Of a stretch of 64,000 nt of DNA, positions 1-64,000 are shown in pieces (position 1 is the first letter of the stretch; every line of letters begins with the position of its first letter). The stretch comes from a virus. The DNA lies in the IMG/VR virus record IMGVR_UViG_3300028394_000050, positions 1-64,000 of that record; one strand, given 5' to 3'. Position numbers and translations under genes: made by a program. A model generated the notes under the pieces. The model was not told the origin of the DNA, made no database searches, and was given only the letters and a program-made list of their open reading frames with translations.

Positions 1-658
1 CTGACCACATGCGATAGAAATGATTCATACCAAGTGGCGTAGATACGATTATAATCTTAGTCGTCTTACCAGATGAAATGGTAGGGTATGTAGATGCAAA
101 GAATGCATCAGCTAGATTGCGCTGGACGTGCGCGAACTCGTCAAGGAAGATAAGGTTAAATGAGCCTCCGCGGATAGCACTGGATGACGTGGCCGCAGCA
201 AGAACCTTCGACCCATTCTCTAGTTCGATGTTGCCCTTGTTCCAGACGACAACTCCCTGCTGAAGCCAGATCGGAAGATATTCATATGCGAGCTGAAGCT
301 TCGCTAATAAATCGCGAGCGAGAGACCCTTTGTTAGCTAGAATTGCAACATTTTGTTGATCCGTAAAAAGTACAAGCCAAAGGATGTACGCAATAGATGT
401 GGTAGACTTACCAACCTGACGAGGCAGTTTACATATAGAAAAGCGGTTGTCAGCAAACGTGTGGAGCATCTTCGCTTGGAAGTCCCACATATTGAACGGT
501 ATAAGGCCGTGATCCACGTTGACGATTTTAACATAAGTCCGAGCAAAATATTCAACGTCTTTTGCACATTTTATATACTCTTCAACCTGCTCTTTGGTAT
601 ACTGAATAGGCACCCCATATCGTTTAAGATTTGGGTTACCAAGATATGTCTTGCTCAT
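1..658 (-). CDS. 17: Terminase large subunit gp17, C-terminus cut by window edge
   Basis: This is the motor ATPase/nuclease that packages DNA into the prohead. The reading frame starts at ATG 658 and runs off the left edge, giving about 219 residues of the N-terminal ATPase part. Seen directly: a T4-type deviant Walker A LPRQVGKST (about residues 78-86), a Walker B with catalytic acid, LIFLDEFA (169-176), and a coupling motif VSTPLG (205-210). The nuclease domain lies outside the window. The start overlaps the stop of the 48-residue gene before it (ATGA). It follows gp16, as in T4. Confidence 0.95.
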   Translation of the reverse strand, partial: MSKTYLGNPNLKRYGVPIQYTKEQVEEYIKCAKDVEYFARTYVKIVNVDHGLIPFNMWDFQAKMLHTFADNRFSICKLPRQVGKSTTSIAYILWLVLFTDQQNVAILANKGSLARDLLAKLQLAYEYLPIWLQQGVVVWNKGNIELENGSKVLAAATSSSAIRGGSFNLIFLDEFAHVQRNLADAFFASTYPTISSGKTTKIIIVSTPLGMNHFYRMWS

Positions 659-801
659 CTTACCTTGTTCTTCTTAGGTGCGGCAGCTTCTCTAGCCTTT
701 AGCTCTTCAATTGTTGGTTGTTTTTTAGTGCCAGTTTGAACTGGTGGAGGAAGAACAAGATTAGAATTTGATAGGGTATCCTGTAAGATTTTCTTTAGCA
801 T
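655..801 (-). CDS. Small hypothetical protein between gp16 and gp17 (48 aa)
   Basis: A 48-codon frame coupled at both ends: its ATG overlaps the gp16 stop (TGATG) and its stop overlaps the gp17 start (ATGA). The product is basic and proline-containing (LVLPPPVQTGTKKQ, then a helical stretch and APKKNKVR). No family recognised. The tight coupling and position between the two terminase genes suggest a packaging accessory role; that is inference. Confidence 0.6.
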   Translation of the reverse strand: MLKKILQDTLSNSNLVLPPPVQTGTKKQPTIEELKAREAAAPKKNKVR

Positions 802-1208
802 CACTTTCTCCCGTTGATTAGTTGCTGCAGCTCAGATGTGCTACCAACAAAAATCGAATTATTAATTGTTTGTGGCGCATCTTTTTCGTCAACCTTTTTC
901 AAGTCTTTTAGTTTTTTCTGAATGTCTAAAAGATCCTTATTAGCATCAACAAGGGTTTTGATTAACTGACCAACAACCTCAAACGCACGAGGGTGCTCAG
1001 ATGTTTTGGCTACAATAAGAGCCTCTTCCAGAGCATCGCTACCCTGATTGATAATTTGATGGAGATTATTTCGAGCGGTTGCAAAATCGCTATCAAGATC
1101 AGAATCGACCTCAATTGGTTTCAATGGCTGCACCATAGAAGGCGAGTCGATCGGTAAATTTAGCGCAGATTCAATGCTCTGTTCGAATATAGTTTTGTCA
1201 CTCATCAT
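801..1208 (-). CDS. 16: Terminase small subunit gp16
   Basis: DNA-recognition subunit of the packaging motor. The 135 residues match the T4 gp16 pattern: a variable N-terminus, a central helical pair containing SEHPRAFEVVGQLIKTL (T4: SPRHMEVFATLM), a coiled coil (VDANKDLLDIQKKLKDLKK), and a C-terminal NNSIFVGSTSELQQL that aligns with T4 NATVFMGSPTELM. Two adjacent ATGs (1208, 1205) could start it; both overlap the end of gp15. It lies directly upstream of gp17, as in T4-like phages. Confidence 0.88.
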   Translation of the reverse strand: MMSDKTIFEQSIESALNLPIDSPSMVQPLKPIEVDSDLDSDFATARNNLHQIINQGSDALEEALIVAKTSEHPRAFEVVGQLIKTLVDANKDLLDIQKKLKDLKKVDEKDAPQTINNSIFVGSTSELQQLINGRK

Positions 1209-2070
1209 TACCTGTTCTTGGGTTATATTTCAATCCATCAATGTAGAAGAAATTATTTGATGCAAACCCATAAGCTGAATTTGCAGAAATCTGTGAGTAT
1301 GGTATCGACAATGCGCTGTTTGTTGTCGGCGATCCATTTGCAAGAAGTCCTGGCGTCACAACAACACGAGAACTGCGGGGGGTACGAGCAACATCGTCCA
1401 ACGTAATAGGACCAGCAGTATTTGCAACCACACCAAAATCGACTTGTGCGCGTTTGATAACGCCCTGGCGACGAACTGGTCCGTAGAAGTATCCTTTGAC
1501 AGTAAAATCAAGCGTGTAGATGATAGCACGACGATTCTCAAAGCTACCATCATATGTATCTTCAATCGACACGGTGTTTAATACAGTAGGAATGTCAATT
1601 GACAAATTCATACCAGGAATAACTTTGACGGTGTTTGTCCACTCGGGTCCAAAATATGGCACAATTTGCTCAAGGATTTGTGCGCCGTCATCGGCATTAC
1701 GCACATACGCATAGAGATTAAATGTCAAATCATACGGTACTGGCATATGCTGGTAATCAGCTTTGTTGTTATCTGTCGTAACAACGATATTTTTACCCTT
1801 ACTGTTAAAACGACGACTACCATCATAATTGAGGGTCGTCATTTCAAACGCAAGACGAGGTAACTGAATTGAAATCTGCTGATCCAGGTTAGGATCTTGC
1901 TGTGTACGAACTAAAAATTTCTCTTTTGGACCATACGCAATAGGCACCATAACCGCTGATGCGGTTGTTCCATCGCGGTTGTACTGCTTGACCACGATAT
2001 CGTTGAACATGTTACCAAACATGATAACATATTTACGGAGTGATTGGTGGTAAAACTGTGATCCGAACAT
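1198..2070 (-). CDS. 15: Tail completion / sheath stabiliser gp15
   Basis: Forms the ring that caps tail tube and sheath and joins the tail to the neck. The N-terminus (MFGSQFYHQSLRKYVIMFGNMF) and segments such as VPIAYGPKEKFLV, QILEQIVPYFGPEW and RRAIIYTLDFTVKGYFYGPV follow T4 gp15 (VPITYASKEHFM, QIVEQILPYFQP, RRRIEWSLTFEVNGWMYPPV). It has 290 residues against about 272 in T4; the extra part is a C-terminal tail. The start overlaps the gp14 stop (TAATG), indicating coupled translation. Confidence 0.92.
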   Translation of the reverse strand: MFGSQFYHQSLRKYVIMFGNMFNDIVVKQYNRDGTTASAVMVPIAYGPKEKFLVRTQQDPNLDQQISIQLPRLAFEMTTLNYDGSRRFNSKGKNIVVTTDNNKADYQHMPVPYDLTFNLYAYVRNADDGAQILEQIVPYFGPEWTNTVKVIPGMNLSIDIPTVLNTVSIEDTYDGSFENRRAIIYTLDFTVKGYFYGPVRRQGVIKRAQVDFGVVANTAGPITLDDVARTPRSSRVVVTPGLLANGSPTTNSALSIPYSQISANSAYGFASNNFFYIDGLKYNPRTGNDE

Positions 2071-2903
2071 TAGTACCTGTCAATCTCAGAGAATGGGTTG
2101 CGCTCGCTAAAATCAATATAATCTAATGATTTTTGTGTGAAATATTCGTTATTGGCTGTAATTGTCTGAACCTCTACACGGTATTCATTTAACATGAATC
2201 CACCATCTTCGTTTAGCAGATATGTACCGTTTTCCAACATAGTCTGGTAAAGAAGGATATTCTGGTCATAGCGAGTACCAATAGCGTCGATGTCAGTGTT
2301 ACCTGTAGCGATAGCATCTGGACCAATACGATCCACGAGTTCGCAATTCAAATCATATGTGTAAAGTTTACCGTGCTGATAGAAAATGGCTTCGTGTTCA
2401 ACAAACTTGATTTCGTATAGCTTCTTATTCAGTGGAAAATAGATCCAGTCACCTTCAAATGGGCGTGGTGTCGTAATGCTATAATTATTACCATTACCTG
2501 CTTCAAGCATAATACACTGTGTATTGCCCCAAGAGTTAGTATCAGCGGATTCTACCTGATAATTATAGCCAACTTCCGTTATGAGCTTCTCGGTTGTGAT
2601 TTGATTCCAACGCTTACGAGCCATCGTAAATGTGATGGAGTCGTTGATCTGAAGATTAAACTTGGATAGAAAATCTCCCTCACCTTCAAACCCCTGGACA
2701 TTCTTGACATAGACCTCAATATCCACCGCGTCGTCAAACGTCGATGTTGGGTCTTCACCTAGAAGAGGGTCGACGTTGCGAAGAGTGCGAGGCAAATACT
2801 TTATATCCAGTCCATAAATCTTAATCGCTTGCACGATAAGATCCTCAGCAAGATCCTGCTGACGCCCGTATGTGAATGGTCGGAAGTATTTGTTCGTTGT
2901 CAT
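2070..2903 (-). CDS. 14: Neck protein gp14
   Basis: Head-tail connector (neck) protein. Its 277 residues share the T4 gp14 layout: DLAEDLIVQAIKIYGLDIKYLPR near the N-terminus (T4: [23 protein letters not shown]), FGEDP/GEDPTSTFDDA, FEGEGDFLSKFNLQINDSITF (split over residues about 75-95), and GDWIYFPLNKKLYEIKFVE resembling T4 GDLIYFPMDNSLFEINWVE. It sits between gp13 and gp15 in the normal order. Confidence 0.92.
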   Translation of the reverse strand: MTTNKYFRPFTYGRQQDLAEDLIVQAIKIYGLDIKYLPRTLRNVDPLLGEDPTSTFDDAVDIEVYVKNVQGFEGEGDFLSKFNLQINDSITFTMARKRWNQITTEKLITEVGYNYQVESADTNSWGNTQCIMLEAGNGNNYSITTPRPFEGDWIYFPLNKKLYEIKFVEHEAIFYQHGKLYTYDLNCELVDRIGPDAIATGNTDIDAIGTRYDQNILLYQTMLENGTYLLNEDGGFMLNEYRVEVQTITANNEYFTQKSLDYIDFSERNPFSEIDRY

Positions 2904-2905
2904 TC

Positions 2906-3649
2906 TTAGCCGATCATATCCGTAACGGGCAAGCTATAATCGTTAATGAGTGATGTTTCCATCGTTGTTATCATGTCGTTTGCTTCTTCCCAAATCTTCT
3001 GCCCATTGAATGTGATGCCACCAGGAAGCTGCATGCCTTCATACAGCTTTAGATTCTCACCCCACTGACGCTTCACAAGCGCGGTCGCGTACTGCTTTAG
3101 CCACGAATCATTCCACACGTCGGTATATGTGTTTGGGTCCAAACTTGCATATCCATCCACGATAATCGTATATCCTAGCTGCACGTCTGTAGCCCATGCC
3201 ATGTCGATATGAAGCGTATTGGTGTGACGGTTGAAACGAATAGGTTTCTTGCCAACAAAGATTTCTTCTAGTGTCTCGATATGACGCATAGCCATAACAT
3301 ATGGTGCAACCGATACACTGGTAATGTTGAATAGTTCGTTTAGATGAAGCTGATAACGGACGTTGAACATGCTAGAAGTGCTATAACTATCACCCAGATC
3401 AAAGATGCGGGTTACGCCAACGATGCTTTCTGGGAGTGTAAGATAGCGATTGGTAATGTCGGTAGACGTAACTATGTGCTTATACAGGACATGCTCGGTA
3501 CCGTCATAATGATAATCGCGATACTTTGCGATGGCATCATCAATGCGATCCTCTACCTGCTCGTCATCCACATTGATATCAATAACTGGCGCTCCGAGGC
3601 GGCGCAGGATATAGTCTTTGAATTCCTGTCTTGATGCTGGAATAGCCAT
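2906..3649 (-). CDS. 13: Neck protein gp13
   Basis: Neck/connector-complex protein binding the portal side. The start of the protein reads as in T4-like phages of marine bacteria: RQEFKDYILRRLGAPVIDIN then VDDEQVEDRIDDAIAKYRDY. Length is 247 residues. First gene of the gp13-14-15-16-17 operon. A late-promoter motif CATAAATA lies about 25-30 bases upstream and a CGGAG ribosome site precedes ATG 3649. Confidence 0.92.
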   Translation of the reverse strand: MAIPASRQEFKDYILRRLGAPVIDINVDDEQVEDRIDDAIAKYRDYHYDGTEHVLYKHIVTSTDITNRYLTLPESIVGVTRIFDLGDSYSTSSMFNVRYQLHLNELFNITSVSVAPYVMAMRHIETLEEIFVGKKPIRFNRHTNTLHIDMAWATDVQLGYTIIVDGYASLDPNTYTDVWNDSWLKQYATALVKRQWGENLKLYEGMQLPGGITFNGQKIWEEANDMITTMETSLINDYSLPVTDMIG

Positions 3650-3672
3650 TTATCACTCCGAGTTAGTTCTGC

Positions 3673-3680
3673 TATTTATG
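3673..3680 (-). promoter_or_regulatory. Late promoter motif for the gp13-17 operon
   Basis: CATAAATA on the minus strand, matching the NATAAATA form of T4-like late promoters. It is followed by a short leader with a CGGAG ribosome site before gp13. Recognition by a gp55-type sigma factor with gp33 is inferred from T4; no gp55 is visible in the window. Confidence 0.65.
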
Positions 3681-3708
3681 TTCTTGACTATTTAGTCTAT
3701 ATAGTGCT

Positions 3709-4671
3709 ATGATTCGTTTGATCGTAATGTTCTTTGTTGGCTTCATCTCGCTTGCGGCTGCGGCGAGTGAACTCAAAATAATTACTCCTTCCAATGACGA
3801 TAGCTATAATATCAACGCTCGGATTCTATCCAGGCACCTCGGCAAATATCTGCCAGACAATCCTACCATAACAATTCAATCAATGCCAGGCGCTGCGAGC
3901 TTAGTTGCAGCCAATTACATATACAATATTGCGCCGAGAGATGGTAGCGTTATCGGCATCGTCTATAAAGAGATTCCGTTTGTAGGGCTATTAGGTGGTG
4001 AAGGTGTCCAGTTTGATCCAAATCATTTCAACTGGATTGGATCAGTAGCAGACGGCCGCAAGGATGCTGTCATTCTATGGGCCAATGAACCGAAGTTTCG
4101 GTCAGACTTCGTTGTAGGTGCTGAGGGTGCCACATCAGGCAACATGGCTTTGTTTGTCAACAGAATGCTTGGCACCAATTTCAAGATTGTCGGTGGTTAT
4201 CCAACGACCGGTGCTAACCGTCTCGCGCTTGAGCGCAAGGAAGTGGATGCGGTTATCTATAGCTTAATTGGTATCAAAACGCAAAAGCCCAACTGGTTAC
4301 AGTCAGGCAGTGGCATCTATCCAACGCTCCAGTTTGGTAACGGTGCGGCCCGTCTACCAGAATATAAGGAAGTTCCAGCACTGGCTGAATATGTAACAGA
4401 TGATAAAGACAGAAAGCTCCTTCATGCTTTTGAATCCCAATTCATAATGTTGCGCCCATTCGTAGCACCACCTGGTGTACCAAAATCACGCATAGATGAA
4501 CTACGCAATGCGTTCTCAAAAACAATGGTGGATGCTGAATATGTGGAAGACGCTCGCCGTGCAAACATAGATATCAATGCAATCAGCGGCGCAGATATGG
4601 AAACCATGATAAAAACTCCAGTAGGTATAGAAACGCTCAATAGTCTCAAACAGATTTATAAGGTGAAGTGA
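3709..4671 (+). CDS. Bug/TctC-family periplasmic solute-binding protein 1
   Basis: Looks like the substrate receptor of tripartite tricarboxylate transporters (TctC/Bug family), which bind small carboxylates in the periplasm. Seen: a signal peptide (residues about 1-19, cleavage near AAAAS), then the family layout with KIITPSNDDSYNINARILSRHL, SMPGAASLVAANYIYNIAP, DGSVIGIV, FNWIGSVADG, GATSGNMALFVNRMLG and RPFVAPPGVPKSRIDELRNAF. The length of 320 is normal for Bug receptors. There are no TctA/TctB membrane genes nearby, so any transporter partner must be from the host. ATG 3709 lacks a clear ribosome site; the signal peptide supports the start. First gene of a plus-strand run with two oxygenases. 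Confidence 0.82.
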   Translation: MIRLIVMFFVGFISLAAAASELKIITPSNDDSYNINARILSRHLGKYLPDNPTITIQSMPGAASLVAANYIYNIAPRDGSVIGIVYKEIPFVGLLGGEGVQFDPNHFNWIGSVADGRKDAVILWANEPKFRSDFVVGAEGATSGNMALFVNRMLGTNFKIVGGYPTTGANRLALERKEVDAVIYSLIGIKTQKPNWLQSGSGIYPTLQFGNGAARLPEYKEVPALAEYVTDDKDRKLLHAFESQFIMLRPFVAPPGVPKSRIDELRNAFSKTMVDAEYVEDARRANIDINAISGADMETMIKTPVGIETLNSLKQIYKVK

Positions 4672-4672
4672 T

Positions 4673-5353
4673 ATGAAAGAACATGTTTTATTTCCAACAC
4701 TTCTAGCTGAATTTGAATATCCAGACAAAGACAATTTCAAGCAAGTTTTCTACGACAAGATTTTCGATTATATGTCATCAGATGGATTCTCGAATGAATA
4801 CACTGGGCATGTCAATCTTCACCACGAACCTGCATTTGAACCACTATTCAAATTTGCTATAGACTCGGTTAGACAATACGTCTCAAGATTATACATTGAT
4901 CCAAACGTATTTGAATTTAATCTAGTCAAAACTTGGATGAACATTACCAAGAACAGACAAACGCCTATGCATAGTCATGGAGACGCGCATATGTCGTTCA
5001 CATATTACATCAACATACCAAAAGATTTCTCAAAGCCAATACGCTTCTATAATTATGAGCATAGATATGAACCATTTCCTGGGTGCATCAAATTTAATAA
5101 CCCAACACACTGGGACGCATTCAACGCATACACATGGCAATTAGAACCTAAAGAAGGGCAGCTATTTGTTTTCCCTTCAAACTTACCACACGACACAGTA
5201 GGGCAATCAGAGCAGATGGAAACTGGGTGTTTTACGCCAAATGATTTAGATCAGATGCGAATATGTCTTGCTGCCGATATTCTGATGACATATAAAGAGA
5301 AAGCAGCAAAACCATTGGGTGTGCAACCCGTAAGTAACTGGAGAACCTTTTAA
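4673..5353 (+). CDS. 2-oxoglutarate/Fe(II) oxygenase (TIGR02466-like)
   Basis: Predicted double-stranded beta-helix dioxygenase using 2-oxoglutarate and Fe(II). Visible ligands: H102-G-D104 in MHSHGDAHMSFTYYINIP, a distal His at H173 (SNLPHDTVG) and a candidate 2OG-binding Arg at R196. The WMNITKN...TPMHSH context resembles the 2OG-FeII_Oxy_5/TIGR02466 group seen in many marine phages. Substrate unknown. It begins one base after the upstream receptor gene and its stop overlaps the next oxygenase start, so the three genes look co-translated. Confidence 0.78.
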   Translation: MKEHVLFPTLLAEFEYPDKDNFKQVFYDKIFDYMSSDGFSNEYTGHVNLHHEPAFEPLFKFAIDSVRQYVSRLYIDPNVFEFNLVKTWMNITKNRQTPMHSHGDAHMSFTYYINIPKDFSKPIRFYNYEHRYEPFPGCIKFNNPTHWDAFNAYTWQLEPKEGQLFVFPSNLPHDTVGQSEQMETGCFTPNDLDQMRICLAADILMTYKEKAAKPLGVQPVSNWRTF

Positions 5354-5973
5354 TGAAGCACACAACGATTTATAATGATCCGCATAAACGAACCAAAGTG
5401 ACAGAACCTTGGGCTTATTGGGACGGCGCATTTACCGACGAAGAACTCCAAACTATCATCGAATATTGTGATGCGCAAGGTGTTGAGCAAAGTCGGATTA
5501 TGTCAACGACTGACCCGATTGAGGTCGAAAAGCATAGGATATCCAAGACTGCATTTCATAATAGAACACCAGAAACTGCGTGGATATTTGATAGGTTGAA
5601 TTTCATAATTCAGTCAATCAATGAGATGTATTATGGGTTTGATTTAAATGGTTACGCAACATTTCAATATACGACATACGATTCAGATAGAGAAGGGCGA
5701 TATGATTGGCATATGGATATCGCAATGGGTGAATGTACAGATAATTTAGATATTCAACCTCGTAAGCTATCACTCACTTTGATGCTGAATGACGACTTTG
5801 AGGGTGGTGAGTTTCAAATTAACAATAATAACGAGAGTGATCCTATCACAGTACCAAAGGTAAAAGGAAGGGCCGTTCTATTCCCTTCCTTTATGATCCA
5901 TCGAGTTGCGCCGGTAACATCTGGTAGACGCTTATCTATTGTCGTATGGGTGCTTGGTCCAAAGTTCCAATGA
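5353..5973 (+). CDS. Prolyl-4-hydroxylase-like 2OG-Fe(II) oxygenase (PKHD type)
   Basis: A second, different dioxygenase. It has the HxD motif H120-M-D122 (YDWHMDIAMG), the PKHD-type strand RKLSLTLMLNDDFEGGEF, the distal H183 (SFMIHRVAPVTSG) and R192/R193 for 2-oxoglutarate. The 206 residues correspond to a stand-alone catalytic domain. Members of this family hydroxylate proline or other residues; the phage target is unknown. Start and previous stop overlap (TAATG). Confidence 0.82.
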   Translation: MKHTTIYNDPHKRTKVTEPWAYWDGAFTDEELQTIIEYCDAQGVEQSRIMSTTDPIEVEKHRISKTAFHNRTPETAWIFDRLNFIIQSINEMYYGFDLNGYATFQYTTYDSDREGRYDWHMDIAMGECTDNLDIQPRKLSLTLMLNDDFEGGEFQINNNNESDPITVPKVKGRAVLFPSFMIHRVAPVTSGRRLSIVVWVLGPKFQ

Positions 5974-5980
5974 TATCGTT

Positions 5981-6427
5981 TCACTCGTTTTGTAGATACA
6001 ATTGTCCTGTTTTTCTGTTAAGGATTGCCCAATAAAATTGGTATTTATTAATCTTAGGCTTCAATTCAATTGCTTCCAGTTTATCGCGGACTTCAATTAC
6101 TTTTTGGTTGTAAGCCATCGCTAAGTTTGCATTTTGAAAATAAATTTCAACGGTTAAATTGGTATTGTCGTCTGCATATCTTCTAGTCCAACCTTCAAAA
6201 CCTTCAAATAATTCTGGTGCAATAGTTTCTCTATCTTGACGAATTAACGCATGATCGAAATTGACCTTTGAATAGCCTTCCCGACGGTCGATGCGTTGCA
6301 GCTCATCCCTAGCATCATATTCAACACCATGCGCATTTGGCGAATCTATCGGAAAATATATGTCGTTCCAATGATAATCAACCAAGCCAGTGATTATCCA
6401 TACAAGTTTTACCGGTGCGTCGGTCAT
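5981..6427 (-). CDS. Hypothetical protein, 148 aa
   Basis: Single minus-strand gene between plus-strand neighbours. No family recognised. Features seen: WIITGLVDYHWNDIYFPIDS at the N-terminus, aromatic-rich middle (FEGFEGWTRRYADD), and KINKYQFYWAILNRKTGQLY at the end. It has its own late-promoter motif (GATAAATA, 6455-6462) and a GGGAGA ribosome site before ATG 6427, so it is probably a late, separately transcribed gene. Confidence 0.6.
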   Translation of the reverse strand: MTDAPVKLVWIITGLVDYHWNDIYFPIDSPNAHGVEYDARDELQRIDRREGYSKVNFDHALIRQDRETIAPELFEGFEGWTRRYADDNTNLTVEIYFQNANLAMAYNQKVIEVRDKLEAIELKPKINKYQFYWAILNRKTGQLYLQNE

Positions 6428-6454
6428 GAAAATTCTCCCTATTCGACTTTATTC

Positions 6455-6462
6455 TATTTATC
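6455..6462 (-). promoter_or_regulatory. Late promoter motif for the 148-aa gene
   Basis: GATAAATA on the minus strand, 28-35 bases upstream of ATG 6427, with GGGAGA in between as ribosome site. Fits the NATAAATA pattern seen upstream of other late genes here. Confidence 0.5.
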
Positions 6463-6505
6463 ATATATAAGACTATGAAATTGCAAGATAAGGAAATCAT
6501 ATAAC

Positions 6506-7708
6506 ATGAATCATCTGCATTGTGGGTTTTATGTATACGACGACAAACGATTTTTTACTCGCGAAGACGCATTTGATTATGCGCTAATTCGTCAAGATTA
6601 TGATGTAAAACTTAAATACTATTACAATAATGATGTGTTTGAAAAATGCGATTGGATGGCAGAACCAGATTTCGATATTGGTCTACTATACAAAATCAGA
6701 GCCCAACAGATACGAGACAAGTACAAGTATGTGGTTCTTGCTTTCTCTGGTGGTAGCGATTCAACACAAGTTCTATGGTCATTTCTAAAAAACAATATAT
6801 TCATTGACGAAATCCAAGTTGCAAATCTTCATAAAATGACAAAAAATCTTGACCGAGCAGATATGTTGAGAGACAACGAATTTCAAATTTTGCTTGAGTA
6901 CGAACTTGCTGCTTTACCAATGCTCAAGAAAGTGTTGGAATTAAGTCCAAAAACAAAAATCACTATCGTTGATGCATCCGATCTTCTGCACGATCAGCTT
7001 TCAACAGGCAAATATACAATCATTGGAAATAATGGTAGAATCAAACATCAATACCCACGAATCTCATCATCTATGGGACCAAACAATCAATGGTGGCAAT
7101 TATTTTATACAACCAACTATGAAAGATCAAAAGACAAAAACTCTATGTGCATCGTGCGCGGTATGGAAAAACCTGCTTTGCATATCAAAAACAACTCGTT
7201 ATTTTTTCATTTTACTGACCAAACAATGGTCACAACAGCATCGCTCAATCTACGCGAATTTTCAGCAACTTATACTACAGAAGATTTTTTTTGGTCAAGA
7301 GATATGCCTTTGATTCCAATCAAGCAATCTCATATCATTAAAAGGCGACTAGAATCTGATAGAAAATACTACGAATTTTTTACTCAAAGTAGAGAAGAGC
7401 TTAAAAATCATAACTCGGTAAAACCTATTCATTCCTCAGCTATTATGCTGGAAAGAAGTTTTAGTTCGATGATATATCCAGATTGGAATCCGCAGACGTA
7501 TGCTGGACCTAAACCAACAACAAAAAACCCAGAATTTAAATTGTATGAGACTGTAGTTGGAACTCATACGACTGAAGGATTTTTGAAAGAATATAGAGAA
7601 TCAAAAGAAAAACGATTTGAAAAGATAAATAAAAAATATCAATTCTACTCAATGTTAAGATCACAACCTTACCTTATCGGAAAATTGGAGTTAAATCATG
7701 CTTCGTAA
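6506..7708 (+). CDS. PP-loop (SGGxDS) ATPase, paralogue A
   Basis: Predicted ATP-pyrophosphatase-fold enzyme of the adenine nucleotide alpha-hydrolase superfamily (asparagine synthase, QueC, GuaA types), which adenylates a substrate. The PP-loop is AFSGGSDSTQVL with S81-G-G-S-D-S86. N-terminal 70 residues (YVYDDKRFFTREDAFDYAL ... KIRAQQIRDKYKYVVLAFSG) are shared with the protein at 9843-10901, so the two are paralogues with a common accessory domain. No glutaminase domain is present. AT-rich compared with neighbours. Substrate unknown. Ribosome site AAGGAAA upstream of ATG. Confidence 0.72.
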   Translation: MNHLHCGFYVYDDKRFFTREDAFDYALIRQDYDVKLKYYYNNDVFEKCDWMAEPDFDIGLLYKIRAQQIRDKYKYVVLAFSGGSDSTQVLWSFLKNNIFIDEIQVANLHKMTKNLDRADMLRDNEFQILLEYELAALPMLKKVLELSPKTKITIVDASDLLHDQLSTGKYTIIGNNGRIKHQYPRISSSMGPNNQWWQLFYTTNYERSKDKNSMCIVRGMEKPALHIKNNSLFFHFTDQTMVTTASLNLREFSATYTTEDFFWSRDMPLIPIKQSHIIKRRLESDRKYYEFFTQSREELKNHNSVKPIHSSAIMLERSFSSMIYPDWNPQTYAGPKPTTKNPEFKLYETVVGTHTTEGFLKEYRESKEKRFEKINKKYQFYSMLRSQPYLIGKLELNHAS

Positions 7709-8624
7709 ACTACTATTGATTTGCTTTTCTCTCGCAGCATTTGGCGCATGTGGCGAAGAGCGCATAAACGTATACACAAGATTTCCTGCTAACGACCCAA
7801 CAGCTTTTGTTACAGCGACACTCATTACCGAGTTGAACAAAAAGCTTGATGAAAAATATGATTTTAGATTAGGTACTATTCCAGGTTCTGGTGGCGAAGC
7901 GGCTGATGGTAAAGCATTAGCCGAAGCTAAATTAGGCGCAAACACTATTGTAGCCGGTACAATTTCCAATTTCACACTCAATCCAATCATATACAATTCT
8001 ACAATTGATCGTGAGGCTGATTTTGTTCCGATTGAACTTATTGCTTTGGTACCAAACGCTATAATGGTTTCTCCTGATTTGAAGGTAGATTCATTAGACC
8101 AATTCGTTAAGTATATGAAGGGAAAGAAGGAAGTGTTTAATGGTGCCACGGTTCAAGCTGTTTCACCAAAGCTTCTCGACGCAATCTTTCGTAAACAGTA
8201 CGATATTAACAACGTCAAAATGATTCAGTACAAAACACCTGGAGAAATAACCAAGAGCATTCTTATGGGTGAAGCAGACTACTCGGTTCAAAATCCTATC
8301 GACACGCCTGGTCTAAAATTGTTGGCTATCTCATTGCCCAATAGGAATTCTCAATACCCAAACGTGCCAACTGGGCTTGAATTAGGCATCAAAGATTTTA
8401 ACTATGCGTCTTCATTGCTTCTATACGCACCCAAAGCCAATGTTAAATTTATTGACGAGATTAAAAAATCAGTACATGAAGCTTGCGCGTCAGATGCCGT
8501 TCGCGATGTTATTGCCAAATTAAAATTGGTATTTGAGTGTAATAACAACGAACAGTTTCTTCGAACCGAAATTGCAAGACAAAAACAATTGGTCAAGAAA
8601 TACGAAGATTCAATCAAACAATGA
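7698..8624 (+). CDS. Bug/TctC-like solute-binding protein 2, probable lipoprotein
   Basis: A second receptor of the Bug/TctC type. The N-terminus (MLRKLLLICFSLAAFGACGEE) looks like a lipoprotein signal with the lipid-bearing Cys at residue 18. The body has family-like segments: FRLGTIPGSGGEAADGKALAEA, NAIMVSPDLKVDSLDQFVKYMKG, GEITKSILMGEADYSV, YPNVPTGLELG. It is clearly diverged from the protein at 3709-4671, so this is not a recent duplication. ATG 7698 has GGAG 8 bases upstream and overlaps the end of the PP-loop gene. Its 3' end overlaps the convergent gene at 8610 by 15 bases. Confidence 0.68.
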   Translation: MLRKLLLICFSLAAFGACGEERINVYTRFPANDPTAFVTATLITELNKKLDEKYDFRLGTIPGSGGEAADGKALAEAKLGANTIVAGTISNFTLNPIIYNSTIDREADFVPIELIALVPNAIMVSPDLKVDSLDQFVKYMKGKKEVFNGATVQAVSPKLLDAIFRKQYDINNVKMIQYKTPGEITKSILMGEADYSVQNPIDTPGLKLLAISLPNRNSQYPNVPTGLELGIKDFNYASSLLLYAPKANVKFIDEIKKSVHEACASDAVRDVIAKLKLVFECNNNEQFLRTEIARQKQLVKKYEDSIKQ

Positions 8625-9410
8625 TAAAAACTGCTCTTTGGTGCCAAAATTGTGATTAGGGTCTGGCGTGTGTAGTCTATGCTGTCTAATACGGACAAAT
8701 GCTAGATCATACGCCGACCCATAATCATATGAAAATTTTGGTCTCCATGGTATATTATAGATGCGCGATTTGAAATCTTGAACTGTCTCATCTGCAATTT
8801 CTTTTACCATAGCGCAACATAGCTCTGGCGTATATGTGAAGAAATAGTGCGTGTTATCGTTATGAATTAAAACGTCATTATAGAAGTCCCATTCATTAGC
8901 ACCAACATACATTTTACCATCATTGTCGTCAATGATATGTTCGCTCATAATCATAATGCCGCCGTGGTCTTCTGCGTATCGCCCCACAATAAGCGCTGGT
9001 GCAGAGTTGTGTCCATACCCACTTAGTTTTTTAAAAATATCATCAACGAATATCGTAAGCAATTCGGTAGGCGTTTTGTCAATTACAATAGGTTCAATAC
9101 CATATTGTTTGCATACACGAAAAGCATAAGCAGATTCGTATTTGTTTATTGGCGTACTAACTATGACAGGTATTACATTATGTCCACGGTCAATCATACG
9201 TCTGAACACGAACTCGGAATCCATACCACCGCTGAATCCGATAAACACCTTCGATGATTTAGTGGCTATTATGTCAGCCGTATAATTGGCTGCATCGTCA
9301 AAACTCATTACCTTATATGGTTTAGTCTCTAGGTGTACCACAAAATCGGTTGAGTTATTGAGCAATCTTTCTGATAGATTACTTCGGAGCCAATTGTTTT
9401 CCGTTGCCAT
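8610..9410 (-). CDS. PP-loop (SGGxDS) ATPase, type B
   Basis: Contains VFIGFSGGMDSEFVFRRMIDRG with the PP-loop S60-G-G-M-D-S65, followed by the alternating sheet pattern of the alpha-hydrolase superfamily (VIPVIVSTPINKYESAYAFR, EPIVIDKTP). Its N-terminal part differs from the other two PP-loop proteins in the island. ATG 9410 has AAAGGA 6 bases upstream and overlaps the upstream hydroxylase-like gene by 32 bases. Likely an adenylating enzyme; substrate unknown. Confidence 0.7.
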   Translation of the reverse strand: MATENNWLRSNLSERLLNNSTDFVVHLETKPYKVMSFDDAANYTADIIATKSSKVFIGFSGGMDSEFVFRRMIDRGHNVIPVIVSTPINKYESAYAFRVCKQYGIEPIVIDKTPTELLTIFVDDIFKKLSGYGHNSAPALIVGRYAEDHGGIMIMSEHIIDDNDGKMYVGANEWDFYNDVLIHNDNTHYFFTYTPELCCAMVKEIADETVQDFKSRIYNIPWRPKFSYDYGSAYDLAFVRIRQHRLHTPDPNHNFGTKEQFLSLFD

Positions 9411-9846
9411 CTAGTCCTTTCCATGTACCAAAAACTAAGTCCCAAATAGGCACGAATACGCCATAATTCTTTGTCGCGTATTCGTGATGAATTAGATGCC
9501 ATTTGCCACTGGTCAAGAATGGATAGAGATTGATGCGTTTATTATGTTCGACGGCCTCCTGAATAAAACCAGCCCAGATGTAGTACGCAATGAGCAACCA
9601 CCAATGCCCAGTGATTAAAGATATTATAATCGTTGGGATCACTTCTGTCAACCACTGATCTATGGTGCTATCCCAGGTATCAAAAAAGAGAAACGCATTC
9701 TTCCAGTTTAACCCTTGAATTGTCTGGTCGGTTACCTGCGCGTGATGATCCATATGGAATTTACGCACAACAGGAATCACATGGGCCGCACGATGCGCCC
9801 AATAGACAACGAAAGTCCACAGAAGAAAGACAAGAACGTAGCTCAT
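9379..9846 (-). CDS. Membrane fatty-acid hydroxylase / sterol desaturase family protein
   Basis: Integral membrane di-iron oxygenase family. The histidine clusters are visible: HRAAH, then KFHMDHHAQ, EHNKR, and KWHLIHHEYATKNYG near the C-terminus, with hydrophobic helices before and between them. Start chosen at ATG 9846 because it overlaps the preceding stop (ATGA); a longer TTG start at 9876 is possible but unlikely. The 155 residues are short but keep the His core. It lies in one coupled transcription unit with two PP-loop genes. Substrate (lipid, acyl chain or other) is unknown. Confidence 0.8.
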   Translation of the reverse strand: MSYVLVFLLWTFVVYWAHRAAHVIPVVRKFHMDHHAQVTDQTIQGLNWKNAFLFFDTWDSTIDQWLTEVIPTIIISLITGHWWLLIAYYIWAGFIQEAVEHNKRINLYPFLTSGKWHLIHHEYATKNYGVFVPIWDLVFGTWKGLDGNGKQLAPK

Positions 9847-10901
9847 GTTAGATAGTATGGTTGTGACCAGAAGCAATACTTTTTGTAAATATGACTAAAC
9901 GATGATAGGTTTTTCATGCCTTCTAAGAACATCCGATACATCTCGCTATTTTGGCTCTTTAGCATGAACATATCTCTGGCACTGAGTGTATTATACATCG
10001 ACTTGGTTGATTCAAATTTCATCGGTGCTCTGAGATTGTATATAATCTCATTTATGCGTTTTGTTTTATTCCAATAAGCAAGCTCTCGATTGAGTAATGG
10101 ATGGGCATTCTTTTCTTGCTCTTCGTACATCTTGTAAAAAATGTCGTCCAATTTCATAACAACATGCCCTTGTTTTACCATAAGCTTGATAACCACATCA
10201 TCGGTACCATTGTAGAAATTGATTCGTGTGAAATTTTCGTCTTGGTAATTTGCACCATAATCATTTACCGACAGATCGTTAAAGCGTATAGCTTTTTCTT
10301 CAAATTCATAACCTGGTTTATCAGAACCCATGATATAGCATGTGTTCTTGTTATTGTTTTTACCAACAAATTTTTTGAGGTCGTACCAAAATAGATTGTG
10401 AACGCTTTTAAATCCACCGATATGATTTGTCCACTCGTTACCATACTTTTTGATAAGTGTGAAATTATTTGGATCATTAAAATGGTCAGTGTAATCTGCT
10501 ATAGTGATTTTGGTATTAGGCAAATTCATGCTTCTGAGAGTTGGAAAAGCATTGTGGTATATATCACCGTTATGATTTTCATCGGTGCCATACCTAGAAT
10601 CTTGTGAGAATGCTCCAACAAGCAATATCTCATCTATGTGGATATTGTTGTAGTAGAACGATTCCAAAATGTTTGTCGAATCGTACCCACCAGAATAGCA
10701 AAGGATCACATACTCATATTGGTCACGAATTTGTTGTGCGCGTTCGCGATATATCTGTTCAAGCGTTTCAGTAGGTTCTGTTTTCCAATCGACCTTACTG
10801 AAAACATCGTCGTGGTAATAGAAATGACAAAATTTGGCTGACTTGATTGCGTCAGTCTGTGTACGATAGACGTTCTTTTTATCGTCATAATAAAACATCA
10901 T
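9843..10901 (-). CDS. PP-loop (SGGxDS) ATPase, paralogue A'
   Basis: PP-loop VILCYSGGYDSTNILESFYY with S70-G-G-Y-D-S75. It shares with the 6506-7708 protein an N-terminal YYDDKK..., DDVFSKVDWKTEPTETLEQI, then YRERAQQIRDQYEYVIL, and a similar spacing to the C-terminal region. First gene of a three-gene minus-strand unit with the His-cluster hydroxylase and the type-B PP-loop gene. Function inferred as ATP-dependent adenylation; substrate not known. Confidence 0.72.
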   Translation of the reverse strand: MMFYYDDKKNVYRTQTDAIKSAKFCHFYYHDDVFSKVDWKTEPTETLEQIYRERAQQIRDQYEYVILCYSGGYDSTNILESFYYNNIHIDEILLVGAFSQDSRYGTDENHNGDIYHNAFPTLRSMNLPNTKITIADYTDHFNDPNNFTLIKKYGNEWTNHIGGFKSVHNLFWYDLKKFVGKNNNKNTCYIMGSDKPGYEFEEKAIRFNDLSVNDYGANYQDENFTRINFYNGTDDVVIKLMVKQGHVVMKLDDIFYKMYEEQEKNAHPLLNRELAYWNKTKRINEIIYNLRAPMKFESTKSMYNTLSARDMFMLKSQNSEMYRMFLEGMKNLSSFSHIYKKYCFWSQPYYLT

Positions 10902-10916
10902 CAGACGTACACACCT

Positions 10917-11354
10917 TTACTTTGAGTTAGATGATTTGTTGGTAAAGTTGTCCTTCGATAGAGACTCGATAAGGTTCTTGATATCATCATCCGATAGTAC
11001 GTCAGCCTTCTTAGCAAGAAGTTCTGTAGTACTTTTAGTTACTGGCTTATTAATCATATCAATAATACCGCTCATTGATGTATCAATATCAGGATTCAAT
11101 ACATCTTCCATCTTACGAAGAAATGAGATAGGAGAATTATATAGAATTAAACTCTCTAGCTCTTTACCTTCTAATGCAGGAATAGGCATATCAATCGCAA
11201 CGTCTGTACGGCAGCGCATAGGCGAACCATCTTCACGACGATTGTAATCGTTCGCTGAAATCAACATTTCTTCGTTCAGATTGTCAGTGTAATACCTAAC
11301 GACGAACAAATGGTCATTAGGCCATACTTCAATGATTTTGTAATGAATGTTCAT
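10917..11354 (-). CDS. Conserved phage protein downstream of tail-fibre genes
   Basis: 145 residues. The N-terminal half (YKIIEVWPNDHLFVVRYYTD, ISANDYNRREDGSPMRCRTD, VAIDMPIPALEGKELESLIL) resembles small proteins found after tail-fibre genes in other T4-like marine phages; the C-terminal half is helical and charged. The start overlaps the adhesin stop (ATGA). A role in fibre assembly or attachment is inferred from position only. Confidence 0.55.
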   Translation of the reverse strand: MNIHYKIIEVWPNDHLFVVRYYTDNLNEEMLISANDYNRREDGSPMRCRTDVAIDMPIPALEGKELESLILYNSPISFLRKMEDVLNPDIDTSMSGIIDMINKPVTKSTTELLAKKADVLSDDDIKNLIESLSKDNFTNKSSNSK

Positions 11355-12625
11355 CCTACTGGTCCGTTTCTTGTTCCTGTGTTAATCCAACTTGTCACAT
11401 ACGCATTACCAAGTACCGCGCTTCCCTGCGCGCCCGCTGACCCCGCTGCACCTGCCGGTCCCGTTGCGCCCGTGGGTCCCGTTGCGCCCGCCGCCCCGGT
11501 TGGTCCGGTAGCGCCGTTATTGCCTGCTGGGCGACTAGTTCCTGCTGCACCCGCACTACCTCCAGCGCCACCCGATCCATTATTTGATGATGCGAAGGTC
11601 CCGCCGCCGACCCCCGCCCCACCGCTTAAACCCAATCCTCCACCCGCGCCGCCCCATGCCCCGCCCGCGCCACCAGCGTTTGCAGTTCCCGTGCCACCGG
11701 CACCTCCTGAATTATAACCAGGATAAGAGCCGGTAGGACCACCAGTTCCACCGATAGACCCTGCACCGCCACCACCACCACCGCCTGCGGTGGGTGCGTC
11801 TGCTTTTCCTCCTGGTGCGGCACGACTACCACCACCACCGCCACCGCCGCCAGTTCCACCTGCACCACCAGTTGCTGCTGGTCCCCCCGCACCTCCTGGT
11901 CCACCAACTCCACCAGGTCCACCAACACCACCGGGTCCGCCTGGACCTCCCGGTCCCCCTGGTCCCAATGTTCCGCCGGTGCCACCAGTAAATGTGGTTG
12001 TATTTTCGATAACACTTATTAGTCCTGCGACCGAATCAATTTGAAATGCAATACCGCCTGTGCCGCCGTTATTGCCGGCACCACCAGGACCACCAGCATT
12101 ACCTGTTCCGCCCGCATTACCAGTAACACCTGTGCCGCCCGCTGCGCCATTATTAGGTACACCAGCTGCGTTACCGGCAGGTGCAGGAGACCCACCACCA
12201 CCAGACACGCCTGAGTTAATACCGCTATAAGGTGCGCCCTGCCCGCCGTTACCGCCAACGCCGTTTGATCCAACATTTCCTGCTGCACCTGCGTTACCTG
12301 CTGCGCCCGGCGCTCCCGTTGCGCCCGTGTTGCCTGGTGTTCCTATGTTGCCTGAAGTACCTGTATTTCCCGGTGTGCCCGCAGTTCCTGTACCACCTGT
12401 GACAATAGCAGCATTTTTAACATAAAGGAATGTACCAGCTTTCCAACCTGTTCCTGTTTTGAATGCAGGAGTTGAAGGAGAAGTTGACCCAATGTTACTA
12501 TTGATAAAGCATAGCAAGTTCAGCGGGTACGCAGGCGCACTCGATGAATTATATAGATCCACGTTGTTCGTAGAGCTATTGAAATTAACAACCTTAGTTG
12601 GTCTTGCCATTAGAAATGTGAACAT
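11351..12625 (-). CDS. Glycine-rich tail adhesin / receptor-binding fibre protein
   Basis: 424 residues, with a non-repetitive first ~75 residues and then a Gly-rich repeat region to about residue 410. Two kinds of repeat are seen: poly-Gly stretches (GGTGGTLGPGGPGGPGGP, GGAGGTGGGGGGGG), and collagen-like Gly-X-Y triplets near the end (GATGPTGAAGATGPTG). Such Gly-rich sheets fit the polyglycine-II sandwich of T-even gp38-type adhesins, which bind the host receptor at the fibre tip; that comparison is by composition, not alignment. ATG 12625 is 2 bases after the previous stop; ATG 12610 (MARPTKVVNF) is an equally plausible start. Confidence 0.65.
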   Translation of the reverse strand: MFTFLMARPTKVVNFNSSTNNVDLYNSSSAPAYPLNLLCFINSNIGSTSPSTPAFKTGTGWKAGTFLYVKNAAIVTGGTGTAGTPGNTGTSGNIGTPGNTGATGAPGAAGNAGAAGNVGSNGVGGNGGQGAPYSGINSGVSGGGGSPAPAGNAAGVPNNGAAGGTGVTGNAGGTGNAGGPGGAGNNGGTGGIAFQIDSVAGLISVIENTTTFTGGTGGTLGPGGPGGPGGPGGVGGPGGVGGPGGAGGPAATGGAGGTGGGGGGGGSRAAPGGKADAPTAGGGGGGGAGSIGGTGGPTGSYPGYNSGGAGGTGTANAGGAGGAWGGAGGGLGLSGGAGVGGGTFASSNNGSGGAGGSAGAAGTSRPAGNNGATGPTGAAGATGPTGATGPAGAAGSAGAQGSAVLGNAYVTSWINTGTRNGPVG

Positions 12626-12627
12626 GT

Positions 12628-13737
12628 TTATCTTACATCCGGCATGAATGAACCATAGAGATTTGTACCATCAGAAACGAACGAAAAAACATCATGTGAA
12701 TTGATTGCTGAAGTCAATGGAGGAGCAGTAGCAGCAGTCCACTTGAATACGGCATTCCATGTTATTGTGCGTGAACCCGTACCGTCTTGATACACATGAA
12801 GAATATATGTACCTACTTTTAGATTTGTTGGTGCAGCCATTGTGCGGTTACCACCAAGAGTAACAGTTGCAATTTGCCCAAGTGCTACGTTCCAGTTAAC
12901 TGTAGCACCATCAGCAAGTGTTTGTTGAAGAATGTTTGCGCTGGCTACGTTTATTGTACCGTTTAGTGTAGTATTACCAGAAACTACGAGGTTCTTGGTA
13001 ATTGTAGCAGATTTTGTTGCTGTAAATGCGCCATTGTTTGCAACTTCAATTCCTGATACACCAACACCTGCCTTATAATGATTTAATGTCCATGTGCTTG
13101 ATCCCCAATCCGAGTACCAGAAACTGGTAGAAGCAATCCCGTTCCAATTATAATTTATCGTTCCATAACCATCGTTTGCTGGTCTAGGACCTAAAATTGT
13201 GGTAGCATATGTTGATGGTGCCACACCAAAGAAAGTTGAACCAGAAACAACAGAAAACTTGGAGCTGGTTCCACCACCAATTGCACTACCAATGATAGTA
13301 TTACCACCAACAAACAGATTAGTTGAAACTGTCGCACGACCCGCAACACCGAACCAACCAGACGTATTAGTTGTGTGCCCAGCACCACCGATTGTTAGGG
13401 TAGATGCAGCACCACCCATTGTTATAGTTTTGCTTGCGCCGCCAAGAGTCGTGTTGCCAGATACCGTTAGATTGGTACCTACCGTAGCACGCCCACTCAT
13501 TGTAGTCAAACCGGTTATTGTAGTATTACCAGAGACGGTAAGATTGGTGCCTACAGTAGCTCGCCCGTTGAAGGTTGCAAGCCCTTTAGATGTAAACGCT
13601 ACGTTGGATGTCAGCGTGTTAGCATACAGAGATGAGTTATTGATAGCAAACTGGCTTACACGATCCAAAACAGTGTTGGTTCGTGTTCTCCACGTGTTAA
13701 ATGTATCCGTAAGGGCGACGTTAGCTATCTTAGCCAT
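12628..13737 (-). CDS. Tail fibre protein
   Basis: 369 residues with the beta-rich, repetitive texture of a phage fibre. The N-terminus (MAKIANVALTDTFNTWRTRTN) is typical of fibre proteins that attach to the baseplate. The unit GRATVGTNLTVSGNTT occurs twice (about residues 57-92), with related units later (GRATVSTNLFVGGNT, KNLVVSGNTTLNGT). The C-terminus reads like a globular tip (VFSFVSDGTNLYGSFMPDVR). Lies between the 71-aa gene and the Gly-rich adhesin, so the two are probably consecutive parts of the distal fibre. Confidence 0.75.
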   Translation of the reverse strand: MAKIANVALTDTFNTWRTRTNTVLDRVSQFAINNSSLYANTLTSNVAFTSKGLATFNGRATVGTNLTVSGNTTITGLTTMSGRATVGTNLTVSGNTTLGGASKTITMGGAASTLTIGGAGHTTNTSGWFGVAGRATVSTNLFVGGNTIIGSAIGGGTSSKFSVVSGSTFFGVAPSTYATTILGPRPANDGYGTINYNWNGIASTSFWYSDWGSSTWTLNHYKAGVGVSGIEVANNGAFTATKSATITKNLVVSGNTTLNGTINVASANILQQTLADGATVNWNVALGQIATVTLGGNRTMAAPTNLKVGTYILHVYQDGTGSRTITWNAVFKWTAATAPPLTSAINSHDVFSFVSDGTNLYGSFMPDVR

Positions 13738-13740
13738 CTA

Positions 13741-13956
13741 TTATCCTATCTTGTCTAAAAGTCGCTGCATCAGCGATTTTATTTGATCTATATCAGACTT
13801 CATATTATTTATATCCGAGATGACCTCGTCTATCTCCTGTTGCTTATTTCTCTTGCGCTTATAAGCTTCCAGGGCAGAAATGTCTGTGTTGAGTACCGCC
13901 TGGTTTGACATATCTCGTACCAAACCAGGCGCATCTTTAACCTTCGCTATTATCAT
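13741..13956 (-). CDS. Small coiled-coil protein between baseplate and fibre genes
   Basis: 71 residues. The N-terminus (MIIAKVKDAPGLVRDMSNQA) and a helical, coiled-coil-like C-terminus (EVISDINNMKSDIDQIKSLM) resemble small proteins found at this site in T4-like cyanophages. A late-promoter motif for the downstream fibre gene lies inside it. Function unknown; structural or assembly role inferred from position. Confidence 0.6.
   Translation of the reverse strand: MIIAKVKDAPGLVRDMSNQAVLNTDISALEAYKRKRNKQQEIDEVISDINNMKSDIDQIKSLMQRLLDKIG
13806..13813 (-). promoter_or_regulatory. Late promoter motif for the tail-fibre genes
   Basis: TATAAATA followed by ATATG on the minus strand, inside the 71-aa gene and about 70 bases upstream of the fibre start at 13737. 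It would allow separate late expression of fibre and adhesin. Confidence 0.5.
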
Positions 13957-13958
13957 TT

Positions 13959-16900
13959 TTACCTCTGTAGCGCAATCGCACGAAGTTCGCGAACACGTGG
14001 TGGATTTGAACTAGATCCAACCAATACCACCTTAATCGCAAAATACTTGAATCGTTGGAAACGAACTTTTCCAGAATTGCGATATTCAACGATGCCCGTT
14101 GACGTATTTGCTCCGTATTGATTTATTGCACGTCCACTGGTATCAGCAATTGCAGTTGTTGGGAAATCTGGAATATTATATACAAACTCAATAAAGTCAT
14201 CTCTATTGACACTGCTTGAATATGCAGTTGTCAAAGTAAATCCTTGCGAGTCGTCACGTTCCATTGGAACCCAACGTGTATCTGAGAACAAATCACTATC
14301 ATCACCACTCAAAATCTTAGCATAGACAAAAATCTGGGCGCCTGATGGTTGATATCCAGAAAGATATACACGAAGGTCTTCCGCATCTTGTCCGTCAGCT
14401 AGTGACACGCGACGAGTGATATAGCGAGACTTTGAATTACCACCAGATTTTACCCAATCTTCAGATGATCCGATTTCAGCATTTGAACTAATCAGATTGT
14501 TTGTAGTAACAACCGCGATACGGCTCAAGTCGATTGCTGGAGAAGCCACAGTATTTCTAGAATTTAATCTATAAATGATCTCAGCAGATTTATTGACTGC
14601 CATAGACGCAGATGATGACGAAGTGTTTGATTCATTGCTACGACTCAAAACATATCTAGGAGCATCAAAGGCCGTATCATCATTCAGCAACGCACGAACA
14701 TATGCAGTATCTCTCGCACTTGTGCTTGTGGCAAACTTAGTATAACCATATACCGACGTATTTGAAGGCTGAATCAAATTGGTAATCAAATTGACTTTAT
14801 CAGCAGTCAAATTATCAACTGAAACAATACGCGCACTATAGCCATTTGTTTGACCAACAATTGTCATGTTTCTTGTAAACATACGATTTTGATTGTTAGC
14901 TGGTCCACTGTTTGCATATGATGTGTTTGCAATATGCAGCTTGGTATTTGCATAGTTTACGATATCGTAATAAGTTACGCGCCCAGATGGATATGTTGCA
15001 GACTTAAATCTACCGCTTGTATTTGCACCAATGATAGTTCCAGTTGTCGGTGAAGTTGTGCGAATCTTAATCGTTTCGCCACCCTTAAACATTCTGCCAG
15101 TAGGAACACCACGAACACGAATTCCTGTTGTGCTCCAGTATGTGATAGTACCGTAAGCATTTGAAGTTAGACCATGCGCGAAGTGTGTGCCTGTGTATGA
15201 CGTATTACCAACAGTGATGGTAGCTGTGTTGGTAAATTTACCATCAAGATGGACTTCACCAAACACAGGTTCACCGATTCTATTGAATGCACCTGTTGTA
15301 TTAGCAACGGTTAGATAATCACGTGACTCATTTTTAAGAATGATGTCTCCATATACAGTTGTGTCAAATACTGCATGATACGCAACAAACTTTAAATCTT
15401 CATTTTCAACCGGTACCCATGTGCTTTGATTTGCAGAAGTAAACAAGAATCCAGCTGCTGGCTGTTGAGTAATTTTTACTCCATAACGCAAATCTGGTTG
15501 CCCAAGAACCGCTGTAAACGCATTGTAATTTGGGTTTGCAGCAGCAGGAATGATGACGATAGCATATTCTTTATCTTCACCAACATAAACTGGTGATGGG
15601 AAATATATAGGTGTTGCAGCTGAACCGTCGCTGCTGATATTCACATCGGCTGAAGGAATTACAACACGAGAGAATGGTACAACGCGAGATGTGATGTAAC
15701 CAGTTCCTGGGTCAACTTCACGCAATTCAAAAGTAAATGGTAGAGTTGCGTCTTTGGTTGCAAAGAACAGGTCAATTTTTGTCAAATACATTCCACTAGA
15801 ATGTATGCGATTCGTCAACAAGGCTGAAATAAGCATTGTCTGCGCGATAGGATCGTTTGCTGATCCGCAATTGCCGTCTTGCTGCGGCGCTGGAGCGCCA
15901 TCACCTGGATTTAAAGTCCACACCGGACCACCGTCTCCAGCGTCTCCAGAATCAACTGCTGGAGCTGAAATAACACCAACGACACGTTGCCCGCCAACCA
16001 ATGATGAAGAATTGAACTCCGCATTTTTTGATTCCGTCAAGAATTGCTGAGCAATAATAGCTTTCTTAGTTGATAGGGTTAGATCAGAAATACCTGCCAT
16101 CAAACCTTCAGCAGAATAATCTGCTTCAGCCGATGTTGTAAATTGCCCAAATGTTGTGCTATTTGTTGGATTGTCAACAAAACGCATACGCTTTGTGCCT
16201 GTGTGGAATCGCAAACGAGTATCACTAGGTAGACGGAAAATACCATATGCTATGCTGTCGCTATTTGTAACTAGTGCTGCACCTTCAGCGTATGTTAGTG
16301 GAGTATATAATGCTATACCAACGCCCACTTTACCATTACCACCACGCGCATATTCTGCTGCTGTCAATGGTGTAATGTATGCATTGACATCAATACCATC
16401 AAAGAATCCATATATACGACTGCTGGCCTTCATACCATCAATTTTGAAAAGAATCATACGCGAGCGCATGAATGGCTGCACATTTACATCTTTGACATAA
16501 TTACCTACAACTTCTTTACTCTCAATAATAGAAGCTTTTAGTTTATTATATGAACGTGTTTCAATTGTTGGTGATGTAAAGATGCTTTCTGTAGTGAAAT
16601 TTTGGACAATGTTCGTTGAACCATCGGCCTGCGGAACATTTATAGTTCCGTTATCAATTTCTCTCTGGCTTGATAATACTGGTTGTCCAATAAATGTTGT
16701 TTTCCAAGCATCGTATGATGTTGGCCATGCACCAGCAATATACAACCAGTTATCAGTGTTCATATCTAAACTGATATTAACGTCTGGTCTTGTTGTCGTA
16801 TCGCACCAGTAATCGCTATCTGGTGTTAGCGTAAGAGTGCCCATCCAGTTATATGCAGTACCAGTGCAGTTACGAGTTGTGGTAGCCCATGGTTGCTCAA

Positions 16901-19900
16901 CCAAAATTTTATGTGTGTATGGTAGTGTTACCAGATCACCTGGAGTTGTGGTAGCTACCGCGGTAATATTAAAATTAGGTGTTAGCGTAGGTATGTAAAG
17001 TGAGCATGTGCCACCAGATGTAAAGTTGCCTGTACATTGTTCTAGATATATTTTAGTTGAATCTGTTGCAAAATTACCTACAGCATTTCTAATGACGCCT
17101 GTAATTGCACCAGATGTTACTGTTGACCCAATAGTTGCTACTCGCGCATCATAATCGGATATCGTAATCGTTTGGTCACGCGACACACCAGCCGGTGTTA
17201 CGTTAGTGCGTACCACATTTACTGAATTTGCAGAATATACCGGAACAACTTCCTGAACCGATGATAATGGGCGCATCTCGCCCTTCTCGGTATCAACTGT
17301 CCATTTTGAATCATTATCATAAGGATTTGCGATTGCATATCCTTTGAATGGATCAACCAAAATACCATTCTTAAATCTATCGTTTCCATTTACGTCTGGA
17401 ATTAATAGATCCTTAGAATTTTTTTCCAACAAGTTTAGAGATGTGTAGTACTCAAGGCGGTCGATACGATCACGCATTGTCCCGATATCGCGCATGGTAT
17501 AACGCTCATTGCGAATCTTACGAATCACATTTGTTAAATCTGCACGATTGATACGACGTCCAATTTCATTAGGGAGAGATGGATATGGCGCAAGCTGAAT
17601 TGTCGCAATAGCCATCATATCTTCTGGCACTGCAGGCGCAGATGGTCTAGCAGCAGGAGCACCATGAATAATATCAATTTGACCTGTCTTTGAGATTGCA
17701 ACAGTATCGGTACGCTTTAGATAATAATCAGCGTCCGTTGTAAAATCTTCGCCTGTTGGAGAATATTTCAAGCAACCGGTTGGGTTATAGAATGTTGTTG
17801 ATGTAAGAGGATTCTTTGAAATTCCTGTGAGCGCGGTAACGCTATTGGCTGTATCTGCAATGCGCGGACGAATATCCAACGAATCGCGAAGATCAAAAGA
17901 AACACCAGATGTTGGTGACGTAAAGATTGGGATCTCATATGTGTAAATCTTAGATGTATCGGAACCAGCAAGAGAATCATCCACTGGGTATGAATTGATT
18001 GAGAAGAATCCTACACCAGATGAATGGCTATGTGTGAAATGATCCAATGTAACAAGCAAACGATCATTATTTAATAAAGATAAACTGCTTGTTGACTTCT
18101 TTACCAAACGAGCATGGTCATAATAGTTATCACGCATACCAGTATCGAGTACGAAATCATTTGTTACATTGGTGCCAGATGTTGTGGTTGTAAATGACGC
18201 TGGAGCTCCACCTGTAACCTTACGCACGGATACAAGCTTAAATCCATCAGACAAACCTAGTGACCAAGGACCAGTTGTGTTTGCAACATATGAAGTGCCT
18301 CCACCCATACCAACATTGATCTGAACCAAACGACTACGAATAACTGATTTTGCAGCTTCTTGTCCATCAATCTGATTAACTTTCGCGATGATGCTTAGAG
18401 GCGCACCTGTCGTATTAAAAGTTTCGTTCAAATCAATCGTTGCAATTCGAGATGGTGACGACGAAATGGTAACTGTACGAGCGCCGTCTCCACCATAACC
18501 ACCAAGATCAACAACCTGCCCAGATATGAATTTCTTGTAGTACTTACCACTGACTACAGTTGCGCCAGCAGTCCCAAGAACATTCAACGAGGTATCACTA
18601 TTGACCGCACTAACAATTAGATCACCAGCAAGACCAATATGAAGCACATCGCCCTTATTGATTTTAGTTGTGAATGCTGAACCAGCAGTACCAGTTACAG
18701 TATTACCACCAGAAGTGATAGACACGGAACCAGCGGCAACGGTATTAGCAGCACTTGTTACTACAGCATGGAAATCAGTGCGTCGTCCAGATTGACTTAA
18801 TACTGAACCACCGCCATCAAACGTCTGATTATCGTCGCCTGTATTAATTGCAGCCACACCAGATGTGTCTGTTGTTTGTGAATATGTCTTATAGAATGTG
18901 AAATCGTTATTGATTACGCCAGAAGTATTGCGTAGTGTCTTTGTTGCGATTGTAGGCAAACGGAAAACAGAAATATCTGTCGCTGCATCTTGCGTATTAG
19001 CTGACGCATAACGAACGTCTGCTTTGCCAGGTGTATTTGCAGAATACGCAACACCTTTAACTTGCGGAAACGTATATGGCGCAGTCATTTTTACGTCTGT
19101 TATATACAGTTTATAGACAGCATCTGGCGCACCAGGTGTACCGGTATAATACTCAAGACCCTTAACGCGAGCAGTACCAATTGTTGTACCCTTAGCACCA
19201 CCAGTTGGCCATGTTGTCGAATATGCAAGTGTGCTTACAGCATTTGACTGATCGTTTTTTAGATTGACCAGAGACTGTGCGTCCAGATTCCACTTACCAA
19301 CAACATTGTCTACAAGAAGATAGTTACCATAATCAACCAGAGCTTTTGCATCAGAGACAGAAGCAGTATCAGTTGCTTTTTTCAAATTGACACGAGAGGA
19401 TACAATTGTTTGATTATCGTATCCTTTTACATATGATTTTCCTGGAGCAACGATAACACACAACTTAGTTGAAAGTCCACCTTCAGCGGCGGTATATATA
19501 CCTTGATTATTGCCCGATTTTAGATGTTCTTTGACAGACAAACTGTGCCCAGAAACGATATAGTCTCCAGACTCGTCTGACGTTCTCTGGGCCATATAAT
19601 CACGAATTTGTGAGTACTGTGTACGGTTTGAAATTGACTGAACGATACCATCTTTTACCTGCATTAATTCAACAAATGTATTTGATATCGCAGCGTCGAG
19701 ATCAAGTTTCTTCAATGAAACTTCAAGCTTGAGACGAGCAGCACCTGGGGCAGCATAGTTATATGATCCAGAGGCAGGATCAAGGAGGGTACTATCATCA
19801 ACTTCTGTAACGATTGATTCTGTGATATCAAAACCAACACGAACACTTGGGCGGCGACCATACTTATCGAGAATCAAAGTTTGAGCTGGAACACGGATGA

Positions 19901-20483
19901 AATGGTCTCGCGCATACACGATGCCAGAATTGAATGTTGCTGCTAACCCATACCCTTCGGCTGGGTATGTTGCTGTTCCCACAATCGTATTAGCAGTAAG
20001 ACCGCTACCGTCTGTAGCGATTAGAATTTCGTTATTACCAAAATAACGTGTTCCACCGCTTGCTGATTGATACTTAATGAATAGAGTTTTCGTGTGTGGT
20101 GTGTTAGCTTCTGAACCGTCATTTGTATTGACAACAAGAGCGGTAACGCCAGATGTTTGGCCTTGAATTGTTTTACCTACGAAATCAACTGGAGAAATAG
20201 CAGAACCTGTACTCGAACGGTCGCGAACACGAACATAATTATACATTACATCATAATTCATTTCAAAACCGTTAACGGTTGAACCTTCTCTAAAAATATG
20301 TTCAGCAAAACGATCAATCTGGTTTTGCAGGATCGTTTGCATTTGAGTCAGTTCACGGGCCTGAACTGCTAGTCCTGGACGAAAAAGGATTCTATGATAG
20401 TTCTTTGCCTCATCAAAATCATCGTAGAATGGATCTACGTTAAAGTTTGTTGAGAGCGTGACGGAATTTGCTTCTCCAGCCAT
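13959..20483 (-). CDS. Very large virion structural protein (DUF4815-like, 2174 aa)
   Basis: Largest gene of the window. The N-terminus (NFNVDPFYDDFDEAKNYHRI, then LFRPGLAVQARELTQMQTIL and NQIDRFAEHIFREGS) matches the conserved start of large structural proteins of T4-like cyanophages carrying DUF4815. The rest is beta-rich with repeated units of the kind GQTSGVTALVVNT, also seen in gp7-like and gp8 here. The C-terminal ~170 residues (RYITRRVSLADGQDAEDLRV, RFKYFAIKVVL) look like a separate domain. Position after gp8 suggests a baseplate-periphery or proximal fibre role, replacing T4 gp9/gp10; that is inference. Confidence 0.75.
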   Translation of the reverse strand: MAGEANSVTLSTNFNVDPFYDDFDEAKNYHRILFRPGLAVQARELTQMQTILQNQIDRFAEHIFREGSTVNGFEMNYDVMYNYVRVRDRSSTGSAISPVDFVGKTIQGQTSGVTALVVNTNDGSEANTPHTKTLFIKYQSASGGTRYFGNNEILIATDGSGLTANTIVGTATYPAEGYGLAATFNSGIVYARDHFIRVPAQTLILDKYGRRPSVRVGFDITESIVTEVDDSTLLDPASGSYNYAAPGAARLKLEVSLKKLDLDAAISNTFVELMQVKDGIVQSISNRTQYSQIRDYMAQRTSDESGDYIVSGHSLSVKEHLKSGNNQGIYTAAEGGLSTKLCVIVAPGKSYVKGYDNQTIVSSRVNLKKATDTASVSDAKALVDYGNYLLVDNVVGKWNLDAQSLVNLKNDQSNAVSTLAYSTTWPTGGAKGTTIGTARVKGLEYYTGTPGAPDAVYKLYITDVKMTAPYTFPQVKGVAYSANTPGKADVRYASANTQDAATDISVFRLPTIATKTLRNTSGVINNDFTFYKTYSQTTDTSGVAAINTGDDNQTFDGGGSVLSQSGRRTDFHAVVTSAANTVAAGSVSITSGGNTVTGTAGSAFTTKINKGDVLHIGLAGDLIVSAVNSDTSLNVLGTAGATVVSGKYYKKFISGQVVDLGGYGGDGARTVTISSSPSRIATIDLNETFNTTGAPLSIIAKVNQIDGQEAAKSVIRSRLVQINVGMGGGTSYVANTTGPWSLGLSDGFKLVSVRKVTGGAPASFTTTTSGTNVTNDFVLDTGMRDNYYDHARLVKKSTSSLSLLNNDRLLVTLDHFTHSHSSGVGFFSINSYPVDDSLAGSDTSKIYTYEIPIFTSPTSGVSFDLRDSLDIRPRIADTANSVTALTGISKNPLTSTTFYNPTGCLKYSPTGEDFTTDADYYLKRTDTVAISKTGQIDIIHGAPAARPSAPAVPEDMMAIATIQLAPYPSLPNEIGRRINRADLTNVIRKIRNERYTMRDIGTMRDRIDRLEYYTSLNLLEKNSKDLLIPDVNGNDRFKNGILVDPFKGYAIANPYDNDSKWTVDTEKGEMRPLSSVQEVVPVYSANSVNVVRTNVTPAGVSRDQTITISDYDARVATIGSTVTSGAITGVIRNAVGNFATDSTKIYLEQCTGNFTSGGTCSLYIPTLTPNFNITAVATTTPGDLVTLPYTHKILVEQPWATTTRNCTGTAYNWMGTLTLTPDSDYWCDTTTRPDVNISLDMNTDNWLYIAGAWPTSYDAWKTTFIGQPVLSSQREIDNGTINVPQADGSTNIVQNFTTESIFTSPTIETRSYNKLKASIIESKEVVGNYVKDVNVQPFMRSRMILFKIDGMKASSRIYGFFDGIDVNAYITPLTAAEYARGGNGKVGVGIALYTPLTYAEGAALVTNSDSIAYGIFRLPSDTRLRFHTGTKRMRFVDNPTNSTTFGQFTTSAEADYSAEGLMAGISDLTLSTKKAIIAQQFLTESKNAEFNSSSLVGGQRVVGVISAPAVDSGDAGDGGPVWTLNPGDGAPAPQQDGNCGSANDPIAQTMLISALLTNRIHSSGMYLTKIDLFFATKDATLPFTFELREVDPGTGYITSRVVPFSRVVIPSADVNISSDGSAATPIYFPSPVYVGEDKEYAIVIIPAAANPNYNAFTAVLGQPDLRYGVKITQQPAAGFLFTSANQSTWVPVENEDLKFVAYHAVFDTTVYGDIILKNESRDYLTVANTTGAFNRIGEPVFGEVHLDGKFTNTATITVGNTSYTGTHFAHGLTSNAYGTITYWSTTGIRVRGVPTGRMFKGGETIKIRTTSPTTGTIIGANTSGRFKSATYPSGRVTYYDIVNYANTKLHIANTSYANSGPANNQNRMFTRNMTIVGQTNGYSARIVSVDNLTADKVNLITNLIQPSNTSVYGYTKFATSTSARDTAYVRALLNDDTAFDAPRYVLSRSNESNTSSSSASMAVNKSAEIIYRLNSRNTVASPAIDLSRIAVVTTNNLISSNAEIGSSEDWVKSGGNSKSRYITRRVSLADGQDAEDLRVYLSGYQPSGAQIFVYAKILSGDDSDLFSDTRWVPMERDDSQGFTLTTAYSSSVNRDDFIEFVYNIPDFPTTAIADTSGRAINQYGANTSTGIVEYRNSGKVRFQRFKYFAIKVVLVGSSSNPPRVRELRAIALQR

Positions 20484-20495
20484 GATACCTTCCGA

Positions 20496-22088
20496 TTAAA
20501 ATTTGAGTACTATCTTAATATTTTCTGTTTGATCGCCGGCGCGTTCGACCTTTTCTCTATACTCAGTATATAGTATGAAACCGGTGTTGCGTTTCATAGC
20601 CGGATCAATACGAGATGATACCAAAGCTGTCACGCCTGTTGTGGCCCCAACAATAGTTTCGCCGGTCAAAAATGATTGCCCAGTACCGTTTGTTGTTTCA
20701 CGAATAACACGGACAATGCCAGATGTTCTTGTTGAATTTGAATTTGCGAAATACACATTTCTTGCGGTTGCGCCTGTTGTTAGTCCAGTAATTACTTCGT
20801 CAGCTCGAAAATCACCGCTAACATTTGTTACGTTAATTCTGGTACACTGGTCGATAACTGACGCATTTGCTACTAAACCACCAGCCAAAAGCGGGTCACG
20901 AAGAAGTCCAATAATTCGGAAATCGTTGTTCGATGTAAATGTGTTAGCTTCCGAACCTACAAGATTTACGTTAATCATAATATTGTAACCACGAAGCTCA
21001 TCAACTGGATCGGACCCATGCCCACCTACTGGCGGTATGATAACATAAGCATTTGCGCCAGAACCATATGATGGATTACGTTTGAATACAACATTAGCTT
21101 GTGTATAACCTGACCCTGGCGCAATTACAGTAACGCTTCGAACGATGCCACCTAAAGCATTCGACACATACGCGGATGCGCGTGTGGATACCGAAGAACC
21201 ACTATCACCACGAATAATTACGCGAGGAGAGATATAATATTCACTTGTGGTGTCGGGTAGAGTTGTAAACGCATTATTCACTGTTAGTTTTCTAGTTGCA
21301 CCCATATAATCAGTGATGGATCTAATTTGCCCAGAACCAGTTCCTGCTTTAATAAAAATAGCTGAATCTGTATATGCGGCGTCCACAGCAAGAGCATTAC
21401 TTTTTAATGTCATAACAGTTGAATTGGTAACAGATGCAAATGTGTTTGACGTTACAAGGTAACCACTTCCTGTGTTACTAACAATAATATTATTGATAGA
21501 TCCTTCAACGGCATTATCCTGTACTGTCCACTGGGAACTATTATCGTTAGACAATAATGTTTTTACTGGCATATAATCATGTGTAAGAAAGTTCAGTGCT
21601 TCACCAGCAGAAATGGTGTACATGTATTTCCAACGATAACCATCTGATGTTGAAATAATGGATGTCCCTGTCCCTGTTGGTTTAACCGTAGAGGCAGCAT
21701 ATCCATTATTGTCGATGACCTTGTACACGTTATTTTCATTTGTAAGTGCGTAATAGTTATGCTCTTGAATAGAATGATTTACATAAGTTTGCAAATTTTC
21801 CTTATCATCCCACTCATCATAAACCGTACCAGATGTCCAATCATAACGAGGTACTACATGAGAAACCTGTGATGCATATATGCGTTTAACCGACATCATA
21901 TCACGCCACTGATTGTAGTAAGTTTCTTGATATGTATCTACTGGTTCCGGTGGATCAACCTCATTAACCCATTCATAGCTCTTCGCGATAAAGAAATAAT
22001 ATCGCGAAGGCGTAGTTTCGCTAAACGATTCAGCAAACTGCATCGCATTGTGAATACGAAAATGAGAAGTGATTAATCCACCAGCCAT
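20496..22088 (-). CDS. 8: Baseplate wedge protein gp8
   Basis: Matches T4 gp8 at both ends: ITSHFRIHNAMQFAESFS near the start (T4 TSKFRTEKMLNFYNS), SHVVPRYDWTSGTVYDEWDD (T4 AVIPRRDWGDTRYPDPY), GYRWKYMYTI (T4 GYVWEYLFEI), and a C-terminal QTENIKIVLKF (T4 QTEEINILFTF). At 530 residues it is longer than T4 gp8 (334) through inserted GxTSGATA-type beta segments in the middle. Lies between the 189-aa and 2174-aa structural genes. Confidence 0.88.
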   Translation of the reverse strand: MAGGLITSHFRIHNAMQFAESFSETTPSRYYFFIAKSYEWVNEVDPPEPVDTYQETYYNQWRDMMSVKRIYASQVSHVVPRYDWTSGTVYDEWDDKENLQTYVNHSIQEHNYYALTNENNVYKVIDNNGYAASTVKPTGTGTSIISTSDGYRWKYMYTISAGEALNFLTHDYMPVKTLLSNDNSSQWTVQDNAVEGSINNIIVSNTGSGYLVTSNTFASVTNSTVMTLKSNALAVDAAYTDSAIFIKAGTGSGQIRSITDYMGATRKLTVNNAFTTLPDTTSEYYISPRVIIRGDSGSSVSTRASAYVSNALGGIVRSVTVIAPGSGYTQANVVFKRNPSYGSGANAYVIIPPVGGHGSDPVDELRGYNIMINVNLVGSEANTFTSNNDFRIIGLLRDPLLAGGLVANASVIDQCTRINVTNVSGDFRADEVITGLTTGATARNVYFANSNSTRTSGIVRVIRETTNGTGQSFLTGETIVGATTGVTALVSSRIDPAMKRNTGFILYTEYREKVERAGDQTENIKIVLKF

Positions 22089-22094
22089 ATTAGC

Positions 22095-22664
22095 TTACGC
22101 GCTCGCTGTGTAGGTTACGTTTACAGTGTCGCCGCTTGATACGACCTTATCGCCACCAGTGAATAAACCAGCAGAGTAAAGAACGCCAGTTGTGCCATCC
22201 TTGGTTGATACTGAATTCAAGAATGCGCCCTTGACAGTACCAGAAGAAGTGATTGAGAACGAAACCGCAGCGGATGTAGCCTTAGCCCCGGCAGATGCGG
22301 CAGACCAAGCTGGAGTTGGGCGAGTAGCCTGTGAATATGTTGGGTTATAGGTAGCGCCAGCTTCCAACCAACCTGTGTGAGATGACATTGTGTCACCAGC
22401 AGCTACGGCTGTGTAAGATGTGGAGCTAATGAGACCCATATACCAAGCAGCGGTATAAGCAGAACCGGCTAGATACTTGTCTAGAAGGTCATTCTTACCA
22501 ACAGTGGTTACAAGATTTGAGAACTCATCGGCCCACTTTACAACACCATTTTCATCAACGCAGGACACTGTGTAATAACCAGAAACTGTTAGTCCTTCAC
22601 CTACACCAGCACCACGGATAACCGAAGCGTCAGCCATAGTATTTGGTTCAACTTTATTTTCCAT
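22095..22664 (-). CDS. Conserved phage structural protein, 189 aa
   Basis: Segments [40 protein letters not shown] and [19 protein letters not shown] resemble small structural or decoration proteins found in many unrelated phages. The C-terminal half is Ser/Thr/Ala-rich beta sequence. It has its own exact TATAAATA late promoter (22721-22728) and a GGAGAG ribosome site, suggesting high expression compared with the flanking baseplate genes. It interrupts the usual gp7-gp8 order. Function not known. Confidence 0.65.
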
Positions 22665-22720
22665 TTTTCTCTCCTCTATGGATTGATTTTAAATAATCTA
22701 ACTACGACTATTTAGCTTGC

Positions 22721-22728
22721 TATTTATA
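22721..22728 (-). promoter_or_regulatory. Late promoter for the 189-aa structural gene
   Basis: Exact TATAAATA on the minus strand in the 67-base gap between the gp7-like gene and the 189-aa gene. About 57 bases upstream of ATG 22664, with GGAGAG next to the start. Confidence 0.7.
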
Positions 22729-22731
22729 AGA

Positions 22732-25700
22732 TTACCCTACGCTATAAGCAAATGTTGCGTTTGAACTGATTGGTAGGTAGTTTGTGCGAAGCGACAAGAA
22801 CGTATTCGAGAAGATCGCATTGACTTGATAAACCGTAGTGCTTCCGCTGCCAACAGTAGCAACGATAACGCTTGTTCCGTTTCCACTGACTTGAATTGTG
22901 CCAGTGTTTGCACGGAGAGCGTTGTTTGCAAACCACGGTGTGCCTTTCGCAATACGAACCAATCTTGGTTTGTCGTCGAACATCGAAATCGTAATCGCGT
23001 CGTATACGCTTGTTGGCACTGATTCGTATAGAGAAACGATACTGTTGGCGTATTGAACAGTGACATATCTTCCTGATACGAGAAGGAATTTCTCAGCCGC
23101 TTGTGTTGTATTAAGAGCGATATTTGCAGTACCTGCGCCTGGATATGTAGCAATCGCAACCTGAGTATTATTTGCGGTAGCTGCTTCAGTGCGCGCGGCT
23201 GGGTATGTACCGATAGCAACTGGAGTATCTGTAACGGCTGTGTTAGCTGTACCAGCAGCTGGGTATGTACCAATAGCAGTTTCTGTGGTTGTCGCTGTGA
23301 CGTTAGCAGTGCCTGCACCTGGGTATGTAGCAATCGCAACAGGTACGCCATTAGCATTTGCGACATTCGATATACCAACTTCTTTCGACACATACGCAGC
23401 GGTAATTTCTGCTGGTGTTATTGAAGAAGATGTTATGCTGCCATTGCTAACCATCGTACCAGTGAAGCTATCCAATGCCGTAACTGGCTCATTATCTCTT
23501 ACGTTTTGGATATTTGAGTTTGACTCAACAAGAGTGAATGGCATTGTGGCTGCTGAGCGCATATTGTATGTACCAAACATCTTTGTTCCAGCAGGGTGCA
23601 CAAGATTTTTGATAATATCACGATACTTATCGACAAGCTCAGTAACACGAACAACATAAGAGAATTCCTGGTAATAATAGTTATCCTGAAGTCTATTGTT
23701 CCAACTTAGGAAACCTTTAGTATCTGTGTATCGTCCAGGAAGTTTTGTGATGCCAGAAACTTGAGGTGTACCGGAAGCATTGAATGTTGTCTTTGTTTTG
23801 CGCCACGTGGTGCCAAGATTGCCTGGCGTAGATTCGATGATGACACTATTACCTTGTGTTACGTTTTGAATCGTAGCAAGTTCGTTTCTATTGAAGTTGG
23901 CACCACCAGCGGTAATGTCGATGCTTACGATAGCACCTGGTGCATTATCAATACCAATAACAGCATTACGTCCAAGGAATCCACCATTACCATCTTCGAT
24001 ATTCAATACGGATGTAGTATCGTCAGTAATCGTAATCGTAGGTAGTGTTTTATAATCATATCCAGTGCTAATGATAGCAATCGAATTGATCGAATATGTC
24101 CCTGTTGTCGAGAACGCAAATGCCGAAGCCAATGTAGAATTTACGTTAGCGGCAGCCAAGCGAATATATGCATCGGCCCCTGGTGATGTTTGATTATTTA
24201 AAGGTCTAAATGCCGATACAAATGATGTGTCGCTCAATACAGAATGAACGCGCAATGTATTAGCTTGCCCAGCAACTCGAACCAACAAATCATTTGAAAG
24301 CTGCGATTGAAATGTGGTGCCGATACCAGAAATTGTATTTGACGTGGTGCTAAAAATTAGTTTACCAGATAATTTTGACGATACTGTCGCCGTATTGGCT
24401 CCAGTAGATACGAAATAATTTGGAGTACCAATCATAACCAAAGCCATAGGCGCAATAGCATCACTATTGATTGCTGTACTTACAGCCGTCTGTGTCCATG
24501 AATTGATTCTTATAGCGAGTCCAACACCAGATCCGCCAGATGTTGTTATGACGGTGTGATCTTTTGTGTACCCAGCCCCACCATTAAGTAACGTAACTTG
24601 CACTGCGCTTTTATTGCTAACTTCGGTCACGATTCCGTACGCTGGTTCGGAAGAAGAAGCGCCGGTTATTTCAACCACGTCACCTTTTTCGTGATACGAC
24701 CCACCAGACGAGTGAAATGCACCACCTTGTAAAACATCAATACCAGTCAAAGCACCTAGCTGGTTATTGATTGTAGCACGATTACCATATTCATCTTGTA
24801 CGATTTCACCGTCAGAAAATGTTCCAACAACGCCTTGAATTGTTAAATCATATACCAAGATGCCTGATGCTTCTAGTGTCTGTGTATTTTCTACACGCGC
24901 GGTTGCGCCAGATGTTAGTCCGGTAATGATGTTACCAGCCATGCTTGTTGGTATAGTGTTATATGGTGTACCAACACGAATGATGGTTTCTTTTACCCAA
25001 CGCCCATCAGACGCACGAAGAACATCTTGACCAGGGTAGTACAGGTCAATTTCTTTGTTGAACATAGCACGGAAGATAGCACGGAAAGAATCGTCCGAAC
25101 CACGACTTCTGTAAAATTCTCTAATATACTTTGTCATCAAACGCTGATCGGCCGCAACATATTTTGGTATGTTTGGCATAAATTCGCGTCTAAAATATTC
25201 AACAAACATATCTAATGAACGATCAATGTCTTGATTATCTGGTAACCCACGAATGGCATCAATAGGCATACCAGTCTGTTCAGCAAACTGATGATATCCT
25301 TTGAGAAATGCGACAAACTGAGGTCCTTCTTCACGAATGAATCCTGGGAATTGCATTTCAATTTTTGGTGATATCTTACGATAAATTTCCTCGGCACCAG
25401 ATACAACATGTTTTTCGTAAAATGGTTCATCTCTAAGTGTTACGGATTCTACGATAGAAACTGGTGTAACGCGAATAAACGTATCGGTTGCAGATACTGG
25501 TGAAGTAATAATAGCCGAAAATACTACATTTGCTCTTTGAGTTGCAGCCGCGGTTATAGTTTCAACAATATTTGATATAGAAGCAGGGGTATCGGTAATA
25601 GATACACTTTCGGCCATAGCCGCGGCACCAGTATATCGCATAAATGTGGTATTGTTTGCGCGAGCAGATTCTGAAATTGAAAGCGACCAGACAGGGCCAC

Positions 25701-25815
25701 CAACAATTTCTGAAACGGCCACATTCGCTGTGATCGCAGCGCCAGCACCCCATTGAAGAACCGGGTCTGCGGTAACTGCGGTAAATTCTACAATACCTAC
25801 TGCAAATGTTGCCAT
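22732..25815 (-). CDS. 7: Baseplate wedge protein, gp7-like (1027 aa)
   Basis: Length is close to T4 gp7 (1032) and the position between gp6 and gp8 fits. The central-N part contains FVAFLKGYHQFAEQTGMPID, DMFVEYFRREFMPNIPKY, LMTKYIREFYRSRGSDDSFR and FNKEIDLYYPGQDVLRASDG, a region recurring in large baseplate proteins of T4-like cyanophages. The first ~130 residues are beta-rich and unusual. Near the C-terminus four tandem units of about 20 residues built on VAIATYPGAGTAN occur. The gp7 assignment rests on position and size more than on recognised T4 residues. Confidence 0.62.
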   Translation of the reverse strand: MATFAVGIVEFTAVTADPVLQWGAGAAITANVAVSEIVGGPVWSLSISESARANNTTFMRYTGAAAMAESVSITDTPASISNIVETITAAATQRANVVFSAIITSPVSATDTFIRVTPVSIVESVTLRDEPFYEKHVVSGAEEIYRKISPKIEMQFPGFIREEGPQFVAFLKGYHQFAEQTGMPIDAIRGLPDNQDIDRSLDMFVEYFRREFMPNIPKYVAADQRLMTKYIREFYRSRGSDDSFRAIFRAMFNKEIDLYYPGQDVLRASDGRWVKETIIRVGTPYNTIPTSMAGNIITGLTSGATARVENTQTLEASGILVYDLTIQGVVGTFSDGEIVQDEYGNRATINNQLGALTGIDVLQGGAFHSSGGSYHEKGDVVEITGASSSEPAYGIVTEVSNKSAVQVTLLNGGAGYTKDHTVITTSGGSGVGLAIRINSWTQTAVSTAINSDAIAPMALVMIGTPNYFVSTGANTATVSSKLSGKLIFSTTSNTISGIGTTFQSQLSNDLLVRVAGQANTLRVHSVLSDTSFVSAFRPLNNQTSPGADAYIRLAAANVNSTLASAFAFSTTGTYSINSIAIISTGYDYKTLPTITITDDTTSVLNIEDGNGGFLGRNAVIGIDNAPGAIVSIDITAGGANFNRNELATIQNVTQGNSVIIESTPGNLGTTWRKTKTTFNASGTPQVSGITKLPGRYTDTKGFLSWNNRLQDNYYYQEFSYVVRVTELVDKYRDIIKNLVHPAGTKMFGTYNMRSAATMPFTLVESNSNIQNVRDNEPVTALDSFTGTMVSNGSITSSSITPAEITAAYVSKEVGISNVANANGVPVAIATYPGAGTANVTATTTETAIGTYPAAGTANTAVTDTPVAIGTYPAARTEAATANNTQVAIATYPGAGTANIALNTTQAAEKFLLVSGRYVTVQYANSIVSLYESVPTSVYDAITISMFDDKPRLVRIAKGTPWFANNALRANTGTIQVSGNGTSVIVATVGSGSTTVYQVNAIFSNTFLSLRTNYLPISSNATFAYSVG
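23100..23360 (-). repeat. Four tandem ~60-bp repeats inside the gp7-like gene
   Basis: Units begin near 23139, 23199, 23259 and 23318 (plus-strand core gggtatgta then ccaatagcaac or gcaatcgcaac). They encode the repeated peptides AIATYPGAGTAN, AIGTYPAAGTAN, AIGTYPAARTEA and AIATYPGAGTAN. The unit is a multiple of three, so copy-number change would keep the frame. Confidence 0.75.
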
Positions 25816-27716
25816 TAGAAGTTATTTAACCTTCCGCCTGGAATTATAGATATTTGAGTTTGCCCAATAGTTTCCACGCTTGCAACGGATGATACCACAA
25901 TACCAGACAGATCGTCAATAACTTGAATTTTTGATTGTGCCATGAGTAAGATTTGATTCCGAATTGGCACAATATTTGTTGTTGTTGGAGAACACACTAT
26001 AGACATAGTGGACCCATCATATGCTTGTGGTAAGAAGGATGTAATCGTTACTATGCCATTTTCATAATCGACTGTTCCGGCGTTAACTGATAGATAATTA
26101 CGAGAAAGAATTTCTGCGCTATTATCAGTGCGATTTGGATAATAGATTTGAAGTGTACCATACCCATTGTCATCAAAGTAGCAATTTTCATACCCCTGAT
26201 ATGTAAATTTAGATGAAGTAACTGTACCCAAACTGATATTATCTGGTATGTTAGAAATATACCCACCTAGCCCTTGAATTGAATGATTGAAACGCAGCGT
26301 ATATGTGCTTGGCGTAGTCAAAGACGGGATGAACATTTTTTTTGTTTGGATGTTAGCATCCGATGTCATTATCGAATCATCAGCCGAGTCTATAGTTTCA
26401 AGAAATTTAGAAAAACGAAAGCGTTTACCAAATAGATTCAAACCAGTTGTCTCGTAAGATATAATTTTATTTGCAACACGCGATGCAATTTCACCTGGTG
26501 TTAATGTTGTGTTTCGGAAATCAGCACGAACAATGACGCTAGGTATGATATACAAATAAGTAGGGTCAACCATTTCAACGTCGATAGACTGTACGTTATA
26601 TTTTTTTAGATTGATCTTGATGGTATTTTTACGACTTGATGAAAAGATATTGCCTATTTTTGGTTTAGCACACACAAAAACTTTACCGTAGATAGGCGGA
26701 TAATTATCCTCACCACCCCAGGTACTAATCGCTTGAATATCTGGATTGTCGCGTAAAATAATACGCTCGTAATCGTTATTAATTACAGCTCGATTTTGTG
26801 TTTCGTATGAGAGAGGAGCATTGCGTCGAACCGACTCAATACCTTCAACTTCAGCGCCCCCGGAAGCACGTCCAACTGAGGCTATGTAAACACTGGCTTG
26901 TCCGTCAATTGTAGATCCAACCAATCTAAAATCGTTGGCGCCATTAGTCATTTCGCCATTGCATACGCGATACGAAATATTAACGACGCTTGAGTTTATT
27001 GGGTATGTACCAAACACACCATCTCCAAATGAAACTTTGTATTTGTATCCTTTGTCAGCTTCAACAAAATAAACTTTTGAGCTAGAATTAACAGTCAGAA
27101 TATCATCTGCGCGAACGTATGTTTGCGTATTCCCAGCTGTCGTTACCGATACGGTAATGCTTGATGTATCTACATTTTCATTCGGTAATACGAATGATGT
27201 GTTTGATGCTCGATTGAATAGATATCTATGGGTGAGCGGTTCGCCTTCTGTAATGTTTATATAACTGGCAAACCCACTTGTTGAATTTGCAGTGACCGTA
27301 TATGTTTGTGGTGTTACAAAAATATATGCTGTGCCGTTGATTGTTGTGGTAAATCGAGTATTTTTTGGTACAGTAATCGAACGAAATGTAGGTGTAGCCA
27401 CACTAGCCGTAAATATGATCTGAAGATTTGCAGTCGCGCCACGTGCGGATGATGGCAGATATCCAATTGCTTTGGCACGAGAAACAACACTATCGTAAAT
27501 CTGCGCGCTATCAAGAAAACCCTCAGCGGTAGCCATGTTAGCATAAAAAGCTTGATAGTAGGTATTATATGCAAGCAAATCCAATAGTGTGCCCATTGCT
27601 GAGTCTTGGAAGTCATAATCGGTAAATTCTGGCTTAGCTGCAAGAAAATTGCGTAGATTTGCGCGAATAGCGGTAAAATCTAACCCTGTTACGATGAGAT
27701 CGGTATTAGCAGCCAT
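25815..27716 (-). CDS. 6: Baseplate wedge protein gp6
   Basis: Main wedge component (baseplate J-like family). The N-terminus follows the family: LDFTAIRANLRNFLAAKPEF, TDYDFQDSAMGTLLDLLAYN, TYYQAFYANMATAEGFLDSA, then RAKAIGYLPSSARGATANL. The middle has GDGVFGTYP and RNAPLSYETQNRAVINNDYE (T4-like gp6 core). It has 633 residues against 660 in T4. Directly follows gp25, with overlapping stop and start. Confidence 0.92.
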   Translation of the reverse strand: MAANTDLIVTGLDFTAIRANLRNFLAAKPEFTDYDFQDSAMGTLLDLLAYNTYYQAFYANMATAEGFLDSAQIYDSVVSRAKAIGYLPSSARGATANLQIIFTASVATPTFRSITVPKNTRFTTTINGTAYIFVTPQTYTVTANSTSGFASYINITEGEPLTHRYLFNRASNTSFVLPNENVDTSSITVSVTTAGNTQTYVRADDILTVNSSSKVYFVEADKGYKYKVSFGDGVFGTYPINSSVVNISYRVCNGEMTNGANDFRLVGSTIDGQASVYIASVGRASGGAEVEGIESVRRNAPLSYETQNRAVINNDYERIILRDNPDIQAISTWGGEDNYPPIYGKVFVCAKPKIGNIFSSSRKNTIKINLKKYNVQSIDVEMVDPTYLYIIPSVIVRADFRNTTLTPGEIASRVANKIISYETTGLNLFGKRFRFSKFLETIDSADDSIMTSDANIQTKKMFIPSLTTPSTYTLRFNHSIQGLGGYISNIPDNISLGTVTSSKFTYQGYENCYFDDNGYGTLQIYYPNRTDNSAEILSRNYLSVNAGTVDYENGIVTITSFLPQAYDGSTMSIVCSPTTTNIVPIRNQILLMAQSKIQVIDDLSGIVVSSVASVETIGQTQISIIPGGRLNNF

Positions 27717-28144
27717 TAGTGGACCCTGTTAAGATTAATGTCTAGCGAAACGTCGCTCAATGAAGCAATTACTTTGAATCTAACGGTAACATTTAAACCA
27801 TTATAGTCAGGGTAAGGAATTACGGTTACGGTATCAATACCAAGATCGTTCATAATTTTAACACGAGGCTCATAATTTTTGAGCGTGGTGTTGATTCGCG
27901 TTTCCATATCGGATTGAATAAATGGCGAAAAGTTCTCAAAAAGTTTCGATCTAACGTCGCCCCCAAATTCTGGGCTAAACGGTCTCTCGTATTTGTTTGT
28001 TAGAACCAAATTCTTAACGGCCTGCTTAACAGCATCATCGTCTTTCTTTACCAGCAATTTTCCCGTGACAGGGTGCTTCTTAAAGGACAGATCAAAGTCC
28101 CTATAAGACGTTTTGGTAAGCGATGGTGGTAACTTTTTGACCAT
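27716..28144 (-). CDS. 25: Baseplate wedge protein gp25
   Basis: GPW/gp25 family. Contains AVKNLVLTNKYERPFSPEFG and the diagnostic DVRSKLFENFSPFIQSDMET (T4 DLSDQLFENMTPLTADTVER), then NYEPRVKIMNDLGIDTVTVI and YNGLNVTVRFKVI. It has 142 residues against 132 in T4. First gene of a gp25-6-7-8 unit. AATAAATA late motif and AAAGGA ribosome site lie upstream. Confidence 0.92.
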   Translation of the reverse strand: MVKKLPPSLTKTSYRDFDLSFKKHPVTGKLLVKKDDDAVKQAVKNLVLTNKYERPFSPEFGGDVRSKLFENFSPFIQSDMETRINTTLKNYEPRVKIMNDLGIDTVTVIPYPDYNGLNVTVRFKVIASLSDVSLDINLNRVH

Positions 28145-28165
28145 TAAGTTTTTTCCTTTATCTGT

Positions 28166-28173
28166 TATTTATT
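28166..28173 (-). promoter_or_regulatory. Late promoter motif for the gp25-6-7 unit
   Basis: AATAAATA on the minus strand, 22-29 bases upstream of ATG 28144, with AAAGGA between. Matches NATAAATA. Confidence 0.6.
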
Positions 28174-28185
28174 ACGAAAAAACTC

Positions 28186-28214
28186 TTGACATTTAGTTAT
28201 TTTTAAGGTATAAT
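28186..28214 (+). promoter_or_regulatory. Consensus sigma-70-type promoter facing plus, antisense to the hub operon
   Basis: TTGACA (28186-28191), a 17-base spacer, and TATAAT (28209-28214): a perfect host-type consensus. Both flanking genes are on the minus strand, so a transcript from about 28221 would run antisense into the 621-aa gene. No plus-strand gene starts nearby. Confidence 0.7.
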
Positions 28215-28241
28215 AAGGATGTTGTAACCGGTCAGATACTA

Positions 28242-30107
28242 TCATTCGCTATAATCAGGATAAGGTTCACCTACACTATTATCACCTTGTTGGTCGCTAT
28301 AATCATAATTACCCTCAGAACCAGTGTAGCTATCATAGCCATCAGAAGCAGAGAACGACTTGCCAGATACAACTTCTTCTGTAATCTTATTCTCCACAGT
28401 CTCAACCCAAGCTTGTGGATCATCGTAACGAAGTGCGCCAACATCAAATTCAGATACTGCCCCAGTTACAGGTTCAGGTAAACCAAATTGCTGTTCTCTT
28501 TGAGATTTTGTAAGTTCAAATGACTCACCTGTTAAATGGCCTCCGCCACGCCCATAGATCCCAGCTTCACCTACGCTAGAATCGTATGGTGCTTGTGGGT
28601 TAGGTACTTGTGCACCACGGAATGTGGCTGGATTTGTACGATCTTGTAGCGTTGGTTCTCTCAAAGATCCATACGCATCATCAAGTAATGCTGGTGTCGT
28701 GCTGGTGCTAGATTTAGCCGCACCACTATCTATAACACCTCCAGACTCAAAATTGTAAGATCCGATACTCGAAACGATGTCAACGGTAATACCAGCCAAC
28801 AATGCAACCGTTTGCGCTGTCTTGATAAACTGCAAGGCTTGAGCAACAGGAGTATTTGGTCTAATTTGAGGATAACGGCGCACCAATTCTGAATAAGGCA
28901 ATGAATAAAGAATATTATATGGGTCAGCTGTCATCACGTTTAGTTCTTTGGTGTGTCTTTCAATTGATGATGATAGTGCCATACGACGAGCAGTAATAGC
29001 ATCCACGTATGGATCGCGTGTGTACCCGTTAGATCCCCAGTTTACAGTATTTGCATTCCCTGTTAGTTTTTGACGACCAGATGATGTGGCCGACGCGCTA
29101 TGCGCGACCATGCTTGCGACACCAACAGCACCCGCAACCGTAGCAGCAATACCCATGAGTTGTGATAATGGTTTAGTCAAATCTGAAATACTACCAGCGG
29201 CTGCGCCTTCAGCAAATAAGTTTTTCAGCTCAACTGGTTTTAATGGCTTTGGTGGTGCAGCAGTTTTGATGGGCTTAGGTGCATCCTTTGTAGGGAGCTT
29301 GCCTGGTATATGAAGCATGTTCATAATTCCGCCTACCATGCTCATGTTTGGGATCTTTGATGCGATATCAAAACCAGCGCCAGACAAAGCACCAGAAATC
29401 ATTTGCCCAGCAATTGCATTTGGATTAATCATAGGGAATTGAGATGCAATCCCAGCAGCCACACCTGCCATAGCAACAGGATTTCCAGAACTCATAGCTT
29501 TAGCCAAACCACCGACTTGACTTGCAAGGTTTACAGCGGCACCAAGCGCACCAGCAGCAGATTCGGCAGCTTTGACAACATCGGCTAGTAGACTACCTTT
29601 CATGGCCATTGCTATCGCTGAAAATGGTCCTCCAATTGCGGCTGTCAATATAGCTTTAGTTGCGAGAATGTTCCCAGGCAATGTCAAACCAATTGCACCA
29701 AGTTTAGTGAACGGTAAAGACTTCATCAAGGACCCCATTTGCCCTGTCAAACCTTCCATCGCAGAACTAAGACCAGGAGCAAGATCGCTTATTGCTTTTC
29801 CCATTCCTGCTAGATCCGCAAGCTTACCAACGGCTGACGCAGCCGCTAGACCAGCGACAACATTAGGTGATAATTGAAATGGTGGAGGTCTATACCCAAG
29901 AGGATCGCGCATCATACCAAGCGCAACAGACGCATTGAATAAATCTGGATGGTCGTTCATCAATCTTGTAGCTTGTTGATGAATTAGATCAGTACCCATA
30001 TACTTGTGCGGTGTGCCATATATCACATATTCAGTGCCGGCAACAAGATTTATCGTCTGCCCTAAAACGGCTCTTAGCTGGTAGTCTAATTGGAGTTGAT
30101 CTGCCAT
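28242..30107 (-). CDS. Hub/spike-associated structural protein, 621 aa, unknown
   Basis: The N-terminal ~70 residues look globular (DYQLRAVLGQTINLVAGTEY, VIYGTPHKYMGTDLIHQQAT, ASVALGMMRDPLGYRPPPF). Residues 80-340 are a long Ala/Gly-rich, weakly hydrophobic helical region (for example GLAAASAVGKLADLAGMGKA). The C-terminal part carries TNPATF and GRGGGHLTGE, motifs also present in the tape-measure-like protein at 40739-42814. Last gene of the hub unit (gp27-like, OB-fold, Ig-like, needle, this). No domain recognised; association with the central spike or hub is inferred from position. Confidence 0.6.
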   Translation of the reverse strand: MADQLQLDYQLRAVLGQTINLVAGTEYVIYGTPHKYMGTDLIHQQATRLMNDHPDLFNASVALGMMRDPLGYRPPPFQLSPNVVAGLAAASAVGKLADLAGMGKAISDLAPGLSSAMEGLTGQMGSLMKSLPFTKLGAIGLTLPGNILATKAILTAAIGGPFSAIAMAMKGSLLADVVKAAESAAGALGAAVNLASQVGGLAKAMSSGNPVAMAGVAAGIASQFPMINPNAIAGQMISGALSGAGFDIASKIPNMSMVGGIMNMLHIPGKLPTKDAPKPIKTAAPPKPLKPVELKNLFAEGAAAGSISDLTKPLSQLMGIAATVAGAVGVASMVAHSASATSSGRQKLTGNANTVNWGSNGYTRDPYVDAITARRMALSSSIERHTKELNVMTADPYNILYSLPYSELVRRYPQIRPNTPVAQALQFIKTAQTVALLAGITVDIVSSIGSYNFESGGVIDSGAAKSSTSTTPALLDDAYGSLREPTLQDRTNPATFRGAQVPNPQAPYDSSVGEAGIYGRGGGHLTGESFELTKSQREQQFGLPEPVTGAVSEFDVGALRYDDPQAWVETVENKITEEVVSGKSFSASDGYDSYTGSEGNYDYSDQQGDNSVGEPYPDYSE

Positions 30108-30113
30108 TTTAGT

Positions 30114-31229
30114 TTAAGATCCTGTTGTAATAGAACTGACTACGCCTACGCCAATCCATGTTCCTGTATTTGTTGGAACGGTATCCGCGGTACCGCTTTC
30201 AATTATGGTACTCGTTCCGGACTTAACGATATTGTTGGTTCCACCTGATAGAATAGCTTTGGCACTTGATGAAACGACACCAGCATTACCCCCACCGTTG
30301 GCTCGTACACCCGCTGAGCCAGCACCAAAGTTTCCTAGATATGCTGGTCCAGCTCCATATGAGAAAAGCTGAATGAAGTTTTGGTCATCTATCTGGCACC
30401 CTGTTATAGATTTTGCTGTAAACTGACCTGTTTCGGCATTGATACCAACAGAACCTACAGCACCCAATGCTAAATCTTTTCCTGAACTAATCGACGCATC
30501 TTTATTACCATGAAGATAAAATATACCGCCAACCGTTTCATATTTGTCGCCATTAACGGTGTTCGTAAAATCACCAACGGTTGTTGAGAAATGGTTTCCT
30601 AATGTGTGGGTTGAGCTATTGCCACCTGTAATAGAGTCCCTATCTTTTGATGCACGATGAGAAGCAAATCCATTAACTTGTACGCGCTGATCGCCACCAT
30701 GCTCTTGTAACGTATTGCCATCTGATTTAAAATTCATATCTTTATGACTGATAAGTTCAAAATCACCAACTTCAAGCTTGAACTTCTTTTCAACCTTCAT
30801 CGTATAGTCGCCATCAACATGAACAAAAAAGTTCCCATGAATAACTTGATCTTTATCACCAGTCACATACTCTTGATCCTTTGCGACAATTTTGCTGATA
30901 CGCATACCATCATCTTTGATTTCGATGAACGTACCCGATGCATGATAAATGTGTAAGCGGCGATCTCCAGGGGAATTATCAATTTCAATCTTATGACCGG
31001 ATTCTGTAGTAGTAACGTGATTACCTAGATACTTTGCGCTCTTACCACCAGGCGGTGCTTCGTCAGCCGTTGATCCACCACCCGCAGGTGCAGGTGAACT
31101 TGTAGGCGATGATTCTGGTGCTTTTACTTCAAATGGTGTACCAGCAACACCGCCATCTGTCACAGTAGCAGTTTGTCCAGGTTGTGCCCCTGCTGCTAAT
31201 GCTGCTGCATTTGGATCTTGAAATGCCAT
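30114..31229 (-). CDS. 5: Tail spike beta-helix protein (gp5 C-terminal/VgrG-like)
   Basis: 371 residues. After a Pro/Ala-rich leader comes a classic spike repeat region: ESGHKIEIDNSPGDRRLHIY, GTFIEIKDDGMRISKIVAKD, YVTGDKDQVIHGNFFVHVDG, DYTMKVEKKFKLEVGD, ... TVGDFTNTVNGDKYETVGGI. This octapeptide-like pattern is the triple-stranded beta-helix needle of T4 gp5/VgrG. The N-terminal OB-fold is not in this protein but in the gene at 32213-32596, and there is no lysozyme domain. It would form the membrane-puncturing needle. Confidence 0.8.
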   Translation of the reverse strand: MAFQDPNAAALAAGAQPGQTATVTDGGVAGTPFEVKAPESSPTSSPAPAGGGSTADEAPPGGKSAKYLGNHVTTTESGHKIEIDNSPGDRRLHIYHASGTFIEIKDDGMRISKIVAKDQEYVTGDKDQVIHGNFFVHVDGDYTMKVEKKFKLEVGDFELISHKDMNFKSDGNTLQEHGGDQRVQVNGFASHRASKDRDSITGGNSSTHTLGNHFSTTVGDFTNTVNGDKYETVGGIFYLHGNKDASISSGKDLALGAVGSVGINAETGQFTAKSITGCQIDDQNFIQLFSYGAGPAYLGNFGAGSAGVRANGGGNAGVVSSSAKAILSGGTNNIVKSGTSTIIESGTADTVPTNTGTWIGVGVVSSITTGS

Positions 31230-31241
31230 AATATACTCCCC

Positions 31242-32213
31242 TTATCCTACCGATGATGACATTACTGTGCCAGCTTCTGTTTGTCTGCCTGCTATATCAG
31301 CGGGTTTGATTGGTGGCAATGGAATTTCTCTGGCAGCCGCCGAAGCTTGTTCACCAGCAACTTTTTCTAAATCACCAGCGGCAGATTCCATACTAGGTAA
31401 AACAGTTCCACCAGTAGCCATCTTAGCAAGGTCGCCTAATGAGCTTGGTATACTTCCACCTAAACCAGAAATAACACCACCCAATGCGCTTCCTGCTAAT
31501 GCACCACCAACAGCACCTAGTAGCCCACCAGCTTTACCGCCTAATGCTGCACCTAATAAACCACCAAGCGCACCTAATGGACCACCACCAGAACCAACAA
31601 CAGGAAATGGATGTGATTTAGGTGGCTTAGGAATCTTATTTGGTTTTTGTCTTGTGTCTTTATCTTTGACGCGAGGATCTTCCTCGCGCTCTTGGTCAGC
31701 ACGCCCAGGAAATGATGTTGTACAGTCATCATCAACTGTAGGATGAACTGATGGATTACCACCAACACCAGAATTACCACCAGAACCTGGTAATTTTGAT
31801 ACAGCATCTAATAGACCAGCTACGAGAGCAACTTTTTGTGGAATCGTTAGATTTTGAGACCTAGCTTGAAGTGATGCTGGTTGTGGGCGTGTAATGGTTA
31901 GTTCGCCGTATACGTTATCAGAAACAACGATGATATTATTGGTAACGTCAATCACTCTAGCTTCTACGTCATAATTCCCTGGATATAAAGGTGCAGAGAA
32001 GTGAAGCTTCCATACGTTAGGTGTAACAGTCTCATCAATTCCAAGATTACCTTGAAATAACTTGTATGTAATATAGTTGACAGTTATCTCTATCGTTTGA
32101 TTTTGTATACGGTCAAATTTTACCGTACCAGTAAGGATCGGTGTTGGATTTGTCGTTGATAGAGAATTTACTTTGATAAAGTAATCTGCATATGGTGATT
32201 GTGATATTGCCAT
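31242..32213 (-). CDS. Ig-like/low-complexity protein between the two halves of gp5
   Basis: 323 residues. The first ~115 residues are a beta domain of Ig-like pattern (ILTGTVKFDRIQNQTIEITV, LYPGNYDVEARVIDVTNNII, YGELTITRP). Then follow a basic Pro-rich linker (KDKDTRQKPNKIPKPPKSHP), a Gly/Ala/Leu-rich hydrophobic stretch (LGALGGLLGAALGGKAGGLL) and an acidic-neutral tail. No family named. Its stop-start overlap with the OB-fold gene suggests a constitutive spike or hub component. Confidence 0.6.
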   Translation of the reverse strand: MAISQSPYADYFIKVNSLSTTNPTPILTGTVKFDRIQNQTIEITVNYITYKLFQGNLGIDETVTPNVWKLHFSAPLYPGNYDVEARVIDVTNNIIVVSDNVYGELTITRPQPASLQARSQNLTIPQKVALVAGLLDAVSKLPGSGGNSGVGGNPSVHPTVDDDCTTSFPGRADQEREEDPRVKDKDTRQKPNKIPKPPKSHPFPVVGSGGGPLGALGGLLGAALGGKAGGLLGAVGGALAGSALGGVISGLGGSIPSSLGDLAKMATGGTVLPSMESAAGDLEKVAGEQASAAAREIPLPPIKPADIAGRQTEAGTVMSSSVG

Positions 32214-32596
32214 TATGACTTACCTGAACCTGGTGACTTTTTACCTGAACCGCCTTTTTGTTGAATATGCGGGAATGAACCAACTGCTACTGGAAACTGT
32301 GCTCCTTCACCATCATAAAAAAATCCATATACCTTTGAGCCTTCAGTGATACCAGTCGGCGAACGCCCAACGCCACTGATAGATGCTGATGTCATCGGTG
32401 TTGCAACGTCACACCATGGCAAATCCTTTGTAGGTAAAGTTCCTTTGTCTTCCGTGTGATGCCCATGGATTCTAACTTTCAAACGCCCAAGCTTTAGTTC
32501 ATCTTTTTTACCAGAGAACTGCCCAGTACCACGATCTTCAACGGTGCCTACCCACCATGTTAAATTTTTACCAAATGTACTACCGGGTTCTGCCAC
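32213..32596 (-). CDS. gp5-type OB-fold hub domain as a separate protein
   Basis: 127 residues equal to the N-terminal OB domain of T4 gp5: WWVGTVEDRG, LKLGRLKVRIHGHHTEDKGT, LPTKDLPWCDVATPMTS, GVGRSPTGITEGSKVYGFFY, FPVAVGSFPHI. It ends in a Gly/Ser/Lys tail instead of continuing into a lysozyme domain. It would sit on the gp27-like ring and receive the beta-helix spike encoded two genes downstream. Confidence 0.82.
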   Translation of the reverse strand: MAEPGSTFGKNLTWWVGTVEDRGTGQFSGKKDELKLGRLKVRIHGHHTEDKGTLPTKDLPWCDVATPMTSASISGVGRSPTGITEGSKVYGFFYDGEGAQFPVAVGSFPHIQQKGGSGKKSPGSGKS

Positions 32597-32608
32597 GACT
32601 AAGCTTCC

Positions 32609-33871
32609 TTATTTACTATGCGAATCGGATTTGCATTCCAAAACACAATTGTATTTGATATCCTTGTCATCTTTATATATGATGTGGCGGACACTTGTTA
32701 CGAGAAACACACCAGAGCGGTTATCTAATTCGTTACCTTCTTGGCTTGCTGGTATCTGCAATTTAATTTTTATTCCGGGTTTGATAGAGGTATTACCAGG
32801 AACAAGGACATTCATCACAAGATTTTCGAGTTGATTAGCAATTGTAGCTTGTGCTCCATGCTCGCCTATAGTTCTTTTGTTTTCTACGTCTTTTGGGGAA
32901 CGAGCTTGAATAAATTTACTGGCAGTTCCTTCACCTTTACCTACACCACCGTGAGCAATAGCAACATCAACTCTTTTGCCTCTATAACCAGGTGTTGCTC
33001 CTTTTGTCTCATCTTTTGCGATAATAGGTTTTCCATTGAGTGTTTTTGAATCTTGTCCATCTCTCTGACCATTAGCAACCGAATCTATTTTCCCTGTCAA
33101 TGGGTCGTAGATGTATTGATGATGAGATTCTGCACCACTATCACTTGCGTCTAGCCCATTAAAATCTTGTTTCTGTTCGAATGAAATAATGCGCTTTGCT
33201 GCATCACCACCAGAACCAGTATTCTGCATAGCGTATGAGAATGTCATAGCTTCAGAACCTTCGAGCATTGATGCTATCGTTTTGAAATGATACCCGTCTC
33301 TGTCTTGGTAGTAAACATAATTTGACGCTTTAGCTTTAGACGATTTAGCTTCTTTGCCAGCCCAACGGAATACGGTTGTTGGATTGCGTCCAGTGCCGAC
33401 GTAATTTTGTTTGCCTTCGCTTTCCTCGTTGGTAATCAGGTCTTTCTTAATTGTCTTAGAATCTTTGGTGTATATTTCATGGACTTGTTTTACCATATCC
33501 GATAGCTTCATATCTTTGTATGGCTTGTCAATTGATTTTGTATTATCCGAAGCCATCTCAGACGATACAGCCGTGAGTGTGTACATGTCCTGGTTATCTT
33601 TCACGCGCATACGATCACCAACAATCGACACCTCAAACTTCATTTTGATTTGTGATCCCGAACGTCCACCAAACGCAATCTCAACGTCTTCGCCATTTTT
33701 CAAGCTTGCGTTTTGGCTAAACCCGCTGGCATCGTTGACGACGATATTGCAAGATGTGCTTGTGGTATAGATACTTTCAAAATAATCAACCTGATTTACA
33801 ATAGCGCGAACATCAGTGCCATTGATTGTGCATGTTGAAAGTAAACCAGCACCCGTAGATTGATCTGTCAT
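32609..33871 (-). CDS. 27: Baseplate hub protein, gp27-like (gpD fold)
   Basis: 420 residues. The N-terminal part (CTINGTDVRAIVNQVDYFES, SCNIVVNDASGFSQNASLKN, GEDVEIAFGGRSG) and the block DMYTLTAVSSEMASDNTKSI with KPYKDMKLSDMVKQVHEIYT follow the hub-ring fold of gp27/late-control gpD. The C-terminal GNTSIKPGIKIKLQIPASQ and SGVFLVTSVRHIIY fit the same fold. It lies immediately upstream of the OB-fold protein, its expected partner. T4 gp27 has 391 residues. Confidence 0.75.
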   Translation of the reverse strand: MTDQSTGAGLLSTCTINGTDVRAIVNQVDYFESIYTTSTSCNIVVNDASGFSQNASLKNGEDVEIAFGGRSGSQIKMKFEVSIVGDRMRVKDNQDMYTLTAVSSEMASDNTKSIDKPYKDMKLSDMVKQVHEIYTKDSKTIKKDLITNEESEGKQNYVGTGRNPTTVFRWAGKEAKSSKAKASNYVYYQDRDGYHFKTIASMLEGSEAMTFSYAMQNTGSGGDAAKRIISFEQKQDFNGLDASDSGAESHHQYIYDPLTGKIDSVANGQRDGQDSKTLNGKPIIAKDETKGATPGYRGKRVDVAIAHGGVGKGEGTASKFIQARSPKDVENKRTIGEHGAQATIANQLENLVMNVLVPGNTSIKPGIKIKLQIPASQEGNELDNRSGVFLVTSVRHIIYKDDKDIKYNCVLECKSDSHSK

Positions 33872-34455
33872 CGTACAGTGACTCCATCAAAAATATTTGG
33901 GTGTTGATCTTTAATGATGAGAAGGTAATTCAAATCCATTAGATAAATTTTTCTACGTTCTTCATTTAATTCCGACTCGTGGTCGTAGATTGTTTTTACT
34001 TTGCGTTCGGTTGCAACTAGAGTTAGATATGTTGTCTTATCAACAACAACGGTTTTTTCTGGAACAATTCTTTGTGTACCATAATCATTTTGAAGGTATG
34101 CTTGCTGAATAATTTTTTCGTAGTGATGATCTGTTATCTGTGTATATTCAACTGAGCCGTATTTGTCAATCAAATATGCGTTCATTTCTTCATATGATAG
34201 TACCCACTGAAAATACGGATCGTGAATTTCGTTTGTCAATAACACAAGCCAATCCATAGTTACATCGCCATAATAATCATATGCAACAGAATCCGGGCGC
34301 TCACCATCTTTCACATGATAGGTATCAAAAGCAACATTTGAATTTTTCAAGAAATTTGACAAAGCAAAACGGCGAGTCAAATCAGTAACAAGGATCGACT
34401 TCGTGCTATTTGGTATCTTATATTGAACAGTAGGAAATGGTGTGAAATAAAACAT
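33868..34455 (-). CDS. 53: Baseplate wedge protein gp53
   Basis: LysM-like wedge component. Key segments: MFYFTPFPTVQYKI, VTDLTRRFALSNFLKNSNVA, FDTYHVKDGERPDSVAYDYY, WLVLLTNEIHDPYFQWVLSY and YLIDKYGS, parallel to T4 gp53 (LYSNFPKILYDF, DITRNVRFRKQVLENITLF, HWVIMLVNERYD, DYITKKYG). Length 195, as in T4 (196). The stop overlaps the gp27-like start. Confidence 0.9.
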   Translation of the reverse strand: MFYFTPFPTVQYKIPNSTKSILVTDLTRRFALSNFLKNSNVAFDTYHVKDGERPDSVAYDYYGDVTMDWLVLLTNEIHDPYFQWVLSYEEMNAYLIDKYGSVEYTQITDHHYEKIIQQAYLQNDYGTQRIVPEKTVVVDKTTYLTLVATERKVKTIYDHESELNEERRKIYLMDLNYLLIIKDQHPNIFDGVTVR

Positions 34456-34470
34456 TGCTACTTTCTATTA

Positions 34471-35628
34471 TTAATAGTTTGGCAAAACTGGATTACTGCC
34501 TGTAGTTGGAACTGGTATACGAGGTCGTTGATCTAAAGGCACTGGTGGTTGTGCGCGGTCAGCAGCATTACCGGCAGCATCCGGCCGAGCCATTGTGCCT
34601 CTTGACTGCGGATTTACATATGGCGGTTCTCTTACAGCCGCTGGAGCCACTGGTGACGGATTTAAGTATTGCTTAGAAATAACTTCAGTCTCTTTAAATG
34701 TCAATGATAACGAAACTTCAGCTGGTGCAGGTTCACCACTACCATCAGCATTGCGGATATACGCAGCATAGCCTTGCGAATGGTAATCAACCTTAATGTC
34801 TGTGCATACGGATGGTCTCAATCTAAACAGGTACGAGTCTCTGGCAAATTTAATTTCAAAAAATTCTGGATACTTGAAGAATAAACCACCAGCAACAAAT
34901 TCAGGGTGCGAGTAGTAAACAAACATTTCAATTATTCGGCGAATACTATCCGACTCTTCTCGATTGCGTGGAGATAGTTTCCAACTAAACGTATGGTCAC
35001 GAAAATCAACGCCAGTAAATAGTACGATCTTGTGTGGATTTTGTGCGACGCCACCAAAAACTTTGAGTGCAGCGGCTAGTTCATTCCCGCCTACACCTAA
35101 TGCTGCACCAGCAGCAGTTAATCCAGCTCCTGCACCAGTTTTTGCAGCTAGTGCTGCACCAGCTGATATTCCTGCTCCAGCTAATGATGCACCAGTTGCT
35201 GCTTGCCCTGGGATATCTTGGTTGTTATAAATTCCACGGTCAAAAGCTTTTAGAGCGGATCCAACTCCTAAACTTAAATCTGGTGTAGTATATGATGGAT
35301 TGTAATCGGTAGAAAGATTAGCTGGTAATGGAAGACGAATTGTTCCACCAGTTCCAACGACAGATGATATGCCGCCAAGAAAACCACCGATAAAATCTTC
35401 GGCTGCACCTTTTGTAGGCTTAGCAACAAACTCGACCCAATTATTATTCATGGTTAGGTCTCTAGGAAACGTGTTGATGTCCCCTTTAAAAGGATCACCA
35501 CCAGTGCTACCAAGCATTGATTGATTTATAGAAGTAAGCCCAGGTGCGCGGGCGGTTGCTTGAACCGGTGGTGCACCTGCTTGCGCTCTTGCTATAGCAA
35601 CTCCTGATGCGTTATCGTCTGGTGGCAT
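34471..35628 (-). CDS. 48: Baseplate tail-tube cap gp48
   Basis: 385 residues against 364 in T4. The diagnostic part is residues about 200-320: NPHKIVLFTGVDFRDHTFSW, KLSPRNREESDSIRRIIEMF, EFFEIKFARD, LRPSVCTDIKVDYHSQGYAA, PAEVSLSLTFKETEVISKQY. This is the tube-like fold shared by gp48/gp54. The N-terminal ~190 residues include an Ala/Gly-rich hydrophobic run; the C-terminus is Pro-rich. A TATAAATA late promoter (35653-35660) and AGGAG lie upstream. First gene of the minus-strand tail operon. Confidence 0.78.
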   Translation of the reverse strand: MPPDDNASGVAIARAQAGAPPVQATARAPGLTSINQSMLGSTGGDPFKGDINTFPRDLTMNNNWVEFVAKPTKGAAEDFIGGFLGGISSVVGTGGTIRLPLPANLSTDYNPSYTTPDLSLGVGSALKAFDRGIYNNQDIPGQAATGASLAGAGISAGAALAAKTGAGAGLTAAGAALGVGGNELAAALKVFGGVAQNPHKIVLFTGVDFRDHTFSWKLSPRNREESDSIRRIIEMFVYYSHPEFVAGGLFFKYPEFFEIKFARDSYLFRLRPSVCTDIKVDYHSQGYAAYIRNADGSGEPAPAEVSLSLTFKETEVISKQYLNPSPVAPAAVREPPYVNPQSRGTMARPDAAGNAADRAQPPVPLDQRPRIPVPTTGSNPVLPNY

Positions 35629-35652
35629 ATTTTGTTATCTCCTAACTGAGTC

Positions 35653-35660
35653 TATTTATA
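35653..35660 (-). promoter_or_regulatory. Late promoter for the gp48-gp53-hub operon
   Basis: Exact TATAAATA on the minus strand, about 25-32 bases before ATG 35628, with AGGAG between. It lies in the divergent gap to gp4. Confidence 0.7.
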
Positions 35661-35677
35661 CGCAATACATAGAGTGC

Positions 35678-36124
35678 ATGAAAGCTTACAGTGGGCGTTT
35701 TACGCCAAAGAACCCTCAGAAATATAAAGGTGATCCCACGAAGATTGTTTACCGATCATCGTGGGAACTGCGCGTCATGGGTTATCTTGATAGTAATCCT
35801 AATATTATTCAGTGGGCATCAGAAGAGCTTGCGATTCCATACAAGTCTCCAATAGATGGCAAATGGCACCGATACTTTCCAGACTTCGTGGTTAAGATGC
35901 GCGATAGAGATGGAAAAGTTAGCGTGAAGATGCTAGAGGTAAAACCAAAAGCTCAATCTGTGCCGCCTACTATCAAGAAAAGCGCATCAAAGCCAAGTAA
36001 GAAATACTTGAAAGAAGTGATGACTTGGGGCATAAATAGCTCAAAGTGGGAAGCTGCAAAAGAATATTGTGCTGATCGCAACTGGCAATTCGTAGTGCTT
36101 ACGGAAAAGGAACTCGGTCTTTAA
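35678..36124 (+). CDS. 4: Head completion protein gp4
   Basis: Nuclease-fold head completion protein (T4 gp4/gp50). Sequence features: YSGRFTPKNPQKYKGDPTKI, VYRSSWELRVMGYLDSNPNI, WASEELAIPYKSPIDGKWHR, YFPDFVVKMRD, KMLEVKPKAQ. E51/E30-type acids with D-F (PDF) and ExK (EVK) form a PD-(D/E)XK-like core. At 148 residues it is close to T4 gp4 (150). First gene of the plus-strand tail unit; no TATAAATA is seen in this direction. Confidence 0.88.
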   Translation: MKAYSGRFTPKNPQKYKGDPTKIVYRSSWELRVMGYLDSNPNIIQWASEELAIPYKSPIDGKWHRYFPDFVVKMRDRDGKVSVKMLEVKPKAQSVPPTIKKSASKPSKKYLKEVMTWGINSSKWEAAKEYCADRNWQFVVLTEKELGL

Positions 36125-36726
36125 TGGTCGCATACATCTTCGATAGCTTAGTTAGTAAAGCTGAGAGTGCTGGCATCAAGCGCGACTCTCGCGCATGGTT
36201 CCGTAAGCAAGCGCAGGCTGTCAATGCCAATCCAGCATTGATGCTTCGTAGTCAAGCCAACAGATTAACAAACATACCTCTGATCGGTCGCATGTATCTG
36301 TTCCGCTACGATCCAAAAACTAAAAACAAACTACCATATTACGATAGATATCCACTTGTAATTCCTATTGGCTCTGGTGGCAAGACTGGTGGTACCGCAT
36401 CGTCTGGTGGTTCGTTTCTTGGTTTGAATCTTCACTATTTGCCACCAGTGCTGCGAGCAAAGCTGATGGATGCATTATACAACGTAGCGTCGTCAAAGAC
36501 GTTTGACGAAAAGACAAAGCTAAAGATATCCTATGACATCCTTAGTCAAGCATCGCGCTACCGTTTCTTCAAGCCATGCGTCAAGCGTTATCTGATCTCG
36601 CATGTGCAATCTAAATTTTTCTATATTGAACCCACTGAGTGGGACATGGCTTTGTTTCTTCCGCTTGATAGATTTGTTGGAGCAAGTAAAAATGTTGTCT
36701 ACAAAGACAGTCGCAATAGGATTTAA
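36124..36726 (+). CDS. Conserved T4-like phage protein, 200 aa, unknown
   Basis: Contains LRSQANRLTNIPLIGRMYLF, YYDRYPLVIPIGSGG, GSFLGLNLHYLPPVLRAKLM and RYRFFKPCVKRYLISHVQS. The YYDRYPLV...GFLGLNLHYLPP-like signature occurs in T4-like phages of marine bacteria beside head/tail genes, but I know no assigned function. Start overlaps the gp4 stop (TAATG), so co-translated with gp4. Confidence 0.6.
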   Translation: MVAYIFDSLVSKAESAGIKRDSRAWFRKQAQAVNANPALMLRSQANRLTNIPLIGRMYLFRYDPKTKNKLPYYDRYPLVIPIGSGGKTGGTASSGGSFLGLNLHYLPPVLRAKLMDALYNVASSKTFDEKTKLKISYDILSQASRYRFFKPCVKRYLISHVQSKFFYIEPTEWDMALFLPLDRFVGASKNVVYKDSRNRI

Positions 36727-36728
36727 CC

Positions 36729-37469
36729 ATGCCATTTAATGTAGCAGTTTTTAACTCACAAATATCTAGAACAGGTATCGCAGCACCTTCACACTTTGAA
36801 GCTGTTATAACACGAGGTCCAGGTGGTAGAACACTACCTGGTTTAGAGGTAGGTATGCGCTTTCGTATCGAAGCAGTTAATCTACCTGGGCGCACCTTGA
36901 CAACATTGGACCAACAATATCATGGGCCAGTTCGCGCAATGCCATATCGTTTTACACACCAACCAGTTACTTTCACAGTTATTCTCTCGCGTGACATGCG
37001 CGAGCGCGAAGCATTTATGAAATGGCAAGATTATTTTGTTGGGCATCATCGTACTAATTATAATACAGCCATTGTACCAGGAATGTTCGACTCAAAATAT
37101 TATGATGATGGCATTGGAGAATTTGAAATTTGGCAATATTCACAACCAACACCTCAACAATTTCCAACACAGAGCCCTAGAGTAGCAGGTAGTCCAGCAT
37201 TCAATCAAACACCCGGAACTGGGTTAGGTAATCCTGGACTTACAATGCAAGATCAACCGGACCATATCATTCAAAATCAAATCAAATTTCTAGAAGCTTA
37301 CCCAAGCACTGTAAATGATATTGCTATGTCATGGGGTGATGAAGGATATGCAAAGCTTCAAGTTGAAATGAGATATCGCACATCTATTGAAGCTAATAGA
37401 TCATTCAAAAACAGTTCAGATTTTGTTATTGATTGGATTGGAAATGACCCTGGAATGTTTGGGGTTTAA
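36729..37469 (+). CDS. Tail tube family protein, probably gp54-like initiator (or gp19)
   Basis: Tube-fold features: HFEAVITRGPGG, RFRIEAVNLPGRTLTTLDQQ, RFTHQPVTFTVILSRDMRER, AFMKWQDYF, IGEFEIWQ, and KFLEAYPSTVNDIAMSWGDE, YAKLQVEMRYRTSIEA. This order resembles gp19 tube subunits, but the gene lies far from a sheath gene and next to gp26/gp51-like genes. A baseplate-tube junction protein (gp54) is therefore favoured. A ~45-residue Gln/Pro-rich insertion sits at about 138-185. Confidence 0.68.
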   Translation: MPFNVAVFNSQISRTGIAAPSHFEAVITRGPGGRTLPGLEVGMRFRIEAVNLPGRTLTTLDQQYHGPVRAMPYRFTHQPVTFTVILSRDMREREAFMKWQDYFVGHHRTNYNTAIVPGMFDSKYYDDGIGEFEIWQYSQPTPQQFPTQSPRVAGSPAFNQTPGTGLGNPGLTMQDQPDHIIQNQIKFLEAYPSTVNDIAMSWGDEGYAKLQVEMRYRTSIEANRSFKNSSDFVIDWIGNDPGMFGV

Positions 37470-37491
37470 TATTAAACAAGTGGGGTAAATT

Positions 37492-38199
37492 ATGGCACTA
37501 CCAAAATTGGCTACACCAAAGTTTGGATTAGAACTACCATCAAACGGAGAGAGAATTAATTTTAGGCCGTTTGTTGTGAAAGAGGAAAAGATGTTGCTTA
37601 TGGCTGCATCTGCTGAAGACCAAAATTCCATGATTGATGCTGTGAAAGATGTTATCGCCGCATGTGTCGTTAGTGATATTAATGTGGATAAGCTACCATA
37701 TTTTGACCTTGAATATATCTTCCTCAACATTAGAGCGAAGTCAATTGGTGAAATCGTCAAGATGGAATATCGCCACACCGGCAGTGTAAATTACGCTGGC
37801 ATCGCATGTGAAGCTGTTACACCAGTTGATATCAATCTTGAAGAAGTGAAGGTCCAAAAAAGTGATAGTCACTCAAGTAGAATTGATCTTGATGGCATTC
37901 TTGGTATGGAAATGCGATATCCTACCATCAGTGATATCAAACAGATTACTCAGGGTGACGATGAAATTGAGATGTTGGCTAAATGTATTATGTCAGTATA
38001 TGACGCAGAAGAAGTTTACGAACCGGATAATTTGGCTGATTCAATTCAGTTTATTGAAGGCCTCAATAGCGTCCAGTTTGCTAAGGTAATGCAGTTCATT
38101 CAAACGATTCCAAAGCTAAAGCATTCGTTTAGTTATAAGTGTCGTGGTTGTGGGCAAGAAGATACCGTTACGTTGGAGGGCCTGTCTGATTTTTTTTAA
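37492..38199 (+). CDS. 26: gp26-like baseplate assembly / tail chaperone protein
   Basis: T4 gp26 family (PF12322 type): LPKLATPKFGLELPSNGERI, NFRPFVVKEEKMLLMAASAE, DIKQITQGDDEIEMLAKCIM, then VQFAKVMQFIQTIPKLKHSF. It ends with a possible metal site, YKCRGCGQEDTVTLEGLSDF. 235 residues. The last codons run over an eight-T slippery tract directly before the stop, and the next gene is in the -1 frame (see 38188-38198). Role: baseplate/hub assembly, by analogy possibly a tape-measure chaperone. Confidence 0.82.
   Translation: MALPKLATPKFGLELPSNGERINFRPFVVKEEKMLLMAASAEDQNSMIDAVKDVIAACVVSDINVDKLPYFDLEYIFLNIRAKSIGEIVKMEYRHTGSVNYAGIACEAVTPVDINLEEVKVQKSDSHSSRIDLDGILGMEMRYPTISDIKQITQGDDEIEMLAKCIMSVYDAEEVYEPDNLADSIQFIEGLNSVQFAKVMQFIQTIPKLKHSFSYKCRGCGQEDTVTLEGLSDFF
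38188..38198 (+). other. Candidate -1 programmed frameshift site joining gp26-like and gp51-like
   Basis: The bases read GATTTTTTTTA, with the gp26-like stop TAA at 38197-38199. A T-TTT-TTT heptamer lets two Phe codons slip back by one base. Decoding then continues TTA-ATG-GTC..., exactly the frame of the gp51-like gene. This mirrors lambda gpG/gpGT and many other tail-assembly chaperone pairs. No downstream pseudoknot was checked. Confidence 0.6.
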
Positions 38200-38375
38200 T
38201 GGTCCTCTCTCATAACACACTAGCAAACTACTATCAAACCAACTTTTCGCTTATGCAACACCACAAATATTCTCTGAGTGACATTGAAGGAATGATACCC
38301 TGGGAGAGGGATATTTACGTTAAGATGCTCCTTGAATACCTTGAGAAACTAAAAGAAGAACGCGAACGAGGATAA
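38199..38375 (+). CDS. 51: gp51-like baseplate hub assembly protein (58 aa)
   Basis: A 58-codon frame with ATG overlapping the gp26-like stop by one base (TAATG). The product contains SLMQHHKYSLSDIEGMIPWE, then RDIYVKMLLEYLEKLKEE, the YSLxDIEGMxPWERDIYV signature of gp51-like and tail-chaperone T-type proteins. Expressed by re-initiation, as the C-terminal part of a -1 frameshift fusion, or both. The next gene starts 3 bases after its stop. Confidence 0.8.
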   Translation: MVLSHNTLANYYQTNFSLMQHHKYSLSDIEGMIPWERDIYVKMLLEYLEKLKEERERG

Positions 38376-38378
38376 CAA

Positions 38379-40739
38379 ATGGCTAAAAAGCCAGGACCAG
38401 TAGCAGGCAGTTTAGGAAACACCGATTACTATTACAAGAGTGATGGTACGGTTGTGGATGAGAACGGCATTCCCGCGTCTGCGCGAATTTCCGCGATGTT
38501 TGCTGCACCACCTCCCGTTGAAGAAGCTGCTGTTGTGATAGCAGCACCTAAGAGAAAGAAAAAGAATAACGCTCAAATTGCTGGCGTATTGAAGAACACC
38601 AAATACTACTATGCACCAGATGGTTCTATCCTTGACGATCAAGGCAAACCAGCACCAGATAAGATTGCTGCATATTTTCCACCGCAAGAAAAACGTGAAG
38701 CAATTGCTGCTGCAATGCCAAAAGCACCAGGCATAAAGGCCGCAACTAAAGCAACAGGTGTACCTAGCAAGGTTATCAAGCAATTCAATCGAAACGTATC
38801 TATCGCTACCAATCTGATTACCACAAACCAGAAGATAATGGAATCATATCCAAAACTGTTTGAACAGATGGCTGGCGTTGTTCAAAAGATGACAGAGCAA
38901 AATGAAACTGTCATCCGTACCATGATTCAAAATAACCAAGAATTTCAAGATAAAGTTATTGAGACGTTGACTGGCACTAAAGCACCAACACAAGCTGGTG
39001 GTTCTGTAGCACCAAAGCCTGGGCGTAAAGGCGCTGGGCGCAAATCACTCAAAGCTTCGCGAAGCACCGCAGTTCTTGCGCGGGCGCAGAGAATGCAGCA
39101 ATCTCGATCTGCTAAAAATACGAGAGTAGGTATAGGTCTTGCGGTAGCAGGCGCAGCAATTGCTGGCGGCGCTGCTTTGATTGCAACTAGTCCAGGCGGC
39201 GGTGGTCCCGGCGGTGGTCCTAGTGGTGAAGCGCCACCAGGTGGAATGTGGCCCAATACGCCAGCATCTGGTAGCAATAAACAAATCCTTGAAACGATAA
39301 AAAAACGCGAATCTGATGGTAACTATAACATCCGTTCAAAATCATCTAGTGCATCTGGTGCTTATCAGTTTATTGATGGCACATGGCGTTCACGCGCACA
39401 GGCAGCTGGCGTAGATATACAAAAATATCCACGAGCATTTATGGCTCCACCAGATGTACAAGATAAAGTAGCAGATGTTTATATTTCTGAAGTTCTTCGT
39501 CAAAATAATAATGACGTATCAAAAATTCCACTTGTTTGGTATACTGGTAATGCTCAAGGTCGCATGTCTGCGAAAGCACTGGGTGTCAATAAAGGTTTAA
39601 CACCACAAGCATATCAAGCGTCATGGATGAAAACATACCAGCAAATGGGCGGTAATGTTCAAACTGCTGCTGCTCAACAAACAACACCAGCTGCACCTGC
39701 AGCACCATCTGGTGGGCCAACCACTGCACCAACAACTCCAGCCGCAACTACAGGTGCACCCCAACGTAGACCTTCTGCGACACCAGAAGAAGCTGCAACG
39801 CATCAAGCCAACGTAACGATGCTAAAAAATATAAACGATCTTGCAGCGAAAAAAGGTCCTGGTGCTAGACTCGGTGAAGCTAATGAAGCAAAGAAAAAAG
39901 AACTAGAAGGAAAAGTAGCAGCATTCAATCAGAAATTTAGTCTTGCGCCTATGCAGCAAGCTGGTACTGTGCGCCCACTAGATACGACAGGTGCACCATC
40001 GCAGCAACAAGTGCAGACTTCGCTTGCGAGTTTGGGTAATACATCTAAGCCTAACAACGTAACAGGAAATGTCGATGTATCCAAAGTAGATCCCGAACTA
40101 ATGAAAAGATTTTATCAAGCGGCTAGAGAATATGGTGGTCCTGTTAGAATCAATTCTGCTTATCGCGATGACGCATATCAAGCACAGCTTTGGGTTCGCG
40201 GTAATATTCTTCGTGAACCAGGTATCTATACACCCGCAAGACCTCAAAACACTCAAGTTGTTACGGTTGGTGGGCAATCGTATACAGTTCCAGGAAGTGG
40301 TAGAGGTTCTTCGCACGGAAAAGGCCAAGCTTTGGATATTAATCCTGGATTAGGATCAGCGTTTCAAGGTATTCTTGCTAAGTATGGTGTGTCGTTTCCA
40401 TTTGGTGGTAGTGATCCGGTGCATATTCAATTGGCAGGTGGTAGTAATTATCAAGCACCTTCGACATCGGTTCCTGGTGCACCTGCACCAGATTATAATG
40501 CAGGTGCACCTGGTGGTGGTGGAGGTAGTAGAATGGCCGGCGCTTCACAAGATTATGCTGTGAATCGTGCGTGTGCGTGTCCACCAGTTGATACAAACAT
40601 TATCAATAGAACCGTCACGAATGATATTAGAACCAATATATTTCAACAGATGGCAGGACCAACATATCGTCCCGAAGCAATGATATCACCATTTATGATT
40701 GGTGCACAAATTGGTTCTGCTCTTAGAAGGTTATTTTAA
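38379..40739 (+). CDS. Bifunctional peptidoglycan-cleaving tail protein (SLT lysozyme-like + M15-like peptidase)
   Basis: 786 residues. Two related N-terminal units (about 3-42 and 60-100), both with NTxYYY..DG..D..G.PA, are followed by a helical coiled-coil region (135-195), a hydrophobic segment (251-270) and a lytic-transglycosylase-like domain (302-395). The latter has candidate catalytic E311 in KKRESDGNYNIRS and SASGAYQFIDGTW. After an Ala/Pro linker comes an M15/VanY-like domain (570-690) with SAYR, H646 and D653 in SSHGKGQALDIN, and H682 in DPVHIQ. Likely cuts glycan and stem peptide during infection. It may stand in for the lysozyme domain absent from the split gp5. Confidence 0.82.
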   Translation: MAKKPGPVAGSLGNTDYYYKSDGTVVDENGIPASARISAMFAAPPPVEEAAVVIAAPKRKKKNNAQIAGVLKNTKYYYAPDGSILDDQGKPAPDKIAAYFPPQEKREAIAAAMPKAPGIKAATKATGVPSKVIKQFNRNVSIATNLITTNQKIMESYPKLFEQMAGVVQKMTEQNETVIRTMIQNNQEFQDKVIETLTGTKAPTQAGGSVAPKPGRKGAGRKSLKASRSTAVLARAQRMQQSRSAKNTRVGIGLAVAGAAIAGGAALIATSPGGGGPGGGPSGEAPPGGMWPNTPASGSNKQILETIKKRESDGNYNIRSKSSSASGAYQFIDGTWRSRAQAAGVDIQKYPRAFMAPPDVQDKVADVYISEVLRQNNNDVSKIPLVWYTGNAQGRMSAKALGVNKGLTPQAYQASWMKTYQQMGGNVQTAAAQQTTPAAPAAPSGGPTTAPTTPAATTGAPQRRPSATPEEAATHQANVTMLKNINDLAAKKGPGARLGEANEAKKKELEGKVAAFNQKFSLAPMQQAGTVRPLDTTGAPSQQQVQTSLASLGNTSKPNNVTGNVDVSKVDPELMKRFYQAAREYGGPVRINSAYRDDAYQAQLWVRGNILREPGIYTPARPQNTQVVTVGGQSYTVPGSGRGSSHGKGQALDINPGLGSAFQGILAKYGVSFPFGGSDPVHIQLAGGSNYQAPSTSVPGAPAPDYNAGAPGGGGGSRMAGASQDYAVNRACACPPVDTNIINRTVTNDIRTNIFQQMAGPTYRPEAMISPFMIGAQIGSALRRLF

Positions 40740-42814
40740 TGGCTATTTCAAAACTCGTAACTGGTACACCATTTGAACGACCAGCAATAACATTTAGTAC
40801 CAAGTCTGCTGATAGTAATATGCAGAAAGCATCATCGTCGCTATTGACTAACAAGAGTTCAATGGCAGACCTTGCGGACTCTATGTCGCGTTTGAATATT
40901 CAACTAACGCAGTTGCAAAAAGTATCCAACGAGATTATGAAAAGCATCGCAAGCGTTCTAAAGACTGTTGCTAAGGTTGACAGAGATATGACAGACCGTT
41001 TTAGAACATTGAATAAAGAACTGGCTGCGTCTCGTACAGAGTTTACCAGAAGTCTAGCTGCTATAACACCATCGCTTACCGGTGGTGCTGGTGCTACTAT
41101 CAGTGGTGCTGCATTAGGTGCTGCGGCACCAGCTGCGGCAGCGGACGCTATTCCTTCGAGTGGCGATTCCACGTGGGACGCATTCATTTCATTTTTAAAA
41201 ATTGCTGCGCCACTATTACTCGGTAAAATCGGTAAAAAGTTAGCAACAATGGCAATTCTTGCTGCTACGGGTATTGGGTGGATTGGCGTTGCGATTGGTC
41301 TTGCATTATCAATCGGTGATGCTATTGAATTGTATAAATTATGGAAGCAATTTAAAAATGAAAACCCAGATCAATCTGAAATTGATGGCGCAATGGCATC
41401 ATATAATAAAGCTCAACCACCAATAGGTGCACCACAGGGAGCACAATTAACCGATATGTCAATGTCTGGTGAAACTGGTGCATTTGCTGAGGCTGCTGGT
41501 TCGAAAGCAAAAAGTGGATCTGGTGCACCTGAAGGTGGTGCAGGTCCTGCCGCTGCTTCTACTAGTGCTGCTGGAACGACAGGGTCTAGTACACGCGAAG
41601 CTAGTGCGGAAGATTTATATAAGACACCAGGTAGCGATGCTAACGATCCATCAAAGGCAGCTGCGTCAACTCCAGCAGCGCCAGCTGCGTCAACTCCAGC
41701 AGCGCCAGCTGCACCAACAGATATGTCAATAGGTGGTGAGACCGATGCATTTGGTGCTGCTAGACAATCGGCGGCTGCACCACAACCAATGAGAAGACCT
41801 GCGGAAACTGCGCCTGCTGCAACTACAGGTGCACCTATAATGGCACCGCCTGATCCACACGCTAAATCTAAAGCTATGTTTCAACAACAACAGGACATGG
41901 AAAGAAACGGAGATTCTGGTGCTACTGCGATGTTCTTTGCTGCGGATCAACAGAGACAAAAAGAACTTGCTGGTTTAAAAGCTATTGCGGCTGCACCTGG
42001 TGCACCAGTAGAAGCAAAGAAAGCCGCTGCTAAATCTATTCAAGACGCGACAAATCCGGCTACGTTCGGACGTGGTGGTGGGCACACTACAGGTGAAACA
42101 ACCGGCGCTATTGGTCGTGGTGGTGGCGACCATACTGATCCTCGCATGTTAGGGCGAGGTGGTGGTAGTCATACATTACCAACAGACGGATTACCTGGCG
42201 GTGATACTGGTCTTAGTGATAGAGATGTTCGCTCGGCTAATATGCAAAATGCATCCAACATCATGGAAGCAAAATATAAAAAAGAAGATGAAGATGCTAT
42301 GGGTGCAACACATGCAAAAGGTATAACAGCCACCGTAGATTCTAATGCTGCGCGTGATGCGATGTTAAACATGCAAGGTATAGATGATAAAGATAGAGCT
42401 AATGATGTAAGATATAAACCAAAAGAGGAACAACGCGCTGAACAGAACGCTAAAGTGGCTGCTGGTGCAACACCAGCGGCGGCTGGTATGCGAGCAGGCC
42501 CAAAAGCATTTGGTGCTGCTATTAGTGGTGGACCTGAAGCTAATGCTGAGAACCCACCAGCTGTACCAGGGGCTGGCGCACCATCAGCAAAACCTGCTGC
42601 AACAGCACCAACTAAGATTGAACCAGAGGGAGACGAGTCGGCTGGTTATAAAGGTAAGTTAGGTCAAATCTTACAGACAAATATGAATGATTATAATGTG
42701 ATGAATAAGAGCGCAGGTGGTGATACTAACGTCACACCAAACATACCTCTCTCAGCAACTAATCCATTCTTGAATAGATTTTTTGGTAAACAGAAGATGG
42801 AAAATCATCAATAA
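40739..42814 (+). CDS. Tape-measure-like protein (gp29 position)
   Basis: 691 residues. The N-terminal helical/coiled-coil region (about 25-105, e.g. MADLADSMSRLNIQLTQLQK) is followed by hydrophobic helices (about 140-205, LLGKIGKKLATMAILAATGI, GWIGVAIGLALSIGDAIELY). Then comes a long Ala/Pro/Gly low-complexity region with repeats: TPAAPAAS twice, MSMSGET/MSIGGET, and three GRGGG-(H/D/S)H-T motifs at about 440-475. Position after gp26/51-like genes and the helical-plus-membrane layout suggest tape measure or hub function. No direct T4 gp29 similarity can be claimed. Confidence 0.55.
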   Translation: MAISKLVTGTPFERPAITFSTKSADSNMQKASSSLLTNKSSMADLADSMSRLNIQLTQLQKVSNEIMKSIASVLKTVAKVDRDMTDRFRTLNKELAASRTEFTRSLAAITPSLTGGAGATISGAALGAAAPAAAADAIPSSGDSTWDAFISFLKIAAPLLLGKIGKKLATMAILAATGIGWIGVAIGLALSIGDAIELYKLWKQFKNENPDQSEIDGAMASYNKAQPPIGAPQGAQLTDMSMSGETGAFAEAAGSKAKSGSGAPEGGAGPAAASTSAAGTTGSSTREASAEDLYKTPGSDANDPSKAAASTPAAPAASTPAAPAAPTDMSIGGETDAFGAARQSAAAPQPMRRPAETAPAATTGAPIMAPPDPHAKSKAMFQQQQDMERNGDSGATAMFFAADQQRQKELAGLKAIAAAPGAPVEAKKAAAKSIQDATNPATFGRGGGHTTGETTGAIGRGGGDHTDPRMLGRGGGSHTLPTDGLPGGDTGLSDRDVRSANMQNASNIMEAKYKKEDEDAMGATHAKGITATVDSNAARDAMLNMQGIDDKDRANDVRYKPKEEQRAEQNAKVAAGATPAAAGMRAGPKAFGAAISGGPEANAENPPAVPGAGAPSAKPAATAPTKIEPEGDESAGYKGKLGQILQTNMNDYNVMNKSAGGDTNVTPNIPLSATNPFLNRFFGKQKMENHQ

Positions 42815-42840
42815 AAAAAGGGGGAACCGAAGTTCCCCCA
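42812..42840 (-). terminator. Rho-independent terminator of gp32
   Basis: On the minus strand: GGGGGAAC-UUCG-GUUCCCCC (8-bp stem, UUCG loop; 42820-42839), followed by seven U. It lies just after the gp32 stop (42847) and between convergent gp32 and tape-measure-like genes. The plus strand has no U-tract, so the signal mainly serves gp32. Confidence 0.88.
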
Positions 42841-42846
42841 AGTGTC

Positions 42847-43788
42847 TTACTCGTCATCCTCAGCAAGCTTTTCAAAGAACGACAAATCGTCATCATCTAC
42901 AGCCTTAGCCTTAGGAGCTGGTGCCGACTTCCCTACTGCTGGTGCAGCCATTGAACGGGCAGTCGGACGGTCAAAAGGGATATCATCCTCATTGCGATAA
43001 GATGCGCCAGCTGGCTCAGCAAGAACCTTCTCCAGCTTTGTCTTCAACTCATCGTAAGACTTGAAGTTAGACGGCGCAAGAAAAGCCTGAAGCGAATGAG
43101 CACCCTGCCACATTGCAGCCATATCCTCATCACTAGCAAGAGCAGCTGGTGCATCAAACTCAGATTTATCGTAATTGCGATAGCCTTCGACCTTACGAAT
43201 CTTTAGCTTGAAATTAGCACCATCCCACAATTCAAAAGGATTGAATGCGTTTACTGGATCGTACTTAGGATTTTCTGGGCTGCGACCCTGTTCATCGAAA
43301 GGAGGATGCATGACTTCATCCAGCTTATCCCAAATCTTCTTACCGAACTTGAAAAGAAAGACTTTACCTTCATTCTCAGGATGTGCAGGATCCTTGAGTA
43401 CGACGATATTTGAGATGTAGTTGAGACGACGCTTACGCTGACGGACAATTTCCTTGTCCTTTTCGTTGCCAGAATTCCAAAGCTTGGAGTTCATCTCAGA
43501 TACAGGATCTTGCTGACCGATGGTTGTCAAAGAGTTCTCAATATACCAACCACCTGGGCCTTGAAAGCCGTGATTCCAAACACGAACCCACGGAACTTCT
43601 TCACCAGCAGGAGCAGGAAGAAAGCGAATAACAGCAAAGCCATTACCCATCTTATCTACTTCGGGCTGCCAGAAACGCTCGTCCTTAGACGAACCAGTTT
43701 CCTTAGTTGATAGCTTATTGATTTCTTTGGTAAGACGCTCAAGTGAGGATTCGCGATTGCGCTTGAGGTTCATAAATGCTTCATTCAT
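42847..43788 (-). CDS. 32: Single-stranded DNA-binding protein gp32
   Basis: Binds ssDNA in replication and recombination. The N-terminal basic region (NLKRNRESSLERLTKEINKL) for cooperative binding is followed by the core (RFWQPEVDKMGNGFAVIRFL, PWVRVWNHGFQGPGGWYIEN, KLWNSGNEKDKEIVRQRKRR, VFLFKFGKKIWDKLDEVMHP). The C-terminus is acidic (AVDDDDLSFFEKLAEDDE). It has 313 residues against 301 in T4. The Cys/His zinc motif of T4 gp32 is not seen. Served by a composite early/late promoter upstream and a strong terminator downstream. Confidence 0.93.
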   Translation of the reverse strand: MNEAFMNLKRNRESSLERLTKEINKLSTKETGSSKDERFWQPEVDKMGNGFAVIRFLPAPAGEEVPWVRVWNHGFQGPGGWYIENSLTTIGQQDPVSEMNSKLWNSGNEKDKEIVRQRKRRLNYISNIVVLKDPAHPENEGKVFLFKFGKKIWDKLDEVMHPPFDEQGRSPENPKYDPVNAFNPFELWDGANFKLKIRKVEGYRNYDKSEFDAPAALASDEDMAAMWQGAHSLQAFLAPSNFKSYDELKTKLEKVLAEPAGASYRNEDDIPFDRPTARSMAAPAVGKSAPAPKAKAVDDDDLSFFEKLAEDDE

Positions 43789-43849
43789 TTGTATATCTCC
43801 GTTGTATGTGTTGTATGGATTTTTTATTCACTCAATCATAATAACATGT

Positions 43850-43880
43850 TATTTATACACTATTCTAGTGCAAATGTCAA
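43850..43880 (-). promoter_or_regulatory. Composite early/late promoter of gp32
   Basis: Minus strand: TTGACA (43880-43875), 17-base spacer, TATAAA (43857-43852). The -10 is at the same time the start of TATAAATA (43857-43850). One site therefore satisfies both the host sigma-70 and the T4 late patterns. The -35 overlaps the end of gp59. Confidence 0.75.
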
Positions 43881-44461
43881 GACAAAAACACCTGACGCAT
43901 AATCTTTTTGATGTTATCAGGATCAACTCTCACAAATGGCCTGTACTTCTTTAACTGACGATACACCTCAGGCCATATGATGGTATCGCCAATTACCTTG
44001 TTCCATGCATCAAGCACATTAAAGGCAATATCAAAAGCAATCACGGTTTCCGCAGAGACCTTATTGCCCATATAAAGTTTGATTAATTGTGGATGTTCAC
44101 CAGTCGTCTTCAATAGAGACTTCGGATCGTCCACATCATCAACGATTTTATTTAGTTCTTCTTTGAGCTGGTACGAGAAAGTTTCCATGCGCTTCAACCA
44201 AGCAACATAAACTTTCTCTGACTCGGGTCCTGACATATCACCGACCCATCGCACACCGGCAGACGAGACAAAGTTAGCGACAAAGAAATTGGTTAGTTCA
44301 TCGTCGCTATATTTGCGCTCTATCTTGCGAAAGAGATATTGATCCTTGCGTTTTAGAAATGACGCTTCGGATATTTTTTTGATTTTGCCAGAGTATTTGA
44401 TGAAGTCATAGTCGGATGTGAAGTGAAGCTTGAGGGCCTGATAGCGTTGGTATGCTGTCAT
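43877..44461 (-). CDS. 59: Helicase loader gp59
   Basis: Loads the replicative helicase onto gp32-coated forks. Similarity to T4 gp59 is visible throughout: YQALKLHFTSDYDFIKYSGK, ISEASFLKRKDQYLFRKIER (T4 SDAAYQKRRDKYFFQKLSEK), LTNFFVANFVSSAGVRWVGD (T4 ALIFISNLVANQDAWIGDIS), SAETVIAFDIAFNVLDAWNK (T4 SFETFILLDSFLNIIDKHDE). Start chosen at ATG 44461 because it overlaps the upstream stop (ATGA); ATG 44470 or 44479 would add 3-6 residues. Lies just upstream of gp32. Confidence 0.9.
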   Translation of the reverse strand: MTAYQRYQALKLHFTSDYDFIKYSGKIKKISEASFLKRKDQYLFRKIERKYSDDELTNFFVANFVSSAGVRWVGDMSGPESEKVYVAWLKRMETFSYQLKEELNKIVDDVDDPKSLLKTTGEHPQLIKLYMGNKVSAETVIAFDIAFNVLDAWNKVIGDTIIWPEVYRQLKKYRPFVRVDPDNIKKIMRQVFLS

Positions 44462-45465
44462 GCCTTCCATATTTTCCAACCACGCTCTTCCATCTTACTG
44501 ATACGCCACGGTGCAACCAGTTCCATAATGCCGCACTGATTAGACCGAATCTGTGTGTTCTTAATCGTATCAAATACGTCGCGTGTGATATAGAGTTTAT
44601 CATTGTACGGTGTATATGATATGCAGCAATGCACCATATCAAAATGAGCAATGAGTTCCGCGCGTGTGGTGTATGATGTAGTAACGAACTGGTTCTTATG
44701 ATTCATATCAAACGCAGTAAATTCAATCTTGTCATTGTTCATATAGTCGGTACTACCGATCTTGAACATACCAGGTTTATCTAAGATCCTTGCATCAACA
44801 TATTCTTTGACGTACTGTTTTGTCTTAGCATCATCAAGAATGAACACATCAATATCATGCGGCAGTTCTTTATTGAGGAAAGACGCGAAACAGCCACCAG
44901 CAACAACTACCTTTTCATTGTGCATGAGTTTTTCTGGCACAAACTTGAGATAGTTATTCTTTAGAACATACTTCATATTACGAATCTCGGCCTGTTCTGC
45001 ATCGGTAAACAATGCATTGCGCGCCATCTGTTCGTGCTTATAGTCAATACCAAGTATATCATCAATGGACCCTTGCCTTGTGACAGATCCATTTGGATTT
45101 GCCATCCATTGACCCAACGTGGGTAAAGTTGTCGTGGTAATCACTGTACCATCGGCTGCATAATCATAGATGCCATCAGAATGTGATATTGAAGGATTAG
45201 GCAATTGATTGGCCTTTTGGTTGAGAATTTCACGGAGTTTATCATACGGAACTGCCATAACTTGACCTATAGCTTCTAAGATAATTTGATAAGGATCTCT
45301 CGCATCTTCGAGTTCATAGCGAGAGACTTGTTTTGATTTATTAGTTACCGAGTAGTTGATAGTAAAAGTATCAAGACCAAAATCTTGATAGATGTGAATG
45401 TGGTCAAGATTTAGATTGCGTATCCACATTTGGATATCGCGCATAGGGGTTACCGTAGATATCAT
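44458..45465 (-). CDS. Nucleotidyltransferase-fold protein, phage conserved
   Basis: 335 residues. The C-terminal half contains VVVAGGCFASFLNKELPHDI, DVFILDD: the GG...S and DxD pattern of the polymerase-beta-type nucleotidyltransferase fold, as in many T4-like phages. The N-terminal half carries DFGLDTFTINYSVTNKSKQV and a Leu-rich region. Whether it is active on a nucleic acid, protein or small molecule is unknown. Coupled to gp33 upstream and gp59 downstream by ATGA overlaps, so it belongs to the replication/late-transcription unit. Confidence 0.65.
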   Translation of the reverse strand: MISTVTPMRDIQMWIRNLNLDHIHIYQDFGLDTFTINYSVTNKSKQVSRYELEDARDPYQIILEAIGQVMAVPYDKLREILNQKANQLPNPSISHSDGIYDYAADGTVITTTTLPTLGQWMANPNGSVTRQGSIDDILGIDYKHEQMARNALFTDAEQAEIRNMKYVLKNNYLKFVPEKLMHNEKVVVAGGCFASFLNKELPHDIDVFILDDAKTKQYVKEYVDARILDKPGMFKIGSTDYMNNDKIEFTAFDMNHKNQFVTTSYTTRAELIAHFDMVHCCISYTPYNDKLYITRDVFDTIKNTQIRSNQCGIMELVAPWRISKMEERGWKIWKA

Positions 45466-45710
45466 ATCGGAAGCTTTGCTCCAGTGCGTTTGATTAGATT
45501 AGAACCTAGCGCCTCAGATTGAATAAGCTTCTTGATCTTTGGTCCGATGAGACGAGGCACACTCTCGGGTTCAAGCCCGGACGCGGTACACACGTCCAAG
45601 CAAGCGTCAATATATGTCATACCTTTATTGAAGACACGATCTTCCACCATGCGAGCAAATGTTTCGCTTGTCATAATGCTCGCTGGTGTATCGTTCATGC
45701 TTGCAATCAT
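45462..45710 (-). CDS. 33: Late transcription co-activator, gp33-like
   Basis: T4 gp33 bridges the sliding clamp and RNA polymerase for late transcription. Here ETFARMVEDRVFNKGMTYID, ACLDVCTASGLEPESVPRLI and GPKIKKLIQSEALGSNLI follow the T4 pattern FIIEKMVEEFGMSYLEA ... IIEKIQSEAIDENLL. Start set at ATG 45710, which overlaps the upstream stop (ATGA); this gives 82 residues. ATG 45698 is another option. The T4 hydrophobic acidic C-terminus (clamp-binding) is not obvious. Consistent with the many TATAAATA promoters. Confidence 0.78.
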   Translation of the reverse strand: MIASMNDTPASIMTSETFARMVEDRVFNKGMTYIDACLDVCTASGLEPESVPRLIGPKIKKLIQSEALGSNLIKRTGAKLPI

Positions 45711-46465
45711 TCCTTCTTGTGCTTCAGACCTGCCATCTCTATCTCCTCCAAAGAACGACCACATCCCGTGCATCTTCCATCATCTCCAAGTTTGCAAATT
45801 GAAACACAAGTTCCAAGGTCTTTAGGCACAATAGGTAAATCATTAGCATTTAGTTTACGCAATGATTCTACTAGACCAGAGTTAGGAGCAACGGTTGTCG
45901 TCACAGAACCAAACATCATCGAATCAAATTGCGCTGATGGAGAAATAATAGACGACATCACTGGTCCAATACCTACAGGATGAATTGTTTGCCCCTGCGG
46001 TAATGTCGCATAGCCTGCTTTATCATACTTAGGAATCACACGACCAGTATCATATTCAAAATCAATCGGCACTGGTACTGCGACAGGATTCTTTTTGATG
46101 GGTGGCATATTTGAAGCCATCGGACCGCCAGTGTTCTTGCGCTTGATATCTTCGCTAAGAAGTTCGGGCCAATAAAGCTCTAGTGCGCTGCAAGCCTCAG
46201 TGCAAACAAAGAAGTGATATTCACCAGGCCGAACGCTAGTAAAGTCACCTGCTCGGAGAACAGTAACATCGGTAAGCTCGTAGTTATTCTTTCGTACATG
46301 AATTTCCAGTACTCCTGATTCAACGTAGAATCCATTCCATTTATGTTCATGTAGGTGCTCCGAGCAGCGAAAACCTGCCTTTACGTTGATCTTATGTAGC
46401 TCGACCAATGCGTTCTGAATAATAACACTGGTGTCACCCCAAATCTTACCTGTCACGTTAGCCAT
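45707..46465 (-). CDS. Cupin - DUF1289 fusion protein
   Basis: 252 residues with two recognisable parts. Residues about 1-105 form a cupin-like beta-barrel (KIWGDTSVIIQNALVELHKI, SEHLHEHKWNGFYVESGVLE, LRAGDFTSVRPGEYHFFV), with H-x-H plus E as likely metal ligands. Residues about 215-245 are a DUF1289 segment with four cysteines, C220, C224, C232 and C235 (CVSICKLGDDGRCTGCGRSL). The linker is Pro-rich. The combination is unfamiliar to me. Role unknown; metal or redox sensing is a possibility only. Confidence 0.75.
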   Translation of the reverse strand: MANVTGKIWGDTSVIIQNALVELHKINVKAGFRCSEHLHEHKWNGFYVESGVLEIHVRKNNYELTDVTVLRAGDFTSVRPGEYHFFVCTEACSALELYWPELLSEDIKRKNTGGPMASNMPPIKKNPVAVPVPIDFEYDTGRVIPKYDKAGYATLPQGQTIHPVGIGPVMSSIISPSAQFDSMMFGSVTTTVAPNSGLVESLRKLNANDLPIVPKDLGTCVSICKLGDDGRCTGCGRSLEEIEMAGLKHKKE

Positions 46466-46895
46466 GAGTAGTGCCGTCCTCTTCTTCCTTTGTCAAATCA
46501 AATGGGCCATGAAATACGACTTCTCTATCGGTAGCTTCCCAACCGTCGTTCTCAAGACCTTCGTGCCACTCTTCATCAAACAACTCTTGGATACGCTCTT
46601 GCTCTTCTTCGTCCATGTCATCAGGAAAAGTCCACGAACACGCGACGCCATCATCAAAGCTATGATCCATCAAATCATAGTCAAGCGAATAGATATCAAT
46701 ACCATTATCATCATCAAGGTCAATATCCTCAACGGCTTTGAGATAATCCTTGAAATCTACATCGTCAGGAACATCGAACTTGGCATAACCCCAACGCCAC
46801 CAAGTCTCGTATTCAATAACTTGCCCATCTTTATTGAAGTATTCAGTTTCCTGAATGTTCTTCTTATAGCGAGTTTCCAGCTTCCAAATTGCCAT
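46458..46895 (-). CDS. Acidic conserved phage protein, 145 aa
   Basis: Resembles a small protein common in T4-like phages: MAIWKLETRYKKNIQETEYF, TWWRWGYAKFDVPDDVDF, CSWTFPDDMDEEEQERIQEL, DGWEATDREVVFHGPFDLTK. Very acidic. Function unknown. ATG 46895 lies 32 bases inside the end of kdsA, and a consensus sigma-70-type promoter (46942-46970) inside kdsA drives it, so it can be expressed early independently of kdsA. Confidence 0.7.
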   Translation of the reverse strand: MAIWKLETRYKKNIQETEYFNKDGQVIEYETWWRWGYAKFDVPDDVDFKDYLKAVEDIDLDDDNGIDIYSLDYDLMDHSFDDGVACSWTFPDDMDEEEQERIQELFDEEWHEGLENDGWEATDREVVFHGPFDLTKEEEDGTTHG

Positions 46896-47724
46896 TGTCT
46901 AACCTTTCACTTCTTTTCACTACATCGTCAATCTCAAGTAAACTATACAACAATGCGTCGAACTTGTCAAGATAAATCATGTTCGGACCATCGCACGGTG
47001 CATTATTTGGATTCTCGTGGACTTCCATAAACAAGCCAGCAATACCTACAGCCGTGGCTGCGCGAGCGATGAGTGGTACAAACTCACTCTGCCCACCAGA
47101 GCTTGATCCATTACCACCTGGTAGCTGTACAGCATGGGTGCAATCCATGAAGACTGGGTAACCCCAATACTTCATAATCTCAAGCGAGCGCATATCGACC
47201 ACAAGGTTCTTATAGCCAAATGTAGTACCACGCTCAGTCAATATGATTTTCTTACAGCCAAAATGCTCAAGCTTCTTTACTACGCTACCCATTTCTTCGG
47301 GCGCCATAAACTGGCCCTTCTTCACATTGACTGGCTTATGCGTTTGTGCAGCCGATTCAAGAAGGTCAGTTTGCCGACAAAGAAATGCGGGGATCTGAAT
47401 AACATCAGCATTCACTGCACCACAATGCCAGTTTTCGTGTACGTCCGTGAGGACTTCAATGCCCCTACCACGGACGGCATCCATCCCATAATAAGCTTCA
47501 TCAAACCCCATACCTCTATAAGCAGTTGCGGATGTTCGATTAGCCTTATCGAAGGACGTCTTATAAATGAAATTGATTTCTTGCCCGAAGCGTTTGCCAA
47601 CGCTTTCTACGATATCATGCAGCGACTCTGCCATAAAGATGGCATGTTTCTGTGACTCGAAAGCACAAGGACCAGCAATGATGCTAAGTGGTTTTGAGTT
47701 GCCACATTTATCGTAGAATGCCAT
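46864..47724 (-). CDS. kdsA: 3-deoxy-D-manno-octulosonate-8-phosphate synthase (KdsA)
   Basis: Condenses phosphoenolpyruvate and arabinose-5-phosphate to KDO-8-phosphate, the precursor of lipid-A-linked KDO. Family motifs in order: IIAGPCAFES (C20), YKTSFDKANRTS, GIEVLTDVHE, VIQIPAFLCRQTDLL, PVNVKKGQFMAPEEM, ERGTTFGYKNLVVDMRSL, CTHAVQLPGG, SGGQSEFVPLIARAA, GLFMEVHENPNNAPCDGPN. Cys in AGPC (Asn in E. coli) suggests the metal-dependent class. At 286 residues it is full length. A cytosolic host-like enzyme placed in a phage operon; no kdsB/kdsC is in the window. The stop region overlaps the next gene. Confidence 0.93.
   Translation of the reverse strand: MAFYDKCGNSKPLSIIAGPCAFESQKHAIFMAESLHDIVESVGKRFGQEINFIYKTSFDKANRTSATAYRGMGFDEAYYGMDAVRGRGIEVLTDVHENWHCGAVNADVIQIPAFLCRQTDLLESAAQTHKPVNVKKGQFMAPEEMGSVVKKLEHFGCKKIILTERGTTFGYKNLVVDMRSLEIMKYWGYPVFMDCTHAVQLPGGNGSSSGGQSEFVPLIARAATAVGIAGLFMEVHENPNNAPCDGPNMIYLDKFDALLYSLLEIDDVVKRSERLDNGNLEAGNSL
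46942..46970 (-). promoter_or_regulatory. Sigma-70-type promoter inside kdsA for the downstream unit
   Basis: Minus strand TTGACA (46970-46965), 17-base spacer, TATAGT (46947-46942). Start of transcription expected near 46935, about 40 bases before ATG 46895. It would serve the 145-aa gene, cupin-DUF1289, gp33, the nucleotidyltransferase-fold gene and gp59. Confidence 0.68.
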
Positions 47725-47894
47725 TACAAATCCTTATATCTAGCGTCGATCTCTTTTATTCTGTCTTTCATATACTGAACGACCCATCGCTTCTGTGGAT
47801 CGTTCTCGCTCATTGAGATTAGCACATTATTCAATTCGTCTACGAAGGCTGCTTTTCTTAGAGTGTCTATCGAATAATTATATCTAGCTTTCAT
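47724..47894 (-). CDS. Small hypothetical protein, 56 aa
   Basis: A 56-codon frame (MKARYNYSIDTLRKAAF...) whose stop overlaps the kdsA ATG by one base and whose ATG is 3 bases after the upstream stop. Helical, charged, with SENDPQKRWVVQYMKDRIKE. No family recognised; coupling supports it as a real gene. Confidence 0.6.
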   Translation of the reverse strand: MKARYNYSIDTLRKAAFVDELNNVLISMSENDPQKRWVVQYMKDRIKEIDARYKDL

Positions 47895-47897
47895 GGT

Positions 47898-48560
47898 TTA
47901 GTCCCACAGTGAGCGATAGTATTTTCCGAAAAGCTTGAATGCGTTTCGCTTACGCTCTTCGAAGATATCATTTTCGGCACGATACTTTTCCCAATTACCT
48001 TGTTCGTCATCTGGCGGAACAAGCATGTCGGTAAAGCCTTCCTGATCCATCTTCTTGACAATGCTTCTACCAAGTTCAGGAAACGGCGGCGCATCGGGAT
48101 CATCGTTTGCTTCCTGATAGAAAGCCCAGATCATCTCATCAAGGATCCAGTTCCACCGATCAAAGAACAAATCATCGGTATCCCACTCTTCTTTCTTAGG
48201 TGGTGCGTTAGTTGAACGCAGATGCTCAGGCACATCCTCGTCATCAGTGAAAGGTGCACCATGCTTGGTGTTCTTCAACTGTACGAGCATAGGATGAATG
48301 ATAAGGGAGAGTGTGTGATCCATTGACCATGTGTCATAAGGATCAATTCTTACGATCTCGGTGCGCTTACGCTTTTCCTGAATCCAATTACAGAAAGTGC
48401 CGACCCAGGTATCTGCGAGCCAGTCGCCAAACTGGTCCTTAAGCTTATAATCCCACCGCTCAAGCTCATCGTCGTACCGACGCTTTGTCCAGAAGAAAAC
48501 ATAGTCGGCAATCTGATACGGTCCGTACCAGGTTAGATATGGTCCAATCTTGACTTTCAT
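47898..48560 (-). CDS. Conserved T4-like phage protein, 220 aa
   Basis: Typical of many T4-like phages: KIGPYLTWYGPYQIADYVFF, DQFGDWLADTWVGTFCNWIQ, RIDPYDTWSMDHTLSLIIHP, QLKNTKHGAPFTDDEDVPEH, LRSTNAPPKKEEWDTDDLFF, WILDEMIWAFYQE. Widely conserved yet without an assigned function to my knowledge. Trp/Tyr- and Asp-rich. Confidence 0.72.
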   Translation of the reverse strand: MKVKIGPYLTWYGPYQIADYVFFWTKRRYDDELERWDYKLKDQFGDWLADTWVGTFCNWIQEKRKRTEIVRIDPYDTWSMDHTLSLIIHPMLVQLKNTKHGAPFTDDEDVPEHLRSTNAPPKKEEWDTDDLFFDRWNWILDEMIWAFYQEANDDPDAPPFPELGRSIVKKMDQEGFTDMLVPPDDEQGNWEKYRAENDIFEERKRNAFKLFGKYYRSLWD

Positions 48561-48563
48561 GTT

Positions 48564-48770
48564 TCACCAGTTCTCATAGTCTGTGATATCTTTCCAAAGA
48601 CCTTCGCCTTCGGATGTTTCAATTTCTGCGCGAAGACAGAAACCAATACCGGTGCTACCACCGATAAGAGTAATCTTGTGTGGCTGAGGATCCATATCTT
48701 TGATCCATTCTGTCAGAGTGGCCAATTCAGCTGGACCAATCATAAGCTTATAGCTGCGTTCCACTTCCAT
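48564..48770 (-). CDS. Small hypothetical protein, 68 aa
   Basis: Start set at ATG 48770 (MEVERSYKLMIGPAELATL) with GGAGA five bases upstream; a longer frame would run into the tRNA-Gln gene at 48786. Contains PHKITLIGGSTGIGFCLRAE and ends in DITDYENW. No family recognised. It follows the tRNA closely. Confidence 0.62.
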   Translation of the reverse strand: MEVERSYKLMIGPAELATLTEWIKDMDPQPHKITLIGGSTGIGFCLRAEIETSEGEGLWKDITDYENW

Positions 48771-48785
48771 ACCATTCTCCAAAGT

Positions 48786-48861
48786 TGGCTCGGGGTGATG
48801 GGTTCGAACCACCAACACACGGATTCAAAGTCCGTAGTTCTACCAATTGAACTAACCCCGA
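48786..48861 (-). tRNA. tRNA-Gln (anticodon UUG), CCA encoded
   Basis: Cloverleaf read on the minus strand: acceptor TCGGGGT/ACCCCGA, D-arm GTTC...GAAC, anticodon stem ACGGA/TCCGT with loop CTTTGAA (anticodon TTG), T-arm loop TTCGAAC, discriminator G and an encoded CCA. It reads CAA (and CAG by wobble) codons. Encoded CCA is a sign of a ready-to-use phage tRNA. Confidence 0.93.
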
Positions 48862-48868
48862 ATAAAAA

Positions 48869-49093
48869 TCAAGCCTCGTTTAGAAGCTCAGCCGAACCGC
48901 GAACCTGCTCACCGATAGTGCCAGGTGCATTGACGAAGCCCATAAGAACTTCGGCCTTCTTGATAACATCATTGACTGTGGGATATTTTGCTGTGGCGTC
49001 ACGCTTCATTTCCTGACCTAGAAGATATTCTTGGTCGCACATAGTCTGTGCCATCTGAAGAACATTGAAGCGGAGCATCTTATCGTCGTTCAT
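48869..49093 (-). CDS. Small hypothetical protein, 74 aa
   Basis: Start chosen at ATG 49093 (MNDDKMLRFNVLQMAQTM) because GAGGTGA lies 6 bases upstream; a longer frame to 49156 would enter the 3' part of the tmRNA locus. Helical with YPTVNDVIKKAEVLMGFV. Resembles small helical phage proteins with no known function. Confidence 0.62.
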   Translation of the reverse strand: MNDDKMLRFNVLQMAQTMCDQEYLLGQEMKRDATAKYPTVNDVIKKAEVLMGFVNAPGTIGEQVRGSAELLNEA

Positions 49094-49120
49094 AATTTTC
49101 ACCTCTCTAATAGTGTTAGT

Positions 49121-49443
49121 GGGGGGATTCTGTTTCCACGTTCCCCCCGAACGCATTCTTAGGCTGCTAGAGCATAAGAGATAGGTGCATTATCGTTAGC
49201 ATCTAAAACGCGCCTCGGTCTACTCGTACCTTTACTACTATCTGTCGAACCTATATCGCCCCCATCAAAGATACACTAATCTACACAACAAGCTGGAGCA
49301 TTTATCTCTTCATGCTTTAGAACTTGTTTGGCGGTAGAACTCTTATAAAGGATCGTCTTTATTAGTGTATCCATGGTGGAGGCGTCGGGTACTGCCCCCG
49401 AGTCCAAATGGTTTATTCCGAACGTCTCAACAACCTTAGCGTA
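49121..49443 (-). ncRNA. ssrA: Circularly permuted two-piece tmRNA (ssrA), tag ANDNAPISYALAA
   Basis: Rescues stalled ribosomes. Order on the minus strand is acceptor piece, intervening segment, coding piece, the alphaproteobacterial permuted type. Acceptor piece: T-arm TCGGG-GGCAGTA-CCCGA and CGCCTCC-A-CCA (ends 49374). Intervening segment 49373-49264 is closed by an 11-bp stem (GATACACTAAT/ATTAGTGTATC). Coding piece begins GGGGGCG at 49263, which pairs with CGCCTCC over 7 bp including the G3-U alanine determinant. Tag codons 49200-49159 give ANDNAPISYALAA then TAA. A potential helix between the tag 3' region and the start of the acceptor piece (CTAAGGTTGTTG) holds the two pieces. The 3' end is uncertain; a G6/C6 hairpin lies at 49121-49148. 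Confidence 0.9.
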
Positions 49444-49578
49444 TTATTTATAATACATGGAAAGAGGGTGTTTGTCAAGCAGATAATTTCTGGCTGATGC
49501 TTCTGACCAATTGTTGATGCAGATATATCGTGGGCAATCCCAGTAGATAAAAACCCACGAGCTATAATGCTCACCCAT
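49444..49578 (-). CDS. Small hypothetical protein, 44 aa
   Basis: A 44-codon frame starting at ATG 49578 with AGGA 7 bases upstream, overlapping the stop of the preceding gene. Trp/Tyr-rich (MGEHYSSWVFIYWDCPRYIC). The tmRNA promoter lies in its last codons. Plausible from coupling, but short. Confidence 0.42.
   Translation of the reverse strand: MGEHYSSWVFIYWDCPRYICINNWSEASARNYLLDKHPLSMYYK
49445..49478 (-). promoter_or_regulatory. Composite early/late promoter of the tmRNA
   Basis: Minus strand: TTGACA (49478-49473), 17-base spacer, TATTAT (49455-49450), overlapping TATAAATA (49452-49445). It has both the sigma-70-type and the late pattern, as at gp32. Expected start near 49443. Confidence 0.78.
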
Positions 49579-49753
49579 CTATATTCCTAGTCTGCCAATC
49601 AGGCACAATATCTTCATAATCTATCGCTCTTTCGGGATGATCGCGAAGGAACAGAATCAATCTATGAATATAATACTTGGTATTGTATTTTGGATCAGCC
49701 ATGAGTAGGAAATCACGATTAACCCTTTCATATCTTTCAACCCATTTGCTCAT
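49571..49753 (-). CDS. Small phage protein, 60 aa (paralogue of 60702-60923)
   Basis: Contains DPKYNTKYYIHRLILFLRDH, PERAIDYEDIVPDWQTRNID. A second copy of the same family lies at 60702-60923 (DPKYNDKHFVHRVIRFLRDY). Function unknown. ATG overlaps the stop of the nuclease gene (ATGA). Confidence 0.68.
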   Translation of the reverse strand: MSKWVERYERVNRDFLLMADPKYNTKYYIHRLILFLRDHPERAIDYEDIVPDWQTRNIDG

Positions 49754-50442
49754 GTTATCTCCACCAAAGCTCTACGAACTCGATACTCGTAGCCATCGCG
49801 CACACGAATCAAATCAGCCACATAATCGTTTCGTTCGCCTTCGAACACATCAAAATCGCCTTCATCGGATACAATCAGAATGGCAAAGTCCAGCGTACGG
49901 ATGCCAGTATGCTCCTCGAACATGATAGAGTAAGCCGTGGCCTGTAAGAAATAATCGTGGATTTGATCGCGTGTTTTCTGGCGTATGGATGTTTTGAAAT
50001 CGACCACAGTTGGCTTGCCATTCCATTCGCAGATAAGATCGGCTGTGCCAGCAATGCGAAGAATGTCTGAATACATGGCCGATTCTGTAGCATACACCAA
50101 CTGGAGATTAGTGTCAACGCATTTCTGCACCTTGCGGAATCTTTCAACAGTGGCTGGCATCTCTTTAGCCAGATTCAAATCATCACCAAGGATATATTTC
50201 TCCATGATAGAATGGAGCGCAGTGCCGCGGCGAGCAGCTCCCTGGCTGATCTTATTAGCCTCGTCCGCGCCCACGCGAGCGCGCCATTCTGCAATGGACT
50301 TTTTCTTTTCTGGCTGAGAAGAAAGGACAGTTGTGATGGATGGGTAGATGTTAGCCTCAGGCGTCGAATACCGACGCCCAAGGTCTGTGTTGATTTGCTT
50401 TGCTTTTGGCAAATCTATGTGCATATCAAAGTCAAATTTCAA
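49750..50442 (-). CDS. RecB/Cas4-type PD-(D/E)XK exonuclease
   Basis: 230 residues with the RecB-nuclease arrangement: RRGTALHSIM (H77), GTADLICEWNGKPTVVDFKT with D135 and D148-x-K150, and QATAYSIMFEE (Q167). These are the metal-binding and catalytic positions of the family. Common in T4-like phages of marine bacteria, probably for DNA degradation, recombination or repair. Coupled to phoH by an ATGA overlap. Confidence 0.82.
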   Translation of the reverse strand: MKFDFDMHIDLPKAKQINTDLGRRYSTPEANIYPSITTVLSSQPEKKKSIAEWRARVGADEANKISQGAARRGTALHSIMEKYILGDDLNLAKEMPATVERFRKVQKCVDTNLQLVYATESAMYSDILRIAGTADLICEWNGKPTVVDFKTSIRQKTRDQIHDYFLQATAYSIMFEEHTGIRTLDFAILIVSDEGDFDVFEGERNDYVADLIRVRDGYEYRVRRALVEIT

Positions 50443-51227
50443 TTTATGATGCCTCGCTCTTCCAGATTGATTCGTGTAATTATATAGTCTTTCACGAAGC
50501 CCGAGCGGACAATATCACCTTTCTCAAACTTTACAATTTCAAAGGACTTCATATGGTCTGCAATCTTCAAAAGATTTGGCATGCCAGACCCTTCACGCAT
50601 GTAGTCCTTTTGATTGAAGTCGCCACATAGAATGATGCGACAACCTTCACCAACACGAGTCATAATGGTATTCAATTCCGCATCACTCATATTCTGACAT
50701 TCATCAACGATGATGATGCTGTTCTTGTATGTGATACCGCGAAGGAATGAAGTGGTGCAAAATTCAATGTAGTGATTTGTTTTGAACCACTCATATGAAT
50801 TTGGCTTGTCAACTAGCTCAGCACATATTGCTGAGTAAGGTGCTTCATAGACTGCGGCCTTTTCTTTCGCGCTACCTGGAAGAAATCCAATGTCACGCGA
50901 TGGTACTACGCTGCGAATGATAACGATAGGTTTTGGAGCTTCACCAGATAATACCGAATAGAGTGCGAGGTATAGAGAAAGGAATGTCTTACCAGAACCA
51001 GCGACACCGTGCAGGATCATATTTTTGCCTGCATCATATGCCTCGAACACTTTACGCTGTGCTTCTGTCTTTGGTATAATTGACTTCAATCGTGGTGGTG
51101 GTACAAACGACGGTTGACCGTATGCTTTTGTCTTTCGCTTTTTTTCTTTTCTACCTCGTCTTGTAATGTACTTATCTGCCTCTTGCTCTAGGAACTTCTC
51201 GTTAACCACCTCAGCGACTAGGGACAT
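50439..51227 (-). CDS. phoH: PhoH-like ATPase
   Basis: Walker A GVAGSGKT (74-81), Walker B IIIVDECQNM (171-180), RSVVPSRDIGFLPGSAKEK and GDFNQKDYMREGSGMPNLL, all typical of PhoH. The N-terminal 45 residues are basic. In phages the role is unsettled; links to RNA metabolism or phosphate stress are proposed for the family. First gene of a unit with the RecB-type nuclease. Confidence 0.92.
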   Translation of the reverse strand: MSLVAEVVNEKFLEQEADKYITRRGRKEKKRKTKAYGQPSFVPPPRLKSIIPKTEAQRKVFEAYDAGKNMILHGVAGSGKTFLSLYLALYSVLSGEAPKPIVIIRSVVPSRDIGFLPGSAKEKAAVYEAPYSAICAELVDKPNSYEWFKTNHYIEFCTTSFLRGITYKNSIIIVDECQNMSDAELNTIMTRVGEGCRIILCGDFNQKDYMREGSGMPNLLKIADHMKSFEIVKFEKGDIVRSGFVKDYIITRINLEERGIIN

Positions 51228-51267
51228 ATAATTCTCCGTTGGATGTTACAGGAACATAACGAACGTG

Positions 51268-51501
51268 CTACCAAACATTTACCGTACTTCTAGGATGCTT
51301 CTTTTTGATAGTCTTGAGGATATCATTGAAGCCCGAGTCGGGTTTATTGCGGGATGAGATTACGCCTGACACGATTGGTGGCGCAGATAGAGCTTGACGA
51401 AGGTGGGGATTTTCTGCGAGATGATTTTCCAGTGCGGAGTATGACATGAACTCGCTGGTAATTTCATTGGTTTGAGTGTTTTCAATACTGTACATGGGCA
51501 T
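51268..51501 (-). CDS. Small conserved phage protein (FmdB-like without Cys), 77 aa
   Basis: Layout MPMYSIENTQTNEITSEFMS, LENHLAENPHLRQALSAP, then NKPDSGFNDILKTIKKKHPR. This is the pattern of FmdB-like regulators as carried by T4-like marine phages, but without the CxxC zinc pairs. Function unknown. Has an exact TATAAATA late motif upstream, within a bidirectional promoter. Confidence 0.65.
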   Translation of the reverse strand: MPMYSIENTQTNEITSEFMSYSALENHLAENPHLRQALSAPPIVSGVISSRNKPDSGFNDILKTIKKKHPRSTVNVW

Positions 51502-51528
51502 AGTGAAGGTTCTCTCTTGGTTATATTC

Positions 51529-51540
51529 TATTTATAAATA
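51529..51540. promoter_or_regulatory. Palindromic bidirectional late promoter
   Basis: TATTTATAAATA gives TATAAATA on both strands (minus 51536-51529, plus 51533-51540). It faces the FmdB-like gene on one side and the one-TM protein gene at 51559 on the other. Confidence 0.68.
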
Positions 51541-51558
51541 AGCGTAAAGGAGAAAATC

Positions 51559-51840
51559 ATGGATCAATGGTTCAAATTAGTTGCAGAAGTTGGCTTTCCT
51601 ATCGCGGCTGCGTGTGCGGGTGGCTATTTCGTATTCCTCACAATGAAATTCATTCTAGCAGGTGTTATGTCCAGTGTCAAGGGTCTATCTGGCATCATCA
51701 CCGCGCTGGACAATCGAGTAAAGACAATGAACCACGATGTTATTCGTATTGACACTTTGGTTTCGAATGCTCTTGGTGTGAAGCCAGATGTGGATCGTAT
51801 CGCAAGAGCGGATGGTAAGAATGACGCACGAAGGGATTAA
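51559..51840 (+). CDS. Small one-TM membrane protein with helical tail, 93 aa (holin-like topology)
   Basis: One hydrophobic helix (GFPIAAACAGGYFVFLTMKF, about residues 12-33) followed by an amphipathic helical tail (GIITALDNRVKTMNHDVIRI). The layout resembles BhlA/YvrJ-type holin-like proteins, but this is by topology only. Related to 53439-53879, which lies on the other side of the carbamoyltransferase. AAAGGAGA ribosome site and late promoter upstream. Confidence 0.65.
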   Translation: MDQWFKLVAEVGFPIAAACAGGYFVFLTMKFILAGVMSSVKGLSGIITALDNRVKTMNHDVIRIDTLVSNALGVKPDVDRIARADGKNDARRD

Positions 51841-51961
51841 GATTGAAGTGATAGAAAGAACCAGAAACGGTATATCATATTATACCGTACTTCTAAATGA
51901 TTGGGTATTTTTGATAACCAAAAATAAAAGCTTGGCGCAAAAAATTTTTAGGGAGAGTTGA
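51821..51961 (+). CDS. Small hypothetical protein, 46 aa
   Basis: A 46-codon frame overlapping the end of the 93-aa gene and ending just before the carbamoyltransferase start. Product MTHEGIKIEVIERTRNGISY..., ends LAQKIFRES. Ribosome site is weak (GGTAAG). The compact arrangement supports it moderately. Confidence 0.45.
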   Translation: MTHEGIKIEVIERTRNGISYYTVLLNDWVFLITKNKSLAQKIFRES

Positions 51962-51963
51962 TC

Positions 51964-53433
51964 GTGAAATTTTTGTCATATCATGTTTGGCCGTACGAAA
52001 CACCACCACCTACTATTAGACGTTATGCTGCACATGATTCGAATATCAGCTATTTTGATGGAAAAACTATTCGTTATTTTAAAAGCGAAAGAATGTTTCA
52101 GATAAAACACCACAAATTATCTGTTAACGATTGTGATGATATAACAAAAAAAATATGGGGTGTTAGTAGAGACGATGTTGATGATGTAATTTTTGTTTCT
52201 GCTGACTCTAATACAGTTGAGCCGCAATCAAATTTTAAAAATCTAATAAAGCACATATATTGTGAATCTACCGACGGAACAAAATTTATAGACCATCATT
52301 ACGCACACGCTCTTAGTGTTTCTCTTTTAGAAGACGTTGATATCAGCATTAATATAGATGGTAAAGGATCATTGAAGAGTTGGTCCGTATATCGTGGAGA
52401 ACAGTTTCTTGATTGTGGTTATATAGATATAGCTGGGTCTATAGGTTTCAGTTTAACACACATAGGTCATAAGTTAAATATAAAAGGCGACGATATAGAT
52501 TTGGCTGGTAAGTTAATGGGAGCACAATCTTATGGTAACATTGATAATGAACTATTGAAGCTATTAAGAAAATACGATATCTATAATATAAATCCTGTGA
52601 TGTACACTTTTGAAGGATATACCAAAAAATTAAATTGGTTAAGAACTGTCCATGAACGATATGGAGAAATGGTTTTAGAGCTATTTGAAAAATACGCTAA
52701 ACCAAATGAACGAATAGGTTATAGTGGTGGTGTCGCTCAGAATGTGATATGGAATTCCAAACTCAAAGAAAAATATCCAAATCTTGTAGTGATGCCGTAT
52801 TCTGGCGATGAAGGTTTATCTTTGGGTGGCATGGAATTTCTACGCAGAAAACATAATCTACCTAGGTTAAGTATGAGCAATTTTCCTTTTTGCCAATCAG
52901 ACGAATCTCCTCCATCCGAATGCTTACAATTAGATAGAGTTGTAAATGCTTTAGCCAATGGTAAAATAGTTGCTTGGTATCAGGGTAATGGAGAGATTGG
53001 ACCTAGAGCATTGGGTAACAGATCCATACTTATGGATCCTAGAATTGTAAATGGCAAAGACAAAATCAATCGGGTAAAGAATCGAGAATCTTTTAGACCA
53101 TTTGGTTCTTCCATATTAGCAGAATTTGCAAAAGAGTATTTTGATGTGGATTATGAAAATCCTTATATGCTATATGTGGGTAAAGTACAGAAAGATAATC
53201 TATCATCAATAACACATGTTGATGGTACTTGCAGATTTCAAACCGTAACAACTGGGCAATTTCGGCAATTGCTTGAAAAATTTTATGAGCTAACTAATTG
53301 TCCAGTTCTTCTAAATACGAGTTTGAATAACGCTGGAAATCCAATTGCAGCATTTTCTGCAAATGCTCTTTATGAATATGAAACAAATGCCATTGATATG
53401 CTTGTCATAGGCAATGAGGTTTACGAAAGGTAA
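51964..53433 (+). CDS. Carbamoyltransferase, NodU/TobZ family
   Basis: Transfers a carbamoyl group from carbamoyl phosphate via carbamoyl-adenylate to a hydroxyl of a sugar or small molecule. Two domains are visible. The N-terminal YrdC/Kae1-like part has AHDSNISYFDG, FIDHHYAHALS (metal-binding His) and GDDIDLAGKLMG. The C-terminal part has YQGNGEIGPRALGNRSILMD, NRVKNRESFRPFGSSIL and CPVLLNTSLNNAGNPIAAFS. GTG 51964 preferred (GGAG 8 bases upstream) over TTG 51958. Length ~490, near the family norm. Clearly AT-richer than its flanks, suggesting transfer. Target could be a glycan or phage/host small molecule. Confidence 0.88.
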   Translation: MKFLSYHVWPYETPPPTIRRYAAHDSNISYFDGKTIRYFKSERMFQIKHHKLSVNDCDDITKKIWGVSRDDVDDVIFVSADSNTVEPQSNFKNLIKHIYCESTDGTKFIDHHYAHALSVSLLEDVDISINIDGKGSLKSWSVYRGEQFLDCGYIDIAGSIGFSLTHIGHKLNIKGDDIDLAGKLMGAQSYGNIDNELLKLLRKYDIYNINPVMYTFEGYTKKLNWLRTVHERYGEMVLELFEKYAKPNERIGYSGGVAQNVIWNSKLKEKYPNLVVMPYSGDEGLSLGGMEFLRRKHNLPRLSMSNFPFCQSDESPPSECLQLDRVVNALANGKIVAWYQGNGEIGPRALGNRSILMDPRIVNGKDKINRVKNRESFRPFGSSILAEFAKEYFDVDYENPYMLYVGKVQKDNLSSITHVDGTCRFQTVTTGQFRQLLEKFYELTNCPVLLNTSLNNAGNPIAAFSANALYEYETNAIDMLVIGNEVYER

Positions 53434-53438
53434 TAAAC

Positions 53439-53879
53439 ATGGATGGTATTGCTGATCTAATTAACAAATATGGCTTTCCTATTGTCGCTGCTGGTGGCAT
53501 GGGGTACATGATTTACTATGTATGGACATGGGCAACCAAAGAAATCAAACCAGTCACAAGTGAAGCAAGCACCGTTCTTATTGCTTTGATCGACCGCATT
53601 CGTATGCTCGACAATGACCTTATCCGTTTGAACCAGAAAATCAATATCGTTCTTCAGTTGCGTGGCAAAGAGATTGAATCAGAACGTCACTTGCACGATG
53701 TTGAGACTGCAGCCAAAGCACAAGCTCGCGAACTAGAAGCGGCTGATAAGCAGGTCAAAGCTGCTGAAGAACTAGCAGCCAAGCATCATAACAATGCTGT
53801 CGAAATAGATGATGGGCCCATAACGAACCCAGAGCAAAATACCAAGCAAGAGCCAAACCAGAAAAATAAGAAAGTATAA
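53439..53879 (+). CDS. One-TM protein with long coiled-coil tail (paralogue of 51559-51840)
   Basis: The N-terminus (LINKYGFPIVAAGGMGYMIY) matches the 93-aa protein (LVAEVGFPIAAACAGGYFVF). After the helix comes a segment LIDRIRMLDNDLIRLNQKIN, again parallel to the paralogue, then a charged coiled coil rich in Ala/Glu (VETAAKAQARELEAADKQVK). Holin-like topology but 146 residues. Convergent with the cyclase gene. Confidence 0.62.
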   Translation: MDGIADLINKYGFPIVAAGGMGYMIYYVWTWATKEIKPVTSEASTVLIALIDRIRMLDNDLIRLNQKINIVLQLRGKEIESERHLHDVETAAKAQARELEAADKQVKAAEELAAKHHNNAVEIDDGPITNPEQNTKQEPNQKNKKV

Positions 53880-53883
53880 TATC

Positions 53884-55941
53884 TTACTTGCTGTTGGTAC
53901 GGAATACGCCATCCCAATCCTTAGGTAGGGGATTCTTTTTATAGTCCTCCACGCGCTCTTTCATCATTCCATAATATTCTCTTAGTTCATCATTGAATGC
54001 TGGTTCAAGCACATGGAAATAATTTTCCAATTGGTGCCATTCCTGTGCGCGATAGTATTTGATGAAGTCTGCGTGTGTGCGAGCATACGCTTTGTTGATA
54101 CCAATCTTTTCAACGATGGTGTATATCTTCACACCTTCGCTCTTACCTTTCACAGCAAGGCAATCAAGTTCCACGCATAGATATTCATCCTTCACATATT
54201 CATAAGTCTTAGGACCAATTACCATCTTCACATGATATGGCTTGCTCTGCCCTTCCAAGCGCGATGCTAGATTGACAGTATCACCGAGGCAAGTATAATC
54301 AAAGCGTTGACTACTACCCATATTGCCAACCACAACGGAGCCTGTGTTAATCCCAAGACCCATACCAAAGGGTGGAACACCCTCAGTGGCGATCTCTTTG
54401 TTAAATCGTTCCAAATCATCTAGCATCTCCAATGCTGTTTTAACTGCGTGTTTCGCATGGTCCGCATCATCAAGTGGTGCATTCCAAAATGCCATCTGCG
54501 CGTCACCGATATACTTATCTAGTGTGCCATCGTTCTGAATTATCTTAGCCGTCATCGCTGTCATGTAGCGATTCATTATTTTCGTAAGGCCCTGTACGTC
54601 ATTACCGTAATGTTCAGAGATAGTCGTAAAGCCCCTAACGTCAGTAAACATGATAGATAGCTCACGGGTCTCTCCTCCCAAGCACAATAGTTCTGGGTTC
54701 TTCTGTAGTTTCTCGACCAGTGCAGGTGAAAGGTAAGTACCGAACTGCTTTTTAATTTGTTGCTTTAGTCTAAACTCGCGAGCGAAATTGTTGAATACCA
54801 AGTGCCCATATACAACAGTTATAGACAATACGATATAGCTTGCGTCCCATAGTTGTAGCTCTGTTTTGAATAAATAATAACTCGCTGCTGATAATCCAAC
54901 CACAATGAAAGCGTAGAATGGAACTGTCATCACTACCGTCAGTCTTGGAACTATATGGAGCAATAGTAGTAGCATGGTGGTTAGTAGTGCTCCTTCTATT
55001 AGCCTTCCTACGTTGGGGCGAGAAATAGAAGTTCCGTCTACCAGTGTTTGGAGTGTCTGCGCTTGAATCTCATGGGCCCACTTCTCACCGATTGGTGTTG
55101 CTATGATACCACCAACGCCTTCAATCGTTAGACCAAGAATAACAATCTTGTCCTTCACGCGAGCGTCTATCTCGGTTGCTTCTAGCGTATCAAATTTGGT
55201 ATTCCAAGATAACCAGATGCGCCCGCGCTCGTCGGTTGAGATTGGTGGAAAAGCTGGGACTCTTACAGCTTCTATTCCACCTTCGTTCGTCTTAACTTGA
55301 AAGCTAGGGTCTCCAGCAGCGACACGAATGGTCTCCAAAGGAATGCTAGGATAAAGACCAGATGCAATATTGACAAGTAGAGGCATACGGCGAACCACAC
55401 CGTCCAATTCAGAGATTGTTGCGACCACACCAACGCCTGAGGCAACTTCGGCATACTTGTCAAGAGGGCGTAATCCACCAGGCCAACGATAGACAACCCT
55501 AGCAGGATCAACAGGACCGATAGCAGCGAACCCACGACGAACCGAGTCGGGCTTACTGTTTTGAGTAGTAGGTGTTTGTGCGAGGACAACACCTTCAAGA
55601 GTTTTTGCCAGTTCATCATCGCCACCTGCTCTGTCTTTTTCAGAGAATAGAATAGGCGCAACGATTACCGAAGCGCCGTTCTCTTTTAGTTTATTGATTG
55701 TCTTTGCGATATCTCGTCTGTCAAATGGCCACTGACCAAACTTCTCAACCGACTTCTCACCAAAGTTAACAATTACAATCTCTTCTGATTGTTTCTTCTC
55801 CAGAGAAGTGATAAGATAATCAAAGGTCTTTAGCTGAAGCGTTTGAATCGCGCTTGGGTTGATTGCATACAATGTCAACAGGAGACAGGCGCTGATAGCA
55901 ACCATCCATGTGCTTGTAAGAAACTTGACTAGCTTTTCCAT
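53884..55941 (-). CDS. CHASE2-domain class III adenylate cyclase
   Basis: Membrane sensor making cyclic AMP. Layout: TM1 (11-28), extracytoplasmic CHASE2 sensor domain (about 35-310, e.g. FDRRDIAKTINKLKENGASV), three TM helices (316-386), then a cyclase domain (about 425-640). Catalytic residues are all present: metal-binding D434 (MFTDVRGFTT) and D480, adenine-selecting K476 (LDKYIGD) and D554, transition-state N557 and R561 (GDTVNLASR). Lys/Asp selectivity points to ATP. Full length (685). ATG overlaps the stop of the curlin-like gene (TGATG), so it belongs to the curli operon. Confidence 0.92.
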   Translation of the reverse strand: MEKLVKFLTSTWMVAISACLLLTLYAINPSAIQTLQLKTFDYLITSLEKKQSEEIVIVNFGEKSVEKFGQWPFDRRDIAKTINKLKENGASVIVAPILFSEKDRAGGDDELAKTLEGVVLAQTPTTQNSKPDSVRRGFAAIGPVDPARVVYRWPGGLRPLDKYAEVASGVGVVATISELDGVVRRMPLLVNIASGLYPSIPLETIRVAAGDPSFQVKTNEGGIEAVRVPAFPPISTDERGRIWLSWNTKFDTLEATEIDARVKDKIVILGLTIEGVGGIIATPIGEKWAHEIQAQTLQTLVDGTSISRPNVGRLIEGALLTTMLLLLLHIVPRLTVVMTVPFYAFIVVGLSAASYYLFKTELQLWDASYIVLSITVVYGHLVFNNFAREFRLKQQIKKQFGTYLSPALVEKLQKNPELLCLGGETRELSIMFTDVRGFTTISEHYGNDVQGLTKIMNRYMTAMTAKIIQNDGTLDKYIGDAQMAFWNAPLDDADHAKHAVKTALEMLDDLERFNKEIATEGVPPFGMGLGINTGSVVVGNMGSSQRFDYTCLGDTVNLASRLEGQSKPYHVKMVIGPKTYEYVKDEYLCVELDCLAVKGKSEGVKIYTIVEKIGINKAYARTHADFIKYYRAQEWHQLENYFHVLEPAFNDELREYYGMMKERVEDYKKNPLPKDWDGVFRTNSK

Positions 55942-56204
55942 CAGTATTGGCTAACGATATAAGGACTATTGGGACAATTGAGACCACAAGTAACACTAAG
56001 ACTAAAAGACTGAGGCGTGTTTCCAGATTGAGATACAATAGCCGAGATATTATTGCCAGTGAAATTAAGGGTAGCACTATGATTAGCACCAGACTGAGTA
56101 ATACTAACATTCTGTAAGGATCCTATGATGTTCACGGTTGCATTATTTACTGTCTGCGATAGCGCAGGCGTTGTCATTAGAAGGAGCGCGATTAATGTTT
56201 TCAT
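55941..56204 (-). CDS. Secreted curlin-like protein 2, 87 aa
   Basis: Signal peptide (MKTLIALLLMTTPALSQ) and then curlin-type repeats with regularly spaced Gln/Asn/Gly: VNIIGSLQNVSITQSGANHS, ATLNFTGNNISAIVSQSGNT. Two cysteines near the end (CGLNC). Likely a minor amyloid subunit or nucleator secreted through the CsgG pore. Start overlaps the FecR stop (TGATG). Confidence 0.7.
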   Translation of the reverse strand: MKTLIALLLMTTPALSQTVNNATVNIIGSLQNVSITQSGANHSATLNFTGNNISAIVSQSGNTPQSFSLSVTCGLNCPNSPYIVSQY

Positions 56205-57313
56205 CAGTTGCCCTGCTTTATAGTTATCGTTGTGGTTCCAGAACTGTTTACCATCTGCGTCACTGAACCACCATCCTGAGTCAAATTCAATGTCATGTTA
56301 TGCGTAGTTGCTACAGTCAATTCCATATATGAGTTGTATGTTTCACGGTAGAGTGTCACATTATCCTGCTCAACAAAATACTTTAGGCCTGTCGATGCGT
56401 TATATTTAGGTAGTAATGCATTGAACTCTGCAAGCTCATTCGTTAGCATCTGCGAGTTCGATAAGTCTAGAAAGTTTAGTAGAAAATCACTGTCAAGAAA
56501 GTTGCGATCTAGTTTGTTGTACTCTGTTAGGTAGTTCTTTTCAAGTTCGCTGTATTTGAGAAAATCAATACCAAGTAAGTCTGCGTCTAATACGTTTGCG
56601 ATACGCTCAACTGGTTGCTCGCGCACGACAGGTTTTGCTGGTGCTACGATAAGCATATTATTTATCTGATCCAGATTCAAATTCAAAATGCTGGATTTTG
56701 GTGTACTCATACTGGTCTGCACATTGACGGTCTCAAATGGCTTAGTCAACCAGATAGTGCCCATATCCGTCGTTACTGAAATGGAACCAACCACACAGTC
56801 GCGTTCAATATTTCGCCAACCAGTAGGGCAAGAAGGAAGCAAAATAATAGTAGAACGACCAATCTCATCGACGGTACCTGAGAAATCAGTTCCGCGGACA
56901 CCGATTGTTGCTGTTGGTGTTTCCACCATGACTTGTTGCGGATCTGATTTAGCAATTTGCCCGGATGCATATTTGATAGTGCCGAGCGCCATTTTGATGC
57001 CAAGCTTGCCAGTTTTCTTTTCACCGTCGTAAACAAAATTGTCAATGACAAGGCGGCTGTGCTCCGTTATCTGGACTTTGGTATCATCTTGGAATGTGAT
57101 ACCAGTTTTCCCGTTCGCAGTCGTTATGGTATCTTTCATCTCAACGCCACTGGATAGTGCGCTGGAAATCAAGTTAGCATCACGCTTTATTTCTGCTGGG
57201 CCTGTTTGCTCTGTGACCTTACCAACTTCAGACTTAGTTGTGGTTGGACTTAATAAGCAGAGTATTGCCAGAACCAGTGATTGTAGAAATGACCTTAGAA
57301 TCAACACCGCCAC
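56204..57313 (-). CDS. FecR-domain secreted protein
   Basis: After an N-terminal hydrophobic signal (LILRSFLQSLVLAILCLLS) comes a FecR domain at about 30-150: GKVTEQTGPAEIKRDANLIS, SGVEMKDTITTANGKTGITF, TKVQITEHSRLVIDNFVYDG, MALGTIKYASGQIAK, VMVETPTATIGVRGTDFSGT. The rest is Leu/Asn/Asp-rich and beta-rich at the end (TLNLTQDGGSVTQMVNSSGT). GTG 57313 start lies about 80 bases inside the curlin-1 gene, so the signal peptide is encoded in overlap. FecR-type proteins are often found near CHASE2 cyclases, fitting a sensory pair. Confidence 0.82.
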   Translation of the reverse strand: MAVLILRSFLQSLVLAILCLLSPTTTKSEVGKVTEQTGPAEIKRDANLISSALSSGVEMKDTITTANGKTGITFQDDTKVQITEHSRLVIDNFVYDGEKKTGKLGIKMALGTIKYASGQIAKSDPQQVMVETPTATIGVRGTDFSGTVDEIGRSTIILLPSCPTGWRNIERDCVVGSISVTTDMGTIWLTKPFETVNVQTSMSTPKSSILNLNLDQINNMLIVAPAKPVVREQPVERIANVLDADLLGIDFLKYSELEKNYLTEYNKLDRNFLDSDFLLNFLDLSNSQMLTNELAEFNALLPKYNASTGLKYFVEQDNVTLYRETYNSYMELTVATTHNMTLNLTQDGGSVTQMVNSSGTTTITIKQGN

Positions 57314-57911
57314 CTTGCTTTATATCTACAGTGTTTGTTGCACCTAAGATATTCACATCGGCTTCATGTCCATTCGTAGATGCTACGCCTGTCTGAATGA
57401 TGTTGACACTATTGCCACCACCACCGTCAATTAGAACCGTACTCTTCGCACCCGCGACTGCGCTGGAATCATTCTCTATGTTTACGGTGTTGTTGTCTGT
57501 GTTTACCGTCACGTTTGATATCGTGAACCCCTCGGCCTTCTGCGTGATCGTATTGTTATCGCCTGTGATGGTGTTGTTTAATGTTGAACCAGTGCATGTG
57601 CCACTGACACCGCATTGCATGTTGATGGTGTTATTATCACCAGTAACAAGTGAAGACGCGGTTACGCCATCACCTTGAACATTGATGCTCATTAGGTTGG
57701 TGTTACCAATCTGGTCAATCGTGACAGTGTTATTCTGCCCGTTGAATATTGCTTTGTCGGCAGTATTTCCAATCACGTTCGAGTTGCCAGTCTGAGTCAT
57801 AGAAATTGTAGAACCACTACCGATTTGGTCTACATACACACTATTGCTCGCGGCGTTTGCATATTGAAGCATAACCAAGAATGACAAAAATGCCAGTCTT
57901 GTACGTTTCAT
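57234..57911 (-). CDS. Curlin-like amyloid subunit 1 (CsgA/CsgB type), 225 aa
   Basis: Signal peptide (MKRTRLAFLSFLVMLQYANA) followed by about seven curlin-type repeats: SVYVDQIGSGSTISMTQTGN, NTVTIDQIGNTNLMSINVQG, NTITGDNNTITQKAEGFTIS, NSVNIIQTGVAS, NTVDIKQGGGVDSK. The pattern (N/S)xVxIxQxG is that of curli major/minor subunits that form cross-beta fibres. A Cys pair occurs at CGVSGTC. Encoded 5 bases after csgG with AAGAGGT as ribosome site. Confidence 0.85.
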   Translation of the reverse strand: MKRTRLAFLSFLVMLQYANAASNSVYVDQIGSGSTISMTQTGNSNVIGNTADKAIFNGQNNTVTIDQIGNTNLMSINVQGDGVTASSLVTGDNNTINMQCGVSGTCTGSTLNNTITGDNNTITQKAEGFTISNVTVNTDNNTVNIENDSSAVAGAKSTVLIDGGGGNSVNIIQTGVASTNGHEADVNILGATNTVDIKQGGGVDSKVISTITGSGNTLLIKSNHN

Positions 57912-57916
57912 TTTGT

Positions 57917-58717
57917 TTACCTCTTCTTGATACTCCAGAGCTTCTTTTTGGCTCCCTCTTTTATCATATCGACCACTGCGGCTTCTATTGCTATTCTAAC
58001 TGCATATGTTGTAGGTTCATTCGCTGTTGTCCCAGCTTCAAACTCGACAGACCTCGTACCCGCATCAACAAACTTAAACACATTCGCACCTGCGCTGGTG
58101 CTTAGAATAGTCTTGGATGATCCAGTGGACAACAGAACTTCGCCTGTGTTTATGGATATCAAACGCAGAACCACCGTGACTTCATCCTTACGGTACTCTT
58201 GGTTGGCCCCAACGCCAAGGAATCGTGCGCCAATACCACCAGTGCCAATGTTTGAATCAAAGCCAACAATGCCACCATCAATCATAATACCTGCGACGGT
58301 CAATGGTGTAAGCGGCTTTGCTTGATCCTTCTCGTATAGCTCACGTTGGCTACGAATGAGCTGGCGTTCCTTCACGAGGTTTTCAAGCGACGCCCGCTCT
58401 ACCACTTGAAACCACCGACCCCTACCGGCGTCCTGGAGAGCCTTTATCAGGAACACCTCTGCACCCTGCGTCACTGCGGAACTCAAGCTGGCAAAGTTGG
58501 TAGCGGGCTTGCGTTGACCCGTCATATCTGGAAAGCGGTAGACCGCGATAGGAATGATGGATCCATCCACACCTCTCAAACTAGCCAACTCATTGAACCG
58601 CTTGTTCATAATGATTTCTGGCGCGTCTGCTACCTCTTCAATCACATCCTTTGACATAAGCGTTGGCGAGCAACCAGCCAACAGTAGGCCTACCAATACC
58701 ATACCAATCTTTACCAT
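57917..58717 (-). CDS. csgG: CsgG curli secretion pore lipoprotein
   Basis: Outer-membrane nonameric pore of type VIII secretion. Lipoprotein signal LVGLLLAGC with Cys16; then IPIAVYRFPDMTGQRKPATN, FLIKALQDAGRGRWFQVVER, ASLENLVKERQLIRSQRELY, MIDGGIVGFDSNIGTGGIGA, YRKDEVTVVLRLISINTGEV and AIEAAVVDMIKEGAKKKLWS, the CsgG family order. At 266 residues it is near E. coli CsgG (277). Start overlaps the csgF stop by 7 bases. Confidence 0.93.
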   Translation of the reverse strand: MVKIGMVLVGLLLAGCSPTLMSKDVIEEVADAPEIIMNKRFNELASLRGVDGSIIPIAVYRFPDMTGQRKPATNFASLSSAVTQGAEVFLIKALQDAGRGRWFQVVERASLENLVKERQLIRSQRELYEKDQAKPLTPLTVAGIMIDGGIVGFDSNIGTGGIGARFLGVGANQEYRKDEVTVVLRLISINTGEVLLSTGSSKTILSTSAGANVFKFVDAGTRSVEFEAGTTANEPTTYAVRIAIEAAVVDMIKEGAKKKLWSIKKR

Positions 58718-59151
58718 GCTAAACTCCCGTAGGGAACCACAACCTCTGTGACGCTACCAGCTGCGTCGGTTATTCGTAATGTAATCTGTGAACCATCAGA
58801 TGACCATTGGACATTGTTGGTTGCTATGCTAAATGTGCCAGATGTGGCACCGTTGTCGGAGAACAGTTGCTCGGCTATCTTCTGCGAGAGTGTAGCATAT
58901 ACGCGGCTCTCGAGGTTATTGATAAACTTCGCAAGGTTCGTATTCTTAGCATCCGATGCGGCCTTAGAAGCTGCTGCTACCTTGTCGTCCATGATCTTTT
59001 GGCGTCTGGTCTGTTCCAGATTCTCAATGGTCAGGACATGCGAAGAAAAGCCCACACCTGAGAAGGCGGGGCTTTTAAAATTGAACTGTAGTTCGGTCGC
59101 ATATAGCGGCATTGCTGCCACACATAACAAAGCTACTAAAAGCTTTCTCAT
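58711..59151 (-). CDS. csgF: CsgF curli assembly factor
   Basis: Signal peptide (MRKLLVALLCVAAMPLYA), then the mature start TELQFNFKSPAFSGVGFSSH, like E. coli CsgF TMTFQFRNPNFGG, which plugs the CsgG pore. The middle is helical (FINNLESRVYATLSQKIAEQ) and the end is beta (SQITLRITDAAGSVTEVVVP). 146 residues. First gene of the operon; a TATAAATA late promoter ends 5 bases before ATG, so the message is probably leaderless. No CsgE or CsgC is visible. Confidence 0.88.
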   Translation of the reverse strand: MRKLLVALLCVAAMPLYATELQFNFKSPAFSGVGFSSHVLTIENLEQTRRQKIMDDKVAAASKAASDAKNTNLAKFINNLESRVYATLSQKIAEQLFSDNGATSGTFSIATNNVQWSSDGSQITLRITDAAGSVTEVVVPYGSLAW

Positions 59152-59156
59152 GCACC

Positions 59157-59164
59157 TATTTATA
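59157..59164 (-). promoter_or_regulatory. Late promoter of the curli operon
   Basis: Exact TATAAATA on the minus strand, overlapping the thyX stop. Only five bases (GGTGC) separate it from the csgF ATG. With T4 late spacing the first transcribed base would be at or next to the A of ATG. Confidence 0.68.
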
Positions 59165-59933
59165 TGTCAAGGGATGCCAGTACTTCTTTGAGCGATGGGA
59201 ATGCGTCTGTAATCTGATCCCAGGCCTGCATAGCAATCTCACGGTGTTCCTTCTGAGTGCTTGCGTCTGTTCTTACTTGGCAATAATGGATCCAACTGCG
59301 AAGGCTACCAGCCATATACATCCGACTAAGAATAAGTCCCTCAGGCAATACAGAACGAGCCTGCTCTTTTGCGATTCCATTTTCGATGGCCCAGTTGTAT
59401 GCGGCGGTTGCAGCATCGGTAGTATTTTTTTGATAGGCGGACCAAGTTTCTTTAAGATTTCTTTTTTCATATAAAACCGATTCTTTTGTAAGATTGCCAT
59501 CTGGATCATAATGACGTTCATACATAGGCGAGTCGTAGGTTACATCATCTGAAATCTCAACTGAGTTCTGTCGATTTTTTGTGTCTTGTAGACGGGCTTC
59601 ACGGGTAACGAACCCCATGTCTTTCGTGGGATCGGCATAGCGTTGACTGAACTCCTGAAAACGGAATGAACGGTGACGCAGGATCTGTCTACCAATATCA
59701 CGGGTGGTATTGATTTCCATCACCACATCAACCATCTCAAAAGGTGACCAATGTTTATGCTTCGCAAGGTACTTCAAAAGCTTTGAAGCTGTCAGTGAGT
59801 TATTCTGGTTAGATGGATTACTCACGCGGGCCACGTATGCGATAAACTCATCAACCGAAAGCCTCTGAGGATCACCAGGTGCATCCGTCCAAATCTTCGG
59901 TTCTGTCATAGCAATAATTTTAGCGGTGTTCAT
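59160..59933 (-). CDS. thyX: Flavin-dependent thymidylate synthase ThyX
   Basis: Makes dTMP from dUMP using FAD/NADPH and methylenetetrahydrofolate. Signature RHRSFRFQEFSQRY at 86-99 (a variant of RHRxxSxNExSxRY), HWSPFEM upstream, and the C-terminal EQARSVLPEGLILSRMYMAG, SLRSWIHYCQVR, EHREIAMQAW. 257 residues, full length. Supplies thymidine for phage DNA synthesis. ATG 59933 overlaps the previous stop. Confidence 0.93.
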   Translation of the reverse strand: MNTAKIIAMTEPKIWTDAPGDPQRLSVDEFIAYVARVSNPSNQNNSLTASKLLKYLAKHKHWSPFEMVDVVMEINTTRDIGRQILRHRSFRFQEFSQRYADPTKDMGFVTREARLQDTKNRQNSVEISDDVTYDSPMYERHYDPDGNLTKESVLYEKRNLKETWSAYQKNTTDAATAAYNWAIENGIAKEQARSVLPEGLILSRMYMAGSLRSWIHYCQVRTDASTQKEHREIAMQAWDQITDAFPSLKEVLASLDI

Positions 59934-60142
59934 ACTGTAGCTTCCTTGATTAGTTTCATAACTTGTGTGGCGGACTCTTCAACTTCCCATGTGATCGGAG
60001 GTCCAATTCTTGCATGAATGAAGGTTGTCAAGCTACCATCTTTAATTTTAGCATGGTCATATACCGCAGTGATATGATCGACATTAATGAAGATGGCTTC
60101 ACCTTGAAATTCATTCGCGGTGTTTGTTACTTTGATGAACAT
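59930..60142 (-). CDS. Small conserved phage protein, 70 aa
   Basis: Sequence MFIKVTNTANEFQGEAIFIN, VDHITAVYDH, PPITWEVEESATQVMKLIKE. The pattern resembles FlbD-like small proteins that T4-like phages carry. Start set at ATG 60142; an in-frame ATG at 60175 would add 11 residues but increases overlap with the upstream gene. Function unknown. Confidence 0.58.
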   Translation of the reverse strand: MFIKVTNTANEFQGEAIFINVDHITAVYDHAKIKDGSLTTFIHARIGPPITWEVEESATQVMKLIKEATV

Positions 60143-60666
60143 GTGAACCAATCTGGTGTAGGCCGATTCGTCCATTTTGCGAATCGCGCTTTGTGTTCTA
60201 TGTAGTACTTCCGATAGCCTTCAATAGGATCAGGCCGCTTACAATCGTCAGGCATAGCCTGTGGAAATTCATACACAGGGCCATTTTTCATACCGTTCGG
60301 CTTGTGGTGCAAAGTCTTCCACAATATTTCGCATTTGTGTACCTTGTTGTACCGATGGCGATACTCATTCAGTAGCGCACGAAACAACATGACAGCCCAC
60401 ACATAGTTGTCCGAAGACTGCATAGCCCATTGCGTACACGGATGACCAACATGTGTAGCCTTGTATAGTGAAAGCTCGCGGTCATCGTTCAAACGCCACC
60501 GCTTGATCTTGCGCCCAGACGATGCGTCAACATATTCGTCGCCGTCGATGACACGATGAACCGTAGAAAGCATCTGCGCTTCTTCGAGAATCATCTTGAC
60601 CACATGCTTGTCACAGTGGTACTCCGCGGCCTTGACTGGATTCTGGTCGAGAATAAATCGGTTCAT
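60127..60666 (-). CDS. Conserved phage protein with CDKHVVKMILEEAQ motif, 179 aa
   Basis: N-terminus MNRFILDQNPVKAAEYHCDK, HVVKMILEEAQMLSTVHRVI, then LYKATHVGHPCTQWAMQSSD, NYVWAVMLFRALLNEYRHRY. This family is common in T4-like phages and some bacteria; the conserved His/Cys/Lys/Glu suggest an enzyme, but no function is assigned to my knowledge. Confidence 0.68.
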   Translation of the reverse strand: MNRFILDQNPVKAAEYHCDKHVVKMILEEAQMLSTVHRVIDGDEYVDASSGRKIKRWRLNDDRELSLYKATHVGHPCTQWAMQSSDNYVWAVMLFRALLNEYRHRYNKVHKCEILWKTLHHKPNGMKNGPVYEFPQAMPDDCKRPDPIEGYRKYYIEHKARFAKWTNRPTPDWFTCSSK

Positions 60667-60701
60667 TTTTCTATCCCGCTGATTTTCGTTCTGCCAATGG
60701 T

Positions 60702-60923
60702 CTAATTTCCTGGCTTTTTAATTTGAGAGATGTCCATCCAATCTCCACTGTAATCTATATTCCTTGTTTCCCAATCATCACCAACGAAATCTATATAGTC
60801 TGGCGCTCTTTCAGGGTAATCACGAAGAAACCTAATCACTCTATGAACAAAATGCTTATCATTATATTTTGGATCAATCATAGTTTTCATATCAGTGTAA
60901 ATTCTATCATTTATATCTTGCAC
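60702..60923 (-). CDS. Small phage protein, 73 aa (paralogue of 49571-49753)
   Basis: Core DPKYNDKHFVHRVIRFLRDY, PERAPDYIDFVGDDWETRNI matches the 60-aa protein at 49571-49753. Start set at GTG 60923 with GAGGA 9 bases upstream; TTG 60932 is alternative but too close to the ribosome site. Extra C-terminal tail DWMDISQIKKPGN. Function unknown. Confidence 0.62.
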   Translation of the reverse strand: MQDINDRIYTDMKTMIDPKYNDKHFVHRVIRFLRDYPERAPDYIDFVGDDWETRNIDYSGDWMDISQIKKPGN

Positions 60924-60939
60924 GACTCTCAATCCTCAA

Positions 60940-61107
60940 TCATATAAGTTTCCTACTGGGTATAATTAACAACCAAGGTCTTGGCTTTCTCATAATATCT
61001 TCTAGTGTAACTTTTAAGCAGCCTCTACGATAATAGTTACGATACCTATTCGTAATTGATATTACTGGTTGAAATGTATCTTGATTTATTCCAGCATATT
61101 GTTTCAT
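60940..61107 (-). CDS. Small basic hypothetical protein, 55 aa
   Basis: ATG 61107 overlaps the stop of the next-upstream gene (ATGA). Product basic and aromatic (MKQYAGINQDTFQPVISITN, RYRNYYRRGCLKV). No family recognised. Coupling and position support a real gene. Confidence 0.55.
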   Translation of the reverse strand: MKQYAGINQDTFQPVISITNRYRNYYRRGCLKVTLEDIMRKPRPWLLIIPSRKLI

Positions 61108-61544
61108 CGTACATTCACTCCCAGATATTCTGCGATACGAGCCGTCAATGACATTTGATTGACTTCAGCTTGCCGTTTTGCTCGCCGTTCAAAGTACATA
61201 CGCATTTTAGCCACTTCTGTGATTGATTTCATGTTGCGAATATCAGGATCAATATCATTAAGCCTGACACCTGAAAATCCCATACGCCAATCTTTCATTT
61301 CGTCTGTAACTCTATCAGCAATCCACTTAGCAGGGTCGCTAGTGATTAGCGATAGCTGTTCCTGCATGTCTTTGATATATCCACTGGTATCTTTTACCAT
61401 AGGAGTATTATATACTTCTTTCACCGTATTGTCAAGACCATAACTCATACCATGAGTAGAAGGCATAAAAGGGCTTTTGGCATCAAGAGTTGACGCACCA
61501 ACAGCACCAATGCCGAGAAAGGATAGCATACCACGTCTATTCAT
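61104..61544 (-). CDS. Hypothetical protein with Tat-like signal peptide, 146 aa
   Basis: Start set at ATG 61544 (MNRRGMLSFLGIGAVGAS), with GAGGT 7 bases upstream; TTG 61553 is less likely. The N-terminus has a twin-Arg motif and short hydrophobic core like a Tat signal. The mature part is helical and charged (YIKDMQEQLSLITSDPAKWI, MRMYFERRAKRQAEVNQMSL). A perfect consensus sigma-70-type promoter lies inside the gene (61407-61435). Function unknown; possible envelope protein. Confidence 0.58.
   Translation of the reverse strand: MNRRGMLSFLGIGAVGASTLDAKSPFMPSTHGMSYGLDNTVKEVYNTPMVKDTSGYIKDMQEQLSLITSDPAKWIADRVTDEMKDWRMGFSGVRLNDIDPDIRNMKSITEVAKMRMYFERRAKRQAEVNQMSLTARIAEYLGVNVR
61407..61435 (-). 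promoter_or_regulatory. Perfect sigma-70-type promoter inside the 146-aa gene
   Basis: Minus strand TTGACA (61435-61430), 17-base spacer, TATAAT (61412-61407). Seven bases after the -10 comes an in-frame ATG (MVKDTSGYIKDM), so it could give a leaderless message for a shorter, signal-less form, and drive the genes downstream. Confidence 0.6.
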
Positions 61545-61677
61545 CGTTGTCAACCTCTAATATAGCATAGACGATAGGAACAACCTTACGATACATATAA
61601 CGATCTGGTTCTTCTAAACGAATAATTGGCAACAGATCGTCTTCATCGTGAAGATAACATAACCATGCAAGTTTCAC
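61537..61677 (-). CDS. Small acidic hypothetical protein, 46 aa
   Basis: GTG start at 61677 overlapping the BI-1 stop (GTGA), with GGGAGA upstream. Product MKLAWLCYLHDEDDLLPIIR, ending in AILEVDNDE. Its end overlaps the next gene start. Short, but coupling on both sides supports it. Confidence 0.55.
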   Translation of the reverse strand: MKLAWLCYLHDEDDLLPIIRLEEPDRYMYRKVVPIVYAILEVDNDE

Positions 61678-62375
61678 TTTCTATCTCCCAACAACTGAAG
61701 CAGGTTCACAAAGATATTGATGAAGTCTAGGTAAAGATTGAGAGCGCCAAAGATACCAGCCTTGCGGATTTCTTCGTCGTCATTTAGCTCGTAGTACTTC
61801 TCTTTGATATCTTGCATGTCATATGCAGTGAAGCCAACAAAGATAAGCACACCAATAACACTGATGGCAAAAGCCATAACGCTACTCTGTAGAAACAGAT
61901 TGACAACACCAGCAATCATCAAACCAATCGCACCCATCATTAGGAACGAACCCATGCTACTAAGGTCACGCTTGGTTGTGTAGCCGTACAATGCAGTAGC
62001 ACCAAATGTTGCAGCACTAATGAAGAACACATTAGCAATGCTGCCCAACTTGAAAATCATAAAGATGCTACTGAGACTTAGGCCCATCAAAGCAGAGAAA
62101 CAATAGAGCATAGTCTTTGCTGTACTTGATGACATACTATCTGCCATGTATGAGAACAGGAACACGAATGCAAGAGGCGCAAAGATAGCAACCCACTTGA
62201 ATGGTGTTCCCCAAATAGCAGCACCAATCTCAGGTGACAGACCAATGTATGCGCTGACAACCGCACTGATTAGCAATGCGATTCCCATATGATTGAACAC
62301 ACCAACGAGATATGTTCTGAGACCCCAATCAATTACTGGAGCGGGGTATGCGTGTGATTCGTTTTGATAAGACAT
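61674..62375 (-). CDS. Bax-inhibitor-1 (BI-1/YccA/YbhL) family membrane protein
   Basis: About seven TM helices over 233 residues. Family pattern: RTYLVGVFNHMGIALLISAV, MSSSTAKTMLYCFSALMGLS, LSSIFMIFKLGSIANVFFIS, AATFGATALYGYTTKRDLSS, GVLIFVGFTAYDMQDIKEKY and LNLYLDFINIFVNLLQLLG. The conserved AYDMQDIK and LYLDFINIF are diagnostic. Bacterial members modulate the FtsH protease or act as channels. In a phage it could protect the membrane or alter proteolysis; that is inference. Confidence 0.9.
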   Translation of the reverse strand: MSYQNESHAYPAPVIDWGLRTYLVGVFNHMGIALLISAVVSAYIGLSPEIGAAIWGTPFKWVAIFAPLAFVFLFSYMADSMSSSTAKTMLYCFSALMGLSLSSIFMIFKLGSIANVFFISAATFGATALYGYTTKRDLSSMGSFLMMGAIGLMIAGVVNLFLQSSVMAFAISVIGVLIFVGFTAYDMQDIKEKYYELNDDEEIRKAGIFGALNLYLDFINIFVNLLQLLGDRK

Positions 62376-62378
62376 GCC

Positions 62379-62654
62379 TTACTCCTTATTTAACCAAGGT
62401 TCAGAACCTTGCCCATAGTTCTCTGTCCATTCGAGAGGTTCTTTCCCCCCCAGTGCTTTGCGGGCGATCCGGCAGTGGCAATCTATTGGTCCGCACCACC
62501 GTCCGGTATTTGTGCATCTTATTAACATCTCCCGCAGCGCCGCCTCCAGCTTCTGAATGCGGTCGGCAGCCTCACCACAATGACAACGGTCTCGTTCCGT
62601 TGGGAAGATGCAAGTGTCTGCGCGACGCAGCCGCTTCACAAGATCATCAGCCAT
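62379..62654 (-). CDS. Cys/His-containing small protein, 91 aa
   Basis: Start set at ATG 62654 (MADDLVKRLRRADTCIFPTE) with GGAGGGG upstream. The pattern DRCHCGEAADRIQKLEAALRE is common in small proteins of alphaproteobacterial phages. Cys/His in CxC and CxxxxxCHC could bind metal. GC-richer than neighbours. Overlaps the previous stop by 8 bases. Function unknown. Confidence 0.62.
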   Translation of the reverse strand: MADDLVKRLRRADTCIFPTERDRCHCGEAADRIQKLEAALREMLIRCTNTGRWCGPIDCHCRIARKALGGKEPLEWTENYGQGSEPWLNKE

Positions 62655-63009
62655 CTTTCCCCTCCAGTGCTTTGCGGGCTTCATCCCGCTCAATGACGCA
62701 TTCCTTCAACGCCTCTCTAGCACCGAGGAAGCACTCCATTGTATGCTCCAATGCCGTCTCTAGTTTCTCGATACGACTGGCGGCTTTATTGAAAGCATGG
62801 AAATACAACTTAAATTGGCTTTCCAGCTTTTCGATGCGCTGTTCTTTATCAGCAATGGTCTGCTTCATTTCCATGATGCCGCCAGGGCCAGATTCGAGTC
62901 GCTCGTTTTTTTCATTGAGATTTTTGATTGCTTCTCTAAGAGTACCCAGAGCAAGAATCAAATCGTTGAATCGGTCATCGCTCAGGTGTGGTGCGTCTTC
63001 TCTGTTCAT
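62647..63009 (-). CDS. Coiled-coil hypothetical protein, 120 aa
   Basis: Almost entirely helical with heptads (AIKNLNEKNERLESGPGGIM, IADKEQRIEKLESQFKLYFH, RIEKLETALEHTMECFLGAR). The tail AREALKECVIERDEARKALEG resembles part of the next gene's product (EAALREM...ARKALGGKE), suggesting shared ancestry. No family recognised. Confidence 0.6.
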   Translation of the reverse strand: MNREDAPHLSDDRFNDLILALGTLREAIKNLNEKNERLESGPGGIMEMKQTIADKEQRIEKLESQFKLYFHAFNKAASRIEKLETALEHTMECFLGAREALKECVIERDEARKALEGKDG

Positions 63010-63010
63010 G

Positions 63011-63400
63011 TCATTTCCCTGCCATCATAATCATCTGCAAGTAGCAGATACGGACTTTGAATGTGCGCTCACCGTTCCATTCATAAATGACAAGCCGTGG
63101 GCGCTGTTTGTCTTTACGTTCAATCTTTATCTCAAGCTCTTCAGGCAGAAAGACACCTATCTTCCTTAATGCTTTGTGTGGCGAATAGGCCAATCCGTGC
63201 GCGAGGTCTCTATCGTACCAACATCTTGCAAGAACCGCGCCAAGATATTCCATGATGCGTTCTTTAACATCTGATGCTTCAATGATAGTTTCGATTGGTG
63301 GATCAGTATCTTCGGTAAATTTTGCATAAGTGTTACTCTGTATTAGTTGTTTCGTGTAGATTAGGGTTGGAAGGTTTACCATTTGTGGCCTCAATCTCAT
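63011..63400 (-). CDS. Protein with nitrile-hydratase-alpha/NHLP-leader-like segment, 129 aa
   Basis: Residues about 43-110: EASDVKERIMEYLGAVLARC, WYDRDLAHGLAYSPHKALRK, IGVFLPEELEIKIERKDKQR. The layout (helix, WxDxxLxxxLxxxPxxALxxxGxxLPExxxIxI) resembles nitrile hydratase alpha chains and NHLP-type leader peptides. The C-terminus reads RTFKVRICYLQMIMMAGK. Start uncertain (63400 or 63382), since both overlap the next gene by 50 bases or more. Function unknown. Confidence 0.5.
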   Translation of the reverse strand: MRLRPQMVNLPTLIYTKQLIQSNTYAKFTEDTDPPIETIIEASDVKERIMEYLGAVLARCWYDRDLAHGLAYSPHKALRKIGVFLPEELEIKIERKDKQRPRLVIYEWNGERTFKVRICYLQMIMMAGK

Positions 63401-63614
63401 CCTCGCCGGGATGAATGGTAAGTGTAGCTTCTCTTAGTCTATGTCCGCGATCATGCCATGCTTGAATTATACGGGGACGCTCAAAATCGTGTACCTCATA
63501 CCCAAGCTTTCTATACCATGCTTCACCAGCAGTAGGAGCAAATGTCCAGTATCCGAGTTTCCACGCCGCATCACCAGGAGGAACAATCACGAAACCTTTG
63601 ATTTGTTTTACCAT
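63333..63614 (-). CDS. Hypothetical protein, 93 aa
   Basis: Start set at ATG 63614 (MVKQIKGFVIVPPGDAAWKL) with GGAGAT upstream. Contains GYWTFAPTAGEAWYRKLGYE and an acidic, Asn/Thr-rich end. No family recognised. Confidence 0.55.
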   Translation of the reverse strand: MVKQIKGFVIVPPGDAAWKLGYWTFAPTAGEAWYRKLGYEVHDFERPRIIQAWHDRGHRLREATLTIHPGEDEIEATNGKPSNPNLHETTNTE

Positions 63615-63615
63615 T

Positions 63616-64000
63616 TCAAATCTCCACAATCTTCGGAGCATATCTCCAATAGTCGTCACGCTCATTCTTGTAGCCACGCGGATGGCAGATCACGCGAGTA
63701 TCACCAATCATGTAGTCGAAGTCATCGTGAGTATGCCCATGAATCCAAAGTTTCGGTGGCTTTTTCATATTGAGAATTTGCTTCTCAAGATCATTAGCAA
63801 AGCACACATTATGCGGATCGTTCATGTAGCGTTCATGCACCGAACGCATCGTAGGCGCATGATGCGACACAATGATATCTGCATCCATGCCAAACAGAAA
63901 ATGCTTGTGCATCTCGTGGGCCTCAATCATAGCCTCGTGCGTTAGGTCTTCGATATAGACACAATCAATCAAGCCTTTCTTGTATGTATACCAAGCAAGA
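63616..64000 (-). CDS. Calcineurin-like metallophosphoesterase, N-terminus beyond window
   Basis: C-terminal ~128 residues of a metallophosphatase; the frame stays open to the right edge. Diagnostic pieces: IIVSHHAPTMRSVH, LWIHGHTHDDFDYMIGDTRV and ICHPRGYKNE, the GH.H and H-containing metal sites of the fold. In phages such enzymes are often found near 5'-nucleotide or RNA-end repair functions; substrate not determined. The N-terminal D-x-H motif is outside the window. Confidence 0.8.
   Translation of the reverse strand, partial: LAWYTYKKGLIDCVYIEDLTHEAMIEAHEMHKHFLFGMDADIIVSHHAPTMRSVHERYMNDPHNVCFANDLEKQILNMKKPPKLWIHGHTHDDFDYMIGDTRVICHPRGYKNERDDYWRYAPKIVEI

Follow-up and report, generated by a model that had tools for sequence, protein, structure and literature searches.

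What use would a phage have for exported solute receptors that are encoded without the membrane genes of a transporter? The question is raised by a stretch of 64,000 nucleotides (the window), positions 1 to 64,000 of IMG/VR record IMGVR_UViG_3300028394_000050, a 106,948-bp T4-like virus contig that is metagenomic and possibly a fragment. The window contains an island with two receptor genes, P1 and P2, laid out as follows:

2906..3649, minus strand: T4-like neck protein (head-tail adaptor Ad2) that borders the island on the left
3650..3708, no strand: divergent intergenic region between the neck gene and P1, the position of a late promoter in many homologues
3709..4671, plus strand: P1, 320 aa, ATG start, exported solute receptor of Bug/TctC fold, predicted signal peptide at about residues 1-19
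4673..5353, plus strand: OG1, 2OG-Fe(II) oxygenase (PF13759), after a 1-bp gap from P1
5353..5973, plus strand: OG2, 2OG-Fe(II) oxygenase (PF13640), its start overlapping the OG1 stop
5981..6427, minus strand: small conserved protein of 148 aa inside the island
6506..7708, plus strand: PP400, PP-loop (SGGSDS) ATPase-like protein of 400 aa, with an 11-bp overlap with P2
7698..8624, plus strand: P2, 308 aa, ATG start, second exported Bug/TctC protein, with two invariant mature cysteines
8610..9410, minus strand: PP266, second PP-loop type, weakly similar to LarE/NadE/MnmA and conserved in the island
9379..9876, minus strand: fatty-acid-hydroxylase-type (FAH) membrane di-iron enzyme (PF04116), also conserved in the island
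9843..10901, minus strand: PP352, PP400-related PP-loop protein, likewise conserved in the island but with no link to a Bug gene

Two diverged receptors in a phage island

Both receptor genes are confirmed as open at these coordinates, P1 at full length, and comparison with close homologues gave dN/dS values of 0.06-0.08 for P1 and 0.04 for P2; both are real genes, and P1 is under strong purifying selection. A search of the PDB with the P1 model (pLDDT 74) gave TctC/Bug proteins as all of matches 1-16, and the P2 model (pLDDT 91) gave them as all of matches 1-17, with TM up to 0.82, so that the predicted structures settle the two-domain Bug/TctC fold of both. These matches and our signal-peptide heuristic bear out the preliminary description of P1 as a full-length Bug/TctC protein with a signal peptide, and fold, tree and synteny together back its being phage-encoded. 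The profile search that had been named as a possible refutation gave a split result: P2 scores 51.8 bits against Pfam TctC (PF03401, cut-off 27 bits), but the window P1 falls below the cut-off with 14.7 bits, the modelled fold being TctC for both; the best member of the P1 family reaches E=3.7e-8. Because the PFxAGGxxD loop motif is missing from P1 and P2, we class them by fold and tree as a diverged Bug/TctC branch and not as proven canonical receptors of the tripartite tricarboxylate transporter (TTT) kind. With TTT receptors such as BugD, MatC, AdpC, TphC and Bug27 they share the fold, Sec export, length, the conserved PGAxS/G core and the GY element; having no TctAB next to the receptor gene is also frequent among these receptors, as the Bordetella orphans show. 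They differ in being phage-encoded, in the loss of the AGGxxD loop, in being coupled to genes of PP-loop proteins or 2OG-Fe(II) oxygenases, and in the invariant cysteine pair of the P2 family.

This pair comprises the only two cysteines of mature P2, and its invariance suggests a disulfide. P2 had been announced as a second, diverged member of the family in the same island, which its Pfam score and PDB matches support, and as a probable lipoprotein, which we reject: a lipobox is absent from P2 and from all 16 homologues examined, and the cysteine of the signal peptide is not conserved.

Relatives of P1 are present in 28 IMG/VR loci (33-100% identity), where the gene proved, as the preliminary description had proposed to check, conserved and syntenic in related phages. 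The order in most P1 loci is the neck gene, P1-OG1-OG2, Bug/PP-loop pairs, and PP266-FAH-PP352. The island is shortened or rearranged in L025-L027; L031 has the neck gene and P1, and its contig stops shortly after; L028-L030 and L032 are podovirus-like contigs without the neck-P1-OG1 synteny. The closest published setting is that of the hypervariable regions of pelagimyophages and Melnitz, T4-like aquatic phages that also have curli genes, a tmRNA and a variable island (PMC7029224, PMC9004378). However, none of 50,697 phage records searched, Mosig and Melnitz included, matches P1 or P2, nor did any phage isolate in the collection searched match P1, P2 or PP400. As in the published pelagimyophages (PMC7029224, PMC9004378), curli-like genes are found here: a minus-strand run at 53884-59151 of the window comprises CHASE2/adenylate-cyclase-like, FecR-like, CsgA-like repeat, CsgG-like and CsgF-like ORFs (named from their translations), and relatives of the CsgG-, CsgA- and CsgF-like ORFs lie near Bug genes in seven fetched loci each.

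Relatives of the neck protein belong to T4-like phages of Stenotrophomonas, Sinorhizobium, Caulobacter, Pelagibacter and Methylophilales, and a permuted tmRNA at 49068-49466 of the window, with a tRNA-Gln nearby, is of alphaproteobacterial type (RF01849, 108 bits), which together make an alphaproteobacterial host likely. BLAST with the tmRNA was set aside as a guide to the host, the match being limited to a short conserved segment.

The phylogeny with cellular Bug proteins that had been suggested earlier was built from 139 sequences. P1 and the Bugs of podovirus-like phages group with alphaproteobacterial Bugs (100*), and P2 lies in a separate phage clade, with long phage-only branches. The starred branches force at least two acquisitions by phages, each acquired lineage being partnered by a different PP-loop family; finer placements are unsure because this is a quick tree with several long branches. 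The nearest cellular relatives of P1 that we found are all alphaproteobacterial, at 33-41% identity, and no PP-loop homologue was found at their loci. PP400 had no match in 249 Pseudomonadota genomes, the phage controls being positive (4/4). By context, cellular relatives and tree, P1 is a host-derived gene carried among viral genes, as expected of an auxiliary metabolic gene.

Coupling of receptors to PP-loop and oxygenase genes

The main feature, which the preliminary description does not mention, is that P1 is coupled to genes of 2OG-Fe(II) oxygenases and P2 to a PP-loop gene. The single base pair that separates P1 from OG1 is replaced in several homologues by a 4-bp ATGA overlap, and P1 adjoins OG1 in T4-like loci with a complete region, the exceptions being the divergent L025-L027 and L031. 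For the PP-loop genes, a scan anchored on them gives fairer figures than counts that include loci entered through Bug queries, although all are counts of related sequences and not of independent events: a Bug ORF lies within 250 bp of close PP400 homologues in 31 of 34 cases (30 on the same strand) and within 3 kb of distant homologues in 59 of 106, and QueC-like PP-loops, a second PP-loop family, have a Bug neighbour within 250 bp in 15 of 20. Counted from the receptor side, with the same dependence among sequences and some loci entered through Bug queries, 66 of 111 distinct phage Bug ORFs are within 300 bp of a PP-loop ORF. The PP-loop gene is upstream in 47 of the 57 same-strand pairs, mostly overlapping, with gaps concentrated at overlaps and at -4. 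The second Bug lineage, that of podovirus-like phages, is partnered by a different PP-loop family, and in L010:8536-12331 and L113 we observed tandem duplicated cassettes of two PP-loop genes and two P1-like Bugs on alternating opposite strands.

A function search gave partial, weak hits for the PP-loop proteins of the window, and for the PPq family the hits were QueC-like and confined to the N-terminal part; assignment of a known activity to the PP-loop enzyme was set aside, the profile matches being weak and partial. PADLOC returned generic hits alone and no informative match to a defence system.

According to a signal-peptide heuristic devised for this analysis (not SignalP), the N-terminus resembles a signal peptide in 108 of 111 distinct phage Bugs, including P1 and P2, but in 1 of 175 PP-loop proteins; the signal peptides of the three Bugs without a call look interrupted. 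From this contrast, the receptor and its coupled PP-loop enzyme are predicted to lie on opposite sides of the inner membrane. DctP-like proteins (PF03480, the TRAP receptor family) also occur near PP-loop/Bug genes (L067:8195-9154, L072:7282-8268, L108:1530-2486 and others), and none of the 17 in these neighbourhoods has a predicted signal peptide, which is odd for a family of periplasmic receptors.

Ligand loop and transporter genes

In TTT receptors the near-universal PFxAGGxxD loop of domain 1 holds the ligand carboxylate through a water molecule, with some natural exceptions (PMC5812351). Its aspartate (AGGxxD) is present in 27 of 28 and 30 of 30 of the bacterial Bugs sampled; among phage Bugs it is present in 0 of 14 P1 proteins, 0 of 14 podovirus-like proteins and 6 of 53 P2-type proteins. 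The corresponding sequences are PSNDDSYN in P1 and FPANDPTA in P2, neither of which fits the motif. The P1 ligand site has been remodelled and has not decayed, because the loop is itself conserved within the P1 family as PSxxDSYxINAR; loops of P2-type proteins are highly variable. Such remodelling would imply a ligand, or a binding mode, that differs from those of classical TTT receptors, and with the canonical loop lost in both proteins, classical di- or tricarboxylate transport by P1 or P2 is not a safe assumption. The absence of the loop from P1, podovirus-like and most P2-type Bugs means that P1 and P2 could be receptors that no longer work in the ordinary way. NAD is the product of some PP-loop enzymes. 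Bug27 and Bug69 bind quinolinate (PMC11452294), and we considered that the cassette might be linked to the capture of an NAD precursor.

As the preliminary description had stated, P1 and P2 come without transporter membrane genes in their own, possibly incomplete, record, where neither TctA nor TctB was detected. TctA was found in 2 of the 66 related phage records searched, one contig of 343 kb and one of 158 kb, both with phage genes, so that most related phages would rely on the TctAB of the host. The 343-kb contig has porin, TctA, Bug and PP-loop genes consecutively, and a 72-kb contig with a TctA 74% identical shows the same order. A TctB-TctA pair is present in six contigs, namely the 158-kb contig, whose Bug genes are about 15 kb or more from the pair, and five more. 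In the first contig of each of these two arrangements, genes typical of phages, among them those for a neck protein, a clamp loader, PhoH or ThyX, are found as well. The Bug beside a phage TctA keeps the AGGxxD loop, as SSPAGGIID, or SSPPGGLID in L264. Since phages carry these membrane parts, a transport role appears credible for at least part of the phage Bug family. The earlier idea that the receptors capture carboxylates for a host TctAB therefore stands in part: it is plausible in that related phages have TctA beside Bug and PP-loop genes, but the carboxylate loop is lost in P1 and P2.

Among observations on these contigs, a phage-encoded Gram-negative porin (PF13609) lies immediately upstream of TctA in L229:6433-7617, with a homologue at the same place in L264, and a tryptophan halogenase (PF04820) lies upstream of TctB and TctA in a large-phage contig (L226:7100-11063). 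TctA matches in the phage collection were discarded, as they look like bacterial DNA: the records are short or lack annotation, or, in one case, come from Salmonella with a length of 691 kb. The nearest finding in the literature searched, a tctA domain hit in SUP05 viral contigs, had already hinted at a TTT component in viruses; unlike here, it is a domain hit on contigs called viral by non-reference methods, and the passage reporting it describes neither a receptor nor a PP-loop partner (PMC4164917).

Possible late expression and roles of the cassettes

A T4-type late promoter, CCTATAAATA, is present on the plus strand upstream of P1 in many homologues. Among 12 sampled P1 upstream regions, which are related sequences, 9 have TATAAATA with at most one mismatch, and none of 300 shuffles was as good overall. 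The copy in the window itself (3650..3708) is degenerate, with three mismatches to TATAAATA, and is not a clear late promoter; exact copies of TATAAATA stand 6-69 bp upstream of five minus-strand ORFs of the window. Cassettes of podovirus-like phages sit between tail-fibre-type and lysis-type genes, as read from translations. From these patterns, we infer that the cassettes may be expressed late.

Our preferred reading, to which we give a probability of roughly 0.45, is that P1 and P2 are the exported periplasmic halves of two-part, late-expressed cassettes that capture and process a compound by means of a host or phage TctAB. In the periplasm, late in infection, the receptor would bind a specific small polar metabolite, to be handed to a TctAB-type permease that would be encoded by the host here and by the phage itself in some large phages; the coupled enzyme would then modify the metabolite in the cytoplasm, to the benefit of the phage. 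The enzyme halves, predicted to be cytosolic, would be the two 2OG-Fe(II) oxygenases for P1 and the PP-loop ATPase for P2. This reading draws on computed evidence: fold, signal peptides, synteny, gene overlaps, purifying selection, the recurrence of Bug and PP-loop genes in unrelated phages, and TctA/TctB in some relatives. Against it count the rarity of TctA in the related records searched, which would leave most of the phages dependent on a putative host TctAB, the loss of the carboxylate loop, and the lack of a clear late promoter before P1 in the window. In bacterial neighbourhoods such as arylmalonate decarboxylase clusters, or Bug69/27 with NAD genes, a receptor gene similarly stands beside that of an enzyme whose presumed substrate is the acid taken up (PMC5812351, PMC11452294); the phage cassettes differ in their enzymes, in their genomes, in the late-type promoters of related phages and in forming multiple shuffled cassettes.

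A serious rival, akin to the decoy or signal suggested in the preliminary description, although we consider it rather unlikely, is that P1 and P2 feed no transporter and act by interference or signalling in the periplasm, binding a ligand, the host permease or a sensor kinase, so that uptake is blocked, a signal is quenched or superinfecting phages are excluded. Loss and diversification of the loop would then reflect new binding partners, as the new P1 motif and the highly variable P2-type loops might indicate; the lack of TctA in most related records, the variable island of shuffled copies by structural genes and the late-type promoter fit as well, and BctC provides a precedent of a TctC protein able to signal through a two-component system (PMC5812351). 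However, interference leaves unexplained both the tight coupling to PP-loop and 2OG enzymes and the phages with TctA or TctBA, and the PADLOC result gives it no defence system beyond generic hits. In another reading, the cassette would be biosynthetic and not directed to import, the enzyme making or modifying a compound that exits and the Bug protein binding this product, which it might protect or retain. An island rich in enzymes (2OG oxygenases, the fatty-acid-hydroxylase type and PP-loops in the window), the halogenase in a large phage, many tandem PP-loop genes and a phage-specific loop suggestive of an unusual ligand all agree with this, but no exporter was identified, TctA is an import-type permease, and the porin-TctA-Bug-PP-loop order looks import-like; we regard it as improbable.

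Simple nutrient uptake, by an ordinary TTT receptor for citrate-like acids that came from a host and has unrelated enzymes next door, is in our view quite improbable. Orphan Bug receptors are indeed common in beta- and some alphaproteobacteria (PMC5812351, PMC5994714), and the nearest cellular relatives of P1 and the phage tmRNA are alphaproteobacterial; against it stand the low identity to cellular proteins (just 33-41%), the long phage-only branches, the lost ligand loop and the Bug gene that almost always accompanies close PP400 homologues. That P1 is host contamination or a decaying passenger gene might be suspected of a metagenomic, possibly fragmentary contig, and can be given hardly any weight: a T4-like neck gene flanks it, the synteny is kept in many independent contigs, and conserved synteny and a dN/dS of 0.06-0.08 in a full-length gene rule it out.

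Beyond the preferred reading of P1 and P2 as the capturing halves of such cassettes, we tentatively propose a more general system, for which we would give less than even odds: interchangeable cassettes of an exported receptor and a cytosolic PP-loop/2OG enzyme, assembled independently in several phage lineages, late and with diversified ligand loops, that would intercept and chemically process specific small molecules and include, in some large phages, a complete phage-encoded TTT transporter. The recurrence of the PP-loop/Bug pairing in very different phages, some of them with a membrane transporter, suggests a little-known route by which infecting phages take up or intercept small molecules. 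Metabolic genes of phages are known, but in the open-access full texts we found no description of phage TctC receptors, of their pairing with PP-loop genes or dedicated enzymes, or of the TctA/TctB carried by some relatives, which is not proof of absence. If the proposal is true, phages would control traffic across the inner membrane of the host late in infection, and the repeated independent pairing would make the substrate of an anonymous PP-loop family guessable from the ligand of its receptor, and vice versa.

Two further ORFs of the window deserve mention. A glycine-rich, collagen-like repeat ORF (11351-12625) adjoins the island and, with the two 2OG oxygenases, raises the idea of hydroxylated tail-fibre repeats. 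The ORF at 46864-47724 reads, from its translation, like a KDO-8-phosphate synthase, a sugar-acid enzyme of lipopolysaccharide.
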